DNA of 64,000 nucleotides from assembly GCF_023806465.1 (NCBI RefSeq), contig NZ_JAMSLS010000003.1, forward strand, positions 372,001 to 436,000, read 5' to 3'. Source of the stretch: Thermomicrobium sp. CFH 73360 (lineage in GTDB: Bacteria; Chloroflexota; Chloroflexia; Thermomicrobiales; Thermomicrobiaceae). Positions 1 to 64,000 of this stretch are shown one piece after another. Within the stretch, counting starts at the first letter, position 1. Each line of letters opens with the position of its first letter. Position numbers and translations under genes: made by a program. Under the pieces are notes generated by a model. It did no database searches, was not told the DNA's origin, and saw only the letters and a list, made by a program, of their open reading frames with translations.

Positions 1-979
1 CTGGCATAATGAGGCGGCACCAGAGATCGCTGAGCTCCTGCTGGGGCCGAGTAATGCCGATGCGGACCTCTTCGACGATGGCGCCGGCCTCTTCGAAGGC
101 GCGGACGGCCTGGCCAACGGTCTCCTGCACCTCTGGTTCGACGGGAAAGATGTCAAGGTTCGGGCTGTACGCGATGCGCCAGCCGCGGATGGAGCGGCGG
201 GTTGCGGCGACGAAGTCGATTCGCTCCTCGAGGGCAAAGGGATCAAGCGGGTGGTAGCCAGCAAGAGCGGTGAGAACGAGAGCGGCGTCTTCGACGGTGC
301 GGGTGATCGGTCCCTCGTGTCGAAAGGGAGAGATGCCAGCGAAGGCATTCGGGCGTGAGACGAAGGGCAAACGGCCAGCAGAGGGCTTATACCCGTATAC
401 GCCGCACCAGGCTGCCGGGATGCGGATGGATCCACCGCCGTCCGTGCCCTCCGCAAAGGGAACGAGCCCATCAGCGACGGCAGCAGCCGCGCCTCCAGAC
501 GAGCCCCCGGCGTTGAAACGGAGGTCGAAGGGGTTGCGGGTCGGTCCAAACAAGTAGTTATCGGTCGTTCCCCGGAAACCCATGGTTGGACTATTGGTGC
601 GGCCGAGGATGATGGCACCGGCGCGCTCGATGCGCTCGGTGAAGGGGCAAGCGGTATGTGCCACGTAGTGCCGAAGAGCGCGAATGCCTCCGAAGGTGCT
701 CGGCCATCCAGGCTTGAAGTCGAAAAGATCCTTGATGGCGGTCGGAACGCCATGCAGCGGGCCAAGTTCCTCACCACGCATGAGCGCCTGCTCGGCCTCA
801 CGAGCGCGCTGGCGTGCCTCGTCGAACGCGACATAGACGAACGCGTTGAGGCTCGGGTTCCGGTGCTCGATCCGCTCGATGAAAGCGTCGACAACCTCAA
901 CGGGGGAGAGGTCGCGGCGACGGATCCGGAAAGCGAGTTCGCTTGCGCTTCGATAGGCAAGTTCGTCACGAAGCGACAT
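1..979 (-). CDS. Amidase (amidase-signature family), 3' end outside window
   Basis: Hydrolyses an amide bond; the substrate cannot be read from sequence. The gene starts at an ATG preceded by GGAGGTG and runs leftward off the window, so about 326 residues are visible of a family length near 450-480. The Ser-cisSer-Lys triad of the amidase-signature family is present: Lys83 in TAIKD, the Gly/Ser-rich GGSSGG loop (Ser160), and the nucleophile Ser184 in GTDGGGSIRIPA. The C-terminal substrate-specificity part is missing. Nothing in the neighbourhood fixes a pathway, although a catabolic operon starts 1.6 kb away on the other strand. The family is secure, the substrate unknown. Confidence 0.9.
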   Translation of the reverse strand, partial: MSLRDELAYRSASELAFRIRRRDLSPVEVVDAFIERIEHRNPSLNAFVYVAFDEARQRAREAEQALMRGEELGPLHGVPTAIKDLFDFKPGWPSTFGGIRALRHYVAHTACPFTERIERAGAIILGRTNSPTMGFRGTTDNYLFGPTRNPFDLRFNAGGSSGGAAAAVADGLVPFAEGTDGGGSIRIPAAWCGVYGYKPSAGRLPFVSRPNAFAGISPFRHEGPITRTVEDAALVLTALAGYHPLDPFALEERIDFVAATRRSIRGWRIAYSPNLDIFPVEPEVQETVGQAVRAFEEAGAIVEEVRIGITRPQQELSDLWCRLIMP

Positions 980-1699
980 AGCGCACCTCCCCGAGCAGTC
1001 ACCAATCGGATAGTCATTGCCATGATTTGAGTCAGCCAGTGGACAAGGTCGAGACTTGGATGTACCGGTGCGGTGGATTGTCGCAGAGCCATAGCTGTCG
1101 AGTCAATGAGCTGAGGGGAGAACGCGCGGTCGGCATCGTTACGAGAGAGATGACGTTCCAGTGGTGTGTGCTGTCTTGCCCACGAGGGAGACGCATGGTC
1201 GCACCGGGGACGTGAGTGGTCCAGGCGATCGGGAAGACAGAGAGCGATCCAGAGAGGTTGCCTGATACGAAGCCGCGGGCAGTGACTGTGTTCGCAGCGC
1301 AAGGGGATTCACGATGTTTCGGCTGCGTGACCGAGGCTCGGACCAGTCTTGCTGCACCGAGTGTAATGGGAAGACCGCAGGAGGTGAGTGGGATGGAAGG
1401 TGAGCCCCCGGCAACGGCTTACTGGATGCGCTGCAGTACGTTCGTGAGCTGGTCACCAGGCCCAGAAGATGCTTGTGGGTACGGCACACAGATCGTTTTA
1501 CGGGAACTGAGCGAGAGCACCACTGGTCGCTGCGGTGGGGGGCGTGGTCCTCGTCGACTCCGCCGGCGCATGGAGCAAAGATGGCGTCCTCGTGCAGGGC
1601 AAGCCTAGGCTGGAGAAAACGGGCAGTCAGGCATGGAGGTGGGCTCCTGCAGGAGGCCCATGTCCGGCTTCAAAGTAGGAAGGGGCAGGGCAGTGGCTC
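980..1699. other. Gene-poor stretch, no supported gene
   Basis: About 720 bases lie between the amidase start and the lipoprotein stop. Short open frames exist on both strands, but their translations are Ser/Arg-rich low-complexity shadows without recognisable motifs and lack convincing ribosome-binding sites. I see no RNA gene or repeat. It probably holds the amidase promoter near its left end and perhaps decayed sequence. Confidence 0.5.
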
Positions 1700-2164
1700 T
1701 CATATCGCGTCGGTGAGCATTAAGAGGACGGTCGTCCCGTATTCGTTACCCTTGACGACAACGGTGAGTGCGGCACCTTCACGCTTTGCAGCCAGCGCGC
1801 CCGCTGGAGCAGGTTGGAGCGTCCAGCCCAAGCTGGGGAGCGTGGTGCGGTAGAAGTCGAGCACTTTCTCAGCCGAGTCGGAGACAGCGAAACTCAGGGT
1901 GCCGCCGTTCTCAACCTGCGTCGCGAGGGGCTGGAGCTGACCTGGCTCCGAGCCAGGATACTTCGGGACCTGGTGCTTTTCCCAGACGGGGATGAACTCC
2001 ACATTGGGAGGAGGACTAGCGTTGCCCTGCCCGGTGGCAGAACCATACGGATCGGTGGAACTTGTGTCACCGGTGGCAGTAGTGGTGCCCCCTTGCCCTG
2101 AGCGGCGGCAGGCAAGGGCGGCCAGGCTCATCCCAAGGAAACCTAGAAAGGTTCGTCGCTGCAT
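1700..2164 (-). CDS. Predicted exported lipoprotein, function unknown
   Basis: A protein of 154 residues. It begins with a twin-arginine-like export signal (QRRTFLGFLGMSLAALAC), so residue Cys19 is a likely lipidation site, although the residue at -3 is Ala rather than the usual Leu. A Ser/Thr/Gly-rich linker follows. The C-terminal half (about residues 55-154) looks like a compact alpha/beta domain containing a segment near 'DFYRTTLPSLGWT', a pattern common in small Chloroflexota and Actinobacteria lipoproteins where a polypeptide of this sort is annotated only as hypothetical. It stands alone on the minus strand. No catalytic residues are evident and I assign no function. Confidence 0.75.
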   Translation of the reverse strand: MQRRTFLGFLGMSLAALACRRSGQGGTTTATGDTSSTDPYGSATGQGNASPPPNVEFIPVWEKHQVPKYPGSEPGQLQPLATQVENGGTLSFAVSDSAEKVLDFYRTTLPSLGWTLQPAPAGALAAKREGAALTVVVKGNEYGTTVLLMLTDAI

Positions 2165-2502
2165 ACCCCACCCCGTCGGTCCTCCGGCCGAGCCCCATAC
2201 CGTATCCTACTCCGAGCTGCTCGGAACTGCACATGGGTTTGTCTATGCGGGACCGCGGGAAGCCCTGACCTGGCTATCCCAGGACGCGTGAAGGTCATGG
2301 TTCCGGACGCTATGCGAGGTCTCTGGAGAGCTGAGTGGGACATCCTCGTGCGTACCGATGCAGGGGCGACTCGAGGTTTCCCGAAAGGGGCGGGCTGCTT
2401 GGGCGCTTGCGTGCGCGGGCAGTGTCGGTGTCGAGAGAGGTTGAGTCCACCCACCCCATGGTCCGCGCGTCTAGCGATTCGCGCCGGACTTCAGTTTAGC
2501 GC
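2165..2502. other. Divergent intergenic region
   Basis: This interval separates the lipoprotein (minus) from the catabolic operon (plus). The translations of its open frames show no family resemblance. Its right end carries the operon promoter. I see no repeat or RNA gene. Confidence 0.5.
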
Positions 2503-2531
2503 TTGACATTTTTCCATTTCTCTCCTACGCT
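2503..2531 (+). promoter_or_regulatory. Sigma70-type promoter of the catabolic operon
   Basis: A perfect TTGACA (2503-2508), a 17-base spacer rich in T and C, and TACGCT (2526-2531) form a good housekeeping promoter. Transcription would begin near 2538, giving a leader of about 90 bases before the amidohydrolase ATG at 2626. Confidence 0.7.
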
Positions 2532-2625
2532 GGTAGCAAATCCCGCGAACGAGAGCCCGATCCCCGGTCGGCGGGTTCTTTTGGGCTGCATTGCTCGAGG
2601 CTTCCAGGGACGAGGAGGTGCTGCG

Positions 2626-3993
2626 ATGGCAGACCGCGTGCTGATCCGCAACGGCTATGTGCTCACGATGGACGACCAGCTTGGTGATATCCCCAACGGT
2701 GATGTGCTCATTGAAGGGGACACAATCGTCCAGGTCGGTCGGGGACTCGCTGCCACGGATGCCGAGGTGATCGATGCAACCGGGAAGATCGTGCTTCCTG
2801 GCTTCATCGATACGCACCGGCACACGTGGGAAACAGCGATCCGTGGATGCGCGCCGGACGCGACGCTGGAGGATTACTTCATCGAGGTTCTGGATACGTT
2901 CGCCCCGCTCTACCGCCCGGAGGATGTTTACGCGAGTAACCTCGCGGGAGCCCTGGAGTGCTTGAATGCCGGTATCACGACACTGGTGGATTGGTCGCAT
3001 ATCAACAACACGCCGGAGCACCCGGATGCCGCGATCCAAGGGTTGAAGGACGCTGGTATCCGTGCTGTCTATGCCTACGGTCCACCGAATACGTCGTTGC
3101 AGGCCTGTTGGTTCAGCAGCACGATTGTGACACCGCGTGAAGACGTCGAGCGCGTACGGAAGACGTACTTCAACAGCGATCAGGGACTGCTGACGATGGC
3201 GCTGGCGACACGCGGGCCGGGCTTTTGTACGGACGAGGTCGTCCGGGCCGAGTGGGAGATGGCGCGCGACCTTGCCCTGCCGATCACGATCCACGTCGGG
3301 ATGGGGCGTCTCGCCGGACGTTGGCAGATGGTCGCCTGGTTGAACCGGCTCGGTCTGCTGTACCCGGACACGACGTATATTCACTGCTGTCACTTCACCG
3401 ATGAGGAATGGCAGCTGGTGGCACAGAGCCAGGGCAAGATCTCGATCGCTCCGCAGGTGGAGATGCAGATGGGCCACGGTTGGCCGCCGTTCCTCAAGGC
3501 GATGCAGTACGGTCTACGGCCCAGCTTGAGTATCGACGTGGTGACGACGGTTCCCGGTGACATGTTCACCGAGATGCGCTGCGCCTTCGCGTGCGAGCGG
3601 GCCCGTCTGCACGAGGCAGCATGGGATGAGCCGAACCCGGTCAGTAAGGATGTGCTGACGGCGCGTGACATTCTCAAGATGGCGACGATCAACGGAGCGC
3701 ATGTCGTCCTGCAGGAGGATCGGATCGGCTCGCTAACGCCGGGGAAGAAGGCAGATGTGATCGTGATCGATGCGGGGTCAGTGAATCTGGCACCGATGAT
3801 CGACGCGGTTGCGGCAGTGGTGCTGGGTGCAGATGTGTCGAATGTCGAGACGGTCCTGGTGAACGGGCGGTTCGTGAAGCGGGACGGGAAGCTCTTGGCT
3901 GATTGGGAGCGGGCACGGAGGCTCGTCGAGGCGTCTCGCGATTACCTGCTGGAGGCACGCGAGCGGAAGCGGGCGGAGCAGGTGCAGGCATGA
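2626..3993 (+). CDS. Metal-dependent amidohydrolase (cytosine deaminase/TRZ-ATZ type)
   Basis: A 455-residue amidohydrolase-superfamily enzyme, probably a deaminase or C-N hydrolase acting on a small ring or side chain. The first metal-binding motif is His64-x-His66 in GFIDTHRHTWE. Later candidate metal or catalytic residues lie in TIHVGMGR, YIHCCHF and LSIDVVTT. The start at 2626 is chosen because GAGGAGG sits 7-10 bases upstream; the frame is open further 5' but without a ribosome-binding site. It is the first gene of a four-gene operon and its stop overlaps the next start (ATGA). Substrate is unknown; its partners point to aromatic or heterocycle breakdown. Confidence 0.88.
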   Translation: MADRVLIRNGYVLTMDDQLGDIPNGDVLIEGDTIVQVGRGLAATDAEVIDATGKIVLPGFIDTHRHTWETAIRGCAPDATLEDYFIEVLDTFAPLYRPEDVYASNLAGALECLNAGITTLVDWSHINNTPEHPDAAIQGLKDAGIRAVYAYGPPNTSLQACWFSSTIVTPREDVERVRKTYFNSDQGLLTMALATRGPGFCTDEVVRAEWEMARDLALPITIHVGMGRLAGRWQMVAWLNRLGLLYPDTTYIHCCHFTDEEWQLVAQSQGKISIAPQVEMQMGHGWPPFLKAMQYGLRPSLSIDVVTTVPGDMFTEMRCAFACERARLHEAAWDEPNPVSKDVLTARDILKMATINGAHVVLQEDRIGSLTPGKKADVIVIDAGSVNLAPMIDAVAAVVLGADVSNVETVLVNGRFVKRDGKLLADWERARRLVEASRDYLLEARERKRAEQVQA

Positions 3994-5045
3994 GGGGCGG
4001 TGCGCCGATGCGTGCGATGGTGTTCCGCTCCTTTGGCGGGCCGGAGGTCCTGGAACTCGCTGAGGTGCCGACGCCGGAGCCCGGTGCCGGGGAGGTCTTG
4101 GTCCGCGTCCGCGCCGCCTCGATCAATCGGTTGGACATCGAGTTCCGTCAGACGGGGTTCGGCTTCGCCGGCCCGGACTTCCCGTTCCCCCACGTCGGCG
4201 GGGCGGATGCGGCCGGCGTCGTGGAAGAGGTCGGCGAGGGGGTGACGAGTGTCCGCCCCGGAGACCGTGTCGTCGTCTTCACGTTTGTGACGTGTGGACA
4301 GTGCCCCGCCTGCTTGGCGCGTCGACCCGAGAACATGTGCCAAAACTACCAACTGCTCGGTATCCATCGCTGGGGTGGTTACGCGGAGTATGTGTGCGTC
4401 CCGGAACGGAACGTTGTTCCGCTCCCGGACGAGGTGGGATTCGAGGCGGCAAGCTGTTTGCCGGTGTCCTATGTCACCGCGTGGCATGGACTGGTGAACC
4501 GTGCTGACGTCGGGCCGGGCGATCGTGTGGTTGTCATGGGAGCGACAAGCTCCACCGGGATTGCGGCGGTACAGATCGCGGCGCTCCGGGGAGCTCGCGT
4601 GGTCGGGGTGGGGCGGAGTGGTGGCAAGCTTGCTCGTCTGAGTGAGGTGGGAGCGGAGGGAGCGGTATCGCTTCTCGAGGAGCGATGGCCGCAGCGGGTG
4701 TGCGAGATCCTCGGGGGTCGCGCGACGGTGCTCTTTGACACGCTGGGCACGACGACCTGGGCTCATGTCTCAGCGCTCTTGGACCGTGGGGCGCGCGTCG
4801 CAGTCTGTGGGCGGAGTAGCGGCACGGAGCTCTCCACCAATCTGCTGTGGTTGTACCGGAACGTGACCACCGTGTTCTTCTACCTGTCCGGACAGCGCCG
4901 AGACCTGGAAGCACTAGTGGCCGCGACGAGTCGTGGGTCGTTGCGACCGGTGGTCCATCGGGTGTACCCGCTCGAGGAGCTTCCTGCGGCCCAACGGGCT
5001 GTCGATGGGGGAGAGCCGTTCGGGAAAGTTGTGGTGCGTGTGTGA
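3990..5045 (+). CDS. Zinc-type medium-chain alcohol dehydrogenase-like oxidoreductase
   Basis: An MDR-superfamily protein of 351 residues. The N-terminal GroES-like half carries the structural zinc knot, four Cys in the stretch CGQCPACLARRPENMC. The C-terminal Rossmann half has the nucleotide-binding turn near VVVMGATSSTGIAAVQ. It should oxidise or reduce an alcohol, aldehyde or enone with NAD(P). The start shown overlaps the upstream stop as ATGA; a second in-frame ATG at 4008, behind a GGGGCGG, gives the more usual N-terminus MRAMVF and is equally possible. It is the second gene of the catabolic operon. Confidence 0.88.
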   Translation: MRGGAPMRAMVFRSFGGPEVLELAEVPTPEPGAGEVLVRVRAASINRLDIEFRQTGFGFAGPDFPFPHVGGADAAGVVEEVGEGVTSVRPGDRVVVFTFVTCGQCPACLARRPENMCQNYQLLGIHRWGGYAEYVCVPERNVVPLPDEVGFEAASCLPVSYVTAWHGLVNRADVGPGDRVVVMGATSSTGIAAVQIAALRGARVVGVGRSGGKLARLSEVGAEGAVSLLEERWPQRVCEILGGRATVLFDTLGTTTWAHVSALLDRGARVAVCGRSSGTELSTNLLWLYRNVTTVFFYLSGQRRDLEALVAATSRGSLRPVVHRVYPLEELPAAQRAVDGGEPFGKVVVRV

Positions 5046-5060
5046 TGCTGGAGGTGTTCG

Positions 5061-5957
5061 ATGAGCCTTATGGCATTCGATCATGCGGTCATCCGAGTGC
5101 AGGATCTCGATGCCGCGCGACGGTGGTACTGTGATTGGTTGGGGCTGATCGAGTTAGCACAGGACGGGGACATCGTCTACCTCGGCTGCGGGGGGGACGA
5201 GCACTTCGACCTGGGGTTGCGGGCAGGCAGCGTCGGGCTGGATCACATGGCTTTCGCCGTGGCCGGGGTGCCGGAACTCGAGGAACTCCATCGGCAGTAC
5301 AGTGAACGTGGGATCGCCTGCACGGCGATCGAGCGTGCACCGGAGCCTGGTATCGCCGCGGCATTTCGGCTCACGGTTCCCACCGGTCAGATCTTCGAGG
5401 TGATGGCCCGAGATGGGCGAACGAGCTACCCTCACACGACGAAGTGGAATCCGGCGGCCGCGCACGCTCCGCTCGATATCAATCACATCACCTTCTTGGC
5501 CGACGACGTGGAGCTGCCGACGCGGTTCTACTGCGAGCAGCTCGGTTTTGCATTCTCTGACTTGCTTCTCCCCCCGGATGCCGACAACCCGTGGCTTTTC
5601 TCTTTCATCCGTGTTGGGGAGAACCACCATGATATCGCGATCGTGAAAGGTTCGGTGGGGAACAAGCTGCATCACGTGGCGTTTCTGGTCAACGGAGTGA
5701 GCGAGGTTGTTCGCTTTGCCGACCGACTTGGACGCTTTGGCTGGCGTATTGAGGCGGGAGTCGGTCGGCATGGCCCTGGCGGGAACTCGTTCCTGTATGT
5801 GCGCGATCCTTCCGGGAACCGGATCGAGATCACAGCGGACGTCGCACGGCTGCCGAATCGGTTTGAGTCGCCACGCATCTGGCGCGGGGAACTCTCCGCG
5901 GTTTTTAATGTGTGGACGGAAGCGCCGCCACCGGCGAGCTTCGGCGACGGGACCTGA
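5061..5957 (+). CDS. Two-domain VOC protein, extradiol (catechol 2,3-) dioxygenase-like
   Basis: 298 residues made of two vicinal-oxygen-chelate modules. The second module keeps the iron ligands of type I extradiol dioxygenases: a His in LDINHITF, a His in KLHHVAF and a Glu in NRIEIT. It probably cleaves an aromatic diol next to its hydroxyls, using Fe(II) and O2. GGAGG precedes the ATG by 7 bases. Position in the operon, followed by a FAH-family hydrolase, fits a meta-cleavage route. The first module has only a partial ligand set, as is usual for this architecture. The exact diol cannot be inferred. Confidence 0.87.
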   Translation: MSLMAFDHAVIRVQDLDAARRWYCDWLGLIELAQDGDIVYLGCGGDEHFDLGLRAGSVGLDHMAFAVAGVPELEELHRQYSERGIACTAIERAPEPGIAAAFRLTVPTGQIFEVMARDGRTSYPHTTKWNPAAAHAPLDINHITFLADDVELPTRFYCEQLGFAFSDLLLPPDADNPWLFSFIRVGENHHDIAIVKGSVGNKLHHVAFLVNGVSEVVRFADRLGRFGWRIEAGVGRHGPGGNSFLYVRDPSGNRIEITADVARLPNRFESPRIWRGELSAVFNVWTEAPPPASFGDGT

Positions 5958-5977
5958 GTTTGCGGAAGGGGAGGGCC

Positions 5978-6928
5978 ATGCGACTGGTCACCTACATTGC
6001 GCGTGGTCGGACAAGTGTTGGGGTGGTTGAGGGGGAATGGATCCTCGATATCTCCCGTGGATGGGTGGAGCTTCTGCGGCAGCGTGGCGTTGTTGATGCG
6101 GAGGGTCGAGCGCAGGCAGAGTGCCCGCCAGATCTCGTGCTCTTACTGGCGCGTGATGGACTGGGACGAGCCGCGGAGGTTGCCGCCTGGGTGCGCGAGG
6201 AGTTCGCGCGGGATGGAGAGGGGGCGGTAGCACGCGGGCTGGCGGTGCGAATGAGCGACCCCGCTGTACGGCTGCGTGCCCCGCTGCTGCGACCGGGGAA
6301 GATTATCTGCCTGGGCCTCAATTATGCCGACCACGCGCGGGAGACCAACTCGCCGGTTCCACAGTATCCGGAGCTGTTCAATAAGTTCGCCAACGCCCTG
6401 ATCGGTCCGGGAGAGCCGATCGTCTTGCCGCGGGTCAGCCAGCAGGTGGACTACGAGGCGGAGCTCGCAGTGGTGATCGGTCGGGCTGGGCGTTACATTG
6501 ACGAGTCGCGGGCTCTCGAGCACGTTGCAGGCTACACGATCCTCAACGACGTCTCCATGCGCGACTTTCAGTTCCGAGGTCGGCAGTGGATGCAAGGGAA
6601 AACGTTCGACCGTTCGACGCCGCTTGGTCCGTGGGTGGTGACGGCCGATGAGATTCCAGATCCGCAAGGACTGGAGATCTCCTGCGAGGTCAGTGGTGAG
6701 GTGCTGCAGCGCTCGAACACACGGGAGATGATCTTTCACGTGGCGCACGTCGTTGCCTACATCTCGCAGATCATGACGCTCGAGCCGGGGGACGTGATTG
6801 CAACTGGGACACCGGCCGGTGTGGGCTTTGCTCGTGAGCCCAAGCGACTCCTTCGGCCGGGTGACGTGGTGCGGGTGACCGTGGAGAAGATCGGGACGCT
6901 CGAGAATCCAGTGGTGGCGGAGGAGTAG
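5978..6928 (+). CDS. Fumarylacetoacetate hydrolase family protein
   Basis: A 316-residue FAH-superfamily enzyme (C-C hydrolase, isomerase or decarboxylase of ring-cleavage products). Hallmarks are ICLGLNYADHARE, the metal-site segment DYEAELAVVIGR, the NDVSMRDFQ block and TGTPAGVGFA near the C-terminus. The ATG at 5978 follows GGGGAGGG and gives the family-typical N-terminus MRLVTY; the frame is open upstream into the dioxygenase gene. It is the last gene of the operon and acts after the extradiol dioxygenase in the proposed route. Confidence 0.9.
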   Translation: MRLVTYIARGRTSVGVVEGEWILDISRGWVELLRQRGVVDAEGRAQAECPPDLVLLLARDGLGRAAEVAAWVREEFARDGEGAVARGLAVRMSDPAVRLRAPLLRPGKIICLGLNYADHARETNSPVPQYPELFNKFANALIGPGEPIVLPRVSQQVDYEAELAVVIGRAGRYIDESRALEHVAGYTILNDVSMRDFQFRGRQWMQGKTFDRSTPLGPWVVTADEIPDPQGLEISCEVSGEVLQRSNTREMIFHVAHVVAYISQIMTLEPGDVIATGTPAGVGFAREPKRLLRPGDVVRVTVEKIGTLENPVVAEE

Positions 6929-7018
6929 AGACGCGCGGTGTGAAGGTTGAGGGCCTGCACTGGTCTCGGTCGCTTCGGCCGGGGTCAGTGTGGCTTTTCA
7001 TGTCGAATAGCGTTTTTG

Positions 7019-7050
7019 CATCTTCGGCGACACGGTCTTTCGCCGAGATG
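7019..7050. terminator. Imperfect hairpin between convergent genes
   Basis: CATCTTCGGCGA and TCGCCGAGATG pair with one bulge around a 9-base loop. The hairpin lies between the FAH-family gene and manA, which converge here. A short pyrimidine run follows on the plus strand. It could stop transcription from either side, but there is no proper U tract. Confidence 0.35.
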
Positions 7051-7105
7051 TCTTTCGAGCTGGCCTGGGACATCCGTGCGCCGTTGGCGTTGTTTCCTAG
7101 ATCCT

Positions 7106-8200
7106 TCAAGGGTGTACCAACGTACGTGCGGTAGCAAGATCTTCGGTCTCCCCTCCGAGTTGCAGGATGCTGGGATCGGCGTAACCGGCGGCGCGCAACG
7201 GAGCGATCACGTCACGCTGGAGATCGGGGATGCTGGCGACGAGAAGCGTTCCAGATCCTTCCACGGTAATCTGAGGCGAGTTCGCGGGGATGAGCGCGGT
7301 TTGGCCGAGAGAAAGTGGAAGGGGCGGCCCCTCGTCAGTCGCGATGGTCAGTGCACCGCTAATACAGCTCGCCAGCCGAAAGGTCTCGTCGGGGACAAAG
7401 GAGAGACGGTGGCGAGTGTGAACGTCCCAACGCTCGAGGAGAAAGTAACGGCAAGCAGCGAGGATCATCCGCCAGGGCTCGAGCGCGAGCGGCTGGATGT
7501 GCTGCGCGCGGCGCTCCGGCCGTAGCACGGCGAGTCCTTCCTCGATATGCAGCGGGCGGGGGTGTCCCGCTGCGTCGACACGATCCCAGTCGTAGAGGCG
7601 ATAGGTGATATCTGATTGCTCCTGGATCTCGTACAACAGGATTCCGGCTCCAATGGCGTGCAGGGTACCAGCCGGTACGAAAACGGTGTCACCGGCTCGG
7701 ACGGGAAGGCGTTGAAGGTGATTCGCGAGTTTGCGTTGAGCTACGAGGTCGCGCAGCGTGGCTGACGTGAGTGGTTCGCGCAGTCCGACAATAAGTTCGG
7801 CGTTCGGCTCGGCGGCGAGGATGTGCCAGGCCTCGGTCTTCCCCCGTTGGCCGAGTGGCCGTGCCTGATCGTCGTCAGGATGGACTTGGACTGAGAGGAC
7901 GTCGTTCGCATCGATGAACTTGATGAGGAGCGGGAAATCGCCGAAGGGCACGCTCACCGCGAGGCCGCGACGACCGAGAATCGTCTCGCCAAAGCTCTCG
8001 ACGAGTTCGCGGAGTGTGCGACCGGCGAGTGGTCCGGAAGCAATGCGTGCCTCGTTAGCCGTTTCCCACGACTCACCGATAGGGCGATCCAGCGGGGCTG
8101 GCTTCCCGAGGAGGCGCGCGAGCCGCTGATTACCCCAGGGACGTTCGACGAGGAGTGGTTGAAGCAGGAGCGGAGCTGCGGGCAGCGTCTTAGTCTTCAT
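7106..8200 (-). CDS. manA: Class I mannose-6-phosphate isomerase
   Basis: Interconverts mannose 6-phosphate and fructose 6-phosphate, feeding GDP-mannose and glycan synthesis. 364 residues, slightly short for the family. Zinc ligands are visible in SVQVHPDD (Gln and His), KTEAWHIL (Glu) and VPAGTLHAI (His), followed by the highly typical YEIQEQSDITYRLYDW segment. The start overlaps the stop of the upstream membrane-protein gene by 11 bases, suggesting translational coupling. It is the last gene of the run lpdA, antiporter, membrane protein, manA. Confidence 0.93.
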   Translation of the reverse strand: MKTKTLPAAPLLLQPLLVERPWGNQRLARLLGKPAPLDRPIGESWETANEARIASGPLAGRTLRELVESFGETILGRRGLAVSVPFGDFPLLIKFIDANDVLSVQVHPDDDQARPLGQRGKTEAWHILAAEPNAELIVGLREPLTSATLRDLVAQRKLANHLQRLPVRAGDTVFVPAGTLHAIGAGILLYEIQEQSDITYRLYDWDRVDAAGHPRPLHIEEGLAVLRPERRAQHIQPLALEPWRMILAACRYFLLERWDVHTRHRLSFVPDETFRLASCISGALTIATDEGPPLPLSLGQTALIPANSPQITVEGSGTLLVASIPDLQRDVIAPLRAAGYADPSILQLGGETEDLATARTLVHP

Positions 8201-8750
8201 TGGTCACATCCGGTAAGGAATCAGCCGAGGCCCTACTCGGGGACGGCGCGAAGCTCGATTGTGAGAGGCTATCGTATACCCAGCCGAGCGTGACACCGTA
8301 GGCAACGTGGCGCCAGACCTCTTGGAGGAATGGCACTGGCCGGTTGAACGGCTCTAGACGTCCTGCGCGAACCTCTGGGTGAATCCGGTCGAGGACCAGC
8401 AAGACCGGCCAGAGAATGAGATTTTCAGCGACGGCGAAGAGGAGGCCTCCCTTCCAGCCGGGATGAGGGAGGCGCTTGCGCAGGCTGCCGTACAGCATGC
8501 CGAGCGCAGCACCGTTTACACAATGCATGAGTAGGCCGAGCCAGGGCCAGTGAGGAGCACCGCCTGGCAGAAGTCCAGCGAGTAGACGTAAGTCATTTGT
8601 CTTGCGGCGGGTCAACGCAAGGTCCAGTGCCATCGCGGCAAGAAAGGCGAGTGCACCGAAGATACCAGCCACGAGCCCTGCGGGAACCACCGGGGAGGGC
8701 AGAACGGAGGGGGGTTGCGAGGCTGAGTTCCGGACTGTGCCAAGCCACAT
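8190..8750 (-). CDS. Conserved-looking integral membrane protein
   Basis: About 186 residues with four likely membrane segments (LVAGIFGALAFLAAM, LLMHCVNGAALGMLYG, LLFAVAENLILWPVLLV and a C-terminal one near VAYGVTLGWVY). It resembles the DUF1440/YagU-like membrane proteins of other bacteria, which have no settled role. The GTG/ATG choice is helped by GGAG seven bases before 8750; ATG 8756 overlaps the antiporter stop as ATGA and is the alternative. It lies between an antiporter and manA in one operon. Confidence 0.75.
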   Translation of the reverse strand: MWLGTVRNSASQPPSVLPSPVVPAGLVAGIFGALAFLAAMALDLALTRRKTNDLRLLAGLLPGGAPHWPWLGLLMHCVNGAALGMLYGSLRKRLPHPGWKGGLLFAVAENLILWPVLLVLDRIHPEVRAGRLEPFNRPVPFLQEVWRHVAYGVTLGWVYDSLSQSSFAPSPSRASADSLPDVTNED

Positions 8751-8752
8751 GG

Positions 8753-10015
8753 TCATTCTCCGGCCGGTACGCGCCCGGCGAACTCGCGCTGCCGTTGGGC
8801 GATAAGCGGGCGCAGCAGCCAAACCAGGATGGGCGGAGTGAAGAGCGTGGTAAGCATCGACATGACGACGGCGACGGAGAAGAGGGGGCGTTCAACAACA
8901 CCGAGCGACAGGCCGATCGAGGCGATGATGAGGCCCACTTCGCCGCGGGGGACCATACCGAAGCCGACGATAGCCATCGAGCGGGGAGCAAAGCCGATCG
9001 TTCCGAGCGCGGCACCGGCTGCCTTGGTAAAGACGGCGACTCCCGTGACCGCGAGAGCGAGCCACAGTGTCTCGGTTTGGAGGAAGAGGCGTGGATCAAC
9101 CCGGGCCCCGGTCACGACGAAGAAGAAGGGAACGAGGAAGGCGTAAATCGGGAGCGCTTGCTCGTGAAGATGGTAACGCTCGGCGACTTCGGCTAACGCC
9201 ATTCCCGCTAGGAACGCGCCGACGATCGGTGCCAGTCCGATGGCAGAAGCGACTGAGGCGAGTGTCAGCATGAGCGCGAGCGCGACGACCAGCGGTGCGT
9301 GCTCGATTTGGAGGCGATCGACGATAAGGGGGAAGAAACGGCGTATTGCGAGTGCACCAAGGCCGCCGACGACGGCGGTGAAACCGAGAGCCAGCGCGGT
9401 GATCCAGAGGACGTGTCCGACTTGCAACTTGCCCTCAACCGCAATTCCAGAGACGATTGTGAGCATCAAGAGCCCAAGGATATCGTCGAAAACGGCAGCA
9501 CCGAGGATGATGCGGGCCTCGCGGGAGTCGAGCGCCCCGACATCGCGGAGAACACGTGCAGTGATGCCGACGCTCGTCGCAACGAGCACGGTACCGACGA
9601 AGATCGATTCCATAGAAGGGTAGCCGAGTGCGAGCATCAGCGCTGTGCCGCCGACAAATGGACCAACCACACCGAGCACGGCGACAAGGAGAGAGCGAAT
9701 ACCGACGCGCAAAAGGTCGGCAAGGCGTGTCTCCAACCCGACAAAGAAGAGGAGGACGATCACACCGAGCTCGGCGATCGATTCGAGGACGAGTGAGAGC
9801 CCCTCGCGTGCGGCGGCTTGGTCGTCATGGAAGAAGTCGAGGAGTTCTTGACCCGGGACACCAATAAGACCGAGCGCGAAGGGGCCGATGAAGATACCAG
9901 CGAGGATTTCACCAATGACAGCGGGCTGACGCAGTCGCAGGAAGAGCTCACCACCGACCTTTGCGGCAAGAAAGATCACGAGCAGTTCACCAAGCACCTC
10001 GACAATCGCCGTCAT
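8753..10015 (-). CDS. Cation:proton antiporter, CPA2 (KefB/NapA-like)
   Basis: A 420-residue membrane transporter with about twelve segments that exchanges Na+ or K+ for H+. Family marks include the N-terminal GELFLRLRQPAVIGEILAG block, the GVIVLLFFVGLE segment and a helix near APIVGAFLAGMALAE. There is no C-terminal RCK/TrkA-N domain, so nucleotide gating is unlikely. The chosen ATG has GAGGGG nine bases upstream; a longer frame exists without a site. Its stop overlaps the next gene. Ion preference cannot be read from sequence. Confidence 0.9.
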   Translation of the reverse strand: MTAIVEVLGELLVIFLAAKVGGELFLRLRQPAVIGEILAGIFIGPFALGLIGVPGQELLDFFHDDQAAAREGLSLVLESIAELGVIVLLFFVGLETRLADLLRVGIRSLLVAVLGVVGPFVGGTALMLALGYPSMESIFVGTVLVATSVGITARVLRDVGALDSREARIILGAAVFDDILGLLMLTIVSGIAVEGKLQVGHVLWITALALGFTAVVGGLGALAIRRFFPLIVDRLQIEHAPLVVALALMLTLASVASAIGLAPIVGAFLAGMALAEVAERYHLHEQALPIYAFLVPFFFVVTGARVDPRLFLQTETLWLALAVTGVAVFTKAAGAALGTIGFAPRSMAIVGFGMVPRGEVGLIIASIGLSLGVVERPLFSVAVVMSMLTTLFTPPILVWLLRPLIAQRQREFAGRVPAGE

Positions 10016-10114
10016 TGGCTCATCCCCTCGGTAGAGACCTACTGTGCCGCACGGCAACGCCTCGTGATGAACGCATTATCACGGTGGGCAGCGGCGTTGG
10101 GGAGCCCTCGCGTT

Positions 10115-11524
10115 TCAGATATGGATCGCCAGGTTGTCGACCGCCAAAGCGGCCTCGCCGATCACCTCAGAGACTGTTGGGTGCGGGTGGACCGACAAGC
10201 CGATCTCCCACGGCGTGGCCTCCAGCAGTTTGGCGAGCGCAACTTCCGCGATCAGTTCAGTGGCGTGATTGCCGATGATATGGACACCGAGGATATCGTT
10301 GCTCTCGGCGTCGGCGATGACCTTCACGAAACCATCGCTCTCACCCTCGATAAGTGATTTTCCGTTGGCGCGGAAGGGGAACTTGCCGACCTTGATCGCG
10401 CGACCCTGCTCCTTCGCTTCCCGCTCGGTGAGGCCCAAGCTGGCGATTTCTGGATGGCAGTATGTGACCACAGGAACACGCTGGTAGTCAAGCGGCAACG
10501 GCTTCTCGCCGGCGATGTGCTCCACTGCAATGATCCCCTGGTGCATGGCAGTGTGGGCGAGCTGCTGGATGCCAAGCACATCGCCGATGGCGTACACGCC
10601 TTCCACGTTCGTGCGGAAGTATTCGTCGGTCACAAGAAAGCCGTCCTTGGTACGGATGCTGAGCTCCTCGAGCCCGATGTCCTCAATATTTCCCTCGCGT
10701 CCCAGCGCGACGAAGAGCGCATCGGCCTCGATGATCTCCTCAGGAGCCCCACTCTTGCGTACCCGCATGCGCACCCCGCCCTCGGTAATGTCGAAGTCTT
10801 CGGCGGTTGGCCTGTAGTCGGGGATGATACGGATACCCTTGCGGGTAAAGGCACGGATCAGCTGTTGCTGGACCTCTTCGTCTTCGTTCGGCACGATGCG
10901 GCCTACGAGCGTCACCTCAGCCCCGAAGGAACGGTAGATTGTGGCATGCTCGACACCGGTTGCGCCGCCACCACGTATGATCACGCGCTTGGGATACCAG
11001 TCGAGCTCCGCGGTCGTGTGGTCGCTGTTGAGGACGCGAACGCCGTCAAAGGGGATACCGGGAATGGGGCGGGGACGGGAGCCGGTGTCGATGACAATGG
11101 CGCGGCCACGCAGCTCCTGATGCTGGCCATCTGCGCTATTGACGAGGACAGTCCGGTTGGCGGTCAGCCGCCCGACACCTTGGATCAGGGTGATTCCGTG
11201 CTTTCGGAAGAGGAAGTGGATCCCCTTGTGGAGCTGTTCGACGACTTGCTGGCTGCGCCGGAACGCTGTTGCGTAATCGCCCTGCACCTCGCCGACAAGA
11301 ACCCCGAACTCCCGGGCGCGGCGTGCCTGCTCAAGGAGTTCGGCGCTCTTGAGGAGTGCCTTGCTGGGGATGCAGCCACGGTGGAGGCAGGTACCGCCGA
11401 CCTTGTCCTTCTCGACGACGGCAACCTTCAGGCCGAGCTGTGCGGCGCGGATTGCCGCGACATAGCCGCCGGTGCCACCGCCGAGGAAGACGACGTCATA
11501 GTCCTGGCGCTGCTCGACCGCCAT
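10115..11524 (-). CDS. lpdA: Dihydrolipoyl dehydrogenase (E3)
   Basis: Reoxidises dihydrolipoamide of 2-oxoacid dehydrogenase or glycine cleavage complexes with NAD+. 469 residues: an FAD dinucleotide motif (FLGGGTGGYVAA), the redox disulfide Cys46/Cys51 in GGTCLHRGCIPS, an NAD-binding GGGATGVEHA, and the C-terminal dimer-interface His/Glu in HPHPTVSEVIGEA. A strong GGAGG precedes the ATG. No E1 or E2 gene is adjacent, so it probably serves complexes encoded elsewhere, together with the lipoate ligase genes at 28-29 kb. Confidence 0.95.
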   Translation of the reverse strand: MAVEQRQDYDVVFLGGGTGGYVAAIRAAQLGLKVAVVEKDKVGGTCLHRGCIPSKALLKSAELLEQARRAREFGVLVGEVQGDYATAFRRSQQVVEQLHKGIHFLFRKHGITLIQGVGRLTANRTVLVNSADGQHQELRGRAIVIDTGSRPRPIPGIPFDGVRVLNSDHTTAELDWYPKRVIIRGGGATGVEHATIYRSFGAEVTLVGRIVPNEDEEVQQQLIRAFTRKGIRIIPDYRPTAEDFDITEGGVRMRVRKSGAPEEIIEADALFVALGREGNIEDIGLEELSIRTKDGFLVTDEYFRTNVEGVYAIGDVLGIQQLAHTAMHQGIIAVEHIAGEKPLPLDYQRVPVVTYCHPEIASLGLTEREAKEQGRAIKVGKFPFRANGKSLIEGESDGFVKVIADAESNDILGVHIIGNHATELIAEVALAKLLEATPWEIGLSVHPHPTVSEVIGEAALAVDNLAIHI

Positions 11525-11594
11525 GGTGACCTCCTCGTCTGGCCCTCGCTGTCGAATTACCGCTCCGGAGCGAGCCCGGAGCCCTCTCCTGGGC

Positions 11595-11632
11595 AGTATA
11601 GCAGGGTGGGGATCAATCTCCATCCACCCTGC
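11595..11632 (-). promoter_or_regulatory. lpdA promoter (-10) with adjoining inverted repeat
   Basis: On the minus strand a TATACT (-10; 11595-11600) lies about 70 bases upstream of the lpdA ATG. Directly upstream, GCAGGGTGG (11601-11609) and CCACCCTGC (11624-11632) form a perfect 9-base inverted repeat that would cover the -35 region. This arrangement suits a repressor or activator site. No good -35 hexamer is visible. Confidence 0.45.
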
Positions 11633-11639
11633 CGTGGAG

Positions 11640-11988
11640 GGTCGCTCAGGTGTTGGTTGACTCAGTATTCACCTCGGGATGATTTGGTTGATCCGCTGCT
11701 CGGGGACACGTGTGCAGAATGTGTCAGGGCATACTGAACGATGCGGCGATGCTTCTGCGGTGACAGGGCGTTGGCACACGACAGCGCAAAGTAGTGGTCT
11801 TGCAGGCGTGGGAAGTTTCATATGAGGGTGTGATAGACATGGGTACCGCTGTGTACCTCGTCAGGAATGGGAGGTCGGTGCGAGGGTACTGTAAGTGATG
11901 CTCGTGCTGAAGTAAAGTGGTGCTGTACGGTTGCTCTTGGCAGGTCAGCGGATGCCTGGGGCTTACACGCCGTCACGTGGCCAAGCCT
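11640..11988. other. Gene-poor stretch, no supported gene
   Basis: This interval lies between the lpdA promoter and the end of a decayed Uma2-type gene. I find no open frame with a recognisable family or a good ribosome-binding site, and no repeat. Confidence 0.45.
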
Positions 11989-12664
11989 TCAGATGGGGCG
12001 GAAACGCGTGTGGAACAGCGCATTTCCGCTGTCGCCATTCAGGGAACCGGTTATGGGGCCAGCGTGTTGGTGATGGGGAGAGAGATCAAGGAAAGCACCT
12101 GGGGATACCACATTCCCCGATCCCATTTGGTCTTGGTCCTGACACTCTTCGGCATGGGGAGCTCGGAAGAGCACAACTCGTTGAGCAGTGATATCCACGA
12201 GCCAGGCCTCGGGAATACCAGCGTGACCCCATAACTGCAGGTTGGTGTATCGGTCATCGGCGGAAGAGGTATCGCCCACCGCGATGATTGGGAGGACATT
12301 GGCTGGGCCCGGTTCCGCATTCGTATCAGAGGCTGAGTGTGCTCGAAGCGAAGCGGAATAAGGGCACGTAAGGACATACTCGCTCAAGCGGATCGGTCCT
12401 TCAGTACGGACGATCGCCAGCCGACCGACGTGGCGAACATACAGTTCGGCCAAGCGGTCGACACACGCCTGGTGAGGCCAGCGAATGGACCATATCGATG
12501 GGCTTTTCCTCGAGAAGGTTCACGTGGTCTTCTCGTCGCAGGATGCCGGCGGTAACCATCTGCCCAAGGTCGTCAATCGGAAAACGGTGCAGTGTTGGCA
12601 GCAGCTGTGTCACGGTGAGGAGCTCACTCTCGGCTCGGTACGCTCTTGCCGCAGCTACCACCAA
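11989..12664 (-). pseudogene. Decayed Uma2-family (PD-(D/E)XK, DUF820) gene
   Basis: Two overlapping minus-strand frames together read as one Uma2-family protein. The first (12664 down to about 12490) gives HRFPIDDLGQMVTAGIL. After one extra base near 12487-12493 the second continues with HQACVDRLAEL, GPIRLSEY and HAGIPEAWLVD. Normally PD, E and K residues form the nuclease site. Here the Asp position reads Tyr, the Glu of the 'IEV' strand is Ala (PIIAVGDTS) and the Lys position is Asn. With a frameshift and all catalytic positions changed, the gene is almost certainly dead. Uma2 genes are often multicopy in Chloroflexota. Confidence 0.75.
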
Positions 12665-12740
12665 CGGTGAGAGACCGGCTAGAGAGAAGTCGTGGCCTCA
12701 CGGACCATGCTACCGAGAGATGGTGCTGGCCACGAGTGGT

Positions 12741-12777
12741 GTTGTCCAATTTTTGTGTCCGTCTCTGTTTGGACAAC
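12741..12777. repeat. 9-base inverted repeat upstream of the SWIM gene
   Basis: GTTGTCCAA (12741-12749) and TTGGACAAC (12769-12777) are perfect inverted copies 19 bases apart. They lie about 100 bases before the SWIM-protein start in an otherwise unassigned stretch, so they may be an operator or a weak hairpin. Confidence 0.5.
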
Positions 12778-12875
12778 TTGCGGAATCACTGTGCAGCTGT
12801 CGTGCTGCGAGCGCGTTGTGCGACGGCCATCGCGGCGACAGCAACTGGTATACTTGCGGGCGGGAACTAGACAGA

Positions 12876-13184
12876 ATGTTGGAGCGTTCAGTGGCAGCGA
12901 TGCCGCACTCGTCGTGGAGGGAGATTGATCTGGCCATTTGGCAGCGGATGGCGGAGCGGGCGCGCCGCGAAGGAGTTCGGGCGTATCGTCTGAATGGTGA
13001 CCCGCGGCACTGGGCGGTGACGAGCGCGAGTCAGTCTGGCGTGGCGTACGAGGTGACGTTCCTCGATGGGGATCTTCTCTGCTCATGTCCGGGGAGTGCG
13101 TACTACCGCTACTGCAAGCATCGAGCACTCGTGCTTGCCGAACTCGGATTGCTCGAGCCGGAATTCGGGTCTGAAGCGGCCTGA
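12876..13184 (+). CDS. Small SWIM-type zinc finger protein
   Basis: About 102 residues. The C-terminal half carries the SWIM zinc-binding pattern Cys-x-Cys-x8-Cys-x-His (CSCPGSAYYRYCKH) after a beta-hairpin-like stretch AVTSASQSGVAYEVTF. SWIM domains bind DNA or proteins, for example in Swi2/Snf2 helicases and transposases; a free-standing version like this usually has no known role. ATG 12876 is the first in-frame start after the inverted repeat; ATG 12900 is the alternative, and neither has a strong ribosome-binding site. It has no operon partner. Confidence 0.75.
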   Translation: MLERSVAAMPHSSWREIDLAIWQRMAERARREGVRAYRLNGDPRHWAVTSASQSGVAYEVTFLDGDLLCSCPGSAYYRYCKHRALVLAELGLLEPEFGSEAA

Positions 13185-13579
13185 GGGACGGTCTCTCACG
13201 CTGAGTGGTCCCCTTGGAGGGTCGGATCTTCGCCAAGCTGCTGGTGCGCTGCGGCGCGCTCACCGGTGAACACCGGCTGCGGCCAGCGCAGCGCCGTCTG
13301 CGGAGATACCCCAGAACCGAAGAGAACTGAGAGGTACGTAAGACCGAAGATCGGGAAATAACCGAGCAGTTCGACGGGTGGCAAGAGCGGCACGGTGAGG
13401 TGTAATGTGCCGGACAGCAGCGGACAGCTTGAACGGCCGGTGATCTGGGAGACCGGAGTGCCGCAGCTGCGACTGATGACGTGCGTCGCGAGGAGAAGAG
13501 CCTGGCGGGCCAATTACAAGGGCTGATGAGGTGTGAGATATCGCCCTCGCGGGCGTTGCACGGCATGGGCGTTGCTGAT
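13185..13579. other. Gene-poor stretch between SWIM gene and ECF sigma gene
   Basis: About 395 bases between convergent genes. Minus-strand frames include a hydrophobic patch (PPVELLGYFPIFGLTYLSVLFG), but no start with a ribosome-binding site and no family resemblance, so I do not call a gene. It may be a remnant. Confidence 0.4.
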
Positions 13580-14329
13580 TCACGATCTCGGCTGGTGCCG
13601 CAACCGTGTGAACGTTTCACGCAAACGAGAGAGTGCGCGATGAGCTCGTCGCTGGGCTACTGTCGGTGAGATGCCGAGCAGGGAGGCGAGTTCCTCAACG
13701 GAACGATCTCCTTCCCAGCGGAGGAGCAAGATCTCGCGATCGGCTGGTCGCAGTGTGTCGAACGCCCGGAGAAGGAGATCGACTTCCTCGTCGGAAGGGT
13801 CGGGTGTCCTGGGGTCACGGAGGTGGTCACGTAACCAGCGCTCGAGAGCCCGTTGTTCGGCGTGACGGGAGCGCAACCAGTCGATCCAGCAATGCCGAGT
13901 GATGGTCAACAACCAATGGGAGAATGCTTTGGCCTCGCGAAGCTGAGCTCGGGCAGACCATGCTTTGGTCAATGCTTCTTGAACCAGGTCCTCGTGCTCC
14001 GTTTGGGGTACTCCAAGCCGAGCCAGGTACGCCTGGACGGCGCCAGTATAACGCTCCACGAGTGCTCCGAACGCTTGCGAATCGCCGGCGATTGCTTGCT
14101 CAATGAGTGCGCATTCCGACAGGTCGTCTTGCTCGCTGTGCTCCCCTTTGCGGCGACGTTTGGTGGCGTTTCTGGGTTGGCAGGGATTCGCTTGCGTTGG
14201 TGGGGGATGCCGGTGGCAAGACGAAGAGGGCTGGCAGTCGGGTGAGGATTCAGGCACGGCGGAGGGGGTCAGAAGAAGAGCAAGACAGAAAGCCGCAGAA
14301 ACCCAGAGGGTTGCCTTCGCGTGTCGCAT
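13580..14329 (-). CDS. ECF (extracytoplasmic function) sigma factor
   Basis: A sigma70-family factor directing RNA polymerase to a special promoter set. Region 2 (about residues 78-150) includes EDLVQEALTKAW and the following AFSHWLLTITRHCWIDWLR; region 4 (about 185-245) includes the helix-turn-helix SVEELASLLGISPTVAQRRAHRAL. Oddly, the frame has a 75-residue N-terminal extension starting with a hydrophobic stretch (LWVSAAFCLALLLT), and no ATG, GTG or TTG occurs between the Pro-rich linker and region 2; the only internal option is GTG at the AVPES segment. It is the last gene of the TTQ-like cluster and is the likely regulator of three nearby TGTCTG-N17-CGTCA sites. No anti-sigma gene is seen. 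Confidence 0.88.
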   Translation of the reverse strand: MRHAKATLWVSAAFCLALLLTPSAVPESSPDCQPSSSCHRHPPPTQANPCQPRNATKRRRKGEHSEQDDLSECALIEQAIAGDSQAFGALVERYTGAVQAYLARLGVPQTEHEDLVQEALTKAWSARAQLREAKAFSHWLLTITRHCWIDWLRSRHAEQRALERWLRDHLRDPRTPDPSDEEVDLLLRAFDTLRPADREILLLRWEGDRSVEELASLLGISPTVAQRRAHRALSRLRETFTRLRHQPRS

Positions 14330-14363
14330 GGCCTACATGATCCCCGTTTCATGGGCCGTTGCC

Positions 14364-14951
14364 TCAAGTGTAGACAAAGAAAGCAATGCAACCGAGGGCA
14401 GCGAGGGAAGGGAGGAGACGTACGCGGCGCTGACTCGCTACCAGCCAGCTGGCTCCCGGCGATGCTTGCCTGCCCCAGAGCAGCCAGGCTCCGGTGATGG
14501 TGGCGAGGCCACGCGTCAACCCAAAGCTGCCGAAAAGAAGAGCGCTGCCGAGCAGGCTACCGCTCAGGAGCGACAGGGCTGCAAGCCCAAGAAGTTGGAA
14601 AGAAGGCCAGCGGGAGGTCAAGCCAATCCCGAGGTCGAGGCCCCACGCGAAGCTGGCACATGCTGCACCCCTGAGAAACAGACGAGGCGGAACCTGACGG
14701 TAAACGAGGCTCGGTGTTCTCCATCTTCCGATTGTCAGGTCCGCGAGGAGGCCGAGGACGAGCACCACGACGGTCAGCCAGGTATGAGCGGTCCTCTCAA
14801 GCTCGAAGGGAAGCAGCACCTGGCCAAACCAACCCAACAGAAGGCCACCAAAGAAACCGCCCAGTACTGTACCCCCACAGTGGAGGAGCGCCAGCTGGAT
14901 GCGGCGCCACCGCGTTGAGTGTCGGATCGTCGGGCCGAGCACGTTGACCAT
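14364..14951 (-). CDS. Polytopic membrane protein, CcdA/MauF-like (tentative)
   Basis: 195 residues with about six hydrophobic segments and few Cys. A Gly-rich block (FAWGLDLGIGLTSRW) and the pattern LSGSLLGSALLFGSFGLTR recall CcdA/DsbD-type and MauF membrane proteins, which move reducing power or support assembly of methylamine dehydrogenase in the envelope. That resemblance is from pattern memory and is weak. GAGG lies eight bases before the ATG. Its place between the MauD-like gene and the ECF sigma gene, same strand and small gaps, supports membership in the amine-dehydrogenase-like operon. Confidence 0.65.
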   Translation of the reverse strand: MVNVLGPTIRHSTRWRRIQLALLHCGGTVLGGFFGGLLLGWFGQVLLPFELERTAHTWLTVVVLVLGLLADLTIGRWRTPSLVYRQVPPRLFLRGAACASFAWGLDLGIGLTSRWPSFQLLGLAALSLLSGSLLGSALLFGSFGLTRGLATITGAWLLWGRQASPGASWLVASQRRVRLLPSLAALGCIAFFVYT

Positions 14952-15019
14952 GGAGTAGCCTCAAGGCGACCAGAGTGCTGCAAGTCCACAGGTTGCGGCA
15001 AGTGGCAGGAGCGCCGGAA

Positions 15020-15591
15020 TCATCGTGGGGCCGTCCTTCCATGGGTTGGAGAGAGACCGATCAAGACGATTGAGATGATCTCAAGGAGATCCTCAGGGGA
15101 TCGGAGAGGTGCGCGGCTACGGAGCATTCCTTCACGATCAATGAGAAGGGCTGACGGAAACTGCGTGAGCCCAAGTGCGGAAAGGGCGCTATCTCCTGTG
15201 AGGAATGCGTACCCGGCTGGCCACTCGTCTGGCGGTTCACCAGTCGGTAGGGCGAGCACTGGAAACACGCCGTGTTCGCGAAGCCAAACAAGGAGTGTTG
15301 TCAGTTGGTCGCGGAAAGGCTGACATGGCGGACAGCGGCCGCTGAGCGCCATGACCACAGCGGGGGCTACGGGGGATTGACCGTGGATGAGCTGGTGTCC
15401 CTCGCTGGTCGTGAGTGCAAGCGGCGGTACGGGTTCGCCGATGCCCTGACCTCTTGCTCGTGCCGTCGGGCGTGTATCTCGAGCTGCTCGAGTCGAGCGA
15501 CTCGTTGGGTCAGTTGGACAGTCATGCGAACGGCGGCTGTCAGCACGATCCAGGTGACCACGAGTAGAGTCAACAGAAGCCAATCAGGCAC
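15020..15591 (-). pseudogene. MauD-like membrane-anchored thioredoxin, frameshifted
   Basis: MauD supports disulfide formation in the methylamine dehydrogenase light chain. Here a GTG at 15591, overlapping the stop of the heavy-chain/MauE gene, begins a frame with one membrane helix (PDWLLLTLLVVTWIVLTAAV) and a stalk (QRVARLEQLEIHARRHEQ). The thioredoxin part continues in the next frame: GIGEPVPPLALTTSEG, then the CxxC motif SGRCPPCQPFRDQL, then FPSALLIDREG. The join is near 15445-15465, so a one-base loss separates the two halves. It could be true decay, a sequencing error or, less likely, recoding; no classic slippery heptamer is visible. Confidence 0.7.
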
Positions 15592-17374
15592 CGTGATCGA
15601 AAGTTGCTCCCCTCTGTGCAGTGCGAATGACCGTAACCGCTGCTGCGAGGCGGCTGACGTTGAGTACAACGAGCACAATCAAGAGGCCAAGAAGGGTCAG
15701 TGTGAGTGTCGGCGCCCGCGGTTCTGTCCACGCCAGAAGCAAGATGCCGAGGAGAAAGAGATTCCGGAGGGTGGTGGTGCGGCCGCTTGTGTGTGGTGCC
15801 AGTGGGCCGAAGCAGGGGCACGGTTGCCGCGGTGCCCGTCGGACAGCGAAGAGAGAGACACCCAGAAAGAGGAGGAGAAGGCCTGTTGCGCTGGCCAGAC
15901 CAACACGAGGTGAGAACGGCAAGAGTAACAGCACTGCGGTCCCTGTCTCAGCGGCGACCAGTCCCGCCAGGATCACGTTGGTTCGACGGTGTAGCGCTGG
16001 GAGAACAGTGCCGAGCTGTTGGACGCTTGTACGCCAGGTGAGAGTTTTGCCGAGAGCCGCAAGGGCAAACGTCGCTGCGAGGACAGCGGTAGCCAAAGAG
16101 GAAAGGTTCTCCATCCACGATGTTGTCGCGGGCACGGATGCTGGCTGGGCCACTCCTGGGGCGTAAACAGGCCAGCCGTAATAGAAGCGCCACTCGAAGC
16201 TGAGATTCAAGTTGCACGCCACTGGCTGGGAGAGGGTGGCGGTGGAGAGATCAATACTGCGGAGGCATCCATCGTCCATGCTTCCGATATAGACCGAGGA
16301 ACGAGCTGCGTCATAGCCGACGAGTGTCCATGACTCAACGCTGGAGGGAAGCATCGTCTGCGTCCTGATCTGCCAACGCTGGTTATCAATGAAGAGCAGT
16401 GCGTTGGGGCGTGCCAGGACAATCACCTGCTCCGGGGTAGAGACTGCCTGGACAGCAGACAGTTCATCGGTGAGAGCCGGGTCGACCCGGAGCTGAGCGA
16501 GTGTTCGGGCATCCATGGTGATGCGCTTCAGGTCCTCGGTCAGGATGCGGAGGTGATCCCTGTCTTGCGTCACGGAAATGACTCCGGGTAGGGCGCTTGG
16601 GGAAGCTTGCCCGGGGGCGGGGAGCATGGGTGAGAGCACTGGAAGTCGCTGTTCGGCTTTCACGTTTCCTGTGGTGGGATCGATGACATGGACAGAAGCC
16701 CGGTATCCGGAACGCTCCGGCAACATTGCTGAGGCCACCACCACCAGCTGAGTCTCCGTTAGGAAGAGCCAGGCGTAATTTGTTCCCGGAACAGTAAGAG
16801 CCCAGTCAGCCCAACGAGGGGTGGATAGATCCAGGGCCGTGACCACCAAAATCGGCCAATCGCGGCCGGTGAAGAAGGCCACGGCAGCCCGATTTCCGTC
16901 GGAAGATAGAGAGGCGCTAAACAGGCTTGGATCGACGGCTGCCTCGGGTGCCTGCGCTGCGAGGCGTTGTAGTGGTGGAATGCTCGAATCGAGATCGAAT
17001 TCGGCAAGAAGCGACCAAGTAGGAAGCCCGCGCAGCTCGAGACGTGAGTGCAGCCTGCCTTGTTGCTCTTCCACCCGGTAAGCCAGCGCCCGATCGCCGC
17101 GAGGAGACAAGAATATCTGCCGAACTGCAGCCGAAGGATTTGCGATTCGGTTGAGTACGGTGCCGGACCGAGGATCCAAAACAAGAATCTCGTCTGCGTC
17201 TGTGCCGGCGAGCGAGAGAAGAACTGGGTTGGCCGTAGCGCTTCTCACCGCGCTTGAGGCGAATGAGGTGAATACTAGGACAGCAAGCACCAGAGCAATC
17301 AGTACCAGGGCAACGTGAGAGGCCGTCGGGCGGCGGCTTGCTCGAGTCATGTGATATGACCAGCTGGCAGGCAT
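15584..17374 (-). CDS. Methylamine-dehydrogenase heavy-chain-like propeller fused to MauE-like membrane domain
   Basis: 596 residues in two parts. Residues about 20-42 form an N-terminal anchor; about 45-410 form a beta-propeller with repeats such as ILVLDPRSGTVLNR and a Cys pair (DDGCLRSIDL ... QPVACNLNL) shared by all three paralogues here. Such propellers are the heavy subunits of TTQ amine dehydrogenases. Residues about 430-596 are a four-helix MauE-like domain with the signature PCPCFGPLAP; MauE is needed for light-chain maturation and is normally a separate protein. The ATG at 17374 is chosen for GAGAGGAG seven bases upstream; 17398 is possible. It follows the intact light chain by about 27 bases, and the MauD-like gene overlaps its stop. 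Confidence 0.8.
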   Translation of the reverse strand: MPASWSYHMTRASRRPTASHVALVLIALVLAVLVFTSFASSAVRSATANPVLLSLAGTDADEILVLDPRSGTVLNRIANPSAAVRQIFLSPRGDRALAYRVEEQQGRLHSRLELRGLPTWSLLAEFDLDSSIPPLQRLAAQAPEAAVDPSLFSASLSSDGNRAAVAFFTGRDWPILVVTALDLSTPRWADWALTVPGTNYAWLFLTETQLVVVASAMLPERSGYRASVHVIDPTTGNVKAEQRLPVLSPMLPAPGQASPSALPGVISVTQDRDHLRILTEDLKRITMDARTLAQLRVDPALTDELSAVQAVSTPEQVIVLARPNALLFIDNQRWQIRTQTMLPSSVESWTLVGYDAARSSVYIGSMDDGCLRSIDLSTATLSQPVACNLNLSFEWRFYYGWPVYAPGVAQPASVPATTSWMENLSSLATAVLAATFALAALGKTLTWRTSVQQLGTVLPALHRRTNVILAGLVAAETGTAVLLLLPFSPRVGLASATGLLLLFLGVSLFAVRRAPRQPCPCFGPLAPHTSGRTTTLRNLFLLGILLLAWTEPRAPTLTLTLLGLLIVLVVLNVSRLAAAVTVIRTAQRGATFDHGA

Positions 17375-17401
17375 TGCGCGGCTCCTCTCTTCCTTCATCC
17401 C

Positions 17402-17830
17402 TTAACAGACTCCGACGAGGACTGCGCGAGTGCAGACCACAGAGCGACTGTCGCCGCACCAGTTCGGCTGCGGCTGGCCACGGGAACACAGGCAACTCGA
17501 TGGACAGGGCGACGGCTGGCTTGACTGGCAGCAATCGATGTAGCGCACGATAAACGCGCGATTCCGTACCGGATCGTAGCAGCACGCATACCAAGACTTT
17601 GTGCCACTGCTCGTTCCTGGGGGGCAGGAAGAATCGCTGCCACCGCGGCAGGAACAAAGACAACCTTGCTGGTTACAACGGAACCATTCGGTGCAGCTTT
17701 GCGCGGAGACGGGCATTGGTGCTTTGAAGAACGTTGTCATCCCGATGAGACTCGCCGTTATCCTGCGGATCCAAGAACGCCGGGTGACCCGGGGCGCACG
17801 TTGACCGGGAGAGACGTCAGACCTGTCCAT
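17402..17830 (-). CDS. Methylamine-dehydrogenase light-chain-like (TTQ) protein, intact copy
   Basis: 142 residues with 16 Cys. A twin-arginine leader (TRRSWIRRITASL, cleavage probably after VSAQ) is followed by the family pattern GCLCSCRGG, SCPPGTS, KSWYACC, VRYIDCC and PNWC. In methylamine dehydrogenase, Trp57 and Trp108 are joined into tryptophan tryptophylquinone; the equivalents are Trp80 and Trp124. Asp99 matches the catalytic Asp76. The position of Asp32, which assists TTQ formation, appears to be Gln55. AGGAGG lies six bases before the ATG at 17830. A shared ECF-type promoter lies 36 bases upstream. Expected to pair with the downstream heavy chain outside the membrane; the amine substrate is unknown. 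Confidence 0.82.
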   Translation of the reverse strand: MDRSDVSPGQRAPRVTRRSWIRRITASLIGMTTFFKAPMPVSAQSCTEWFRCNQQGCLCSCRGGSDSSCPPGTSSGTKSWYACCYDPVRNRAFIVRYIDCCQSSQPSPCPSSCLCSRGQPQPNWCGDSRSVVCTRAVLVGVC

Positions 17831-17865
17831 CTGATGCCTCCTGATTTCCAATGTTCCCTTATTTC

Positions 17866-17893
17866 TGACGCTTAAAGGTTGACAAATCAGACA
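17866..17893 (-). promoter_or_regulatory. ECF-type promoter, light chain 1 operon
   Basis: Minus-strand TGTCTG (-35; 17888-17893), 17-base spacer, CGTCA (-10; 17866-17870). The flanks also match the site before heavy chain 3: CCTGTCTG and CGTCAGAAA are identical in both. The ATG follows about 36 bases after the -10. Confidence 0.75.
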
Positions 17894-18155
17894 GGCAAGG
17901 AGGATAGGCACGAAGTAAGGCTGTCCCGAGGAGATCGACTGCCAGAGTACCTGGAGAGCACACGTGGCGACAGGGTCGGCCCGACGCGTTCTCCTACGAC
18001 GTCAGAAGAGACTCAATGCACAGTCCGCTGATGGCGGAGGCGAACCGAACGCTCCCCGATAGGTGAGTGCGCCCAGTCGAACGAGGCTGTGCTTGACCCC
18101 GGCGACCCGCGGCGCGGTGATATGTATAAGGCAGTGTCGCGACCGGGCACGCGGT

Positions 18156-19457
18156 TCACGGCTCGCCCGTCATGAACGCTGGCCAGCCGAAGAGCGGCGC
18201 CGGGTAATCGAGCGCGAGGTTGCAGTGCAACGACCCGCTGAAGGTTCCGCTGCTGAGGTCGAGGTTCCGCAAGCAACCTTCCTTCGTGTTAATGAGGAAG
18301 GCCGTGCGTTGCTCAGTGTCTACGCCAACGAGCAGCCAGTTCCCTTCCGGAATGGTTGGTAACGGAAAAGTGGTCATCACGTGCCAGTTGCTGACGTCGA
18401 GAACCCAGAGCGACTTGCCCACAAGAACGAGGAGGTCTCCAATCAGGTACGGGCGACCGCTGACAACGAGGCGATCGGCGAGCGGTGGGCGGTGTTCTAC
18501 CAGTCTCAGGTTCCTGGGATCGATGATAAAGAGTTCGAGGTCATCGGTGACAATCAGTATGCGATTGTTCCAGAGTTGAGGCGTGAGGGCAGTGGAGAAG
18601 GTATTATGAGGACTCGAGGGGTTTTCGCCGAGCGGCTTGGCCTGCACAGACCAGCTTTCCAGCGGCAGCTCAGCCAGGACCGTCCCGTTTCTGGGATCAA
18701 GGGAAACAAGATTGGCAACTGTGTGGTGCGTGGTAGTGCGTAGGCTGTGGGCTAGCACAAGGATACGGTCGATTAGCGCGAGAAGCGAAACCGTTTGGCT
18801 TGAGGGAAGTGCATAGGCCCATGGTGCCCATTCTCCTGTTTGGAGGTCGAGCGCAGTAACCCACACCAGTTGGCTGTGGGTGCCGTCAGGGTAGGGGGTG
18901 GCCATGGACCAAAAGGCGATGGCAGCCCAGCGTCCGGTCGGCTCGCTGACCACCTCAAGGACAGTGGGGGTCTGACCCGCTGTTGCGGGATGCTGGGCAG
19001 CGAGAACGCGCGCGGGTGGAATGTCAGGGGTGATAGGGACGCTGCGCGCAACGGCCCAATCGGTCACGCGCCGGAGTTCAAGACTCGGGTACGTGGTCGC
19101 GTTCGATTCCAGCGGTGCGCGGTAGAGAAGTGCCTGTTGCCCTCCTGGGAGGAGATAGCCGCGGATGACCTCATTGGGCTCGGAGAAGGTGAAACGGTTG
19201 CGGACGGTGCCGGCCCGGGCATCGAGGAGTACGAGTCCAGTGTGTTGCACGGCAAGAGTGGAACTTGGTGCTTCTCCAACTGGCGCGAGGAGGAGCGGCG
19301 TACCCGCTTCGAGTGATCCGCTCGAAGCTCGATGGGTGGTCGAGAGCGGACGTAGGAAGAGCAGTGCTGCGAGAGCCAGCAGCAACACGATCACCACTGC
19401 GAGAACTCCTCGTGCACGTAGCCACAGAGACGGAGTGAGTGTGACGACTGCTTTCAT
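18156..19457 (-). CDS. Methylamine-dehydrogenase heavy-chain-like propeller, copy 2
   Basis: 433 residues: cytoplasmic tail, one N-terminal helix (VLAVVIVLLLALAALLFL) and a beta-propeller outside the membrane. It is paralogous to the other two heavy chains, sharing LVLLDARAGTVRNR, the WVTALDLQTGEWAPW blade and the C-terminal Cys pair GCLRNLDL ... LHCNLALDY. Without a MauE extension it ends soon after the last blade. GGGAGG stands seven bases before the ATG. The gene lies 41 bases after the broken light chain 2, in the order light-heavy, whereas copy 3 has heavy-light. If light chain 2 is dead, this subunit must pair with light chain 1 or be orphaned. Confidence 0.78.
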   Translation of the reverse strand: MKAVVTLTPSLWLRARGVLAVVIVLLLALAALLFLRPLSTTHRASSGSLEAGTPLLLAPVGEAPSSTLAVQHTGLVLLDARAGTVRNRFTFSEPNEVIRGYLLPGGQQALLYRAPLESNATTYPSLELRRVTDWAVARSVPITPDIPPARVLAAQHPATAGQTPTVLEVVSEPTGRWAAIAFWSMATPYPDGTHSQLVWVTALDLQTGEWAPWAYALPSSQTVSLLALIDRILVLAHSLRTTTHHTVANLVSLDPRNGTVLAELPLESWSVQAKPLGENPSSPHNTFSTALTPQLWNNRILIVTDDLELFIIDPRNLRLVEHRPPLADRLVVSGRPYLIGDLLVLVGKSLWVLDVSNWHVMTTFPLPTIPEGNWLLVGVDTEQRTAFLINTKEGCLRNLDLSSGTFSGSLHCNLALDYPAPLFGWPAFMTGEP

Positions 19458-19498
19458 CGAGTGCCTCCCGTCATGTCTTTCCTTGCTCTCACACGGCG

Positions 19499-19947
19499 CT
19501 AACACTGTGACCAGACCTGGGCGCGGGTGCAGTACGCTGCGTTGCTTTCTGAGTTCGGGCACCAGTTTTGGTTGGCCGGTGGCTGGCCACACCGCTGGTT
19601 GCAGTAACAGCCGGATGGACAGGTTGGTCGTGCGTTCCTCGCACCACAGCAGTCGAGGTAACGGATGAGCTACCAACGGCCACTCGCGTAACAGCAGACC
19701 CACTATGCGCCGCCTGGCGATGTTCCTGGTGGGCAGGCGGTATCGCTCCCGCCAAGGCAAGAGCACACAAGCAGCCACACATACCGCACCGGTGCCACTG
19801 GCCGCAGTTCGCCTGGGCAGAGAGGGGCAGATGATCGCTGAAGGTCGCCCCCATGGCCAGCAACACCACAGCCAGGCGCTGCACCCAGCTGCGCCGTGTG
19901 GAACGCTTTTCGGGGCTGGTGCCGATCGGAGCATGCCGGTGCGACAT
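19499..19947 (-). pseudogene. TTQ light-chain-like gene, copy 2, frameshifted with two TAG codons
   Basis: The first frame gives a twin-arginine leader (STRRSWVQRLAVVLLAM, then LSAQ) and the mature start ANCGQWHRCGMCGCLC. A two-base surplus in TTGTGTGCTC then shifts the frame. The continuation reads CSCLGGSDTACPPGTS, RYLDCC, CYCNQRCGQ and QNWCPNS, ending in VWSQC. This second part holds two in-frame TAG codons. Aligned with copy 3 (GAWYVCC and FWLIRY), both TAGs fall where copy 3 has Trp; the first coincides with the TTQ-forming Trp. Each would arise from TGG by one G-to-A change. Most likely a recent pseudogene. It retains an ECF-type promoter. Confidence 0.75.
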
Positions 19948-19977
19948 CGGAAAAGTTCTCCCTAGCCCTGTCTGGTA

Positions 19978-20005
19978 TGACGTCCGTGAGCTTGCGCAGC
20001 AGACA
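19978..20005 (-). promoter_or_regulatory. ECF-type promoter, light chain 2/heavy chain 2 unit
   Basis: Minus-strand TGTCTG (20000-20005), 17-base spacer, CGTCA (19978-19982), about 30 bases before the light chain 2 ATG. It has the same core and spacing as the two other sites in the cluster. Confidence 0.7.
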
Positions 20006-20122
20006 ATGCCGGTTGCTCTCAGTGCTTCGCGACCGAACCTAGTGGGGAAAAAGAGGTTCTTTCCAGTGGAGTTCGACGGAACTGCACGGGTGAGGTTGAC
20101 GGGTGTCGTTCGTCGTGCCTGA

Positions 20123-20480
20123 TCAACAGGTTGCCCAAATCTGGGTCTGGGTACAGACGGCACAGTAGCCGGTTGGACACCAGTGTGGTTGGGGGCAACC
20201 GTTTCGGCAGACACAAGAGAAGGGGTAGCCGCTCAGGGGATCCGGGCAGGACGTCTCGCCTGGCTGCCTGGGACGACAGCAATCACGATACCGGATGAGC
20301 CAGAAGCGGCCTTGCGTGTCGCGGCAGCAGACGTACCACGCGCCTCTGGGCGAGCTTCCCGGCGGACAAGCTGTGTCACCACCGCCCCGGCAAGAGCAGC
20401 GACAGCCGCAGGTTGACAAGTGCAGTGGCGAGGGCGCTCAAGGTACCGAGCAGGGTAGTGCGCCGGCTCAATCTTGTCAT
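20123..20480 (-). pseudogene. TTQ light-chain-like gene, copy 3, N-terminal deletion and frameshift
   Basis: An ATG at 20480, overlapping the heavy chain 3 stop as ATGA and preceded by GGAGGG, begins a short twin-arginine leader (MTRLSRRTTLLGTLSALATA). That frame stops soon after. The light-chain body is in another frame: TCGCRCSCRGG, ACPPGSS, AWYVCC, RYRDCC and PHWCPTG, including both TTQ Trp and the catalytic Asp. Compared with copy 1, the mature N-terminal block with its first two Cys (CTEWFRC) is missing. A TTG at 20419 could restart translation but would give no export signal. Probably non-functional, but the body is well conserved. Confidence 0.7.
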
Positions 20481-21697
20481 CCGATCCCTCCGGCCACAGC
20501 GAACCGGCGCTCGTAGAGATTCGTGTCGAGACCACAGAGGAGCTGCTCGATCTCTCCCTGGAACGGAACACGGACCAGGCAGCCGGGAAGGCCATTGGAG
20601 AGGAGCAACAGCGCAACGTGCTCGTCAGGCAGGAAGGTGACGAGCTCGGCTGTCCAGTCTGTTGGGAGGGAACGGCGGGCGACAATTTGCCCGCTGACGA
20701 GGTCGGCTTGGATCAACTCAGAGGTCTGCGTGAGCGCGACGAGACGCTCGGTCGTCAACCACACGTTTGCTCCCTGAGCCAGGATGGTCGGACTGAGCGG
20801 AAGAACTTGACGAGTCACCTCGAGTGTCTCTGGATCGACGACGAACACTGCCAGCTGCTCAGTGGCGACCAGCAGCTGGTCACCGAAGGAACGGACTGCG
20901 GCGATGCGCGGGTGACGTCCCCCTTCAGCGGCAGAGAAATGCGCTGGCGAAACGGCAGGAAGTGCCAACTGGCCCTGCACCTGGCCGGTCGTTGGATCGA
21001 GCGCGAGGAGCGTCCCAGGAGAGAGCGGTTGGGGCGTGGCGGCAATGGGGCTACCGGCCAGGAACAGCTTTTCGGGAGTCGGAACGATGTAGACCCAGTC
21101 GGTGCCAGGAAGGGGGTGAATCCAAGGCAACCAAGTGCCTTGCTGCAGGTCGATGGCAGTGACCCAGAGGATCCAAGGGGGAGTGTCCAGAAAGGCTGGA
21201 TCAGGGTGCTCGCCCATGGAGACGAAACCGACAGCGGCATAGCGTCCAGTGGGATCAACTTCCAAGGTGACCGGTCGTGGCTTAGCCCGTGGCACATCAG
21301 GGTGGTAGGTCGCAAGTTGGTGCAGGTTCGGGAGTTGGTTATCGAGAGGCAAACGATAGGCGACTACCCAGTCGGCGAGCCGGTAGACAATGAGTGCATC
21401 GTCGGTCGCAGTGACCACCTGTTGGCCATTGGCACTAGCAGCTAAGAGGGCGGCGCTCCCTGGATGTTGGGATACGACGGTCCCGGTGTACGGATCGATG
21501 GCAATGAATGTGGAGTTCGTCTGGGCCAGGACTATGGGCTTCGTTGTTTTTGGCTGCTCGGTCCAGCTGCCAAGCGTCCATTGCTCACCACGGTTCGTGA
21601 GCCAGAGAAGGGTTGTGAGGAACGCCAGGACACTGAGCCCGAGCGTGACCAGGCGAAGGTGGCGCGGTTGACGCATGGTATCCACGACAAGGCTCAT
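20477..21697 (-). CDS. Methylamine-dehydrogenase heavy-chain-like propeller, copy 3
   Basis: 406 residues: one N-terminal helix (LVTLGLSVLAFLTTLLWL) then a beta-propeller. Shared paralogue blocks include FIAIDPYTGTVVSQ, ILWVTAIDLQQGTWLPW and the C-terminal Cys pair GCLVRVPF ... QLLCGLD. AAAGGAG lies eight bases before the ATG. It heads its own unit behind the strongest copy of the ECF-type promoter and its stop overlaps the light chain 3 start. Known heavy chains of the family are periplasmic; here a membrane anchor would keep the enzyme at the cell surface, reasonable for a bacterium without a classical outer membrane. Confidence 0.78.
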   Translation of the reverse strand: MSLVVDTMRQPRHLRLVTLGLSVLAFLTTLLWLTNRGEQWTLGSWTEQPKTTKPIVLAQTNSTFIAIDPYTGTVVSQHPGSAALLAASANGQQVVTATDDALIVYRLADWVVAYRLPLDNQLPNLHQLATYHPDVPRAKPRPVTLEVDPTGRYAAVGFVSMGEHPDPAFLDTPPWILWVTAIDLQQGTWLPWIHPLPGTDWVYIVPTPEKLFLAGSPIAATPQPLSPGTLLALDPTTGQVQGQLALPAVSPAHFSAAEGGRHPRIAAVRSFGDQLLVATEQLAVFVVDPETLEVTRQVLPLSPTILAQGANVWLTTERLVALTQTSELIQADLVSGQIVARRSLPTDWTAELVTFLPDEHVALLLLSNGLPGCLVRVPFQGEIEQLLCGLDTNLYERRFAVAGGIG

Positions 21698-21745
21698 CAG
21701 GACTGCTCCTTTGAGACTGCCTGTCGCCTAACCTTTCACTCTTTC

Positions 21746-21773
21746 TGACGTCTTTCGTGGCCTTGAGCAGACA
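21746..21773 (-). promoter_or_regulatory. ECF-type promoter, heavy chain 3 unit
   Basis: Minus-strand TGTCTG (21768-21773), 17-base spacer, CGTCA (21746-21750), about 48 bases before the ATG. The eight-base -35 block and nine-base -10 block are identical to those at 17.9 kb although the spacers differ, which argues for a conserved site rather than a copied region. Confidence 0.75.
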
Positions 21774-21779
21774 GGTCAC

Positions 21780-22323
21780 CAGGTTGTTTTTCCTGAGGCG
21801 CGTGTGGCGCATCTTGTCGAGCTCAGGTGCATGCTGATTGATTGTTGCTCGGTGTCACGTGCAGACCCATCATGGGATTCCCATAGCAAGAATGGAACGA
21901 CGGTACGTGGAATACAAGGGTGGACGCCTCGACAAGAGTAGTGACTGGTGTTGCTTTCATGGCATGCCGGGGTGCAGTGGCAATCGAGCGCTGATATTAA
22001 GGAGAGGTCGGCGTTCCCTGCGGGCGTTCACTCCGGTCGAAAGCGGAAGACCCTGTGATGGAAGAGCGATATTTGGGAAAGGAACAGCTCGTTGTGCGTG
22101 CTTGCGTCCAACGGGCTGCTGACGCTGGTGATGCAGCCAGCCTCTCTGGTGGGATGGAGAGGCGGGGGAACGCTGGTGCTTGCAGGGGCCTGACCGCGTC
22201 ATTGCTGACCTTGTTGAAGAGCTTTACACCGGAGTGATCATGCGGTAAAGGTAGCGTTGGGCGTTCCAGCTTCGTCAAGGAACGTCCAGCTTCGTCAAGT
22301 GATGTGGGTGGAGGAGGACGGCA
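21780..22323. other. Divergent intergenic region
   Basis: About 540 bases separate the TTQ-like cluster (minus) from citrate synthase (plus). No open frame here resembles a known family. At 22266-22299 CCAGCTTCGTCAAG occurs twice with a 20-base period, just before the citrate synthase ribosome-binding site. The citrate synthase promoter must lie here but I cannot pick a clear one. Confidence 0.5.
22266..22299. repeat. Tandem direct repeat before citrate synthase
   Basis: CCAGCTTCGTCAAG at 22266-22279 and 22286-22299, 20 bases apart, so both lie on the same face of the helix. It sits 25-60 bases upstream of the start codon and could be a regulator site. Confidence 0.5.
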
Positions 22324-23436
22324 ATGGTGGCTCGCGGTCTGGAAGGGGTCGTGGCAGGAACCACACGGCTCAGCTCGATCATCGATGGCACATTGGCCTA
22401 TGGGGGGATTGAGATCGACGAGCTGGCTGCCGAGGCGTCCTACGAAGAGGTAGTCTACCTGCTGTACTACGGGGAACTTCCGACGCGTGCGCAGTTAGCG
22501 GGGCTCCAGCAGCAACTCGCGGCGCAACGTGCGTTGCCGGACGGTGTTGTTCAACTGTTGGCTCGGGCGCCACGGGCGGTGCCGATGGATCTTTTGAGGA
22601 CGGCAGTGTCGGCACTTGCCTGGTACGAGGAGGATCCGGATACCGTCGCGCGGGAGGCTGCTGTTGCTAAGGGGCTGCGTTTGGTGGCGCAGGTGCCAAC
22701 GATTGTGGCCACGATTGCTCGTCTGCGTCGCGGCCTCGAGCCGGTGGTGCCGCCAGTTGACGAACTGAGCACCGCTCGGGCGTTCTTACGCACGTTGCAT
22801 GACCGTGAGCCGAGCGAGCTCGAAGTGGAGGCAATGAACAAGATTCTGGTGCTCCACGCAGACCACGAGTTCAACGCTTCAACCTTCACCGCACGCGTGG
22901 TCGCAGCAACACTGGCGGATATGCATGCGGCGGTCACGGCGGCGATCGCGGCGTTGAAGGGACCGTTGCATGGTGGTGCCAATGCGGCGGTCATGCAGAT
23001 GTTGGAAGAGATAGGGACACTTGACCAGGTGGAGCCCTACATTAAGGAAAAGCTGGCGCGGAAAGAACGGATCATGGGCTTTGGGCACCGCGTGTATAAG
23101 GGCGAGGATCCGCGGGCGAAGTGGCTACGCGATCTCTCGCGACGGCTTGGTGCGGCACGGGGTGACGTGCGCTGGTATGAGCTTTCGATTGCCATTGCCG
23201 ACGTGATGGCACGGGAGAAGGGGTTGTTCCCCAACGTTGATTTCTATGCGGCGTCGGTTTACCACTATCTCGGGATCGAGAAGGAGCTCATGACGCCGGT
23301 CTTCGCCGCAAGCCGCATTAGCGGGTGGACAGCGCACATTTTGGAACAGCAGGCAGACAACCGTCTGATTCGACCGCGTGCGGAGTATGTGGGGCCGACC
23401 AATCGGCATTTTGTGCCGATCGATCAGCGTGGATAG
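22324..23436 (+). CDS. gltA: Citrate synthase / 2-methylcitrate synthase family
   Basis: Condenses acetyl-CoA with oxaloacetate, entry to the TCA cycle; a propionyl-CoA-using methylcitrate role cannot be excluded. 370 residues, the short form common outside proteobacteria. The catalytic residues are in LHADHEFNAS (His), MGFGHRVYKGEDPR (His) and FPNVDFYAA (Asp). GGAGGAGG stands upstream of the ATG. It is a single-gene unit followed by an inverted repeat. Confidence 0.93.
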   Translation: MVARGLEGVVAGTTRLSSIIDGTLAYGGIEIDELAAEASYEEVVYLLYYGELPTRAQLAGLQQQLAAQRALPDGVVQLLARAPRAVPMDLLRTAVSALAWYEEDPDTVAREAAVAKGLRLVAQVPTIVATIARLRRGLEPVVPPVDELSTARAFLRTLHDREPSELEVEAMNKILVLHADHEFNASTFTARVVAATLADMHAAVTAAIAALKGPLHGGANAAVMQMLEEIGTLDQVEPYIKEKLARKERIMGFGHRVYKGEDPRAKWLRDLSRRLGAARGDVRWYELSIAIADVMAREKGLFPNVDFYAASVYHYLGIEKELMTPVFAASRISGWTAHILEQQADNRLIRPRAEYVGPTNRHFVPIDQRG

Positions 23437-23454
23437 GAGACGTCTTGCGATCCA

Positions 23455-23488
23455 TGCCGGTGAGGAGGGCTAACCCGCCTCACCGGCA
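23455..23488 (+). terminator. Hairpin after citrate synthase
   Basis: TGCCGGTGAGG (23455-23465) and CCTCACCGGCA (23478-23488) form a perfect 11-base stem with a 12-base loop, 19 bases after the stop. No U tract follows, so it may act as an RNA-stabilising or factor-dependent terminator. Confidence 0.5.
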
Positions 23489-23555
23489 GAGAAGCTGTCT
23501 GCAGCGCGAGTCCTGCTTGTCCTGCGCGCCCGCGCGTTTCCCCGGCATCCTTCTA

Positions 23556-23572
23556 CGCCTCGTCCCGAGGCG
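23556..23572. promoter_or_regulatory. Short palindrome beside a TATAGT box
   Basis: CGCCTCG and CGAGGCG flank three bases, immediately followed by TATAGT (23574-23579) and then the GTG of the ATPase gene at 23587. The -10-like hexamer so close to the start suggests a leaderless transcript with an operator over the promoter. Confidence 0.4.
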
Positions 23573-23586
23573 GTATAGTTGGGGGC

Positions 23587-24495
23587 GTGGAACGACGGTG
23601 GCGCTTTCGCGAAGATGATGTTGCGCCTTTCCCCTCAACCGACTGGTGGGGAAGGTTTGGTGTTGGCTCTGGGAGTGACTTGTCCCTGGTCGATCTGGTC
23701 CGACTCGGGAGTCTTGATGCCGCGACCGCTGCCTTCCTCTGGATGACGCTCGAGCAGCGGGCGACGGTTCTCGTTGCCGCACGCGAACACGGAGCGGGGA
23801 AGACAACACTCCTGAGTGCGCTGGTGGAGTTACTTCCGCCCGAGACGAAGCGGTATTACCTGCGTGGCTGGTACGAGCGCTTTGACTTTGTCACAACCCA
23901 CAATCCTGGCACGACGTACCTCCTCGTCAATGAGATTAGTGACCACTTACCGATCTATCTCTGGGGGAGAGGGGTACGACGGGTTTTTGCCCTCGTGGCC
24001 GAGGGTTGGCGTCTGGGAGCGACCGTGCATGCGCAAGGCGCGGAAGAGGTGTTCTCGTTGTTGCAAGGCTTTCCTCTGGAGGTGCCTCCTGAACACCTAC
24101 GCGCCATCGATGTGGTCGTGACGCTTGGGATGGGTATCGGGAATGAAGGCTTACTTCGTCGCGTTGTTTGCGTCGAGGCTGTCCGAGTGCGTGGAGCCGA
24201 ACTTGCGACGCATGTACTGGCCAGACGTGAAACCCTGCGGTCATCCTTGGCAGTCTATCCGGCTGCGTTCCTGGCGACGCTGACAGAACGTTTTGGTCTG
24301 TCCCTTGAAGAGGCGAGCCGTCAGCTGGCCTGGCGGCAGCGGCAACTGGCCCGATGGGTGACCGAGGGGATTCGGGGATTGGACGCCTTCCGGGCGGTGC
24401 TCGCAGAACTTCGTGCCCGTAAGTTAACAGAAGAAGTTGACGGGGCCTACGAGGAGAGTAGGATTGAGGGGACACCAGAGGCGAACCAGAGATGA
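23587..24495 (+). CDS. P-loop ATPase of the secretion (VirB11/CpaF/GspE-like) type
   Basis: 302 residues. Walker A is AREHGAGKTTLL (about residues 60-70), an acidic Walker B-like strand is TYLLVNEIS, and GATVHAQGAEEVFSLLQ matches the Thr-x-His-Ala segment of CpaF/GspE ATPases. The large N-terminal domain of those proteins is absent, and no pilus or secretion genes are nearby, so a role in machinery assembly is uncertain. The start is GTG. It lies 28 bases upstream of a MoxR ATPase gene and precedes a VWA protein; the three probably form a unit. Confidence 0.72.
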   Translation: MERRWRFREDDVAPFPSTDWWGRFGVGSGSDLSLVDLVRLGSLDAATAAFLWMTLEQRATVLVAAREHGAGKTTLLSALVELLPPETKRYYLRGWYERFDFVTTHNPGTTYLLVNEISDHLPIYLWGRGVRRVFALVAEGWRLGATVHAQGAEEVFSLLQGFPLEVPPEHLRAIDVVVTLGMGIGNEGLLRRVVCVEAVRVRGAELATHVLARRETLRSSLAVYPAAFLATLTERFGLSLEEASRQLAWRQRQLARWVTEGIRGLDAFRAVLAELRARKLTEEVDGAYEESRIEGTPEANQR

Positions 24496-24523
24496 AACAA
24501 GCGCACGGAGGTCGAGGGTTAGG

Positions 24524-25924
24524 ATGGACAAGCCACGAACGCTGGGCGAGCTACGCGAGAGCGGTTACCGTGTCCTTCCCGTACGGGAGGAGATGCGGAA
24601 GAACCTGATTGCCAAGATCCAGACGGGGGAACCGATCTTCGAGGGGATTATCGGCTACGAGGAGACGGTCATCCCGCAGGTAGAGAACGCGATTCTGGCT
24701 GGGCAGGACATTATCTTTCTGGGCGAGCGTGGCCAGGCCAAGACGCGGATGGCTCGGCTCCTGGTGAATCTCCTTGATGAAGAAATTCCGATCGTTGCCG
24801 GAAGCGAAGTGAACGATAACCCGTTTGCGCCGATTTCCAAATATGCGCGTGATCTGATTGCCAAAATGGGTGATGAAACGCCCATTGTGTGGATCGGGCG
24901 TGAGGACCGTTATGCCGAGAAGTTGGCCACGCCAGATACCACGATTGCTGATCTCATAGGTGAGATTGACCCAATCAAAGTGGCAGAGGGGCGATATCTT
25001 TCGGATGAATTGACTATTCACTATGGACTTATCCCACGGACGAATCGCGGCATTTTCGTCATCAATGAGCTCCCGGATCTTGCGGAGCGGATCCAGGTCG
25101 GATTGCTCAACATCATGGAGGAGCGTGACGTCCAGATCCGCGGATATCGGGTACGCCTGCCGCTGGACGTTTTCGTGGTGGCGAGCGCTAATCCGGAGGA
25201 CTACACGAACCGCGGTCGGATCATCACACCGCTCAAGGATCGCTTTGGAGCGCAAATCCGAACGCATTATCCACGGACGATTGAGCACGAGATTGAGATC
25301 ATGGAGCAAGAGCGAACGCCGGTGGAGGTTCCGGGAATCACGGTGACGGTGCCACAGTACATGCGCGAGATTGTTGCCGAGATCACGCACCTCGCGCGGC
25401 GCAGCCCGGACATCAGTCAGCGGTCAGGCGTCAGTGCCCGGATGTCAGTGGCGAACTATGAAACACTGGTGAGTAATGCAGTGAAGCGAGCGATCCGGCT
25501 TGGTGAGAAGCATGCCGTACCCCGGATTAGCGACTTGCCTGCCCTCATTGCCTCGACGCTTGGGAAACTTGAGTTCGAGACGTTGGGCGAGGTGCAGGAA
25601 GAGCGGATCATCGAAAAATTGATCAATGGGGCCGTAGCGGCGACCTTCAATCGCTACTTCTCGGTTCGTGACTTCGATGATCTTCTCCTCGCCTTTGAGA
25701 ATGGACTGACGGTCGAGGCTTCTGACCTGCAGCCGGCGATGCGGTATGTGCACCAGGTCTCGCACATTGAGAGCCTCCGGCGGGCGGCGCAACGGCTGGG
25801 GGCGACTGGTGATCCGGCTCTGGTCGCGGCAGCGGTCGAGTTTGTCCTTGAGGGCCTCCATCTGAACCGGCGCCTGAACAAAGATCGTGCAGCCGGTCGC
25901 GGGCCAGCGCGCTACCGCAGTTGA
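24524..25924 (+). CDS. MoxR/ChlI-type AAA+ ATPase
   Basis: 466 residues. Walker A is FLGERGQAKTRMA (about residues 65-76), Walker B FVINELPDL, and sensor-type segments are FVVASANPEDYTNRGRI and LKDRFGAQI. MoxR ATPases act as chaperones with a VWA partner, as in metal insertion or activation of enzyme complexes; the partner gene follows 24 bases downstream. The ATG at 24524 follows GGAGGTCGAGGGTTAGG; the frame is open upstream into the ATPase gene. The C-terminal quarter is helical and without a known motif. The client is unknown. Confidence 0.88.
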   Translation: MDKPRTLGELRESGYRVLPVREEMRKNLIAKIQTGEPIFEGIIGYEETVIPQVENAILAGQDIIFLGERGQAKTRMARLLVNLLDEEIPIVAGSEVNDNPFAPISKYARDLIAKMGDETPIVWIGREDRYAEKLATPDTTIADLIGEIDPIKVAEGRYLSDELTIHYGLIPRTNRGIFVINELPDLAERIQVGLLNIMEERDVQIRGYRVRLPLDVFVVASANPEDYTNRGRIITPLKDRFGAQIRTHYPRTIEHEIEIMEQERTPVEVPGITVTVPQYMREIVAEITHLARRSPDISQRSGVSARMSVANYETLVSNAVKRAIRLGEKHAVPRISDLPALIASTLGKLEFETLGEVQEERIIEKLINGAVAATFNRYFSVRDFDDLLLAFENGLTVEASDLQPAMRYVHQVSHIESLRRAAQRLGATGDPALVAAAVEFVLEGLHLNRRLNKDRAAGRGPARYRS

Positions 25925-25948
25925 GGGATCCTCGCCAGGAGGTGTGTC

Positions 25949-28042
25949 ATGGAGACCACGCCATACCGATTTCGCTACTCTCGCTGGGACGGAACGCAGA
26001 ACATTGACGCATTCACCGCTGACGAACTCCTGGAGGCGATGGCGGACGACCTCCTGGCGGAAGGGGACGTCAATCGGGCTCTGCAGCGCCTCTTCCGGTG
26101 GGGCATCGATCGGCCGGATGCCCGCATGCCGGGGTTCCGGGAACTCCTCGAGCGGCTCCGAGAGCAGCGACGCCAGTTGCTGCAGCGCTATGACCCGGGG
26201 TCGGTGCTTGAGGATCTGACTCGCCGACTGGAGGATGTCATCCAGACCGAACGGGCGGGAATTGAGCGGCGCGTGCAAGAGGGGCGCGAACGGCTGGCTC
26301 GCGCCCGGGAGCAGCAGACGCACGGTGCACACGAAGGAGAGGAGGAGAGCGCGGGTGAGGTGGGGGCGGAGGAGATGAGTCCGCCTGATCCAGCGCTGCA
26401 GCGGCTGCTCGAGCGAATGGCACAGCAGAAGCTCTCCTTCTTGGATCAGCTGCCGCCAGATCCGGCTGGGCGGATCCGGGCGCTCACTGAGTACGAGTTC
26501 ATGGACCCAGAAGCACGGCGCAAATTCCAGGAACTCCTTGCTGCGCTGCAGCGACAGGTCCTGGAACAGACGTTCCAGGGGCTCCAACAGGCGATTCAGA
26601 ACCTGACGCCGGAAGCGATTGGCGAGCTCCGGCAGATGCTGCGCGACCTCAATGAGCTTTTGCAAGAGCATGCGCGTGGTGGGCAGCCAGATCTCGAACG
26701 GTTCAAGCATCGCTGGGGTCACTATTTTGGCCGTGACTTCAACAGTGTGGAGGAGCTCCTGGATCACCTGGCGCGACAGATGGCGGCGATGCAGAGCCTC
26801 TTGGACTCACTTCCGGCGGAGATGCGCCAGCAGTTGGAAGAGGCTCTCGATGCGGCGCTCCGCGATCCCGAGCTTCAGCGTGAGCTCCGGCAGCTGGGTC
26901 GGCTGTTGGGGCAGCTGATGCCAGACAACCCGTATCGGCAGGCTCAGTCGTTTAGCGGGAGTGAGGAACTCACGCTGGGACAGGCCCTGCGCCTCATGGA
27001 GCAGCTGCGGGCCATGCAAGAGCTCGAGGAGCAGCTTGAGGGGGTGCGCGACTGGCGCGATCTGGGGCGAGTCGATCTGGAGCGGCTACGTGAGCTGTAC
27101 GGCGACGAGCTCGCCGCCCAGCTCGATGCACTGCGGCAGATCACGCGACTGCTCGAGGAGGCTGGGTACATCCAGCGGACACGGCGCGGGTACGAACTGA
27201 CGCCGCGAGCAATCCGGAAGATTGGGCAGAAGGCGCTGCGGGAGATCTTCCAACACCTGAAGCGTGACCGGTTTGGACAACATCAGATCGAGCGGAGTGG
27301 ACGTGGCGGGGAGCCGATCGAAGAGACGAAGTCTTACGAATTTGGTGACCCGTTCTTGCTGCACCTTCCGCGAACAGTTATGAATGCCGTGCAGCGAGAA
27401 GGACCGGGGACGCCGGTGCGGTTGCAGCCGGCTGACTTTGAGGTCTTCCGTACGGAGTCGACCAGTCGTGCGGCAACCGTGCTGATGGTGGACATGAGCC
27501 GGTCGATGCTCTACAACGGCTGCTTCCTAGCGGCAAAAAAGGTGGCGTTGGCGCTGGACAGTCTGATCCGGACGCAATTTCCGCGCGACACACTGTACAT
27601 CATCGGCTTCTCCTACCTGGCTTCGGTACTCACGCCGGAGGAGTTGCCGCATATCACCTGGGACGAATACAACTATGGGACAAACATGCAGCATGGATTC
27701 ATGCTGGCGCGGCAATTGCTCTCGCGACATCGCGGGGGGACGCGTCAGATCATCTTGATCACGGATGGGGAACCGACTGCGTATTTCGATGGTGAGCAAG
27801 TGCGCTTCTCCTACCCGCCGACGTACCAGACCTTCCAGGAGACTTTGAAGGAGGTCGCTCGCTGTACACGTGAGGAGATTGTGATCAATACCTTTATGCT
27901 GGAGCGGAGCCCCTATTTGGCAAGCTTTGTGAATGAGATGACACGGATCAACAAAGGACGCGCCTTCTTTGCGACGCCTGATCATCTTGGTGAGTACATT
28001 GTCATGGACTATGTGGTGAACAAGCGGTTTCGTCTACGGTAA
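25949..28042 (+). CDS. VWA-domain protein, partner of MoxR ATPase
   Basis: 697 residues. The first two thirds (about 1-480) are highly charged, Gln/Glu/Arg/Leu-rich and probably long coiled coils. The C-terminal von Willebrand A domain has a complete metal-ion-dependent adhesion site: DMSRSM at about residue 516, a Thr in NYGTNMQHG, and ITDGEP. AGGAGG precedes the ATG. Together with the MoxR ATPase it resembles the CbbQ/CbbO, ChlI/ChlD and RavA/ViaA pairs, in which the VWA subunit contacts the client. A third small protein follows at 28060. Confidence 0.87.
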   Translation: METTPYRFRYSRWDGTQNIDAFTADELLEAMADDLLAEGDVNRALQRLFRWGIDRPDARMPGFRELLERLREQRRQLLQRYDPGSVLEDLTRRLEDVIQTERAGIERRVQEGRERLARAREQQTHGAHEGEEESAGEVGAEEMSPPDPALQRLLERMAQQKLSFLDQLPPDPAGRIRALTEYEFMDPEARRKFQELLAALQRQVLEQTFQGLQQAIQNLTPEAIGELRQMLRDLNELLQEHARGGQPDLERFKHRWGHYFGRDFNSVEELLDHLARQMAAMQSLLDSLPAEMRQQLEEALDAALRDPELQRELRQLGRLLGQLMPDNPYRQAQSFSGSEELTLGQALRLMEQLRAMQELEEQLEGVRDWRDLGRVDLERLRELYGDELAAQLDALRQITRLLEEAGYIQRTRRGYELTPRAIRKIGQKALREIFQHLKRDRFGQHQIERSGRGGEPIEETKSYEFGDPFLLHLPRTVMNAVQREGPGTPVRLQPADFEVFRTESTSRAATVLMVDMSRSMLYNGCFLAAKKVALALDSLIRTQFPRDTLYIIGFSYLASVLTPEELPHITWDEYNYGTNMQHGFMLARQLLSRHRGGTRQIILITDGEPTAYFDGEQVRFSYPPTYQTFQETLKEVARCTREEIVINTFMLERSPYLASFVNEMTRINKGRAFFATPDHLGEYIVMDYVVNKRFRLR

Positions 28043-28059
28043 GGTGGCAAGGAGGGCTT

Positions 28060-28431
28060 ATGCTGCGGCGGCTGACTGGCCAAGGTGCAGCAGCGCGCGC
28101 CGAGGAAAGAGAACGGGCCGGCACACCGGCGAATGATCGGACGTCCTCGGTCGATCAGGAAAGCGTGGCGGGAGCGAGTGGCGAGCTCCTGGTGTATCGG
28201 TACGAGGACATCCTGCGGGCGGTCGGGCGTTTCATCGACGAAGAGCAGCTGCAGGACGTGCTGATCCTCCAGACCGAGCAAGGGGTTCTTGTGCGCGGGA
28301 TGCAGCGGCCACGACCCGGAGCGCGTCTGGTGCCGACGTTTTGCGAGCGCTTGTTCACAAAAGCAGAAATTGCGGCGATCCTGGAAGAGGGACGTCGCCG
28401 ACGCGGAACGGGCTCGAAGCTTTTCCGGTGA
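28060..28431 (+). CDS. Small conserved-looking protein of the MoxR-VWA unit
   Basis: 123 residues. The first 40 are polar and probably disordered. The rest (ELLVYRYEDILRAVGRF onward) looks like a compact alpha/beta domain with a basic C-terminus (EEGRRRRGTGSKLFR). GGAGGG precedes the ATG, 17 bases after the VWA stop, so it is probably co-transcribed. I recognise no family and propose only that it works with the MoxR-VWA pair. Confidence 0.65.
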   Translation: MLRRLTGQGAAARAEERERAGTPANDRTSSVDQESVAGASGELLVYRYEDILRAVGRFIDEEQLQDVLILQTEQGVLVRGMQRPRPGARLVPTFCERLFTKAEIAAILEEGRRRRGTGSKLFR

Positions 28432-28434
28432 TTG

Positions 28435-29214
28435 TCAGGGCAGGATCGCCGTCCATTCCCAGGTACCGAACTTTGTGCGAACAAGCTCACGCGCTTCGTC
28501 GATCTCGTCGGGACGAAGAGTGCCCTCTTCAAGCCCATGCCGTTCAGCGAACGTGCGGATGAGAAACTCCTGGATCGTCTCGCGCGGGAGGTTCGTTTGC
28601 TGGCGAAGCGGTGCAACTCGGCGCTCTGCGCTACGAACGCCCTTATCACTCAGCTTTTCGCGACCGATGCGAATAACACGAGGTACCTTTTCCGGATCGA
28701 TGTCGTAGGCCATGGTGGTGTGGTGGAGGACCGCACCGTGGCGGCGCGCTTGAGCGGCGCCACCGATCTTGCCGTTGGCTGAGGTGATGTCGTTGATGGG
28801 CTGGTACCAAGCGTCGATACCCAGGACTCGCAGTGCCTCAACGACCCAGGCGTCGAGGAAGGCATACGACTCCTGGAAGGACATTCCGGCGACAAGTTCG
28901 GGTGGAGCATAGATAGAATAGGTGATGACGCGGCCGGGCTCGGTCAACATAGCCCCACCACCGGTGATGCGGCGAACGACGGTGATGCCGTGCCGGTTTG
29001 CTTCCTCGAGGTCGACTTCGTTGCGGAGCGACTGAAAACGACCGATGACGACTGCGGGCGCGGTCCACTCCCAAAACCGCACGGTGGGTGGGCGCTCACC
29101 TCTTCCCACACGGTAGGTTAAGACTTCATCGAGCGCCATCTGCATCGCCGGGTCGAATGCCTCACCGGAAATCAACTGCCAGCGATACTTCCGCCAGCGT
29201 GCTAGTTCGCTCAC
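28435..29214 (-). CDS. lplA: Lipoate-protein ligase, catalytic subunit
   Basis: Attaches lipoate to E2 and GcvH proteins through lipoyl-AMP. 259 residues of the LplA catalytic fold: VRRITGGGAM (the RRxxGGG loop), SANGKIGGAAQ with the conserved Lys, and HHTTMAYD. The C-terminal domain present in E. coli LplA is missing; a separate gene for it lies directly upstream and overlaps by four bases (ATGA). This is the split arrangement known from Thermoplasma. It fits the lipoyl dehydrogenase gene at 10 kb. Confidence 0.9.
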   Translation of the reverse strand: MSELARWRKYRWQLISGEAFDPAMQMALDEVLTYRVGRGERPPTVRFWEWTAPAVVIGRFQSLRNEVDLEEANRHGITVVRRITGGGAMLTEPGRVITYSIYAPPELVAGMSFQESYAFLDAWVVEALRVLGIDAWYQPINDITSANGKIGGAAQARRHGAVLHHTTMAYDIDPEKVPRVIRIGREKLSDKGVRSAERRVAPLRQQTNLPRETIQEFLIRTFAERHGLEEGTLRPDEIDEARELVRTKFGTWEWTAILP

Positions 29215-29495
29215 GAGAGTGCCCTCCGTGCTGCTCGTGCAACGGCCTCAGGGGAAAAACCGAGAAGCTCGACGCGTCCGGGGAATCCTGCGAGTGCCCG
29301 TGCAATTCTGTGGGCGAGTTCCTCTTCACTCGCGTCGGCCGGAGCACCCTCGAGTGCTCCAGCGATAACATCGAGCGCCTCGGGGGGCTCAAGGAAGAAG
29401 TCTCCCGTCACGCGGACGTTGCGCAAGTGTCCTTCGACGACGTCGAGATCGATCTGGACAAGTTTTCCGCCTGGCGTCTTGTATTCACCGTGCAT
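29211..29495 (-). CDS. lplB: Lipoate-protein ligase accessory (C-terminal) subunit
   Basis: 94 residues matching the detached C-terminal domain of lipoate ligases: EYKTPGGKLVQIDL at the N-terminus, then VTGDFFLEPPEALD and ELAHRIARAL. In the archaeal two-part enzyme this subunit is needed for lipoate activation. First gene of the two-gene unit, with its stop overlapping the lplA start. Confidence 0.88.
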   Translation of the reverse strand: MHGEYKTPGGKLVQIDLDVVEGHLRNVRVTGDFFLEPPEALDVIAGALEGAPADASEEELAHRIARALAGFPGRVELLGFSPEAVARAARRALS

Positions 29496-29679
29496 GCGCT
29501 TCCTCCGGGAAGCGTGGTGACAAAGACCTGTTTCGACTCAAGTGTAGCGTCTTGTGTTCCGGGCGGAGAGATGGGGTTGCAGCCGTTTCACAAGAATGTG
29601 CCGAATCCCTATTGACACACAAGCTTCTCTTCTTGAAACTGAAAAGGTCCGGCCTGAGTGAGAGGCGAAGGGGGCAGGA

Positions 29680-30222
29680 ATGGCGTCGGCGAGCGCAATT
29701 GAGCGGGCAATCGGTGTGGCGCGATTTGACCCGCAAGCCTACGAGGCAGTAGAGCATGACGAAGCAGCGACTGGGACTGCACTGGCGATTGTGGTGCTGG
29801 CGAGCATTGCCAACGGAATAGGCAGTCTCCGAGATACTGGCATTTTGGGTGCGATTGTCGGTGTCATCTTCGCGGTGATCGGGTTCGTACTGTACGCTGG
29901 GATTGCGTATCTCATCGGTGCGAAGGTCTTTGCGACGGAGGAGACGCGGGCGACCTGGGGACAACTGCTACGCACGCTGGGTTTTGCTCAAGCGCCGGGT
30001 GTTCTCCGGGTTCTCGGTATCGTGCCGGTGATCGGTGGCGTGGTGAACTTTGTTGTGGCGATTTGGATCTTGGTGGCGAGCATCGTCGCAATCCGGCAGG
30101 CATGCGATTTCTCGACGGGTCGTGCGATCCTGACGGCTATTGTCTCCTGGATCGTGTATTTCATCTTTGTTGTGGTCCCAATGGCAGTCATGGGTGCCCT
30201 GTTCGGTGCTGTGGGCGGTTGA
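29680..30222 (+). CDS. Yip1-domain membrane protein
   Basis: 180 residues with about five hydrophobic segments (ALAIVVLASIANGIG, GAIVGVIFAVIGFVLYAGIA, VLRVLGIVPVIGGVV and others). The soluble start FDPQAYEAVEHDEAAT and the spacing of helices match the bacterial Yip1 family, whose role is unknown. GGGGGCAGGA precedes the ATG. Stand-alone gene. Confidence 0.75.
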   Translation: MASASAIERAIGVARFDPQAYEAVEHDEAATGTALAIVVLASIANGIGSLRDTGILGAIVGVIFAVIGFVLYAGIAYLIGAKVFATEETRATWGQLLRTLGFAQAPGVLRVLGIVPVIGGVVNFVVAIWILVASIVAIRQACDFSTGRAILTAIVSWIVYFIFVVVPMAVMGALFGAVGG

Positions 30223-30233
30223 GCCGAGCCGCT

Positions 30234-31331
30234 CTAGAAGCGGTTAGGGCGGAAGGGGGCCAGCAGTGGATCGACTCTCCGGCTCAGGATCTCTTCTGCA
30301 AGGAGGTCCCCGAGGACCGGACCAAGGGTGATGCCACTGTGGGTAATGGCCTCGAAATAACCGTCGAGTTCTGGAACCTGGCCGACGCGTGGGTAGCCAT
30401 CGGCAGGGATCGGACGAATGCCGATGGCAGCACGAGGGGAGGTGGCTGCAACGAGTGCAGGGAAGAGCCGCTGTGCGCGTTCGCGGAGTTCGCGGCACGG
30501 TGGTGCGTCAGGCGCGAGGTCGAGCTCGTCACCCAGCGTTCGGTCCACTGATTGGTGGTGTAGGAGGAGGTGACCCTCACCGTCAGGCCGGAGATTGATC
30601 TCCGGGGTGTGTACGATGCAAGGCAACTCCATACTGTCAACAGCGAGCGACAGGAGCAGTCCGGGTTCTGGACGGAGCGGGAGCTGTCGACCAACCATTT
30701 GAGCGATTCGATGAGCATCAGGGCCAGCAGCATTGACGACGGCATCGGCCGCGAGCCATTGGTCGTCGGTGAGCGTAACGCCAGTGACGCGGCTGCCCTG
30801 TTGCGTGATGGCGTTGACCTGGCTCGCCGTGCGGATGGTGCCACCGTGCTGAACGATGGTGGTCGTCAAGATTTGAGCGAGGAGGGGAACGTCGACCCAG
30901 GCTTCGCGAGGAAACCAGGCGACGGGGTAGTCTGGGTCAAGCGGTAGGGGGAGGTTCAGTTCGGCGTTGAGGGTGGCAGCGGGGACCAGCTGTGCGTCAT
31001 ATCCCATTGCGCTTGCATAGTCGACGCGCGCTGCAAGCACCGGCAAGGAATCGGGAGACACCCACTCCACATTACCGACCCGGTGGAGCCAGGCGTCATT
31101 GCCAAGCTCCTCAGCAAGCCGCTCGTGTGCTTGCAAACCGGCCCAGTTGAGGAGAAAATATGCCTTGTTGTCTGTCTTGGCACTCGCGTTGACCCAGGCA
31201 AAGCTCGCGCCACTTGTCCCAGCTGCGACAGTCTTCCTCCGTTCCAGAACGGTAACACTTGCGTTGCGTCGCGTCAGTGCGTAGGCGATACTCAGCCCGA
31301 TGAGTCCGGCTCCGATGATGACAACGTGCAC
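30234..31331 (-). CDS. FAD-dependent amino acid/amine oxidoreductase (DAO family)
   Basis: 365 residues. The FAD-binding motif is VVIIGAGLIGLSIAYAL at the N-terminus; a second flavin contact is near AVVNAAGPDAHRI and the C-terminal DAO motif is GYFEAITHSGITLGPVLG. It probably oxidises a D-amino acid, glycine, sarcosine or another secondary amine. The GTG at 31331 has GGAGG eight bases upstream; the frame extends further without a site. A nitrilase-family gene follows upstream on the same strand with a 204-base gap. Confidence 0.87.
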   Translation of the reverse strand: MHVVIIGAGLIGLSIAYALTRRNASVTVLERRKTVAAGTSGASFAWVNASAKTDNKAYFLLNWAGLQAHERLAEELGNDAWLHRVGNVEWVSPDSLPVLAARVDYASAMGYDAQLVPAATLNAELNLPLPLDPDYPVAWFPREAWVDVPLLAQILTTTIVQHGGTIRTASQVNAITQQGSRVTGVTLTDDQWLAADAVVNAAGPDAHRIAQMVGRQLPLRPEPGLLLSLAVDSMELPCIVHTPEINLRPDGEGHLLLHHQSVDRTLGDELDLAPDAPPCRELRERAQRLFPALVAATSPRAAIGIRPIPADGYPRVGQVPELDGYFEAITHSGITLGPVLGDLLAEEILSRRVDPLLAPFRPNRF

Positions 31332-31535
31332 GGTAGCGTTCCTCCGACGCAGGATCTGTGAACCCTTGGTAATCTGCCAGGTCGGGCAGGCGAGTTGGTG
31401 CCAGATCAATGCCAGACGAGCATACCAGGCAGGGTCCGCTCCGAGGATCGGTGACAATGCGCAGGGCTCGACTCTCTCTGAACGATTGCCGCGAGACCTG
31501 TCGATCGATGCGCTGACGCGAGCGACAACAAGTGA

Positions 31536-32378
31536 TCACGAGCGGACAAGTGCCAGACTGCCGTACACCTCGGGGCGGCGGTTAGCAAGCGAGGGAAGCT
31601 GTGCACGGACTTCCCGGAGGTAGGCGAAGTCAATGGTTGTCACCACGACACCGACACGGTTGACCGCCTCAGCGATGACCGTACCCCACGGGTCAGCCAC
31701 GAGTGCATGGCCATAACACTGCTGACCGGGGTCGTGTGGCCCGATTTGTGCTGGCGCAGCAACGTAGTACTGATTCTCGATGGCCCGGGCGCGGAGCAGG
31801 GCATGCCAGTGGTCCTTCCCCGTATAAAGAGTGAATGCCGCAGGGACAAAGACGAGTTCGGCCCCCGCAAGTGCCAGTAGTCGGTACAGTTCGGGGAAGC
31901 GGAGATCATAGCAGATGGTCAGTCCAACTGTGTGACCAGCAATCTCAGCGGTCACGATACGGTCGCCGGGGAGAATTGTCGCTGACTCATTGCTCGTGAC
32001 GTTCCCGGTAAGATCGACATCAAAGAGGTGAATCTTGCGATAGGTGGCGAGAATTTCGCCAGTTGGTGCAAAGAGCACACTCGTATTGAAGTATTTCCCC
32101 GGAATATCGGAGCGCTCGAGAATTGAGCCGCCAAGAAGGTAAATGCCATAACGCTGTGCTGCAGTGGCAAATCGCTCGGTTGTTGGACCAGGAATCGGCT
32201 CAGCGTTCGCCTCATGAAGTTCGCGTGGTCCCAGGAAGTTGACGTACTCAGGTAGTGCGATCACTTCCGCGCCTTGCGCAGCGGCCTCGGCAATCAAGCG
32301 TTCAGCGACGGCGAGATTCTGTGCCTTGTCAGACCGCGAGTTCATCTGGATCAGGCCGATTCGCAACGTCTCGCTCAT
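31536..32378 (-). CDS. Nitrilase-superfamily carbon-nitrogen hydrolase (Nit1/NIT2-like)
   Basis: 280 residues with the Glu-Lys-Cys triad: Glu in VIALPEYVNF, Lys in TYRKIHLFDV, Cys in LTICYDLRFPE. The segment KIHLFDVD and the C-terminal DPWGTVIAEA match the Nit/NIT2 branch, which hydrolyses deaminated glutathione or omega-amidates as metabolite repair. A minus-strand TACAAT about 30 bases upstream of the ATG is a possible -10 box. Confidence 0.9.
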   Translation of the reverse strand: MSETLRIGLIQMNSRSDKAQNLAVAERLIAEAAAQGAEVIALPEYVNFLGPRELHEANAEPIPGPTTERFATAAQRYGIYLLGGSILERSDIPGKYFNTSVLFAPTGEILATYRKIHLFDVDLTGNVTSNESATILPGDRIVTAEIAGHTVGLTICYDLRFPELYRLLALAGAELVFVPAAFTLYTGKDHWHALLRARAIENQYYVAAPAQIGPHDPGQQCYGHALVADPWGTVIAEAVNRVGVVVTTIDFAYLREVRAQLPSLANRRPEVYGSLALVRS

Positions 32379-33120
32379 CTTCCATCCCTTTCTCGTCGTC
32401 CGGATAGTTCACCGTGATCATTGTAGCGCTCCCCCACGGCCTCCGGAACAGTGGACTGGGCTCGTCTGACGCGACTCGTTTGCCTGCGAGAAGTGGCTAT
32501 AGCCTCCGAATCTCCCAATACTTCAGGGGAAGGTCGCGATCTCTTCGTGGAAGGTGGTCGGTCCATCGGCGGGCACTTCGGCCCTCGTCGACCGAGCTGC
32601 GGTACTGCACGGGGGTGGCCAGGGTGGGTAGCAAGGGAGCACTGTCTCGCCGAGACCGTTGGTGTGATGCGTATAACGTCCAGCGAGATTTGCTTGGGAG
32701 GAGAATTCCGGTCGTGTCTTTGGTGTGCTCGCCGTCTGATCATGTCGGAGAGCGTTGCATGACGAAGTCGATCCAAATATCGGTATGCTGGTGCCCGACT
32801 GCCAATACGAATGTGCAGCCGTCGGTCAAGTGTCTGGGTCGTTCCCAGACGCTTCGAGTGGTGCTCCACCAGGTTTGCGTCAAAGGGCGGGAGGCCTGCT
32901 TTGTCCGGAAATACTCGCCTCATACTGTACCATGGCGAAGATAGGGTAGATCCCAATACTGATGGAAACTGCATCGACGTGCTGTGCGATAAAGGGCATT
33001 TGCCCGCGCTTTCGCCGGAGAATGAGCCGAACAATGGTACCGTTGCGGTGCGAGAGTCCCTGTGGTCGGAGGCAGGGAGAGTGAACCAGTTGCAGTGGGT
33101 GAGCGAAAGATGGGGTGGCA
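32379..33120. other. Long intergenic region, possibly decayed coding sequence
   Basis: About 740 bases. Long minus-strand frames exist but their Pro/Arg/Ser-rich composition is not protein-like. A short stretch (LILRRKRGQMPFIAQHVDA) is more plausible, and could be a remnant. No repeat, RNA gene or transposase trace is seen. The nitrilase and hydantoinase promoters should lie at its ends. Confidence 0.4.
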
Positions 33121-35142
33121 ATGGTCGTCGTCGGAGTTGACACAGGGGGAACATTCACTGACTTCGTCGTCTTGGATGGTGAGCGGATTGTCGTGCACAA
33201 AGAGCTGTCCACGCCAGACGATCCAACCCGCGCGATTCTCCGCGGACTGGAAGCGCTTGGCGTGCACGACCGACTCGAATTGCTCGTGCACGGCTCGACG
33301 GTGGCGACGAATGCGGTGTTGGAGCGGAGGGGAGCACGAACCGGGTTGTTGACGACTGCCGGATTCCGCGATGTTTTGGAGATTGGTCGACAAAATCGAC
33401 CACGACTCTACGACCTCCGGCAGGTCAAGCCGTCACCGCTCGTTCCGCGGGAATGGCGACTCGAGGTTCGGGAGCGGCTGGACGAATGCGGGCGAGTACT
33501 CGTTCCGCTTAACGAGGAAGACGTCCGACAAGCGATTGGGGAGTTCCGTGCTGCTGGGATCGAGTCTGTCGCGGTTTGCTTCCTTTTCGCGTTTGCCAAC
33601 CCGACGCACGAGAGACGGGCTGCCGAGTTACTGCGAGAGGCGGGGTTCTGGGTCTCGACATCGCATGAGGTTTTACCAGAGTATCGAGAATACGAGCGTA
33701 CATCGACGACGGTGCTGAATGCCTACGTGGGCCCCCTTATGGGGAGGTACTTGGAGCGGTTGGCAAGCGTCCTTCCGCCGCAAGTTGTGTTGCGTGTCAT
33801 GCAATCGAATGGTGGAGTTCTGAACAGTCGGACAGCGGCGCGGGAGGCGGTCCGCACGCTGCTCTCGGGACCAGCCGCCGGGGTGGTAGGGGCAAGGGCG
33901 GTAGCATGGAGTGCTGGCTTCGATCGGGTGATTAGCTTTGACATGGGAGGTACGTCGACCGACGTGTGTCTCATTGATCGGGCACCGCGCGAGCGGAGCG
34001 AGGGGACGATTGGCGACTTTCCTGTACGTATGCCGATGCTTGATATTCATACAGTTGGAGCTGGCGGTGGTTCGATCGCGTGGTTCGATGGGGGTGGGGT
34101 ATTGCGCGTCGGGCCGCAATCGGCTGGTGCAAATCCTGGCCCAGCAGCCTATGGGAGGGGCGGAGAAGAGCCAACGGTGACCGATGCAGCGGTCGTGCTG
34201 GGGTGGCTGATACCTGATGCATTCCTTGGTGGAGCGATGGAACTAGATGGAGACGCGGCACGGCGCGTCGTCAGGCGGATAGCAGACGTGCTGGGGAAGA
34301 GCGAGGAAGAAGCGGCACTCGGGATCATGGAAGTCGCCGAGGCGAACATGGAGGGAGCGATACGGGTTGTTTCGGTCGCGCGTGGGGAAGATCCGCGGGA
34401 GTATGCGTTGGTCGCCTTTGGGGGAGCGGGGCCGATGGTCGGGTGCCGGCTCGCTTCCAAGCTACATATCCCGTCAGTGATCATCCCACCCACACCGGGA
34501 ACACTCTCAGCACTTGGCCTCCTCACCGCCGACCTCCTCCGCGACTACCTGCGCACTCTGATGGTCACCGCCGAATCCGCCGACACTCCTCTCACGTCGG
34601 CGCTGGCCGATCTCACCACCCAGGCGGTTCGTGAGCTTTCCCAGGACGGAATCTCGCCGAGCGATGCCACCCTTCAACCGGCACTCGACCTTCGGTATCG
34701 CGGCCAATCCTATGAACTCACCGTCCCTTTCGGCGGAGATTTGCGAGCAGCCATCCGTGACTTCCACAAGCTCCACGAACGACTCTACGGTTACGCCCAG
34801 GTGACCGAACCGGTCACCGTGGTCAACGTACGACTCCGCGTCATCGTCCCTGCGCGTCGAATCTCCTCCGAACCAGCCGCCACACCTCAACCCTGGGAAC
34901 CGACTCCCATCGATGAACGCAGCGTGATTTTCGAGCTCCATTGCAACCCTGTGCGCACACGCGTACCACGTTTTGAGCGTGAGCAACTAGGGCCCGGAGC
35001 CATTCTCGTCGGCCCTGCGCTCGTGACACAGTACGACTCGACTGTCGTTATCCCACCAGGCTGGCGTGGTGTCGTCGACGGAAACGAGAACATTGTGCTC
35101 CGGAGTCGCGAGGTTGAAACTCGCCGCCACACCGGTGCATGA
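33121..35142 (+). CDS. hyuA: Hydantoinase/oxoprolinase family, subunit A
   Basis: 673 residues, the ATP-dependent subunit that opens 5-oxoproline or hydantoin rings with subunit B. The N-terminal nucleotide-binding motif is GVDTGGTFTDFVVLD, a second phosphate segment VHGSTVATNAVLER, and the hydantoinase_A core has GAGGGSIAWFDGGG. ATG 33121 is preferred over GTG 33115. Midway (about codon 440-450) the strand composition switches sharply from G-rich to C-rich without breaking the frame or conserved motifs. Followed 13 bases later by hyuB. Related enzymes include acetone carboxylase subunits, so the substrate is uncertain. Confidence 0.88.
   Translation: MVVVGVDTGGTFTDFVVLDGERIVVHKELSTPDDPTRAILRGLEALGVHDRLELLVHGSTVATNAVLERRGARTGLLTTAGFRDVLEIGRQNRPRLYDLRQVKPSPLVPREWRLEVRERLDECGRVLVPLNEEDVRQAIGEFRAAGIESVAVCFLFAFANPTHERRAAELLREAGFWVSTSHEVLPEYREYERTSTTVLNAYVGPLMGRYLERLASVLPPQVVLRVMQSNGGVLNSRTAAREAVRTLLSGPAAGVVGARAVAWSAGFDRVISFDMGGTSTDVCLIDRAPRERSEGTIGDFPVRMPMLDIHTVGAGGGSIAWFDGGGVLRVGPQSAGANPGPAAYGRGGEEPTVTDAAVVLGWLIPDAFLGGAMELDGDAARRVVRRIADVLGKSEEEAALGIMEVAEANMEGAIRVVSVARGEDPREYALVAFGGAGPMVGCRLASKLHIPSVIIPPTPGTLSALGLLTADLLRDYLRTLMVTAESADTPLTSALADLTTQAVRELSQDGISPSDATLQPALDLRYRGQSYELTVPFGGDLRAAIRDFHKLHERLYGYAQVTEPVTVVNVRLRVIVPARRISSEPAATPQPWEPTPIDERSVIFELHCNPVRTRVPRFEREQLGPGAILVGPALVTQYDSTVVIPPGWRGVVDGNENIVLRSREVETRRHTGA
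34441..34500. other. Abrupt GC-skew switch point
   Basis: The row of 60 bases at 34381 has about 29 G and 12 C on the plus strand; the row at 34501 has about 10 G and 29 C. Rows before keep G excess (for example about 26:12 at 34081) and rows after keep C excess (about 13:27 at 34561). The change occurs inside one intact gene, so it is not a change of gene direction. Confidence 0.7.
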
Positions 35143-35155
35143 GGGAGGTACCCCA

Positions 35156-36760
35156 ATGGTGGATTCTGATACGGTCGACCCGATCTCGCTTGCTGTCTTT
35201 CATGCAGCGCTCAGCGCGATCGCCGAAGAGATGGGAGCAGCACTGCAGCAGTCCAGCTACTCGCCGAATATCAAGGAACGACTGGACTTCTCTTGTGCCG
35301 TTTTTGATCCCGAAGGTCAGATGATCGCCCAGGCCGCGCATATCCCCGCACACCTGGGCTCCATGCCCGACTCCGTTCACGCCGTACTCGAGCAGTGCGC
35401 GCCGTTCGTTCCGGGAGACGTCGCGATCGTCAACGACCCATATCTCGGGGGGAATCATCTCCCCGACATCACAATGGTGAGTCCCGCTTTTCTCACCGAT
35501 GACCCGACAAGCGAGCTCCTTGGCTTCGTAGCCAACCGTGCTCACCACGCTGATGTTGGAGGGATCAGCCCTGGTTCCATGCCGATCGCCACCGAACTCT
35601 TTCAAGAGGGGATCATCATCCCTCCGATCAAGCTGTGGGAGGGTGGCAGACTCAACCAGGCTGTGCTCGCCCTCCTCTTGCGCAACGTGCGGACACCGGA
35701 CGAGCGTCACGGAGACCTCCTTGCGCAGTACGTAGCAAACCGTACCGGCATCCGCCGCCTGCGTGAAGTGGTGGGTCGCTACGGGTCTGTCCGGTACCGG
35801 GGGCTCAGCCGTGCCGTCCTCGATTACGGTGAGCGGCTGGCTCGCCAGGCCATCCGTTTGATTCCACCTGGTACTTACCGCTTCACTGACTATCTGGACG
35901 ACGACGGGACGAACGATGAGCCTGTGCCCATCACGGTCACGGTGACGGTCGACGGCGAGACGCTGGTTGTCGACTTCTCAGGCACGGCCACCGAACGACC
36001 CGGTAGCGTCAACACAGTAGAGACGGTCACCAAATCTGCAGTGTATTACGTCCTCCGCTGCTTAATGCCAGAGGATGCGCCCATGAACCATGGCGTCTTC
36101 CGCGCGGTACGGGTCATCGCACCACGCGGCACCGTGGTCAACGCGCGACCGCAGCGCGCCGTCGCAGGCGGCAATGTCGAAACCTCCCAGCGGATTGTCG
36201 ATGTTCTCTTCGGGGCGCTCGCCCAGGCACTCCCCGACCTGATCCCAGCAGCAAGTCAAGGCACGATGAACAATGTAACCATCGGCGGAATCGATCCGCG
36301 TAATGGACAGCAGTTCGCGTACTACGAGACCCTCGGCGGTGGGATGGGCGCACGGCCAGGACTGGACGGTCTCTCCGCCGTCCATGTCCACATGAGCAAC
36401 ACGCGGAATACGCCGGTAGAAGCGCTGGAATATGCCTACCCGCTGCGCGTCACGCAGTACGCACTCCGTGAGGGCTCCGGTGGGCGTGGTCGTTTCCGTG
36501 GAGGCAACGGTCTGATCCGTGAGCTTGAGTTCCTCACCGAGGCCGAGGTGACCTTGCTCAGTGAACGCCGTCGGTTCGCCCCGTGGGGCCTGCAGGGAGG
36601 AGAGCCAGGTATGACCGGGCGTAACCTCTTGATCCGCCGAGATGCCAACGGTCACGAGGAGACCATCATCCTGCGAGGCAAGCAGCGCCTGACGGTGCGT
36701 CTCGGCGACCGGATCCGCATCGAGACGCCTGGTGGCGGTGGCTGGGGCACCGTGGACTGA
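35156..36760 (+). CDS. hyuB: Hydantoinase/oxoprolinase family, subunit B
   Basis: 534 residues. Family segments include SAIAEEMGAALQQSSYSPN near the N-terminus, DPYLGGNHLPDITM, VANRAHHADVGGISPGSM (a metal-site-like His cluster) and the C-terminal GGGGWGT. It is the catalytic partner of subunit A. GAGGGAGG precedes the ATG at 35156; the longer upstream frame overlaps hyuA and is unlikely. Codon choice is C-rich throughout, in line with the second half of hyuA. Confidence 0.9.
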   Translation: MVDSDTVDPISLAVFHAALSAIAEEMGAALQQSSYSPNIKERLDFSCAVFDPEGQMIAQAAHIPAHLGSMPDSVHAVLEQCAPFVPGDVAIVNDPYLGGNHLPDITMVSPAFLTDDPTSELLGFVANRAHHADVGGISPGSMPIATELFQEGIIIPPIKLWEGGRLNQAVLALLLRNVRTPDERHGDLLAQYVANRTGIRRLREVVGRYGSVRYRGLSRAVLDYGERLARQAIRLIPPGTYRFTDYLDDDGTNDEPVPITVTVTVDGETLVVDFSGTATERPGSVNTVETVTKSAVYYVLRCLMPEDAPMNHGVFRAVRVIAPRGTVVNARPQRAVAGGNVETSQRIVDVLFGALAQALPDLIPAASQGTMNNVTIGGIDPRNGQQFAYYETLGGGMGARPGLDGLSAVHVHMSNTRNTPVEALEYAYPLRVTQYALREGSGGRGRFRGGNGLIRELEFLTEAEVTLLSERRRFAPWGLQGGEPGMTGRNLLIRRDANGHEETIILRGKQRLTVRLGDRIRIETPGGGGWGTVD

Positions 36761-37138
36761 GACGTTGGGTTGTTGGCTCTCGATTCCCACATGGCGATAG
36801 ACGTTCTGGGTTCAAGAGACCACCCACTCCTCCCCAGACGCCTCGTCGGCTAGCCGACGAGGCATGCCCGAGCACAGCGGCATCGCAGGTGTGCGCGGAA
36901 GCCTCTCCAGGGGGTGTCTTCAGCACTCCAGGTGTGGTAGCCATTGCATAGTCACCAGGCATCTCACGTGACAGCGGCCACCATACCAGTGAGTCCATGC
37001 TTCGCAAGCCCGTTGTCACCACTGGTTTTGGGACCCCATTCCCCCTTCCCACCAAGAGGCTGGCACAGTACACCCGAGAGTGAATGGAGCGTAGCACGAT
37101 GGTCGCGAACCACGCGCCGATGCCGAAAGGACAGCAGG
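36761..37138. other. Intergenic region with a 24-base palindrome
   Basis: About 380 bases between hyuB and the Pro/Thr-rich protein gene. Apart from the palindrome at 36840-36863 I see no gene. Upstream extensions of the next gene's frame lack a ribosome-binding site. Confidence 0.5.
36840..36863. repeat. Perfect 24-base palindrome
   Basis: GCCTCGTCGGCT followed directly by AGCCGACGAGGC, with no mismatch and no spacer. It lies 80 bases after the hyuB stop. It may be a terminator stem (there is no U tract on either side) or a dimeric regulator site. The arm sequence GCCTCGTC also starts the smaller palindrome at 23556. Confidence 0.75.
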
Positions 37139-38581
37139 ATGATCGCTGAGGCTCAGCAGGATGATCCGGCGGCCCAGCGACGGCCAGCCTGCCCGTACTT
37201 CCGATTACTGACCGATCCTGAAGCGCACACTCTCTCACTTGGACAACAGCGACTCTGCCGCGCCGATCATCGGCCCTTGTCGGATTTGGCTTGGCAAGCA
37301 TCCTACTGCCTTGGATCCTACGAGCGTTGCCCGCACTTTCGGAGCGTGCATGGGCAACCCACACCAGCCGTAGGAACCCACCTTCTGGAGCTGCTTGCAC
37401 AGCAGCAGTTTCAGCGCGAGCAAGCGCGACCACAAGCTCCACGCGCACCAAGCGTGAAGGCACCATATGAGTCTTCTGAAGGGGGCCATCTCCGGGCATC
37501 TACCAAGCATCCAGGATTCACCGCACGTCTTGCCGAATTCGTGCGACGTCCCATTGCTGTCGCAGTGACAACGGCCGCGCTCATCGGCGGACTTTGGGCC
37601 GGGATCGCGCTGGCCGGTACACTCGGCGGTAACCGACCGACAGCTGACGCAGGGCAACGCGTGACTACCTCCGCACCGGCCTTCACGCTACGCACCGAGC
37701 GCGCGACGCCGACACCTACTCCATTCCCTGCTCCGGCACAACTACCGCAACTTCCCGGCTTGTCGGTCAGCCGTGCCACCACTCCCACACCAACTCCAGC
37801 GCCACACCCCTCGCTAACGCCGACACGCGAACCAACACCAACGCCCACACCCACCGTGACAGTGCCAGCACTACTCTCACCCGCACCGAGCTCTCCCGTC
37901 GTGCCAGTTGCTCCAGCACCGACTCCCGTGACCAGTTGGCCCTCTCCTCTGCCTGAAGAGGGCGGCAATTCTCGGTCCGAACCTACTCCGACACCGACCG
38001 CTTCGCTGGAGCCATCGCCAACGCCTCCTCCATCACCAACGCCCCTGCCAACCCCGACCCCATCGCCGACACCCGATCCGTGGCAAACCTTACCCCCAAT
38101 GGCACGGGCAGGGCAGCCGGTGCCGCTGTCGACAGTCGGCGGGCTGCTCGGCGCAATGACCGCCTATCCGTTTCCTGGAAACGGGCTTGCAGGATCTGCG
38201 CCGGCGAGTAGCGGTGCAACAGCAGAGCTCGGGTTGCCTGCCAACGCTGGCGTCCTCTACGGGCTCCAGAGCGGTGCCAGCAATGGCCGCATCTGGCTGA
38301 ACACACCCACGCCTGCGCAGCGACTGGTCATCGTCGCGGAGGGAATGACGAACCAAGGACGGCTCATGCCGGTGTTACGGATCGGAATCAATGGACTTAC
38401 GGTCTGGGAAGGAGCCAGTCCTTTCCCACACGGCGAATGGGCGACGGTTGCATGGGTGATCGACAAGCCATACTTGCTTGATAGCCCGCAACTCCAAGTC
38501 AGCCTGTCACTCGCGACCCCCGGTCAGTTTGGGGAAGAACCGTGGGTTGCGCTTGCGACAGTGACGATCTATACGCAGTGA
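37139..38581 (+). CDS. Surface protein: Cys-motif domain, membrane helix, Pro/Thr-rich stalk, C-terminal domain
   Basis: 480 residues in four parts. Residues about 18-65 carry a Cys pattern (CPYFRLLTD, RLCRADHR, SYCLGSYERCPHF) that recurs N-terminal to LysM-type proteins in Chloroflexota and probably binds metal or forms a small knuckle. One membrane helix (VAVTTAALIGGLWAGIALAG) follows. Residues about 180-325 are a Thr-Pro-rich stalk of TPTPTP runs. The last 150 residues form a beta-rich domain (RLVIVAEGMTNQGRLMPVL). AAAGGA precedes ATG 37139. The cytoplasmic Cys domain could sense a signal and the stalk cross the wall. No function assigned. Confidence 0.75.
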   Translation: MIAEAQQDDPAAQRRPACPYFRLLTDPEAHTLSLGQQRLCRADHRPLSDLAWQASYCLGSYERCPHFRSVHGQPTPAVGTHLLELLAQQQFQREQARPQAPRAPSVKAPYESSEGGHLRASTKHPGFTARLAEFVRRPIAVAVTTAALIGGLWAGIALAGTLGGNRPTADAGQRVTTSAPAFTLRTERATPTPTPFPAPAQLPQLPGLSVSRATTPTPTPAPHPSLTPTREPTPTPTPTVTVPALLSPAPSSPVVPVAPAPTPVTSWPSPLPEEGGNSRSEPTPTPTASLEPSPTPPPSPTPLPTPTPSPTPDPWQTLPPMARAGQPVPLSTVGGLLGAMTAYPFPGNGLAGSAPASSGATAELGLPANAGVLYGLQSGASNGRIWLNTPTPAQRLVIVAEGMTNQGRLMPVLRIGINGLTVWEGASPFPHGEWATVAWVIDKPYLLDSPQLQVSLSLATPGQFGEEPWVALATVTIYTQ

Positions 38582-38603
38582 GCACGATGATTGGGGAGTG
38601 CGA

Positions 38604-39350
38604 TCAGTTGATCCAATGCGCAATCGCTGAAATCAGCGGACCGAGAGCGAGCGCTGGCAAAAATGAGGCAACGCGAACCCGACCCAACCCAAGGAGATTC
38701 AGCGCAATACCGATCATCATGATCCCCCCAACTCCTGTGACGAGGAGGATACGAGGGTCGTTGGCCGGATCTGGGAGCACCTGCGCCAACGCACCGGCGG
38801 CAAGCGAGACTCCACCTTGGTACAGAAGAATGACCAGAATGGACAAACCAACCCCGATGCCGTAGGCACTGGCAAGCGCAACACTCGAGAGGCCGTCCAA
38901 CGTTGCCTTCATGACGAGCAGCGTCGCATCACCGGTGAGACCATTATTGAGCGAACCGATCAAGGTCATCGGGCCGACGCAGAAGAGCAAGCTGGCTGCG
39001 ACGAAGCCTTCGGTGAAGGCCCCGCTGCCACCGACTCGTCGTTTGATCCAATTGCCGAGTCCTTCGAGCACTTCTTCAAGGCGCCACCACTCGCCGAGGA
39101 GCCCCCCGATGACCAATGTCAGGAGCCCCAGCACGACTCCATCAAGGCGTCCGACCGTCGCACGGGCAAGGCTTCCGGCCATCGAGAGCGCGATGAAGAC
39201 GGTGACCAGCCCCACTCCCTGCACGGTGATCCGCTGCATCCGCTCGGGGAGTCGACCGTGCAGGAGCAGGCCAAAAGTGGTCCCAAGCGCGACTGTGGCC
39301 GCATTGATCCAAGTCCCACTCGTCCGCGTCCAAAAGTCAGCGAACTCCAT
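38604..39350 (-). CDS. DUF554-family membrane protein
   Basis: 248 residues with about seven membrane segments. The family pattern is clear: an N-terminal WINAATVALGTTFGLLL, LDGVVLGLLTLVIGGLLGEWW, the central FVAASLLFCVGPMTLIGSL and GATLLVMKATLDGLSS-like KATLDGLSSVALAS. DUF554 (YdfK-like) proteins are possible transporters of unknown substrate. The start at 39350 sits behind GGGGGTGGGG. Divergent from the ferritin/VIT gene. Confidence 0.85.
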   Translation of the reverse strand: MEFADFWTRTSGTWINAATVALGTTFGLLLHGRLPERMQRITVQGVGLVTVFIALSMAGSLARATVGRLDGVVLGLLTLVIGGLLGEWWRLEEVLEGLGNWIKRRVGGSGAFTEGFVAASLLFCVGPMTLIGSLNNGLTGDATLLVMKATLDGLSSVALASAYGIGVGLSILVILLYQGGVSLAAGALAQVLPDPANDPRILLVTGVGGIMMIGIALNLLGLGRVRVASFLPALALGPLISAIAHWIN

Positions 39351-39434
39351 CCCCACCCCCAGTCGGTACACACTCCACACGATGCCCGGCCAATGGTACT
39401 GTCGAAACAGGCGACAAGGGGAAGGGTGGGAGCC

Positions 39435-40568
39435 ATGGGGTCGAATCGCGCAGCACTTGCACGCTATCGCCGGAATTTCCAAGACGAAGTGGACAGCGCC
39501 AGCCTGTACACGGCGCTGTCAGAGACAGAGATCTCACCAGAGCTCCGGGAAGTCTTTCGCCGCCTCGCAGCGATGGAACAACAGCACGCGGAGTTCTGGC
39601 GGCAGAAGCTCTCGGAAGCCGGGGTTACGATTCCGTCCACGCGCCCAAGCTGGCGTACGCGCGTGCTGATCTGGATTGCACGGCGATTTGGTCCCGCTCT
39701 TGTGCTACCGACCGTGACCGCTCGGGAGTGGGCAGACCAGGCGAAGTATGACGCTCAAGCAGAAGCCGCAAACGCAGGGCTGCCGGGGGCCGAACACCAG
39801 CATGCTCGCATCTTGCAGCTGATTGGACGCGAGCGACCGAGCGGGTTGCCAGGGAGCGCACTGGCCGTGCTGGAGGGACGCCATCGCGCGATTGGAGGGA
39901 ATGCCCTTCGCGCGGCAGTGCTTGGCGCAAACGATGGCTTGGTATCGAACCTGAGTCTCGTGATGGGCGTGGCAGGAGCTGATCTCGCTCCACGCACCAT
40001 CCTGCTGACTGGGATTGCGGGGTTACTGGCAGGTTCACTCTCGATGGCCATGGGGGAATGGCTTTCGGTGCAGAGTGCGCGAGAACTCTACGAGCATCAG
40101 ATTCGCATTGAGCGTGAGGAGCTGATCGCGTTCCCCGAAGAGGAGCGCGAGGAACTCGAACTCATCTATCGGGCCAAGGGGGTTCCAGCCGAGACAGCTC
40201 GCCAGCTGGCTGACCGCTTAATCCGCGAAGGTGCACCTGCCCTCGAGACGCTGGTGCGCGAGGAACTGGCCATCGATCCGGAGGAGCTTGGGGGCTCAGC
40301 ATGGGAGGCCGCTATCGCCTCCTTTGCGCTGTTTTCGGTCGGTGCAATTGTGCCGGTGCTTCCGTATCTTGTGATGGGAGGGCTTCAGGCTGCTGCCTTG
40401 AGCGTGGGATTGAGTGCGATCGCCCTGTTCGCACTGGGCGCAGGCATCACCGTCATCACTGGTCGGAGTGCGCTCCGCTCAGGACTCCGACAGGTGCTCA
40501 TCGGACTCACTGCAGCCGCGATCACCTTTGGGGTCGGTCGACTCTTTGGCGTGGCACTTGGCGGCTGA
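39435..40568 (+). CDS. Ferritin-like/VIT1 fusion (MbfA-like metal transporter)
   Basis: 377 residues. The N-terminal part (about 1-135) is a ferritin-like four-helix domain with diiron-type residues: Glu in FQDEVDSASLY, MEQQHAEFW, and AEHQHARIL. The C-terminal part (about 155-377) is a VIT1/CCC1 transporter: ALRAAVLGANDGLVSNLSL and LSMAMGEWLSVQSARELYE, then an acidic cytoplasmic metal-binding loop FPEEEREELELIY. Such fusions (MbfA) export iron. GGGAG precedes the ATG. The gene ends in a strong hairpin. Confidence 0.87.
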   Translation: MGSNRAALARYRRNFQDEVDSASLYTALSETEISPELREVFRRLAAMEQQHAEFWRQKLSEAGVTIPSTRPSWRTRVLIWIARRFGPALVLPTVTAREWADQAKYDAQAEAANAGLPGAEHQHARILQLIGRERPSGLPGSALAVLEGRHRAIGGNALRAAVLGANDGLVSNLSLVMGVAGADLAPRTILLTGIAGLLAGSLSMAMGEWLSVQSARELYEHQIRIEREELIAFPEEEREELELIYRAKGVPAETARQLADRLIREGAPALETLVREELAIDPEELGGSAWEAAIASFALFSVGAIVPVLPYLVMGGLQAAALSVGLSAIALFALGAGITVITGRSALRSGLRQVLIGLTAAAITFGVGRLFGVALGG

Positions 40569-40598
40569 TTCTGGGGGAGCTCCCTCCCAGAATCAGCC
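40563..40598 (+). terminator. Hairpin overlapping the end of the ferritin/VIT gene
   Basis: GGCTGATTCTGGG (40563-40575) pairs perfectly with CCCAGAATCAGCC (40586-40598). The stop codon TGA lies in the left arm. It separates convergent genes. No U tract follows. Confidence 0.6.
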
Positions 40599-40635
40599 AA
40601 GGAGCATCAGCACTACCAAGAACCAGCCCGTAACT

Positions 40636-42030
40636 TCAGGCAGGGGGGATATTTTGGTTTCGGCGGAAAAGATTATCGGGATCGTATCGCTTCTTCAGTG
40701 CGGTTAGCCGTGCGTAGTTCATGCCATAGGCAGCACGAACTCTCGCTGATCCTTCCTCCTCGAGTTCATTGACATACACTGCTTGTGGAAGCGCAGGTAA
40801 GCTGCTCCATGTCCGTTCGATCCAGTTGCGATTTGCCTCATCTGTTCCTGGATCCCGCCAGATCGCGAGGGCAGTCAAAGACCATGGAAAGGAGCGATGC
40901 GCAAATGCGGTTTCCTCTGGTGCTACATGTGCAACGGCGCCACCCAGCCTGACAAAGAGAACAAGGCTCCCCGGTGATGGTACCTCCTCATAATGAGCGG
41001 CCAGCGGCCCAACGACCTCTGGAGTTAGATTCATAAGGAAGTTACTCCTACCATAGTAGCGGAGTCCTACCGCAGCGACCTCATCGAGCATACGCTGCAG
41101 CGCGGTATAGGGTGTAGTGACGATCTCTTCGAAGACTGCTGGCCCGATATGGCGAAACGGCTCGAGTCGTTGCACTGCATCGTCCGGCGGGTCTATGGCC
41201 ACGACTGTCAATGCAGCGAGTGGCATGCCCTCCGGTGTTCTCACAAAAGCAAAGGTGGCAGACACTGAATCGGGAGCGGCGGCAAGAAGTGCCTCGCCTG
41301 CTTGGAACACATTGGCTGCTTCGTGAATCGGAAAGGCTATTTGGAGCACGGTAACCTGAGGCTCCAGCGGGTTCAGCGCGTAGTCGAACGCGGTAACCAC
41401 GCCAAAGTTCCCGCCGCCGCCCCGGATTGCCCAAAAGAGGTCGGCATCCGCATCTGGTGCAGCGCGGCGAAGCTGGCCGTCAGCTGTCACAACATCTGCG
41501 CCCTGGAGGTGATCGATGGTGAGGCCAAACGCTCGTGCCAGCCAGCCTATACCACCGCCAAGTGTGAGGCCAGCAATGCCGGTGTGTGAGATCTGACCAC
41601 CGGTAAGGACCAGTCCGTGCTGCTGAGTGGCTGCATCGAGGTCACCCCAACGGAGACCGGACTCGGCCCGTGCTGTCCTCATGACCGCGTCCACGTAGAC
41701 CTGGCGCATTGGTGAGAGATCCAAGACAATGCCATCGTCACACGTGGAGTAGCCTGGGAAGCTGTGTCCACCACCTCGCACTGCAAGGATCGCCTGGTGC
41801 TCATGAGCAAAGGTGACGACACGCTGCACATCCTCGGTGCTTGTACAGCACGCGATCAGCGCAGGGTAACGGTCGATCATGCCATTCCAGACGCGGCGAG
41901 CCTCCTCATAGCCGCTCGAGTTCCGATCCAAAAGTGAACCGCTTAACGATGCACGGAGACGATTGACTTGGTCGGGCGGAAGGTCACGCTGTTTTCCGTC
42001 CGGCGTGCGGACGGTTATTGTCTGTTTCAC
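40636..42030 (-). CDS. FAD-linked oxidase of the berberine-bridge-enzyme type
   Basis: About 464 residues. The FAD domain (PF01565 type) has AVRGGGHSFPGYS, where the His would carry FAD covalently, and GGQISHTGIAGLTLGGGIGWL, which lacks the second (Cys) attachment seen in bicovalent members. The C-terminal BBE motif is RYDPDNLFRRNQNI. It oxidises an alcohol, sugar or similar compound with O2. GTG 42030 follows AAAGGGGG by five bases; ATG 42054 is the alternative start. Confidence 0.88.
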   Translation of the reverse strand: MKQTITVRTPDGKQRDLPPDQVNRLRASLSGSLLDRNSSGYEEARRVWNGMIDRYPALIACCTSTEDVQRVVTFAHEHQAILAVRGGGHSFPGYSTCDDGIVLDLSPMRQVYVDAVMRTARAESGLRWGDLDAATQQHGLVLTGGQISHTGIAGLTLGGGIGWLARAFGLTIDHLQGADVVTADGQLRRAAPDADADLFWAIRGGGGNFGVVTAFDYALNPLEPQVTVLQIAFPIHEAANVFQAGEALLAAAPDSVSATFAFVRTPEGMPLAALTVVAIDPPDDAVQRLEPFRHIGPAVFEEIVTTPYTALQRMLDEVAAVGLRYYGRSNFLMNLTPEVVGPLAAHYEEVPSPGSLVLFVRLGGAVAHVAPEETAFAHRSFPWSLTALAIWRDPGTDEANRNWIERTWSSLPALPQAVYVNELEEEGSARVRAAYGMNYARLTALKKRYDPDNLFRRNQNIPPA

Positions 42031-42172
42031 ATTGTCCCCCTTTTCGCGAATCATCGACTCGCCTACGGCATCAGGTCCATTACCCTTGCCTTTGGCAACA
42101 GTACTCACAGCAGGGGGCAATGTGATAACCCAGCACTCACCAACGGGTGGCTAGAGAAGGCTCGAAACATGC

Positions 42173-43135
42173 TCACTCACGGAGCGGGACATACAGACGG
42201 GGCCGCTCCTCGTAGGTCTCCATATCGAGAGTCTGCACAATGTACGTGGCATGAGGCGAGGTCGAAGCAGCTGCAACGTTGCCATTGCGATCCATAGCGA
42301 CAATATTCATGACTGTCTCGGCCTCAGCATATGGATCTTCAAGGTGTCGGAAATCCAGCATGGCTTGTCGAAGTGCATCCTCAAGGGGCAGTCCGAAGCG
42401 GAGGTACATCACGACGCTATGAGCTGTCGCACAGCGGATTGCCATTTCGCCACGGCCGGTACAGGCAGCGGCACCGTAGCGGTTGTCGGCATAGTTCCCT
42501 GCCCCGATGATCGGGGAGTCACCGAGCCGCCCAGGCCACTTGAACCCCCAGCCGCTTGTAGAGACCGCACAGGCGATATTCCCATCAAGATCCCGCACAA
42601 TGACATTGGTTGTACCGAACAGGTCCCGGTGGAGGAGCTCCGTCCAGCGACGGACGACCGACATGTAGAGCTGGTATCGATCCTCGTAAACGTTCTGTTC
42701 CGGGGCACGTTCACCGTGGATGACGGCCTGCCAGACTGCCTCGGCCTCGGGGGTGAGCAGATTGGCCACTTCAAACCCGTGGGTGCGAGCGAAGAGTTCG
42801 GCACCATCACCGACCAAGAGGACGTGCGGCGTGCACTCCATGACACGCCGTGCGATCTCGATCGGATGCGGATAGTGCTTGACTGCGCCGACGGCGCCGG
42901 CGGCCAATGTTCGTCCGTCCATGATGCTGGCATCCAGCTCAACTTCACCGAGCAGATTTGGAATGCCACCGGTTCCTACACCCTGATCACGAACATCATC
43001 CTCAACCGCTTTCACCGCGGCGATTGCGGCATCGACAGCAGAACCACCAGCACGAAGGATCCGGATCGCCGCCGGAAACCCAACTGCAGCGTTGCGACTT
43101 CCGACGACGATCCCGCGAACATCCTGAGAGCTCAT
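42173..43135 (-). CDS. Ntn-hydrolase asparaginase / glycosylasparaginase family
   Basis: 320 residues of the T2 family: self-cleaving precursors that release aspartate from glycosyl-asparagine, isoaspartyl peptides or asparagine. The alpha-part core is GGSAVDAAIAAVKAVEDD. The usual nucleophile Thr begins the beta chain; here the candidate is in DLFGTTNVIVRDLDGN, followed by the typical PGRLGDSPIIGAGNYAD and CTGRGE. The sequence before the Thr (FG rather than HD) differs from the common form, so cleavage should not be assumed. Confidence 0.85.
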   Translation of the reverse strand: MSSQDVRGIVVGSRNAAVGFPAAIRILRAGGSAVDAAIAAVKAVEDDVRDQGVGTGGIPNLLGEVELDASIMDGRTLAAGAVGAVKHYPHPIEIARRVMECTPHVLLVGDGAELFARTHGFEVANLLTPEAEAVWQAVIHGERAPEQNVYEDRYQLYMSVVRRWTELLHRDLFGTTNVIVRDLDGNIACAVSTSGWGFKWPGRLGDSPIIGAGNYADNRYGAAACTGRGEMAIRCATAHSVVMYLRFGLPLEDALRQAMLDFRHLEDPYAEAETVMNIVAMDRNGNVAAASTSPHATYIVQTLDMETYEERPRLYVPLRE

Positions 43136-43178
43136 GTAGTCGAGCCTCCCTCCTCAGGCAGGATTGCTCCCATGGCGG

Positions 43179-43823
43179 TTATCGGGCAGAGCGAATCGCC
43201 TGCTCGAAGTCCTGGCGCCACCAACGGAGAAAGAGCATACCGTCGTCTGCCCCGCTTATGGCCTCAACCGGGATTTCCATCTCATGCGGAGGAAGGCCAT
43301 GTCGGGCCGTAACATGGACGACCTGACCGTCTGGCAGCGACGCACAGAGCTCCTGGAGGTGGCCGACCCGCTCCCCCTCAGCGGTCACAATTGCCGCACC
43401 ACGATGCAAGACCGCATTCGCCTGGTCGATCGCTCGCACCAGTTCGCCGAGTTCAATCACTTCTGTCGACGGCGGCGATTCCTGCAGAGAAGCTGGTGGT
43501 AACCAACCGGGAATGAAGAAGGGAGTTGCTCGTTCACCGGTTAGTTGCCACACCAATTCGCCAGTGAAGAGTTCGCGGTGGAACTCTGGCAGTGTCTCCA
43601 GATCAGCACGCGAGCGACGGACAATAAGCCGCTCTTCATGCTCCGCTGTCTTGACGACCTGAAGTTCTCCCAGTGGAGCAACAAGACTGTGTCGAAGGAT
43701 CAATCCCCGCCGAATGACCACAGCATTGACGCGGTGCGACGTCGGATCCAGTAGCATCCACTCGACCGTTCCTGCCTCATGACCATCGTTCGTCCATAAC
43801 CGGTCGCCGAGACAGACGCGCAT
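43179..43823 (-). CDS. PRC-barrel-like protein with two modules
   Basis: 214 residues. The N-terminal half (GDRLWTNDGHEAGTVEWMLLD) and the C-terminal part (AIVTAEGERVGHLQELC, ending in a Trp-Trp motif) each look like a small PRC-type beta-barrel, separated by a Pro-rich linker. Such proteins bind other factors, for example in RNA processing or photosynthetic complexes; the role here is unknown. ATG 43823 has GGGGGG seven bases upstream. Confidence 0.6.
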   Translation of the reverse strand: MRVCLGDRLWTNDGHEAGTVEWMLLDPTSHRVNAVVIRRGLILRHSLVAPLGELQVVKTAEHEERLIVRRSRADLETLPEFHRELFTGELVWQLTGERATPFFIPGWLPPASLQESPPSTEVIELGELVRAIDQANAVLHRGAAIVTAEGERVGHLQELCASLPDGQVVHVTARHGLPPHEMEIPVEAISGADDGMLFLRWWRQDFEQAIRSAR

Positions 43824-43940
43824 CGTCATTCCCCCCTTGCTCGCCACCCGCACCGGCCGACTGCAGGGCCAGTCTAGCGGAGATTGAGCGATCCGGGGAG
43901 ACGCCCCGCTGCGCGAGGAGGGCAGCGAGAACCGTTGTAA

Positions 43941-44498
43941 CGGCGAAGAGGGCGAGACTCAGCGCATTTCCGAGTCCACCGAGTCGACGAAGCTCCCAAT
44001 GAGCGAGCAGATCGCCTGCGAGCCGTACCGCGGCTCCTTGGAAGTGCGATCTTCCGTTTTGTTGAGCCAGGTGTAGGCAGTTACGGTGAGGCACTCTGGT
44101 GGGCAGTGGTCACCGTCACGACCGTCGGATACGGTGACATCGCGCCGCAGACAGTTGCCGGGCGCATGGTCGCAGCCGTCCTGATGCTCGTGGGGATCGG
44201 CGTCATTGGGATGGTGACGAGTAGCTTGGCCACCTACTTTCTTGGTGGGCGAACCCGTGCTCAGCATCCAACTGTCGAGCATGTTCGCGAGCGCCTGGCG
44301 GTGTGGGACGAACTGGACACCACCGAGCGACAACGCCTGGCCGCCATGCTTTGGATCTTGGCCAACGAGGGGAACGAACTTGGCGCAGCTCGCCCAGTCT
44401 CACCGGAAGTCGTGCGAGAGCGTACCAACGCGCTTCGAGAGCGGGAGCATTGGTCGTCCGAGCGGACGCACCTCCTCAGCGACCAGACTGGCCAGTGA
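43941..44498 (+). pseudogene. K+ channel pore fragment, 5' end missing
   Basis: The frame reads a complete potassium-channel pore and inner helix: FVEPGVGSYGEALWW, the selectivity filter TVTTVGYGD, and LMLVGIGVIGMVTSSLATYFL, then a charged cytoplasmic tail. Upstream the frame is open for 165 bases to a stop at 43938, but contains no ATG, GTG or TTG and no outer membrane helix; the first possible start is GTG 44106, inside the pore. The protein would lack its first helix, so it is probably a truncated pseudogene. Its last 99 bases overlap the end of dnaE2 on the other strand. Confidence 0.7.
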
Positions 44499-47400
44499 TC
44501 CCTCGCGCTCAACTCGTCCGTCGATCACCAGCACCGGTTGGCGGCGCAGGAGCGCTCGGTACTGCTCGCGTACCGGCGGCGGGACGGTCACATTGACAAG
44601 TCCAGTCTCATCCTCGAGGGTCAGGAAAAGGACACCGCGCGCTGTTGGTGGCGCCTGCCGGCACACGACGAGTCCAGCGACACGAGCCGTTGTGCCGTGT
44701 GGCAATGTCCGCAGCCGGACAGCTGGAACGACACGCAGAAGCTGCCGCTGGCGTGCGTAGAGCTCCATCAGGTGACGATCGAGGCAAAAGCCGAGAATGG
44801 CATAGTCGAGAAACGTCTGCTCGACGGCATCCGGCTCGACGAACGAGACTGATGGTTCGAGTGCCTCCAGAAGACACGGCTGTGTCGTCTGCTCCGCTAC
44901 CACGGCGAGCAGCTCCCACAGGAGCTCGCGACGGCCTCGTCCAGGGGCAAGCGACGCAAAAGCACCGACGAGAACCAGGGCTTCGACCTGCGCTGCAGTG
45001 AGCGCAGCCCGCCGGACGACGTCAGCTGGGTCCCGGAACGGCTGTCTCGCCCGCTCCAAGACAATGCGTTCCGCTGTGGTTCGCCCAAGAGCACGGACCC
45101 CAGCAAGACCAAGCCGCACCGGCCCATGCACTGGATCGCCGGCAAGCGTTGCTCGCACCTCGCTCCGTACGACGTCCGGTGGCAGAACGCGGATACCGCG
45201 ACGCAGTGCATCCCAGACAAGTACTTCCGGCGCGTAGAAGCCCATCGGCTGGTTGTTCAAGAGAGCGCAGAGGAGAGCAGCCGGGTAATGTGCGCGGAGC
45301 CACAGCGTTTCGTAGGCTGTGCGAGCCAGCGCTGCAGCATGGCTTTTGCAGAAGCCGAACTCGGCAAATGCGGCCATCTGAGCGAAGATGCGCTCAGCAA
45401 CCGACCGTGGGACACCGTTGCGGTCGGCCCCGGCGAGGAAGTCACCGCGTAACGCCTCCATTGCTGCACGTGAGCGCTTACTCCCCATCGCGCGCCGGAA
45501 GGCATCAGCCTGACCAGCTGTCATCCCGGCGATCGCCATTGCAACCTCCAAGACCTGTTCCTGATAGAGGATGACGCCGAGCGTCTCGCGGAGAATGGGC
45601 TCAAGCTTTGGGTGAAGGAAGCGCACCGGCTCGATCCCTTGGCGGCGCCGAATATAGGGGTGCACCATACCGCCCTGGATTGGGCCGGGCCGAATGATCG
45701 CCACCTGGGCGATCAGATCCTCGAATCGTTCGGGACGTGTGCGCGGCAAGCTCTGCTGTTGTGCGCGACTCTCGACCTGATACGTCCCGATTGTGTCTGC
45801 CTCTTGCAACAGCCGGTAGACAGCTGGATCGTCGAGCGGTAGCTGTTCCAGATCGATCTGGATGCCGCTCACCCGCTCAATCAGTTCAACCGCCTCGTGA
45901 ACAACCGAGATGGCACGCACGCAGAGCAGATCGGTTTTGATCAGTCCCGCTTCCTCAATATCCCGTTTGTCCCAGCCCAGGACAATCCGTCCCGGCATCC
46001 GCGAGGGCTCGACGGTGGTCAGCTCCACAACCGGTCGGCCGGTGATGACCATGCCACCGACATGGACAGAAAGATGACGCGGAATGTCTTCCAACGCTGG
46101 GGCCAGACGCACGAGCCACTTGAGCCGGCGTTGTTCTTCCTCATTGAGACGTGGCATGAGCGTGCGCGCAACTGCTGCGAGCGGCTCGCCGAGGCGTCCC
46201 TGGCTCTTGGCGAGCTCGTCGACCAGCTCTGGTGGCAACGCAAGAACGCGCCCAAGGTCACGAATTGCGCTACGGGCCTGGAATGTGACATAATTGCAGA
46301 CCATAGCAGCATGGTCGACGCCATAGGTGGCATAAACGTAGGCAATGGCTCGCTCGCGGTCTTCAAGACCAAAGTCGATATCGATGTCCGGCATCGAGGG
46401 ACGCTCTTCGTTGAGGAAGCGCTCGAAGAGCAGACGATGGGCAAGCGGATCGACCTGCGTAATCCCCAAGCAGTAGGCGACGAGCGAGTCAGCTGCTGAG
46501 CCGCGCCCGCGTCCGCGGAAGCGATTGGCGAGATCGGCGCAGATCAAGAAGAACTCAGCGACGCCGAGCCGCTCAATGACGCCAAGTTCGTGTTCAAGCT
46601 GCCGCACGACCGGCTCGGAGAGCGTGCCGTAGCGGCGTTGTGCTCCCTCGTAGGCCTGGCGACGCAAGACCTGCATCGGTGTCTCGCCAGGCGGAACGAG
46701 ATGGGGGAGTGGTGGGAAGCGGACCTGACGAAAATCGAGCGAGACCTGGCAGCGCTCAGCGAGGCGCACCGTGTTGACCAGAGCCTCCGGCAGGTGGTGA
46801 AACCGGCAAGCCATCGTCGCCGGTGGGACGAGTCTATAGGCCGACGAGGTCTTGCGGGCTGGGTGTGGGGTATCGACGGTAATGCCCTCCCGAATGCAGA
46901 CGAGCACGTCTTGCAGACGCCAGCTCTGCTCATCGAGATAGTGAACATTACCAGTCACGACGACTGAGAGGCCGGTGGCTTCGGCCAGATTGACCAGCTC
47001 GCTCACCCGCTGGCGATCGCCACGCTCACCGTGGTCCTCGAGCTCCACAAAGCAGCGCTCTGGGCCAAAGAGGCGGGCCAGACGGGTAGTCCAGGCCCAG
47101 GCTGCGGCTCGTCCGTCACGGGCAAGCGCGCGAGCAATCGGCCCTTCTCGGCAGCCAGTGAGGATGATGAGTCCATCGTGCCACTCTGCCAGCCACTTCC
47201 AGGGGAGTGCAACCGCGCGTCGTCCCGGTGAACCTTCGAGAGCGAGCTGCGTGCCGGTCGATTCAGGGCCATCAGGGGTCGACCATCCAAGGCGAGCTGC
47301 CGAGAGGAGGCGCGCCAGCGTCGCGTAACCGCGGTCATTCTCAGCCAGGAGTGTGAGATGACTCCCGTCCTCCATGGTCACCTCAGCCCCAACAACGGGA

Positions 47401-47585
47401 TGAATCCCTGCACGCTCAGCAGCACGGACAAAGCGAACGACACCATGCAGCGCATCGTGGTCGGTGAGTGCGAGATGCTGGTAGCCCAGCGCGGCAGCTC
47501 GCTCGATGAGCTGCTCGGGTTGGCACGGCGCATCGAGGAGTGAGAAACAGGAGTGTGCGTGGAGCTCGGCGTACGGTGCAGTCAT
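44400..47585 (-). CDS. dnaE2: Error-prone DNA polymerase III alpha subunit (DnaE2/ImuC)
   Basis: 1061 residues, the length typical of ImuC. The N-terminal PHP domain (about 5-210) begins YAELHAHSCFSLLDA with ALTDHDALHG. The polymerase active site has PDIDIDF at about 399-405, and FGFCKSHAAALA is also typical. An OB domain with ARVAGLVVCRQAPPTARG ends the protein, and there is no C-terminal tau-binding tail. It performs mutagenic translesion synthesis with ImuA and ImuB, whose genes lie directly upstream (14 bases). GGAG-AAGGGAGG precedes the ATG. Confidence 0.95.
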   Translation of the reverse strand: MTAPYAELHAHSCFSLLDAPCQPEQLIERAAALGYQHLALTDHDALHGVVRFVRAAERAGIHPVVGAEVTMEDGSHLTLLAENDRGYATLARLLSAARLGWSTPDGPESTGTQLALEGSPGRRAVALPWKWLAEWHDGLIILTGCREGPIARALARDGRAAAWAWTTRLARLFGPERCFVELEDHGERGDRQRVSELVNLAEATGLSVVVTGNVHYLDEQSWRLQDVLVCIREGITVDTPHPARKTSSAYRLVPPATMACRFHHLPEALVNTVRLAERCQVSLDFRQVRFPPLPHLVPPGETPMQVLRRQAYEGAQRRYGTLSEPVVRQLEHELGVIERLGVAEFFLICADLANRFRGRGRGSAADSLVAYCLGITQVDPLAHRLLFERFLNEERPSMPDIDIDFGLEDRERAIAYVYATYGVDHAAMVCNYVTFQARSAIRDLGRVLALPPELVDELAKSQGRLGEPLAAVARTLMPRLNEEEQRRLKWLVRLAPALEDIPRHLSVHVGGMVITGRPVVELTTVEPSRMPGRIVLGWDKRDIEEAGLIKTDLLCVRAISVVHEAVELIERVSGIQIDLEQLPLDDPAVYRLLQEADTIGTYQVESRAQQQSLPRTRPERFEDLIAQVAIIRPGPIQGGMVHPYIRRRQGIEPVRFLHPKLEPILRETLGVILYQEQVLEVAMAIAGMTAGQADAFRRAMGSKRSRAAMEALRGDFLAGADRNGVPRSVAERIFAQMAAFAEFGFCKSHAAALARTAYETLWLRAHYPAALLCALLNNQPMGFYAPEVLVWDALRRGIRVLPPDVVRSEVRATLAGDPVHGPVRLGLAGVRALGRTTAERIVLERARQPFRDPADVVRRAALTAAQVEALVLVGAFASLAPGRGRRELLWELLAVVAEQTTQPCLLEALEPSVSFVEPDAVEQTFLDYAILGFCLDRHLMELYARQRQLLRVVPAVRLRTLPHGTTARVAGLVVCRQAPPTARGVLFLTLEDETGLVNVTVPPPVREQYRALLRRQPVLVIDGRVEREGSLASLVAEEVRPLGRPMLPLSKRVGTLSHDFR

Positions 47586-47599
47586 GGCCTCCCTTCTCC

Positions 47600-48829
47600 T
47601 CAGTCAAGGCGGCTGACCAGCCGCCACTGGTCGTCGCGTGCATCCCAGCTCAGGAGGAGTCGCTGACCGTCTGCAAGCTCCACCCATCCTGTTCGGCGAT
47701 GCTGTCTCTCTGGCCACCAGAGATCGATCCGTTCCCAGGGGCCACTCCGAACGACACGCAGGCGTTGCCCAGCAACGTCCAGCCACCAGTTTTGTGCGCG
47801 CCGAATCAACCGCACTGGCTCGCCACGAGCAGGATGCGCCTCCTCGTTCGCGAGCCCCTCCAGACGCCAGCGCTGTTCGGGGAGCGGGGCAACTGGGCAA
47901 TGCTCAACGACCCGCACGACGTGTCCCGGCACCAGGCGCTGGGCGAGGGTGAAGACCCGCTCACGCTCCTTGCGCCGACTCGGAGCCTCGACAAGCAAAC
48001 CCGGCTGGTGCGCTGTGACAGTGCCATGCGCGTCGATGACGAGTCGGAGCAGCGTCACGGCCCCGGGAAGCACGCAGCGTAGGGCAAGGGCACGAGCACT
48101 CTCGGCGAGTTCCTCTGCTGTCCGCAGCGGATATGGGAAATGTCGACGACGCGACGTACTCCGCCCATCCTCGGCGACAAGTTCGAGTTGCAGGCGCCAG
48201 GCAACGTGACCGAGCCGATTGAGCGCCTCCATTGCCTGCGCTGCTAATGCATGGAGCGTGAGTGCGAGCGCATCACTCGTCACAGCTGGCGGCTCGAGCG
48301 TCCGCTCAAAGCGGAGCGGCTCGACTGGCACTTGGCCACGGAACGGTATCGGGTCGTCACCCCGTGCAATCCGATGGGCAGTGAGCGCTTCTGTACCAAA
48401 GCGTCGCTGAATACTTCCTGGTGGCAAGTCAGCGAACTGACCAATTGTCGAAACACCGAGCGCACGGAGTCGCGCCAACACCTGGCGCGGGAGCGGCAGC
48501 CACTCGAGTGGAAGCGGGCGAAGGAAAGCGCGTGCTTCGCCGATCGGGACAACCGTGACCTCTCCCGTCGCCGCGAGCCGTGCTGCGACGCGAGCAATCC
48601 ACGGCGTCGCTGCGATGCCAAGTCGGCCAGCCCCACCAGCTGCTGCGAGTGCAGCAAGCACTGCTTGGCCATAACGCTGCTCGTCACCGTAGAGGAGTCG
48701 GACACCACTTGCCTCGAACCAAACACCGGTTCGCTCCTCGTCCAACTGGACAGCCGGAGTAAGTGGGGTGAGCACCTCAGCAAGCGAGACGCTTGGTAAG
48801 CGGTCGAGCCAGAGATAGCCAACGCGCAC
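47600..48829 (-). CDS. imuB: ImuB, catalytically inactive Y-family-like polymerase
   Basis: 409 residues. ImuB is a non-catalytic hub that links DnaE2 to the sliding clamp. Recognisable parts are the N-terminal VGYLWLDRLP, then ATPWIARVAARLA, the helix-hairpin-helix ARLRALGVSTIGQFADLP, and a little-finger region. It is shorter than usual (near 500): about 60 residues between LPSVSLAEV and LTPAVQLDE seem absent, and no palm carboxylates are present. GTG 48829 follows GAGGAGGA. The start overlaps the imuA stop by 53 bases. Confidence 0.87.
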   Translation of the reverse strand: MRVGYLWLDRLPSVSLAEVLTPLTPAVQLDEERTGVWFEASGVRLLYGDEQRYGQAVLAALAAAGGAGRLGIAATPWIARVAARLAATGEVTVVPIGEARAFLRPLPLEWLPLPRQVLARLRALGVSTIGQFADLPPGSIQRRFGTEALTAHRIARGDDPIPFRGQVPVEPLRFERTLEPPAVTSDALALTLHALAAQAMEALNRLGHVAWRLQLELVAEDGRSTSRRRHFPYPLRTAEELAESARALALRCVLPGAVTLLRLVIDAHGTVTAHQPGLLVEAPSRRKERERVFTLAQRLVPGHVVRVVEHCPVAPLPEQRWRLEGLANEEAHPARGEPVRLIRRAQNWWLDVAGQRLRVVRSGPWERIDLWWPERQHRRTGWVELADGQRLLLSWDARDDQWRLVSRLD

Positions 48830-49868
48830 GGAGCTCCTCCTCAAGTTGTGACCAAAGCGCAGGATCACTGGTGAGTCGTGCCGCTGCTGCCTCGCGGCTC
48901 CGGCCGAGCACGGTATTCGCGAAGGTCAAGCCGAGCGGGTGCTGGACGATGATCCCCCCGACGAGCGCAAGATCGATCCGCTCAAGAGCAAGGCGGACTC
49001 CCTCGCGCTCGCTGAACTCGACCGGGACGGGCGGCTCGCATAACGGCCAACGGGGACTCCGCTCCACATGGATGCGGACGCGGAGCCCACTGGGCAGCAT
49101 GGTCGAACCGAAGGGATTCGGCGGCACGAGTTGGGCGAGTGGCTCGAGACGCAGGCGGAGTTGGGCTGCTGCAAGCCCGGGTCCGCTCGCCCGGTCGCGG
49201 ACCACGACGAGCGCGGTTGGCCGACCGCGGAGGAGCGGGCGAAGCTGCCGGAGTCCGCGCTCAAGTGCTGAGCGAGTTGCCCAGTGTGGAGGAAGATCGA
49301 GCACCACAAGATCGAGCGCATCAGCAAGGAGCAGGAGGCGAGCAAGTTCCAAGGCCTCAGTCAGTGTGCGCGGCAAGGCGAGGAGAAGGTCGCGCAGGTC
49401 AACGCCCCAGCGATGGAGGCGATCGAAGTCGGCACCATGCGCAGCGTCGAGATATGCCGCCCAGCCACCGATCCGCTGTGTCGTCCGCACAAGCCAGCTC
49501 GCGAGTGTCCGCTTCCCGGAATAGGGTGGGCCAGCAAGTTCGGTGAGTCGCCCGCGAGGGATTCCGCCACCAAGTGCGAGGTCGAGCCCTAGGAGCTCGG
49601 TCGGCAGAGCACGCGGATTCCGGACGCACTGTGTGGGGACACACTCAGTGCACGCTGCGTGTGAGGAAGAAGGCTGTGTCCAGTCAAGCAGGACATGCGG
49701 CCCAAACCGTTCAACGAGCAGCCGGCGGAGGGAGGCGATCCGCTCGCGGCGAGGATCAACTGCGGATAGCGTGGCGGCTGTGCCCTCACTGGTCGATATC
49801 CCTGGTGCAAGTGAGGTGCTCTCTGTCCGAGTGTTCGCTCGCAACGGAGTCGTCTGAACTCCTGGCAC
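48777..49868 (-). CDS. imuA: ImuA, RecA-like mutasome protein
   Basis: 363 residues. The RecA/SulA-like core includes GLDLALGGGIPRGRLTELAG, a Walker A-like GPPYSGKRTLASW and the Walker B-like ALDLVVLDLPP. ImuA supports DnaE2-dependent mutagenesis. A short Cys motif CTECVPTQCV precedes the core. Start choice: GTG 49868 has AAAGGGGG; the earlier ATG 49919 lies within or before the expected transcription start, because a TATTAC box covers 49921-49926. First gene of the imuA-imuB-dnaE2 operon. Confidence 0.87.
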   Translation of the reverse strand: MPGVQTTPLRANTRTESTSLAPGISTSEGTAATLSAVDPRRERIASLRRLLVERFGPHVLLDWTQPSSSHAACTECVPTQCVRNPRALPTELLGLDLALGGGIPRGRLTELAGPPYSGKRTLASWLVRTTQRIGGWAAYLDAAHGADFDRLHRWGVDLRDLLLALPRTLTEALELARLLLLADALDLVVLDLPPHWATRSALERGLRQLRPLLRGRPTALVVVRDRASGPGLAAAQLRLRLEPLAQLVPPNPFGSTMLPSGLRVRIHVERSPRWPLCEPPVPVEFSEREGVRLALERIDLALVGGIIVQHPLGLTFANTVLGRSREAAAARLTSDPALWSQLEEELRARWLSLARPLTKRLAC

Positions 49869-49926
49869 GTGTCCCCCTTTCCGTGCCCCATCGTACCTCG
49901 CACATTCGTTCGGATTCATCGTAATA

Positions 49927-49938
49927 GAACACCTGTTC
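49927..49938 (-). promoter_or_regulatory. LexA (SOS) box of the mutasome operon
   Basis: GAACAGGTGTTC on the minus strand fits the Gram-positive-type LexA consensus GAAC-N4-GTTC exactly. It lies between a TTGACT (-35-like) and a TATTAC (-10), so LexA would block the promoter. The spacing between these hexamers is short (14 bases). Confidence 0.8.
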
Positions 49939-50741
49939 GCAGTCAAGAGTTGCCCTAGAGGCACAAGAGAAGCACGTACTTGTCTCTTGCCGAGCAGCCG
50001 GTAGGCCCTTCAAGGGGAGCGGCACGACGCTTGCACGGGGGCATAGTTCAACCAGGCTGATCACTGTGCCCTAAACCGGGGCAACTCCCATTGTCAGGCA
50101 CAATGCTGTCGCCTCGTGTCAACTCTCGAACAGATCGAGCAATCCTTCGCTGGCCAGTTGGCGTCGCACGGGAGCTCGTGCCTCCACCCCCGGCTTTGGG
50201 AGCGCGCGGGAGGTCAGGCGGTTCCACAGGCGGAGCTACCGCTCTACCGGTGCAGCTCGCTCGGCGTCGAGTTCGCAGCGTGAGCCAGGGCCACGGGAAG
50301 GCTGCGGCGAGCGCAGCCTGCACTCCTGCGCTGAGGGGATCATCCATTCACTGCCATGGGCCGTGCCACACGCTCTCGCCGATCAGCACCAGCTCAACCC
50401 GGCACAAGGGCCACGCTCCGGAGCCGGCTATACGAGCGGCTGGACTTGTCCCGGTTCAGCCGGCGGCCGATGAGCGCCTCACCCCGAACAGGAGAAGCAC
50501 GCTGAGCATCCAGATCAGCCAGCGTGTCGGTGATCGTTCCCGACGGCATGACAATCCGCTCCCTTTCCGGCTTCACCCCTCTGCGGTCGCTCGCGCATCT
50601 TGAGTCAACCCTGACAGGCACATGTTCCTCGCGCTGCATGACCCATAGATCCCTCGGTTCGGAAAGACGACGAGTGCTTGTGCACCCAAACGTGTCCCTG
50701 CGCCCTGACCAGCATGCCAAGCCCAAGGCGGCACGCTGCCT
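49939..50741. other. Gene-poor stretch, no supported gene
   Basis: About 800 bases upstream of the mutasome promoter. Open frames are Arg/Pro/Ser-rich shadows. A hydrophobic patch around 50480-50530 on the minus strand (TRWLIWMLSVLLLFGV) may be a remnant of a membrane protein, but I find no consistent start. No repeats seen. Confidence 0.4.
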
Positions 50742-51089
50742 TCATGCCCGTTGTGATCCCCCCTGGCCTTCTGTTCGCTCCAGCCGGCAGGATCGCCTGA
50801 CCACCCACCAGGCACCAGCGATCGAGCCGCCTGCCCAGACGAGTGCAACCAGGCTGCGCAGCCCAATGGGGCTCCCCGCCAATTCGGCATCCCAGATCGG
50901 CCCTTGGCGAATTCCCAGCCAGAGGGCTGTCGTGAAGAGCCAGGCGACGAAGAGTTCGTAGACCCAGTCGAGCAGGCGAAAATGACGAAAGCGCCGCACA
51001 ATCCTGAATGTGCCGACTGCGATCCCGAGGGCAACACCGCCAAAGTAGGCGATCGCAGAGAAGAGCGGATACCACTCGTTCCACTGCAT
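50742..51089 (-). CDS. Small membrane protein, unknown
   Basis: 115 residues with three likely helices (LFSAIAYFGGVALGIAVG, ELFVAWLFTTALWLGI, LVALVWAGGSIAGAWWVV) and a basic patch RRFRHFR. ATG 51089 has GAGGAG eight bases upstream. No family recognised. A second small membrane protein lies 230 bases away on the same strand. Confidence 0.6.
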   Translation of the reverse strand: MQWNEWYPLFSAIAYFGGVALGIAVGTFRIVRRFRHFRLLDWVYELFVAWLFTTALWLGIRQGPIWDAELAGSPIGLRSLVALVWAGGSIAGAWWVVRRSCRLERTEGQGGSQRA

Positions 51090-51316
51090 CCTCATCACTC
51101 CTCACCCGACGCCAAGCATCTTGCTTATGGTCCCCATGGAGGTTCCTGCCAGCAGCAATGGTGCCGCCAGGCGCACGAGCATGCCAAGCAATGTATAGTG
51201 ATCGTCACCCGAGATGAGACGTTGTCAAAATCACGAATATTGGATTCTTTGCGGCAATCGTTGGTACTCAACGACGTCCAGCTTGTCCTCGCTGCCTACC
51301 TCGAAGAGATATCGCT

Positions 51317-51709
51317 TTATCCAGCCATGTCGACGGTGGATCCGTTGTTGCTGGCACGGTGGGCTCGATGGCGCACTCCTCGCTTAATCCAGTACCAGAG
51401 AAAGGCGCCGGTGAATATTGTCTGGAGGAGTGTCAGGTAGGGATCATCCATGTACGGTTGGGGGCCAGTGCGTAGCGTGTAGAGATGGTGACCGAGGCCG
51501 AGAATGCTTCCGAAGCCCCCGATGAGGCGCCAGTGCCAGCGACCCGGACCGGTCTGGTCAGAGCGCCGCCCGAGGAAGAGCCCAGTTGTCAGAATCGGGA
51601 TGACGCAGAGCAGCATGACCAGCCAGAGGATCCAATGAATGGTTGCCCCGTGCAGAACGATACCTTCACCTCTGGACGACTCAGGGCAAGGACGCGAGCA
51701 CTCACTCAT
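51317..51709 (-). CDS. Small membrane protein, unknown
   Basis: About 130 residues from ATG 51709, with hydrophobic segments WILWLVMLLCVIPILTTGLFL, LIGGFGSILGLGHHLY and LTLLQTIFTGAFLWYW. The frame is open up to 51940 and the extra N-terminal part (YWLDLLLCLWC, WWMVLYSVL) is also hydrophobic, so the true start may be earlier. Several His and Trp occur near the membrane faces. No family recognised. Confidence 0.45.
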   Translation of the reverse strand: MSECSRPCPESSRGEGIVLHGATIHWILWLVMLLCVIPILTTGLFLGRRSDQTGPGRWHWRLIGGFGSILGLGHHLYTLRTGPQPYMDDPYLTLLQTIFTGAFLWYWIKRGVRHRAHRASNNGSTVDMAG

Positions 51710-52136
51710 GTTCCTGACTCGGCGCAACACGGAGTACAGGACCATCCACCAGGGCACGAGATGTATAGACACCAAGGGCATCGAGTCAGGATGCATGAAG
51801 CGGCGAGCCACGAGAGGCCTGCACCACAGACAAAGAAGCAGGTCCAACCAGTACATCGCCGCGGTCCCGAGCACTCGCGCCTCAGCTCCGCCGCTCACCA
51901 TGGCTCTCTTCGCACCTCGATAGGCTGAACGTCGCAGCACTCGCGTTGGTGAGTGGTGTCTTCCGGCAACTCGCGCGTGCAGCAGTCAACGATCTGCTCA
52001 CCAGCATGCTTGCGTTCCGTTCGTGGCTCGCGCTGGTCCGCTTTTGAGAAAACCCGGCCTGGCTCCTCATCGATGGCGGTGCGGTCGGCTTCCTCCAGCA
52101 CAGCCCCCCAGGGCAGGGAGCGAACGCCCGCCCGTC
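51710..52136. other. Stretch between hypF and a membrane protein gene
   Basis: No gene supported here beyond a possible 5' extension of the preceding membrane protein. Open frames are antiparallel or charged shadows. No terminator for the hyp operon is obvious. Confidence 0.4.
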
Positions 52137-54425
52137 TCACCCAGCGACACCAGCACAGGCAGCGAGGGCTGCTTGTCCAAGACTGATCCCACCATCATTC
52201 GGTGGTACGGCGCGGTTGATCCACAACTCAAGCCGGTGAGGCCGCAGGAGCTCCGCAACCCGTTCAAGCAGGAGGGCATTTTGGAAGACACCACCAGAGA
52301 CAACCACCCGTTGCGCACGGTATGCCGCACAGTACTCCACGGCAACTGTCACAACAGCTGCTGCGACTGCCTCATGAAATGCCCGCGCAATCTCGGTGAT
52401 ATCCCGTCCTCGACAGCGATCCTCAACAACTGCAGCAAGGAGTGGGCGGAAGTCCAGCTCTCCCTCAGCCAATGGGAAGGGATAAGGCTGCACCGGCGGT
52501 GACTTCTGCGCGAGATGCTCCAACCACATGGCAGCTTGGCCCTCAAAGCTGATCGATCGGGTAAAACCACAAAGCGCCGCAACAGTATCAAAGAGTCGTC
52601 CCATTGAGGTGGTGGGAAAACAACGCAGGCCGCGAGCCACTAACTCACGTGCCTTCTTGTACTGCTCAGGGAAGCGAAAGGGTGGAGCAGTAAGGTCAGG
52701 AAAGCCCTCAAGGGCGACGAAGAACCCCGCCGCTGCTTGGACCGGCCATCGGGCTGCCGCATCGCCACCAGGAAGCACCGCTTGCCGCAAGTGAGCAACA
52801 CGCTGGAACCCTTCGCTCAGTGACCCGACAAATACCTCACCGCCCCAGATCGATCCGTCATCACCGTAGCCGGTACCGTCGAAGGCTAGACCAATGATGC
52901 GTTCGGACCAGCAGCCACGCTCAGCCAGCACGCTCGCGATGTGTGCGCGATGATGCTGCACTGCCACATGCTGACCAGGCAGCGTAAGCGCATGATCCGT
53001 CGAGACATATGCCGGGTGCGCATCATGCGCAATAATCGCCTGTTCGAGCTCCACCTCATACATTGCACAAAGGTCGCGAATGGTGGCCGTGAACGCCTCC
53101 ACAACCGGCCAGTGGTCAAGGTCACCAATATGCTGACTCACAAACGCTTGTCCCTCGATCACCACGGTGATCGTGTTTTTGAGGTCAGCACCCACAGCCA
53201 GAATCGGTCGGCTTGTGGGGAGCGTTGCGACCATGCTCGGAGCAAGCCCGCGTGACCGGCGCACGATGACTGGCCCAAGGGCTGTCATCCGCACGACGGA
53301 GTCATCGACGCGACGTGCAATGGGCCGTTCGCCCACAAGGAACCCGTCCGCAATACCGCTGAGGCGGGTGAAAGCGTCGTCCTCGGTAAAGGCAATCGGT
53401 TCTTCGGAGCGGTTTCCACTCGTCATCACGAGAACCGCTGGTGCGCCAGCTGCAAAGAGCAGAAAGTGCAGGGGAGCATAGGGCAGCAGAATCCCGAGTT
53501 CGCGATTGTCCGGCGCAACACCAGGAAGAAACACTCGTGCCGGAAGTAACACGATCGGCCGAGCTGGGGAGGTTAACACCGCACGGGCTGCGTCGTTGAG
53601 CTCCACCAACTCGGCGGCGGCTGCAAGGCTCGCAACCATTAGAGCGAACGGTTTTTCTTTCCGGAACTTCCGTTGGCGCAGTGTCTGGACAGCGGCCGCG
53701 TTTCGGGCGTCACAGGCCAGATGATAGCCTCCGATCCCCTTGATCGCGACAATTCGTCCCGCGCGGAGCCACTCTGCAGCCTCCTGGATAGCTGCTGGAC
53801 CGCGCGCCTGTTGCAACCGGTGCGCATCGATGAGTAGGTACTGTGGACCACAGACAGGACAGGCTACCGGTTGGGCATGGAAGCGCCGGTCAGCAGGGTC
53901 GTGATACTCGCGGGCGCAGTCTGGACACAGTGGCCAGTCTTTCATCGTCGTGCGCGGACGGTCATAAGGAAGACCGAGCACGATACTGTAGCGTGGCCCG
54001 CAGTTCGTGCAGTTGATGTAGGCATACCAGTAGCGCCGATGAGAAGGGTCGAAGAGTTCGCGCAGGCAATCTGCGCAGACCGGAAGATCTGGTGCAATGC
54101 GCGTGGTTGGGCGCTCGCGCCGCTGACTTTCGCGGATCGTGAATCCGGTCAGGCCACGTGGAGCGATCGCCTGGACGACCACTTGGTCAATCCGCGCCGC
54201 TGGGGGAGGATGCGTGGTCAGCTCGTGCAGGAACGTTTCGATCGCTGCTTGGTTTCCCTCAAGAACGATTTCGACTCCATGCTCACCGTTGGCCACCCAC
54301 CCACTCAGACCACAGGACGTGGCCAAGCGATAGACAAAGGGGCGGAAGCCCACCCCTTGCACGATGCCAGTGACACGGACGGAGTACGCTGCGAGTTGGG
54401 TCAATCGGTCAAAAGGCGCAGACAC
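52137..54425 (-). CDS. hypF: Carbamoyltransferase HypF
   Basis: 762 residues. Makes the cyanide ligand precursor of the [NiFe] site from carbamoyl phosphate and passes it to HypE. Domains in order: acylphosphatase (GIVQGVGFRPFVYRLA, about 16-100), two zinc fingers (CADCLRELF, NCTNCGPRY, CPDCAREYH, CPVCGPQ), a YrdC-like nucleotide domain, and a Kae1-like domain with AVQHHRAHIASV. Complete length. It starts at GTG inside the end of the glutaredoxin-like gene and is the last gene of the hyp operon. Confidence 0.94.
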   Translation of the reverse strand: MSAPFDRLTQLAAYSVRVTGIVQGVGFRPFVYRLATSCGLSGWVANGEHGVEIVLEGNQAAIETFLHELTTHPPPAARIDQVVVQAIAPRGLTGFTIRESQRRERPTTRIAPDLPVCADCLRELFDPSHRRYWYAYINCTNCGPRYSIVLGLPYDRPRTTMKDWPLCPDCAREYHDPADRRFHAQPVACPVCGPQYLLIDAHRLQQARGPAAIQEAAEWLRAGRIVAIKGIGGYHLACDARNAAAVQTLRQRKFRKEKPFALMVASLAAAAELVELNDAARAVLTSPARPIVLLPARVFLPGVAPDNRELGILLPYAPLHFLLFAAGAPAVLVMTSGNRSEEPIAFTEDDAFTRLSGIADGFLVGERPIARRVDDSVVRMTALGPVIVRRSRGLAPSMVATLPTSRPILAVGADLKNTITVVIEGQAFVSQHIGDLDHWPVVEAFTATIRDLCAMYEVELEQAIIAHDAHPAYVSTDHALTLPGQHVAVQHHRAHIASVLAERGCWSERIIGLAFDGTGYGDDGSIWGGEVFVGSLSEGFQRVAHLRQAVLPGGDAAARWPVQAAAGFFVALEGFPDLTAPPFRFPEQYKKARELVARGLRCFPTTSMGRLFDTVAALCGFTRSISFEGQAAMWLEHLAQKSPPVQPYPFPLAEGELDFRPLLAAVVEDRCRGRDITEIARAFHEAVAAAVVTVAVEYCAAYRAQRVVVSGGVFQNALLLERVAELLRPHRLELWINRAVPPNDGGISLGQAALAACAGVAG

Positions 54426-54636
54426 GACCTTGCCACCCGATGCGAATCACTTGGCCATCCTCGACGAGCACTGGTACAGCGCGTCTTCCTCCCGTGAGGC
54501 TGAGCAAGCGCTCCCGCGCTATGGCGTCGAGCTCGACGTCGTACTCGACAAACGCCAGGCCGCGCCACTGCAGGTCTTCCCGCAACTCAGCAGTGTACGG
54601 ACACCACCGTGTCCCATAGAGTTCAAGCTGAGCCAT
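54409..54636 (-). CDS. Glutaredoxin-like protein within the hyp operon
   Basis: 75 residues: QLELYGTRWCPYTAEL has the glutaredoxin CPYC site with the second Cys replaced by Thr (monothiol type), followed by FVEYDVELDA and the cis-Pro loop RRAVPVLVEDG. GGAGG precedes the ATG by nine bases. It overlaps the SIS gene (14 bases) and hypF (17 bases), so the three are translated together. It may keep a Hyp or hydrogenase thiol reduced; this is inference from position. Confidence 0.8.
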   Translation of the reverse strand: MAQLELYGTRWCPYTAELREDLQWRGLAFVEYDVELDAIARERLLSLTGGRRAVPVLVEDGQVIRIGWQGRVCAF

Positions 54637-55810
54637 AGAGCACAACCTCCAGCAGTTCACGGAGGATGTGATAAGCCGAGGCCTGTACTTCCTGAATCCG
54701 TGGGATGTAGTCACAGTGGACAACAATGGCATAGTCGACCAGTTGCCGGCGCACGATTTCTCCGCCGTCATAGCCGAGCAAGCCAATGGTCAAAAGGCCG
54801 CGTTTCCGCGCCTCCTCAAGTGCCAAGATGACGTTACGAGATCCCCCACTTGTTGAGATCCCGATCGCCACATCGTTGGGCTGGGCATGGGGAATCAACT
54901 GGCGCAGAAACATCACCTCTTGGCCAACGTCATTGGCAATTGCGGAGAGATTTGCCGGTTCCAGCGCGAGCGAGATTGCTGGGATGGGATGGTAATCAGC
55001 TGGAGGGATCACGCAATCGAGCGCCAGGTCGTTGGCATCGGTCGCCGAACCGCCATTTCCAAAGCAGATCAGTTTTCCGCCACGCTCGATCCGTTCCGCA
55101 ATTGCTGTCGCAGCTCGAGCGATCGTCTCCGCCTGCTCGCGAGCAAGCTCCTCTCGCAGACGCTCATCGTCCTCAGCCTTGGCCACAATGGACCGGGCAA
55201 CCTCAGGTTCGACAGAACGCAGGTCGACGAATTCACCACCAAGGAAAGGGTAGAGGGTCGCCATCTCGCCGATATCGTGTCCCGCGAGCTGGCGATGCTC
55301 GAAGAAGACATGCACGGTCTCCCACAGCGTGTGATAGAGAATCTCGATCAACTCCTGATGGACAAATGGATTACTTGAGGGAGCCTGGACAGCATAATCG
55401 GCCGTACCCGCCTCACCGGGCAAGGCCAGGGTAAGGATTCCACGGCTCCAGAGTTCCTGAAGACACGCATGCACACGCTCGTCCCCGTCAGGTGGTCCAA
55501 ACCCCAGAGCCATGTCTTTCGGTTGAGCAACCGCAGTACTCCATTCCGGGAATGCAAGACTCAGATCGAGGGCTGGCAAGGCACGTTTGCCAACGATCAC
55601 GGGATGGATGAACTCAACTGAGACATGTTGGGCATCGGTAGCGTAGGGGCCGCGGCCAAAGGCGAGGAGACGACCGCCCTCAAGGAAACGCTCCGCCATT
55701 TGTCGGCAGATGGTAGCGAGTCTGGGTGCTTCGCGCGGGAAAAAGGCTTGTGAACAGGCATTGCGCTCGCTGAGCCGTTGTCGGACAAGCGAGGTGAGCG
55801 TCCTACTCAT
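54623..55810 (-). CDS. Tandem SIS-domain protein (GmhA-like) in hyp operon
   Basis: 395 residues with two sugar-isomerase (SIS) domains. The C-terminal one is typical of phosphoheptose isomerase (KLICFGNGGSATDAND, then GISTSGGSRNVILA); the N-terminal one is a diverged copy (LLAFGRGPYATDAQH). SIS domains bind phosphosugars. Its place between hypE and the glutaredoxin-like gene, with overlaps, suggests work for hydrogenase assembly or regulation rather than lipopolysaccharide synthesis. GGAG precedes the ATG. Confidence 0.82.
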   Translation of the reverse strand: MSRTLTSLVRQRLSERNACSQAFFPREAPRLATICRQMAERFLEGGRLLAFGRGPYATDAQHVSVEFIHPVIVGKRALPALDLSLAFPEWSTAVAQPKDMALGFGPPDGDERVHACLQELWSRGILTLALPGEAGTADYAVQAPSSNPFVHQELIEILYHTLWETVHVFFEHRQLAGHDIGEMATLYPFLGGEFVDLRSVEPEVARSIVAKAEDDERLREELAREQAETIARAATAIAERIERGGKLICFGNGGSATDANDLALDCVIPPADYHPIPAISLALEPANLSAIANDVGQEVMFLRQLIPHAQPNDVAIGISTSGGSRNVILALEEARKRGLLTIGLLGYDGGEIVRRQLVDYAIVVHCDYIPRIQEVQASAYHILRELLEVVLYGSA

Positions 55811-55839
55811 GGCGGCGACTCCTCGTCTCGACGCGTTGC

Positions 55840-56880
55840 TTAGCAGATGCGTGGCAACGGATCTCCCACCAACATGTCGATCACGCGCTGGCCACCATAC
55901 GGGGTCGATACGATGACGACACCGGCAGGTTGCTCCTGCACCTCCCCGATACACGCTGCCTGCTCACCACCCGGCACCCGCTGGAGTGCTGCGAGGGCAG
56001 CATCTACCCATGCAGGATCGACCACCGCGAGGAGTTGCCCCTCATTCGCAATATAGAGCGGGTCGAGACCGAGCAACTCGCAGGCTCCCCGTACCGCATC
56101 GCGGACGGGAATCGCTTCCTCAGCCAGTGTGATCGCCACGCGAGCATCCCGCGCGAGCTCATTCAGTGCGGTTGCCACTCCGCCGCGGGTCGGATCCCGC
56201 ATCCAGTGAAGGCCAGGGCTTGCCGCCTCGAGCAGCGCCTCGACGAACGGCGTTAGCGCGCGGGTATCGGAAACGAGATCGGCTTCGAGGTCGAGTTCTC
56301 CGCGCGCCAGCAGCACAGTGATCCCATGATCTCCAATTGGGCCGCTGATCAGTATCTGATCGCCAGGACGGACGCGGTGAACACCAAGCTCAGCTCGCGG
56401 GTCGACGAGCCCAACTCCTGCGGTCACGATGTAGAGTCCGTCGGCCTTCCCGTGTTCCACCACTTTGGTGTCACCACCGACGATGGACACCCCAGCACGA
56501 CGCGCTGCCTGCGCAAGTGCTTCGACCTCCGCCCGGAGCACTTCGCTTGGTAGCCCCGCCTCCACGATAAAAGCCGCGAGGAGTCCAAGGGGACGAGCAC
56601 CACTGACTGCCAGATCGTTGACCGTTCCATGCACAGCCAGTTCGCCGATAGAGCCACCAGGGAACCGCAACGGTTTGACAACAAACGCATCAGTGGTCAA
56701 TGCAAGGCGCAACCCTTCGATCGACATGATTGCTGAATCTTCCAGGGGAATTAAAGCCGGATTGGCAAGCAGGGGCAGGAACAAGCCCTCGATCAGCCGG
56801 CGCGACGCCTTACCGCCTGCTCCGTGGACCAGCTCGATCACGGCATCGTGGAAGGTAGGCTGCACCGACGTCTCACGCAT
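55840..56880 (-). CDS. hypE: Hydrogenase maturation protein HypE
   Basis: 346 residues of the PurM/AIR-synthase fold. It dehydrates the S-carbamoyl group received from HypF to a thiocyanate on its last Cys, then delivers CN to iron on HypC-HypD. The C-terminal PRIC with the terminal Cys is intact. Other marks: LVHGAGGKASRRLI, LTTDAFVVKPL, GGDTKVVEHG and DPTRGGVATALNE. Its start overlaps the hypD stop as TGATG. Confidence 0.95.
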   Translation of the reverse strand: MRETSVQPTFHDAVIELVHGAGGKASRRLIEGLFLPLLANPALIPLEDSAIMSIEGLRLALTTDAFVVKPLRFPGGSIGELAVHGTVNDLAVSGARPLGLLAAFIVEAGLPSEVLRAEVEALAQAARRAGVSIVGGDTKVVEHGKADGLYIVTAGVGLVDPRAELGVHRVRPGDQILISGPIGDHGITVLLARGELDLEADLVSDTRALTPFVEALLEAASPGLHWMRDPTRGGVATALNELARDARVAITLAEEAIPVRDAVRGACELLGLDPLYIANEGQLLAVVDPAWVDAALAALQRVPGGEQAACIGEVQEQPAGVVIVSTPYGGQRVIDMLVGDPLPRIC

Positions 56881-57998
56881 CAGTCGTCCCTCCCAGCGGC
56901 AGCCAAGCGATGGACATAGTGATAGTAGGCTGCACAGGCGCCTTCATTGGATACCATGAGCGCACCAATTGGGTGTTCCGGTGTACATTCGCGCCCGAAA
57001 AGCTTGCACTGAGGCGGTTTGAGCACGCCCTTGAGCACCTCGCCGCACTGGGCTGCTTTGGGATCGGTGACGCGAACACCAGGGACGTCAAATTGCCGCT
57101 CGGCATCCCAATCAGCGTACGCCTCGGAGATCTTGAGTGCTGACTGGGAGATGAACCCAAGGCCACGCCATTCGAAGTACGGCCGGAGCTCGAAGACTTC
57201 CGCCATTGCCGCAAGTGCCGCACGATTCCCATCCCAGGGAACCACGCGACTGTACTGGTTTTCCACCTCTGCACGCCCTTCGGCGAGTTGCCTGAGGATC
57301 ATGAGAATCGACTGGAGAATATCGAGGGGCTCAAAACCCGACACCACCAGTGGTTTACCATAATCCCGCGCCACAAAGAGGTATGGCCGACAGCCGATGA
57401 CGGTCGAGACATGCCCTGGCCCGATGAACCCATCCAGACGCATGTCAGGGGAGTCGAGAATAGCACGAATTGCTGGCACGATGAGGACATGGTTACAGAA
57501 CACGGAGAAGTTGCGAATCCCCAAGGCCTTCGCCTTCTGAAGCGTCAGTGCCGTCGAGGGTGCAGTCGTCTCAAACCCAATAGCAAAAAAGACGACATGC
57601 TTCTCGGGGTGCGCCTGGGCAAGCTTGAGTGCATCAAGCGGCGAATAAACCATACGGACATCAGCACCCCGTGCACGGTACTCGAGAGGGGTCCCACGGC
57701 GACCAGGCACACGCATCATATCGCCGAAAGCCGTGAAGATGACATTCGGTTGCTCAGCCAACGCCAGGCCATCATCAATACGTCCCATCGGCAAGACACA
57801 GACTGGGCAGCCCGGTCCATGAATCAGTTCAACATTGGGCGGAAGGAGCTCGACCAGTCCATGCCGGTAGATCGCATGGGTGTGGCCGCCGCAGACCTCC
57901 ATGATCCGGTAGTGCCGATCAGGATCGGCCAGGCGAGCAATCTCGGCTGCCACAGCACGGATCAGTCGCGGATCACGGAGTTCATCGACGTAGCGCAT
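56880..57998 (-). CDS. hypD: Hydrogenase maturation protein HypD
   Basis: 372 residues. Iron-sulfur protein on which the Fe(CN)2CO unit is built. Motifs: EVCGGHTHAIYRHG (Cys for the cyanide step), HGPGCPVCVLP, FETTAPSTALTL, and the 4Fe-4S region CGEVLKGVLKPPQCKLFGREC followed by VSNEGACAAYY. AGGGGGC precedes the ATG by six bases. The start overlaps the end of the second hypC-like gene by 37 bases. Confidence 0.95.
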   Translation of the reverse strand: MRYVDELRDPRLIRAVAAEIARLADPDRHYRIMEVCGGHTHAIYRHGLVELLPPNVELIHGPGCPVCVLPMGRIDDGLALAEQPNVIFTAFGDMMRVPGRRGTPLEYRARGADVRMVYSPLDALKLAQAHPEKHVVFFAIGFETTAPSTALTLQKAKALGIRNFSVFCNHVLIVPAIRAILDSPDMRLDGFIGPGHVSTVIGCRPYLFVARDYGKPLVVSGFEPLDILQSILMILRQLAEGRAEVENQYSRVVPWDGNRAALAAMAEVFELRPYFEWRGLGFISQSALKISEAYADWDAERQFDVPGVRVTDPKAAQCGEVLKGVLKPPQCKLFGRECTPEHPIGALMVSNEGACAAYYHYVHRLAAAGRDD

Positions 57999-58252
57999 TC
58001 GTTGCCCCCTTGAATCCGTGCCAGCGCGACCCCAAGATGCACGAGCAGGATATCCCCGACGCAAACATCCTCAAGAAAGTCAAGGGCGACACGGGCACGC
58101 TGCCCACAACGATCCTCGCAGAGGGCCTCCTGGCCTTCAATGGCGAGCACGATCACCGGGACAGCCAGGTCACCGCAGGTGGTGCAGCCATTCTGATCAA
58201 GCGTGCAGCTACCGTATTGGGCGAGTTCCGGGTGAACATCACTCGGCCACAT
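57962..58252 (-). CDS. Second HypC-like protein with Cys-rich N-terminus
   Basis: 96 residues. The C-terminal part (VCVGDILLVHLGVALAR) matches the HypC/HupF chaperone fold, but instead of the usual Met-Cys start the protein begins with about 22 residues and NGCTTCGDLAVPVIVL. This CxTCxD-A type occurs next to HypC in some hydrogenase clusters. Extra Cys (ALCEDRC) may bind metal. It overlaps hypC by 14 bases and hypD by 37. It may serve a particular hydrogenase subunit; the target is unknown. Confidence 0.82.
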   Translation of the reverse strand: MWPSDVHPELAQYGSCTLDQNGCTTCGDLAVPVIVLAIEGQEALCEDRCGQRARVALDFLEDVCVGDILLVHLGVALARIQGGNECATSMNSVIRD

Positions 58253-58514
58253 CGAAGAGATACCCCCGCACTTCCTCCATGGCCTGTTCATCTTCCCCGA
58301 GTGCCTCTAAGAGCCGAAGTTGCGCAGCGGCCTCCTGCTCGCTGACCTTACTCAAAGCGAACCCGACATGAATCAAGACCCAATCTCCCTCTCTCAGTCC
58401 TTCATCCCACACCAGGTCCACGTTGACTCGACGTCGGACACCAAGGACCTCCACCAAGGCAAGGTGTGTTTCTGGTTCGAGTGCGACGATTTGGCCGGGG
58501 ATAGCTAGGCACAT
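58239..58514 (-). CDS. hypC: Hydrogenase assembly chaperone HypC
   Basis: 91 residues with the intact N-terminal MCLAIPGQIV, whose Cys2 binds the Fe(CN)2CO unit on HypD, and the fold marker GDWVLIHVGFALSKVSE. Carries the iron unit to the hydrogenase large subunit. Twelve bases after hypB. Confidence 0.95.
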   Translation of the reverse strand: MCLAIPGQIVALEPETHLALVEVLGVRRRVNVDLVWDEGLREGDWVLIHVGFALSKVSEQEAAAQLRLLEALGEDEQAMEEVRGYLFDVAE

Positions 58515-58526
58515 GAGAGCACTCCT

Positions 58527-59204
58527 TTAATACTCCGGAACCTCGCCCACCAGCATGGCACGCCGTGCGCGCAGCCATGCCACCCAGGCCTCGATTCCTT
58601 CACCTGTCCGCGCCGAGAGGGTAAGGCAAGGTACTTGAGGATTCACACGCTGCACTGAAGTGCGGAAGCGCTCAAGATCGAAGCTGAGATACGGGATGAG
58701 ATCGCTCTTCGTCAGCAGCACCAGATCGGCGCGGTGAACAATCGGCGGATACTTCTCCGGCTTGTCCTCCCCCTCCGTAACCGCGAAGAGGACGACACGG
58801 GCCTCCTCACCCAAGTCGAAGCTTGCGGGGCAGACAAGGTTCCCGACGTTCTCGATGAAGAGGTACTGAAGTTCGCGAAGTTCTTTGCCTTCGAGCGCGG
58901 CGGCGACCATCGCCGCCTCGAGATGGCAGACCGTTCCAGTGGTGACTTGCCGCACCCAGCGCGCGTGCGGGCGCAGCCGTTGAGCATCGTTCTCCGTCGC
59001 AAGATCACCGACGACGACTGCGGCAGGCACCGCGGCGAGTGATGCGAGCGTTACCTCAAGCAACGTCGTCTTGCCAGCGCCAGGGCTGGACATGAGGTTG
59101 ACTGTCAAAACACCAGCCTCGCGGAAGGAGCGACGGAGCTGCTCTGCGAGAAGCTCGTTACGCTCGAGGAGACGCTGCTCGAAACGAAGGAGCTCCTCAA
59201 CCAT
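58527..59204 (-). CDS. hypB: Hydrogenase nickel-incorporation GTPase HypB
   Basis: 225 residues. G-domain with NLMSSPGAGKTTLLE (P-loop), GDLATENDAQ, ENVGNLVCPASFDLGE and TKSDL. It drives nickel insertion with HypA. The N-terminal Cys- or His-rich nickel-storage tail of some HypB is missing. ATG 59204 follows GGAGG by six bases, inside the end of hypA. Confidence 0.94.
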   Translation of the reverse strand: MVEELLRFEQRLLERNELLAEQLRRSFREAGVLTVNLMSSPGAGKTTLLEVTLASLAAVPAAVVVGDLATENDAQRLRPHARWVRQVTTGTVCHLEAAMVAAALEGKELRELQYLFIENVGNLVCPASFDLGEEARVVLFAVTEGEDKPEKYPPIVHRADLVLLTKSDLIPYLSFDLERFRTSVQRVNPQVPCLTLSARTGEGIEAWVAWLRARRAMLVGEVPEY

Positions 59205-59589
59205 GCACCACCTCCGCCGCCACCAGGTCGAGTTCGTCGCCGCCGACGACGTCGAGCGTCGGAGCACCGCATGAAGGGCAGGCCGATGGGAGAGAGACGA
59301 GCCGGAGCAGCAGGGGATCAGTCTCTTCGCAGTTCGCGTCGTCGAGCTGCTGCTGGTGCTCGCACAAGCGACAGCGGACGACGAGAGGTGTGCGCTCGAT
59401 CACAAGCCGAGCCCCCTCAGCGCACGTACCAAGCGCGGCGACTTCGAAGGCCGACCGGAGCGCGGAGTCGACGACGCCAGCGAGCGGACCGATCCGGAGG
59501 TGCACGGTAGTGACACGAACCTCCGACCGATCCTGCAAGCGCTCCGTGAGCGCCTCGAGGAGAGCCATGGCGAGCGAGAGCTCGTGCAT
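59197..59589 (-). CDS. hypA: Hydrogenase nickel metallochaperone HypA
   Basis: 130 residues. The N-terminal Met-His-Glu (MHELSLAMALLEAL) is the nickel site. The zinc site has two Cys pairs: VRCRLCEH and SACPSCGAP. GGAGG precedes the ATG. First gene of the operon hypA-hypB-hypC-hypC2-hypD-hypE-SIS-glutaredoxin-hypF, so the promoter lies in the 600 bases upstream. Confidence 0.93.
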   Translation of the reverse strand: MHELSLAMALLEALTERLQDRSEVRVTTVHLRIGPLAGVVDSALRSAFEVAALGTCAEGARLVIERTPLVVRCRLCEHQQQLDDANCEETDPLLLRLVSLPSACPSCGAPTLDVVGGDELDLVAAEVVHG

Positions 59590-60222
59590 TCGTTTCCTCC
59601 GGGGAAAAGCCTCAGGTGGTCACGACAGATCAGAATGAGAAGGCCCGCACCTCGAACCGGTTGACCACCGCGGTCCCATGAACAGAACTTTACTGCGCAC
59701 AACAGGATGATACTCGATACAGCCGCATCGCCGCCCCACGCAGACCACCTCGACAGAAGCTCTCCCGCAGAAAATGCGGAGAAGAGGGAAAGAGCCGATG
59801 ATGCCTTGCGGGAGTCCTGCTGAATGCTACGGAGGCATGTGCGGGGACAGAGGGGAACGTCTCTGGCTCGCCAGAACAGTCGACCCCATATGTGTGCATC
59901 ACTTCTGCAAGGATCCCACACGATCGGCATCATGAGCACTCGCTCGCCATCCAGCTCTCGGTGATGTCGCAATTATCAGACGATTCTGCCGAACGACCTC
60001 AGCAACAGACGAGAAGCAAGGAGCTCGAACGAAGCCACTGGAGCGGAATCGTAGGGTGTCCCGGGGCTGCCGTCTCCAGAGAAATACGCATAAGTGCGCT
60101 TATGCGTATTCCATGAGTGATGGATTCCATCGCGCCGGAATTCTCCTGGTTAAGCACCACACGCGACGATGAGGGTCCCCTCATACGATCGCCGAGCTCC
60201 ACCTGTCACCGCGCCAGCACCC
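59590..60222. other. Upstream region of the hyp operon
   Basis: About 630 bases between the ABC transporter end and hypA, both on the minus strand. No gene supported. It holds a striking inverted repeat at 60083-60110. A long leader or a distant promoter for the hyp operon is possible; no clear -35/-10 pair was found. Confidence 0.5.
60083..60110. promoter_or_regulatory. Perfect 12-base inverted repeat, operator candidate
   Basis: AATACGCATAAG (60083-60094) and CTTATGCGTATT (60099-60110) are separated by TGCG. The arms are AT-rich in a GC-rich background, which is unusual for a simple terminator and typical of dimeric winged-helix or metal-regulator sites. It is 113 bases after the ABC transporter stop and about 490 bases before hypA. 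Confidence 0.65.
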
Positions 60223-61377
60223 TCAGCTTGCTCCCGGTGGCACAACGGCATTCGTGCGACGACCATCACGTTCGGCTGCTTCATCGGTCTTTTCGCGAAC
60301 GCGCTCCAAGAGCGCGGCCAAACCAATCCGCTCACTTCCGGCGAACGCAGCCAGCCGCGCTCGGTTGCATCGCACCTCGACCCGCTCCCCGACCGCCAAC
60401 TCGACGGAAGGCGGCTGGCTCGTTTCTACCGTGATGCCGCAGCGCAGGAGCACTCGATACACCGTTTCGGCCCCGACAAAGCGTCGGTCGACCACAACCC
60501 CAAGCCCTTCTGGATGCGGCTCCAACACCACGTCTCGTGGACGCAGCAGGAGCTCCACCTGTTCGACAGGCGCCCGCTCCCCTTCCAGTGCAAAGGGGCC
60601 GAGATCACTGCGACCAATCGTCCCGAGTACCCGGGCGGGAACGAAGGTCGCTTGCCCAAGCAGGCGGGCTACCTCGCGAGTCTTTGGTTCGTGATACACC
60701 CGCTCCGGTGTATCGACTTGCACGATTGTCCCACCGAGCATGACCGCAACGCGGTCCGCCAGCGACAACGCTTCGTCGCGATCGTGTGTCACAAGCACGA
60801 CCGTCGCACCAAGCTCCCGCAGCAGCCGCCGCAATTCTTCCCGCATTCGCTGCCGGAGCTCCGCGTCCAGGTTGGCAAACGGCTCATCCAAGAGCAGCAC
60901 GGATGGTCGCGGTGCGAGTGCTCGGGCGATCGCGACCCGCTGTTGCTGCCCCCCAGAGAGCTGATGCGGGTAGCGCTTCCGGAAGGGTCCGAGTCCAGTA
61001 AGTTGCAGGAGTTCCTCGACACGCTGCCGTCGCTCGCTCCGTCCCAGACGATGGAGTCCGAAAGCAATGTTCTCCTCCACCGTCAGATGCGGGAAGAGTG
61101 CGTAGTCCTGGAAAACAAGCCCAACGCCTCGTTCCTCCGGTGGGAGAAACCGATCGCCCCCAGCTACCAACACCCCAGCAATCTCGATCGACCCGGCGTC
61201 TGGTCGCTCCAATCCGGCGGTCAGCCGCAACGTTGTCGTCTTCCCACAGCCGCTTGGCCCCAGAATAGCGAGGAGTTCACCCCCTCGCACTTCAAGCCAG
61301 AGATCATGCACCGCCGGATGCTGGTGACCGGGATACCACTTCCACACCCCGGCCAGTCGGACTGCTGCCGAATGCAC
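60223..61377 (-). CDS. fbpC: ABC transporter ATPase, Fe(III)/FbpC type
   Basis: 384 residues. Walker A LGPSGCGKTTTLRL, Q-loop VFQDYALFPHLTV, signature HQLSGGQQQRVAIARAL, Walker B SVLLLDEPFANLD and H-loop VLVTHDRDEA. The C-terminal TOBE-like region is VELLLRPRDVVLEPHPEG. It powers the permease encoded upstream. GTG 61377 follows GGGAGGGAGG; the long upstream open frame belongs to the permease's opposite reading and is not coding. Last gene of the transporter operon. Confidence 0.92.
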   Translation of the reverse strand: MHSAAVRLAGVWKWYPGHQHPAVHDLWLEVRGGELLAILGPSGCGKTTTLRLTAGLERPDAGSIEIAGVLVAGGDRFLPPEERGVGLVFQDYALFPHLTVEENIAFGLHRLGRSERRQRVEELLQLTGLGPFRKRYPHQLSGGQQQRVAIARALAPRPSVLLLDEPFANLDAELRQRMREELRRLLRELGATVVLVTHDRDEALSLADRVAVMLGGTIVQVDTPERVYHEPKTREVARLLGQATFVPARVLGTIGRSDLGPFALEGERAPVEQVELLLRPRDVVLEPHPEGLGVVVDRRFVGAETVYRVLLRCGITVETSQPPSVELAVGERVEVRCNRARLAAFAGSERIGLAALLERVREKTDEAAERDGRRTNAVVPPGAS

Positions 61378-61379
61378 CG

Positions 61380-63017
61380 CTATGCCTCCCTCCCGCGCCG
61401 CACTGTCCGGTCCTCCCACCAGCTGAAGAGTGCCATTGGGATCACTCCCGTGCCGAGCAAAAGCAACGTCGGCAGCGCAGCGTGTGACCAGTATGCATCT
61501 GCTGTTGCGTTCCAGATTGTCGTTGCCAGGGTCGTAAATCCAATTGGGCTCAGCAACAGTGTGACCGGGAGCTCCTTCACAGTTGTTAGGAAGACAAGGA
61601 GCATGGCACTGAGCGTCCCTGGGAGGGCGAGTGGGAGTTGGACGCGGAGCCACGTCCGCCAGGGTCGCAACCCCAGTGTCCGGGCCGCTTCCTCCCACCG
61701 CGGGCTTTGCTGCACGAGGACCGCACGGACTGTCCCCACCGCCTCCGGGAGAAAGCGCAAGGCATAGCCGATGATGAGCAACGGTAGCGTCTGATACAGC
61801 AGCGGGAAAAGCTGCGCCGAAAGTGAGACAAGGGCCAACGCAAGGACAATCCCCGGCAAGCTGTAGGTAATCCACAGTGGAAGATCGATCAGTCGTGTCA
61901 GCCGATTCGTCCCGCGAATGACGGCTCGCGCCACAGGAAAGGCGAGGGCCACGGTGACAATCCCCGCAGCCAGGCTGACCGCGAGTGAGTGCAGAAACGG
62001 AGTACTCACATCCGGCAGCGCCTCGCCGAGACGGCGCGCCCGCCACCACCAGTACAGCGCGACACCAGCGGGTAAGCCGAGGGCCACTCCACTGACCAGC
62101 ACGCCAAGGCCCGCCAGAAACCAGGCCCAGACATTTGGTCGCGCCCGGGACGCTGGCCGACTCGATCCCGCAGTGCGAAAGAAGGCCGCGCGCTGACGCC
62201 ACTGTCGCTCCACCAGCACCAACACAGTGGTCAGTCCAACGAGAAGTAACGCCAGCGCAGCAGCTGCCGCCCGATCAAAAGAGAGTCGATACTGGTTGTA
62301 AATGCTGTAGGTCAACGTCGGATAGCGCAGAATTGCGATTGCCCCAAAATCACTCAAAACATACAGTGCCGTGAGCAACATACCAGAGACAAGTCCTGGC
62401 CGGAGCAATGGTACCGTGATATACCAAAAGGTTGCCAAGCGCGTGTGTCCGAGCGTACGTGCCGCATCCTCGAAGCTTGGGTCAAGTCCACGAAGACTCG
62501 CTCGTATCGCCAAATACCCATACGGATAGGTCACCAGGGTCAACGTGAGCCAAGCACCAAAGAAGCCGTAGATCTCGGGTAACCGTTCAAGACCTAGCAC
62601 CCGCTCTGCAACGCCTGCGAGAGCACCACGTGGACCAAGCGTCGCAACGACCGCATAGGCTGTGAGATAGCTGGGGACGGCCATGGGAAGCGCGAAAAGG
62701 ATGGTCATGACCCGCCGGCCCGGCAGGGCGACCCGTTCTGTCACCCAGGCAAGCGGCAGTGCTAACAGAGCGCTCGTCAACGCCACCGTTGCGGCCAAAC
62801 CAAGGCTGCGCAGGAGGAGCGTAACGGTTCGCGGATGCTGCAGGGCAGCAAGCGCACTCTCGCTCCCCTGCCAGGAACGCCAGAGAAGGTAGGCAAGCGG
62901 GCCCAACGCAATGACCGCGATGGCAATGGCAAAAAGCTCGTCCAATGCCAGCGTTCGGTGCGGTCGTCGGACGACAACTGGCTGTTCGAGCGTGGGCCCG
63001 CTTACCTGTACCTTCAC
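61380..63017 (-). CDS. fbpB: ABC transporter permease, Fe(III)/FbpB type (two fused halves)
   Basis: 545 residues, about twelve helices in two homologous halves. Each has an EAA loop for ATPase contact: EDAARTLGHTRLATFWY and EEAARTLGLRPWRTWLR. This is the arrangement of FbpB/SfuB iron permeases and of some thiamin permeases. The start overlaps the binding-protein stop by four bases (ATGA). Confidence 0.92.
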   Translation of the reverse strand: MKVQVSGPTLEQPVVVRRPHRTLALDELFAIAIAVIALGPLAYLLWRSWQGSESALAALQHPRTVTLLLRSLGLAATVALTSALLALPLAWVTERVALPGRRVMTILFALPMAVPSYLTAYAVVATLGPRGALAGVAERVLGLERLPEIYGFFGAWLTLTLVTYPYGYLAIRASLRGLDPSFEDAARTLGHTRLATFWYITVPLLRPGLVSGMLLTALYVLSDFGAIAILRYPTLTYSIYNQYRLSFDRAAAAALALLLVGLTTVLVLVERQWRQRAAFFRTAGSSRPASRARPNVWAWFLAGLGVLVSGVALGLPAGVALYWWWRARRLGEALPDVSTPFLHSLAVSLAAGIVTVALAFPVARAVIRGTNRLTRLIDLPLWITYSLPGIVLALALVSLSAQLFPLLYQTLPLLIIGYALRFLPEAVGTVRAVLVQQSPRWEEAARTLGLRPWRTWLRVQLPLALPGTLSAMLLVFLTTVKELPVTLLLSPIGFTTLATTIWNATADAYWSHAALPTLLLLGTGVIPMALFSWWEDRTVRRGREA

Positions 63018-64000
63018 AGAAGCCCAACCTCCTGTAGCAGTGCCAATGTACCGCGGAGATCATCGAGATCGGACAGGTCGATCGCCGGTGGATTCAGCTG
63101 ATCAAGTGGCGGCAAGTCCGGATGCGCCGGTACTCCCTTAAGCAGTGGATACTCAAACGTTTGCTCAGAGAAGTAGCGTTGCGCCGGTTCGCTTAAGAGA
63201 TAGTCCGCCAACCGCACTGCGAGATCTGGCGCGCGACTACTGGCGAGGATACCGATACCAGCGACGTTGACCAGACCACCAGGATCGCCGTTGGTATAGA
63301 AGTAGTTCTCCGCCGGCAACGGCTGGCCCGCCTGCGCACGCTCCCGCATGAGATAGTAGTGGTTGACGAACCCTGCCTCGATCTCCCCCTTGATGGTCGC
63401 CTGCACAATGCTCGAATTGTTGGGAAATACGCGCGGGTCGAGCGCCTTGATCCCCTCCAGCCAGGCCCGCGCCGTGTCCTCTCCGCGTAGACGGCGCAGC
63501 GCAGTCACGAACGCCTGGAACGAGCCGTTCGTTGGAGCCCAGCCAAGCCGTGCGCGCCAGCGCTCGTTCCCGGCAAAGTCGAGGATCGAGGCCGGGATCT
63601 CCTCTGGTCGCACCCGTTCGGTGTTGTACACCACGGTGCGGACACGGCCACTCACCCCAATCCACACACCCTGCGGCGATCGATAGGGTTCGGGGACACG
63701 CTCAAGGAGCTCCGATGGCAACTGCATCAGTCGCCCCTCCTTGGCCAAGGCACCAAGGGCACCCGCATCCTGACCAAAGAACAGGTCTGCTGGTGAGCGA
63801 TCCCCTTCTTCTAAGATTGCTGTTGCCAGCTCGGCGGTATCTCCGTAGCGAACGCGCACATCCAGCCCCAGTTCCTCGGCAATGCGGTCAAGGAGAGGGC
63901 CGATGAGCGACTTGGAGCGCCCAGAATACACCGTAACGGTTCCAGTGCGTGATACGGCAGTGGAGGAACCGGGAGACGGTGCTGGGGTCGGCGTGACAGC
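63014..64000 (-). CDS. fbpA: Fe(III)-type ABC transporter binding protein, 5' end outside window
   Basis: At least 328 residues are visible; the signal peptide and start lie beyond 64000. The protein starts within a Thr/Pro/Ser linker (TPTPAPSPGSSTAV), suggesting a lipoprotein. Family segments: TVTVYSGRSKSLIGPLL, PADLFFGQDAGALG, and the tyrosine pair GFVNHYYLMRERAQ that coordinates iron in FbpA-type proteins. Ferric iron is the likely ligand, though related proteins bind other anions or thiamin. First gene seen of the binding protein-permease-ATPase operon. Confidence 0.9.
   Translation of the reverse strand, partial: AVTPTPAPSPGSSTAVSRTGTVTVYSGRSKSLIGPLLDRIAEELGLDVRVRYGDTAELATAILEEGDRSPADLFFGQDAGALGALAKEGRLMQLPSELLERVPEPYRSPQGVWIGVSGRVRTVVYNTERVRPEEIPASILDFAGNERWRARLGWAPTNGSFQAFVTALRRLRGEDTARAWLEGIKALDPRVFPNNSSIVQATIKGEIEAGFVNHYYLMRERAQAGQPLPAENYFYTNGDPGGLVNVAGIGILASSRAPDLAVRLADYLLSEPAQRYFSEQTFEYPLLKGVPAHPDLPPLDQLNPPAIDLSDLDDLRGTLALLQEVGLL

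Follow-up and report, generated by a model that had tools for sequence, protein, structure and literature searches.

A variable array of probable TTQ-type quinoprotein dehydrogenases, partly decayed and accompanied by an ECF sigma factor, in Thermomicrobium

TTQ enzymes, whose cofactor is made from tryptophans of the enzyme itself, have been described mostly in proteobacteria, where they occur as single pairs; methylamine dehydrogenase (MADH) has a diheme maturase of its own. The P. denitrificans mau cluster (mauR, mauFBEDACJG ...; L043) shares with the cluster described here the light-chain fold, both TTQ tryptophans, Asp76, homologues of MauE and MauF, a putatively MauD-like protein and a propeller partner. 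The Thermomicrobium cluster, however, lacks mauG, mauJ, mauC (amicyanin) and mauR, its MauE is fused to a heavy chain, its heavy chains are membrane-anchored with no sequence relation to MauB, its light chains lack Asp32 and carry 15–20 cysteines rather than 12, and several pairs occur together under apparent ECF sigma factor control. Two aspartates are critical for TTQ biogenesis according to the title of Jones 2005, as cited in PMC7876137. Alcaligenes faecalis AADH is nearest in fold, and an AADH-like cluster in Novosphingobium (L044) resembles ours in its heavy chain-mauE-mauD-light chain set with no mauG nearby; unlike the Thermomicrobium cluster, both retain the Asp32 equivalent, a single pair and a separate mauE, and have no sigma factor.

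The window analyzed, 64,000 nucleotides of the thermophilic bacterium Thermomicrobium sp. CFH 73360, had been predicted to hold a triplicated amine dehydrogenase-like cluster with its own sigma factor. The cluster is real, though the original prediction described its state only partly correctly, and the interpretation attached to it is partly supported. As proposed, every gene lies on the minus strand, from 21697 to 13580, comprising three membrane-anchored propellers, three light-chain genes, homologues of MauE and MauF, a putative MauD homologue, and an ECF sigma factor:

21747..21773, minus strand: putative ECF-type promoter P(H3), TGTCTG-N17-CGTC, 49 nt before the H3 start
20477..21697, minus strand: heavy chain H3, 406 aa, N-terminal TM anchor and propeller, dN/dS about 0.24 versus HR28
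20123..20480, minus strand: light chain LC3, broken, 62-bp deletion at 20407, start overlapping the H3 stop (ATGA)
19979..20005, minus strand: putative ECF-type promoter P(LC2), 31 nt before the LC2 start
19499..19947, minus strand: light chain LC2, broken, 2-bp insertion and two TAG codons
18156..19457, minus strand: heavy chain H2, 433 aa, TM anchor and propeller
17867..17893, minus strand: putative ECF-type promoter P(LC1), 36 nt before the LC1 start, heading the LC1 operon, in which the sigma gene is last
17402..17830, minus strand: light chain LC1, intact, 142 aa, twin-arginine-like leader, 16 Cys
15584..17398, minus strand: fusion of heavy chain H1 and MauE, with a TM anchor, a propeller at about 16124-17398 and, C-terminally, the MauE domain at about 15728-16111
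15020..15591, minus strand: MauD-like thioredoxin-fold protein (CPPC), broken, 1-bp deletion at 15452
14364..14951, minus strand: MauF-like membrane protein, 195 aa, hhalign match to P. denitrificans MauF
13580..14329, minus strand: ECF sigma factor, N-terminal hydrophobic segment about 14255-14311, basic linker
13196..13513, minus strand: DoxX-like membrane gene remnant, whose counterpart comes after the sigma gene in T. roseum and G001

The light-chain assignment held for LC1, which matched PF02975 above the curated cut-off (4.4e-13; 50.1 bits against 25). A profile search of the PDB with LC1 returned MADH and AADH light chains only (best 1.2e-18), and its AF2 model (pLDDT 83) aligned to these chains with VIA Z scores of 10.4–12.1, the highest being that for the AADH light chain, while no unrelated chain exceeded 2.7; LC1 is accordingly modeled with the MADH/AADH light-chain fold. 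Both TTQ tryptophans (W80 and W124, equivalent to MADH W57 and W108), the catalytic aspartate (D99, equivalent to D76) and the Cys framework are kept in LC1, as had been claimed, and the equivalents of W57, W108 and D76 are retained in nearly all family members, including divergent copies and one from Dormibacterota. The two biogenesis aspartates we take to be MADH Asp32 and Asp76. The Asp32 equivalent is replaced in all 16 of the 16 complete family members checked (by Q, W, C, G, S, H or R; Gln55 in LC1), the light chains have up to eight more cysteines than MADH, and the second TTQ Trp is lost from one HR27 light chain. Against TIGR02659, LC1 scores 55.8 bits (cut-off 196.85) and is therefore no MADH small subunit under NCBI's rule.

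Three membrane-anchored propeller ORFs are present as proposed, but H1-H3 gave no match to PF06433 in a profile search, and their agreement with known heavy chains is one of fold. The AF2 heavy-chain model is a propeller with the AADH heavy chain as its top Foldseek match, yet many propeller structures match; hhalign found no sequence relation to MauB (prob 0.7), and NCBIfam has no name for the heavy chains or the MauF-like protein. Among 61 relatives, the heavy-chain family occurs essentially only in Thermomicrobium genomes with light chains. The light- and heavy-chain trees mirror each other (r = 0.87, a value reached in 0 of 10000 permutations and 13 of 10000 within-genome shuffles), and we report here, as new, that the two chains form cognate pairs.

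A MauE domain is present (PF07291, 2.4e-17), but as the C-terminal part of the heavy chain 1 ORF rather than a separate gene, and the predicted CcdA/MauF-like factor is a homologue of P. denitrificans MauF (hhalign prob 96, E 3.8e-9). The MauD-like gene encodes a CPPC protein with a weak Thioredoxin_2 match (0.21; 5.4e-5 for the G318 relative), and its putative identity is drawn mainly from position and the CPPC motif; the gene is frameshifted by the deletion at 15452. Searching nine genomes from the genus and its family for MauG (PF03150) gave no match, while E. coli and M. acetivorans, the controls, did match. The cluster itself contains neither an amicyanin nor a cytochrome gene; cupredoxins and cytochromes c are encoded in the same genome.

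Only one of the three light-chain genes is intact. LC2 carries a 2-bp insertion at 19771-19770, a TAG at 19705-19703 replacing the first TTQ Trp codon and another TAG at 19672-19670, and LC3 has lost 62 bp. Given that LC2, LC3 and mauD are broken, the working triplicate that had been proposed does not exist in this genome. In the sister species HR28, the counterparts of all three are open (light chains LC3 at L015:6229-6609 and LC2 at L015:6807-7253). LC1, H1-MauE, H2, H3, the MauF-like gene and the sigma gene are all open (dN/dS 0.14–0.32), with H2, H3, the MauF-like gene and the sigma gene under purifying selection at 0.19–0.26. Suppression or recoding of TAG in LC2 was rejected because the 2-bp insertion disrupts the same gene. 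An assembly error is possible behind the 1-bp deletion in mauD, but is unlikely as the sole source of the lesions, which affect adjoining genes and comprise a 62-bp loss, two small indels and, at two separate sites, a Trp codon turned into TAG.

The array varies across the genus and reaches six heavy chain and five light chain genes. The T. roseum version is larger, sits on the megaplasmid and is mostly unannotated, most of its light chains included. A wider search of several hundred Chloroflexota genomes returned only the genus, one MAG of the same class and one Dormibacterota MAG, along with proteobacterial MADH/AADH on plasmids.

The predicted ECF sigma factor was borne out (PF04542 7.6e-14, PF08281 1.3e-9, TIGR02937 1.1e-23); the protein has sigma70 regions 2 and 4 and ends 11 aa beyond region 4. 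All six Thermomicrobium sigma proteins carry, in frame from ATG, an N-terminal segment with KD19 of 1.7–2.2, a linker rich in Pro and His, and a patch of basic residues; this conserved hydrophobic segment on a sigma factor is new here. We found TGTCTG-N17-CGTC in 15 of 16 upstream regions (shuffles ≤3) and exactly three times in the window (0.21 expected), all in the cluster and one per unit, whereas in four genomes the matches lying elsewhere scored mostly far lower. These motifs point to a conserved ECF-type promoter, also new here, ahead of nearly every unit; it was not clearly found at L021 or L028/L029, where a relaxed pattern gave scattered matches. Described ECF promoters are similar in form and spacing, with few, local targets: TGTCACA-n16-CGTC for ECF41, which has a large C-terminal regulatory extension (PMC3426412), and tGTTAC-N16-CGTC for Tt-RpoE1 of T. 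tengcongensis, where TolB is an anti-sigma factor (PMC3397946). The sigma factor here differs in its -35 element (TGTCTGc), its N-terminal hydrophobic segment and the lack of the C-terminal extension that marks the ECF41 group.

We favor, with somewhat better than even confidence, a variable array of TTQ-type quinoprotein dehydrogenases sharing one maturation set and decaying in this genome. Each unit would consist of a light chain, exported through its twin-arginine-like leader, and its own cognate propeller heavy chain, whose N-terminal helix would hold the unit at the membrane's outer face. MauE, MauD and the MauF homologue, common to all units, would make the light-chain disulfides, after which the two tryptophans would probably be crosslinked into a TTQ-like quinone. 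The substrate oxidized by this quinone would be a small molecule, most likely an amine, and the electrons would go to a cupredoxin or cytochrome c whose gene lies outside the cluster. The dedicated ECF sigma would drive all units from the TGTCTG-N17-CGTC promoters and, since its gene closes the LC1 operon, would probably be self-amplifying. Of the original prediction, one part is well supported by the pairing, the per-unit promoters and the light-chain fold: a Chloroflexota bacterium with a TTQ-type system that is attached to the surface and has its paralogous pairs under a single sigma factor. Amine dehydrogenation with TTQ is something we can only infer, because MauG and the D32 equivalent are missing.

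Several observations sit less easily with such an array: the missing MauG family, the replaced Asp32, the LC1 score under TIGR02659, heavy chains unrelated in sequence to MauB whose propellers match many structures, the absence of an amicyanin or cytochrome gene and the HR27 light chain without its second Trp. An ordinary MADH operon acquired from proteobacteria, which the related mauF, mauE and mauD set and the megaplasmid location in T. roseum might suggest, is nonetheless highly improbable, being contradicted by the missing components (mauG, mauJ, mauC and mauR), the LC1 score, the heavy chain with a sequence unrelated to MauB, the fused MauE and the lost D32. The fold might also exist without TTQ, in disulfide-rich exported light chains whose paired tryptophans are structural or give another oxidation product, within a propeller complex for binding or redox that is no dehydrogenase. 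The absence of MauG, the lost D32, the extra cysteines and the HR27 copy would suit this, but we regard it as unlikely given the tryptophan and D76 positions conserved in nearly all of the divergent copies, the MauE, MauD-like and MauF proteins kept together as a set, and the L044 cluster likewise without a nearby mauG.

Alternatively, the system could be mainly a sensor, in which the propeller-light chain complex detects redox or chemical cues beyond the membrane and regulates the sigma factor, itself membrane-held by its N-terminal segment until proteolysis. That segment, the TolB precedent (PMC3397946) and the same-class relative L021, where two sigma genes each overlap a downstream propeller gene whose product has a cytosolic domain at its N-terminus, all speak for this. 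We consider it quite improbable, however, as Thermomicrobium heavy chains have short N-terminal tails with no anti-sigma domain match, many pairs per one sigma fit an output array better, and the sigma N-terminus evolves faster than the sigma domain (ratio 0.4 to about 1, few sites). There is an appreciable, though lesser, chance that the whole cluster is a dying relic without function in this genome, which would be compatible with a dehydrogenase array in the genus. LC2, LC3, mauD and the DoxX-like gene are broken here, as are H3 in G001 and G004 and one light chain in T. roseum. Yet the remaining genes are open (dN/dS 0.14–0.32), the LC1 operon is retained in each genome holding all of it, the mauD single-base lesion could be a sequencing error, and another thioredoxin might substitute.

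For the genus, we tentatively suggest that Thermomicrobium may make a Trp-derived quinone in a family of extracytoplasmic enzymes without MauG or Asp32, and may diversify it as cognate pairs are gained and discarded around one maturation set and a single ECF sigma factor, tethered to the membrane and serving a promoter of its own. Lacking MauG and having an altered active site, the array opens two questions to testing, namely whether tryptophylquinones can arise by a different route and what role Asp32 serves. Through the private promoter, a small set of genes is defined as a candidate ECF regulon, and the array clearly illustrates the rapid birth and decay of enzyme pairs.

The array in Thermomicrobium sp. 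CFH 73360 is a real, partly decayed set of TTQ-type light chain–heavy chain pairs that shares a single maturation set and a private promoter of ECF type; computation shows the fold, the conserved residues, the pairing, the promoters and the lesions. All array genes lie on the minus strand, in agreement with the original prediction, in the transcription order H3, LC3, LC2, H2, LC1, H1-MauE fusion, MauD-like, MauF-like and ECF sigma factor (H1–H3, heavy chains; LC1–LC3, light chains). The genome spans 3.06 Mb and is closest to MAGs of Thermomicrobium, to Bacterium HR28 and HR27, and to T. roseum. The HR28 locus (L015) is identical in gene order and flanking genes, and the T. roseum megaplasmid (NC_011961; L042) follows the same plan with additional pairs. 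Flanking the cluster are citrate synthase, P-loop protein and MoxR/von Willebrand pair genes (window 22324-28042), whose order is conserved across the genus; in T. roseum, this neighbourhood is located on the megaplasmid. In T. roseum and in G001, another genome of the genus (L016:17395-18453), the sigma gene is followed by one for a DoxX-like membrane protein, which is split in HR28.

Array features in the window, with lesions called by comparison with the open HR28 genes
13196-13513: remnant of the DoxX-like gene, after the sigma gene
13580-14329, minus strand: ECF sigma factor with N-terminal hydrophobic segment and basic linker (in T. roseum, L042:15438-16181)
15020-15591, minus strand: MauD-like gene (mauD), 1 bp missing at 15452
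15584-17398, minus strand: H1-MauE
17402-17830, minus strand: LC1, open
19499-19947, minus strand: LC2, 2-bp insertion at 19771-19770, TAG at 19705-19703 and at 19672-19670
20407, minus strand: LC3, 62 bp missing

The cluster had been described as triplicated, and three pairs are indeed recognisable, but LC1 is the only open light chain, LC2 being broken by an insertion and stops and LC3 by a deletion. Given that dN/dS is still low for the broken genes (LC2 0.19, LC3 0.10), their loss is recent. Decay extends beyond this genome: G001 and G004 (another genome of the genus) have a broken H3, one HR27 light chain has its second Trp replaced by Leu, and the T. roseum array has six heavy-chain genes and five for light chains, of which four are open and one is broken by a frameshift. 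The PLSDB gene table lists one T. roseum light chain, with three open and one broken absent (missing genes at L042:2160-2603, 6064-6483 and 11920-12381; NC_011961.1). Relative to HR28, pN is 0.22–0.23 for LC1 and H1-MauE versus 0.05–0.08 for their neighbours (window 15584-17830 against L015:8932-11189), an excess divergence suggesting that this pair was replaced through recombination.

LC1 matches PF02975 (50.1 bits), as predicted, and a PDB search with the light-chain family profile returned only methylamine (MADH) and aromatic amine dehydrogenase (AADH) light chains; NCBI's equivalog does not class LC1 as a subunit of MADH. The AF2 model of mature LC1 (pLDDT 83, nine sequences) aligns with AADH and MADH light chains over ~96 residues (Z 10.4–12.1), compared with Z 2.7 for the best unrelated chain. 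LC1 W80, W124 and D99 are equivalent to Trp57, Trp108 and Asp76 (published MADH numbering). Both TTQ Trp and the catalytic Asp are thus kept, as originally noted, but Asp32 of MADH is replaced by Gln55. All 16 complete family members tested have Q, W, C, G, S, H or R at this position, whereas the Asp is retained in MauA of P. denitrificans and in a relative from Novosphingobium. Family members carry 15–20 Cys after the first motif, versus 12 in MauA.

H1, H2 and H3 are propellers with an N-terminal anchor. The predicted PF06433 match failed for all three, and hhalign found no relation to MauB. The H1 model is a propeller with the AADH heavy chain as its top Foldseek match, many propellers scoring close. 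The expected MauE match was found (PF07291, 2.4e-17), as a C-terminal domain of the H1 ORF adjoining mauD; this fusion recurs in the HR28, HR27, G001, G004 and T. roseum counterparts. Across 61 relatives, heavy chains of this family are essentially limited to light-chain-bearing Thermomicrobium genomes. Light- and heavy-chain distances correlate (r = 0.87, 15 pairs; attained in 0/10000 permutations and 13/10000 within-genome shuffles), so that neighbouring light- and heavy-chain genes form cognate pairs.

In the genus, 15 of 16 upstream regions of the array are headed by TGTCTG-N17-CGTC or just its GTCTG core (shuffles, at most 3). The window contains exactly three matches (0.21 expected), one each ahead of H3, LC2 and LC1, 31–49 nt upstream of the start codon. 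Scored with a matrix built from 20 cluster sites, extra-cluster matches in four genomes mostly fall far below the cluster sites. The promoter equals that of ECF41 (TGTCACA-n16-CGTC) in form and spacing (PMC3426412) and resembles that of Tt-RpoE1 (PMC3397946). From the co-occurrence of sigma gene and promoter, we infer that the cluster sigma factor reads this promoter; as the sigma gene closes the LC1 operon, positive feedback is likely. All six Thermomicrobium sigma proteins have, at the N-terminus and in frame with an ATG start, a hydrophobic segment (KD19 1.7–2.2) and, after it, a basic stretch rich in Pro and His, which suggests a membrane-tethered sigma factor. In ECF36, ECF48, ECF52, ECF53 and IutY (PMC8999054), fused membrane segments are also known, but these sit at the C-terminus or form multi-helix domains at the N-terminus, unlike the segment seen here. 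Since the N-terminus changes faster than the sigma domain, its function is a proposal.

Across several hundred Chloroflexota genomes, searches with PF02975 and with the family profile placed members only in Thermomicrobium, a same-class MAG (L021) and a Dormibacterota MAG (L028/L022). The locus L021:2311-7138 has two ECF sigma genes. Each overlaps a gene whose product is a membrane propeller protein carrying a cytosolic domain at its N-terminus, and these pairs adjoin a TTQ-type light chain gene. The propeller proteins there are candidate anti-sigma factors, and the overlap leaves room for a sensor role of the system. The T. roseum genome paper makes no mention of methylamine or amine, and full-text literature searches found no published description of the array.

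Within the maturation set, the 195-aa membrane protein is homologous to MauF (hhalign E 3.8e-9). Nine genomes from the genus and family were searched for CCP_MauG proteins and yielded none; mauG was likewise not found near the Novosphingobium AADH-like cluster (L044), so a mauG-less cluster is not unique to Thermomicrobium. The TTQ cofactor itself, like the substrate and the electron acceptor, is inferred. The unusual point is that MauG is missing from whole genomes in combination with the loss of Asp32.
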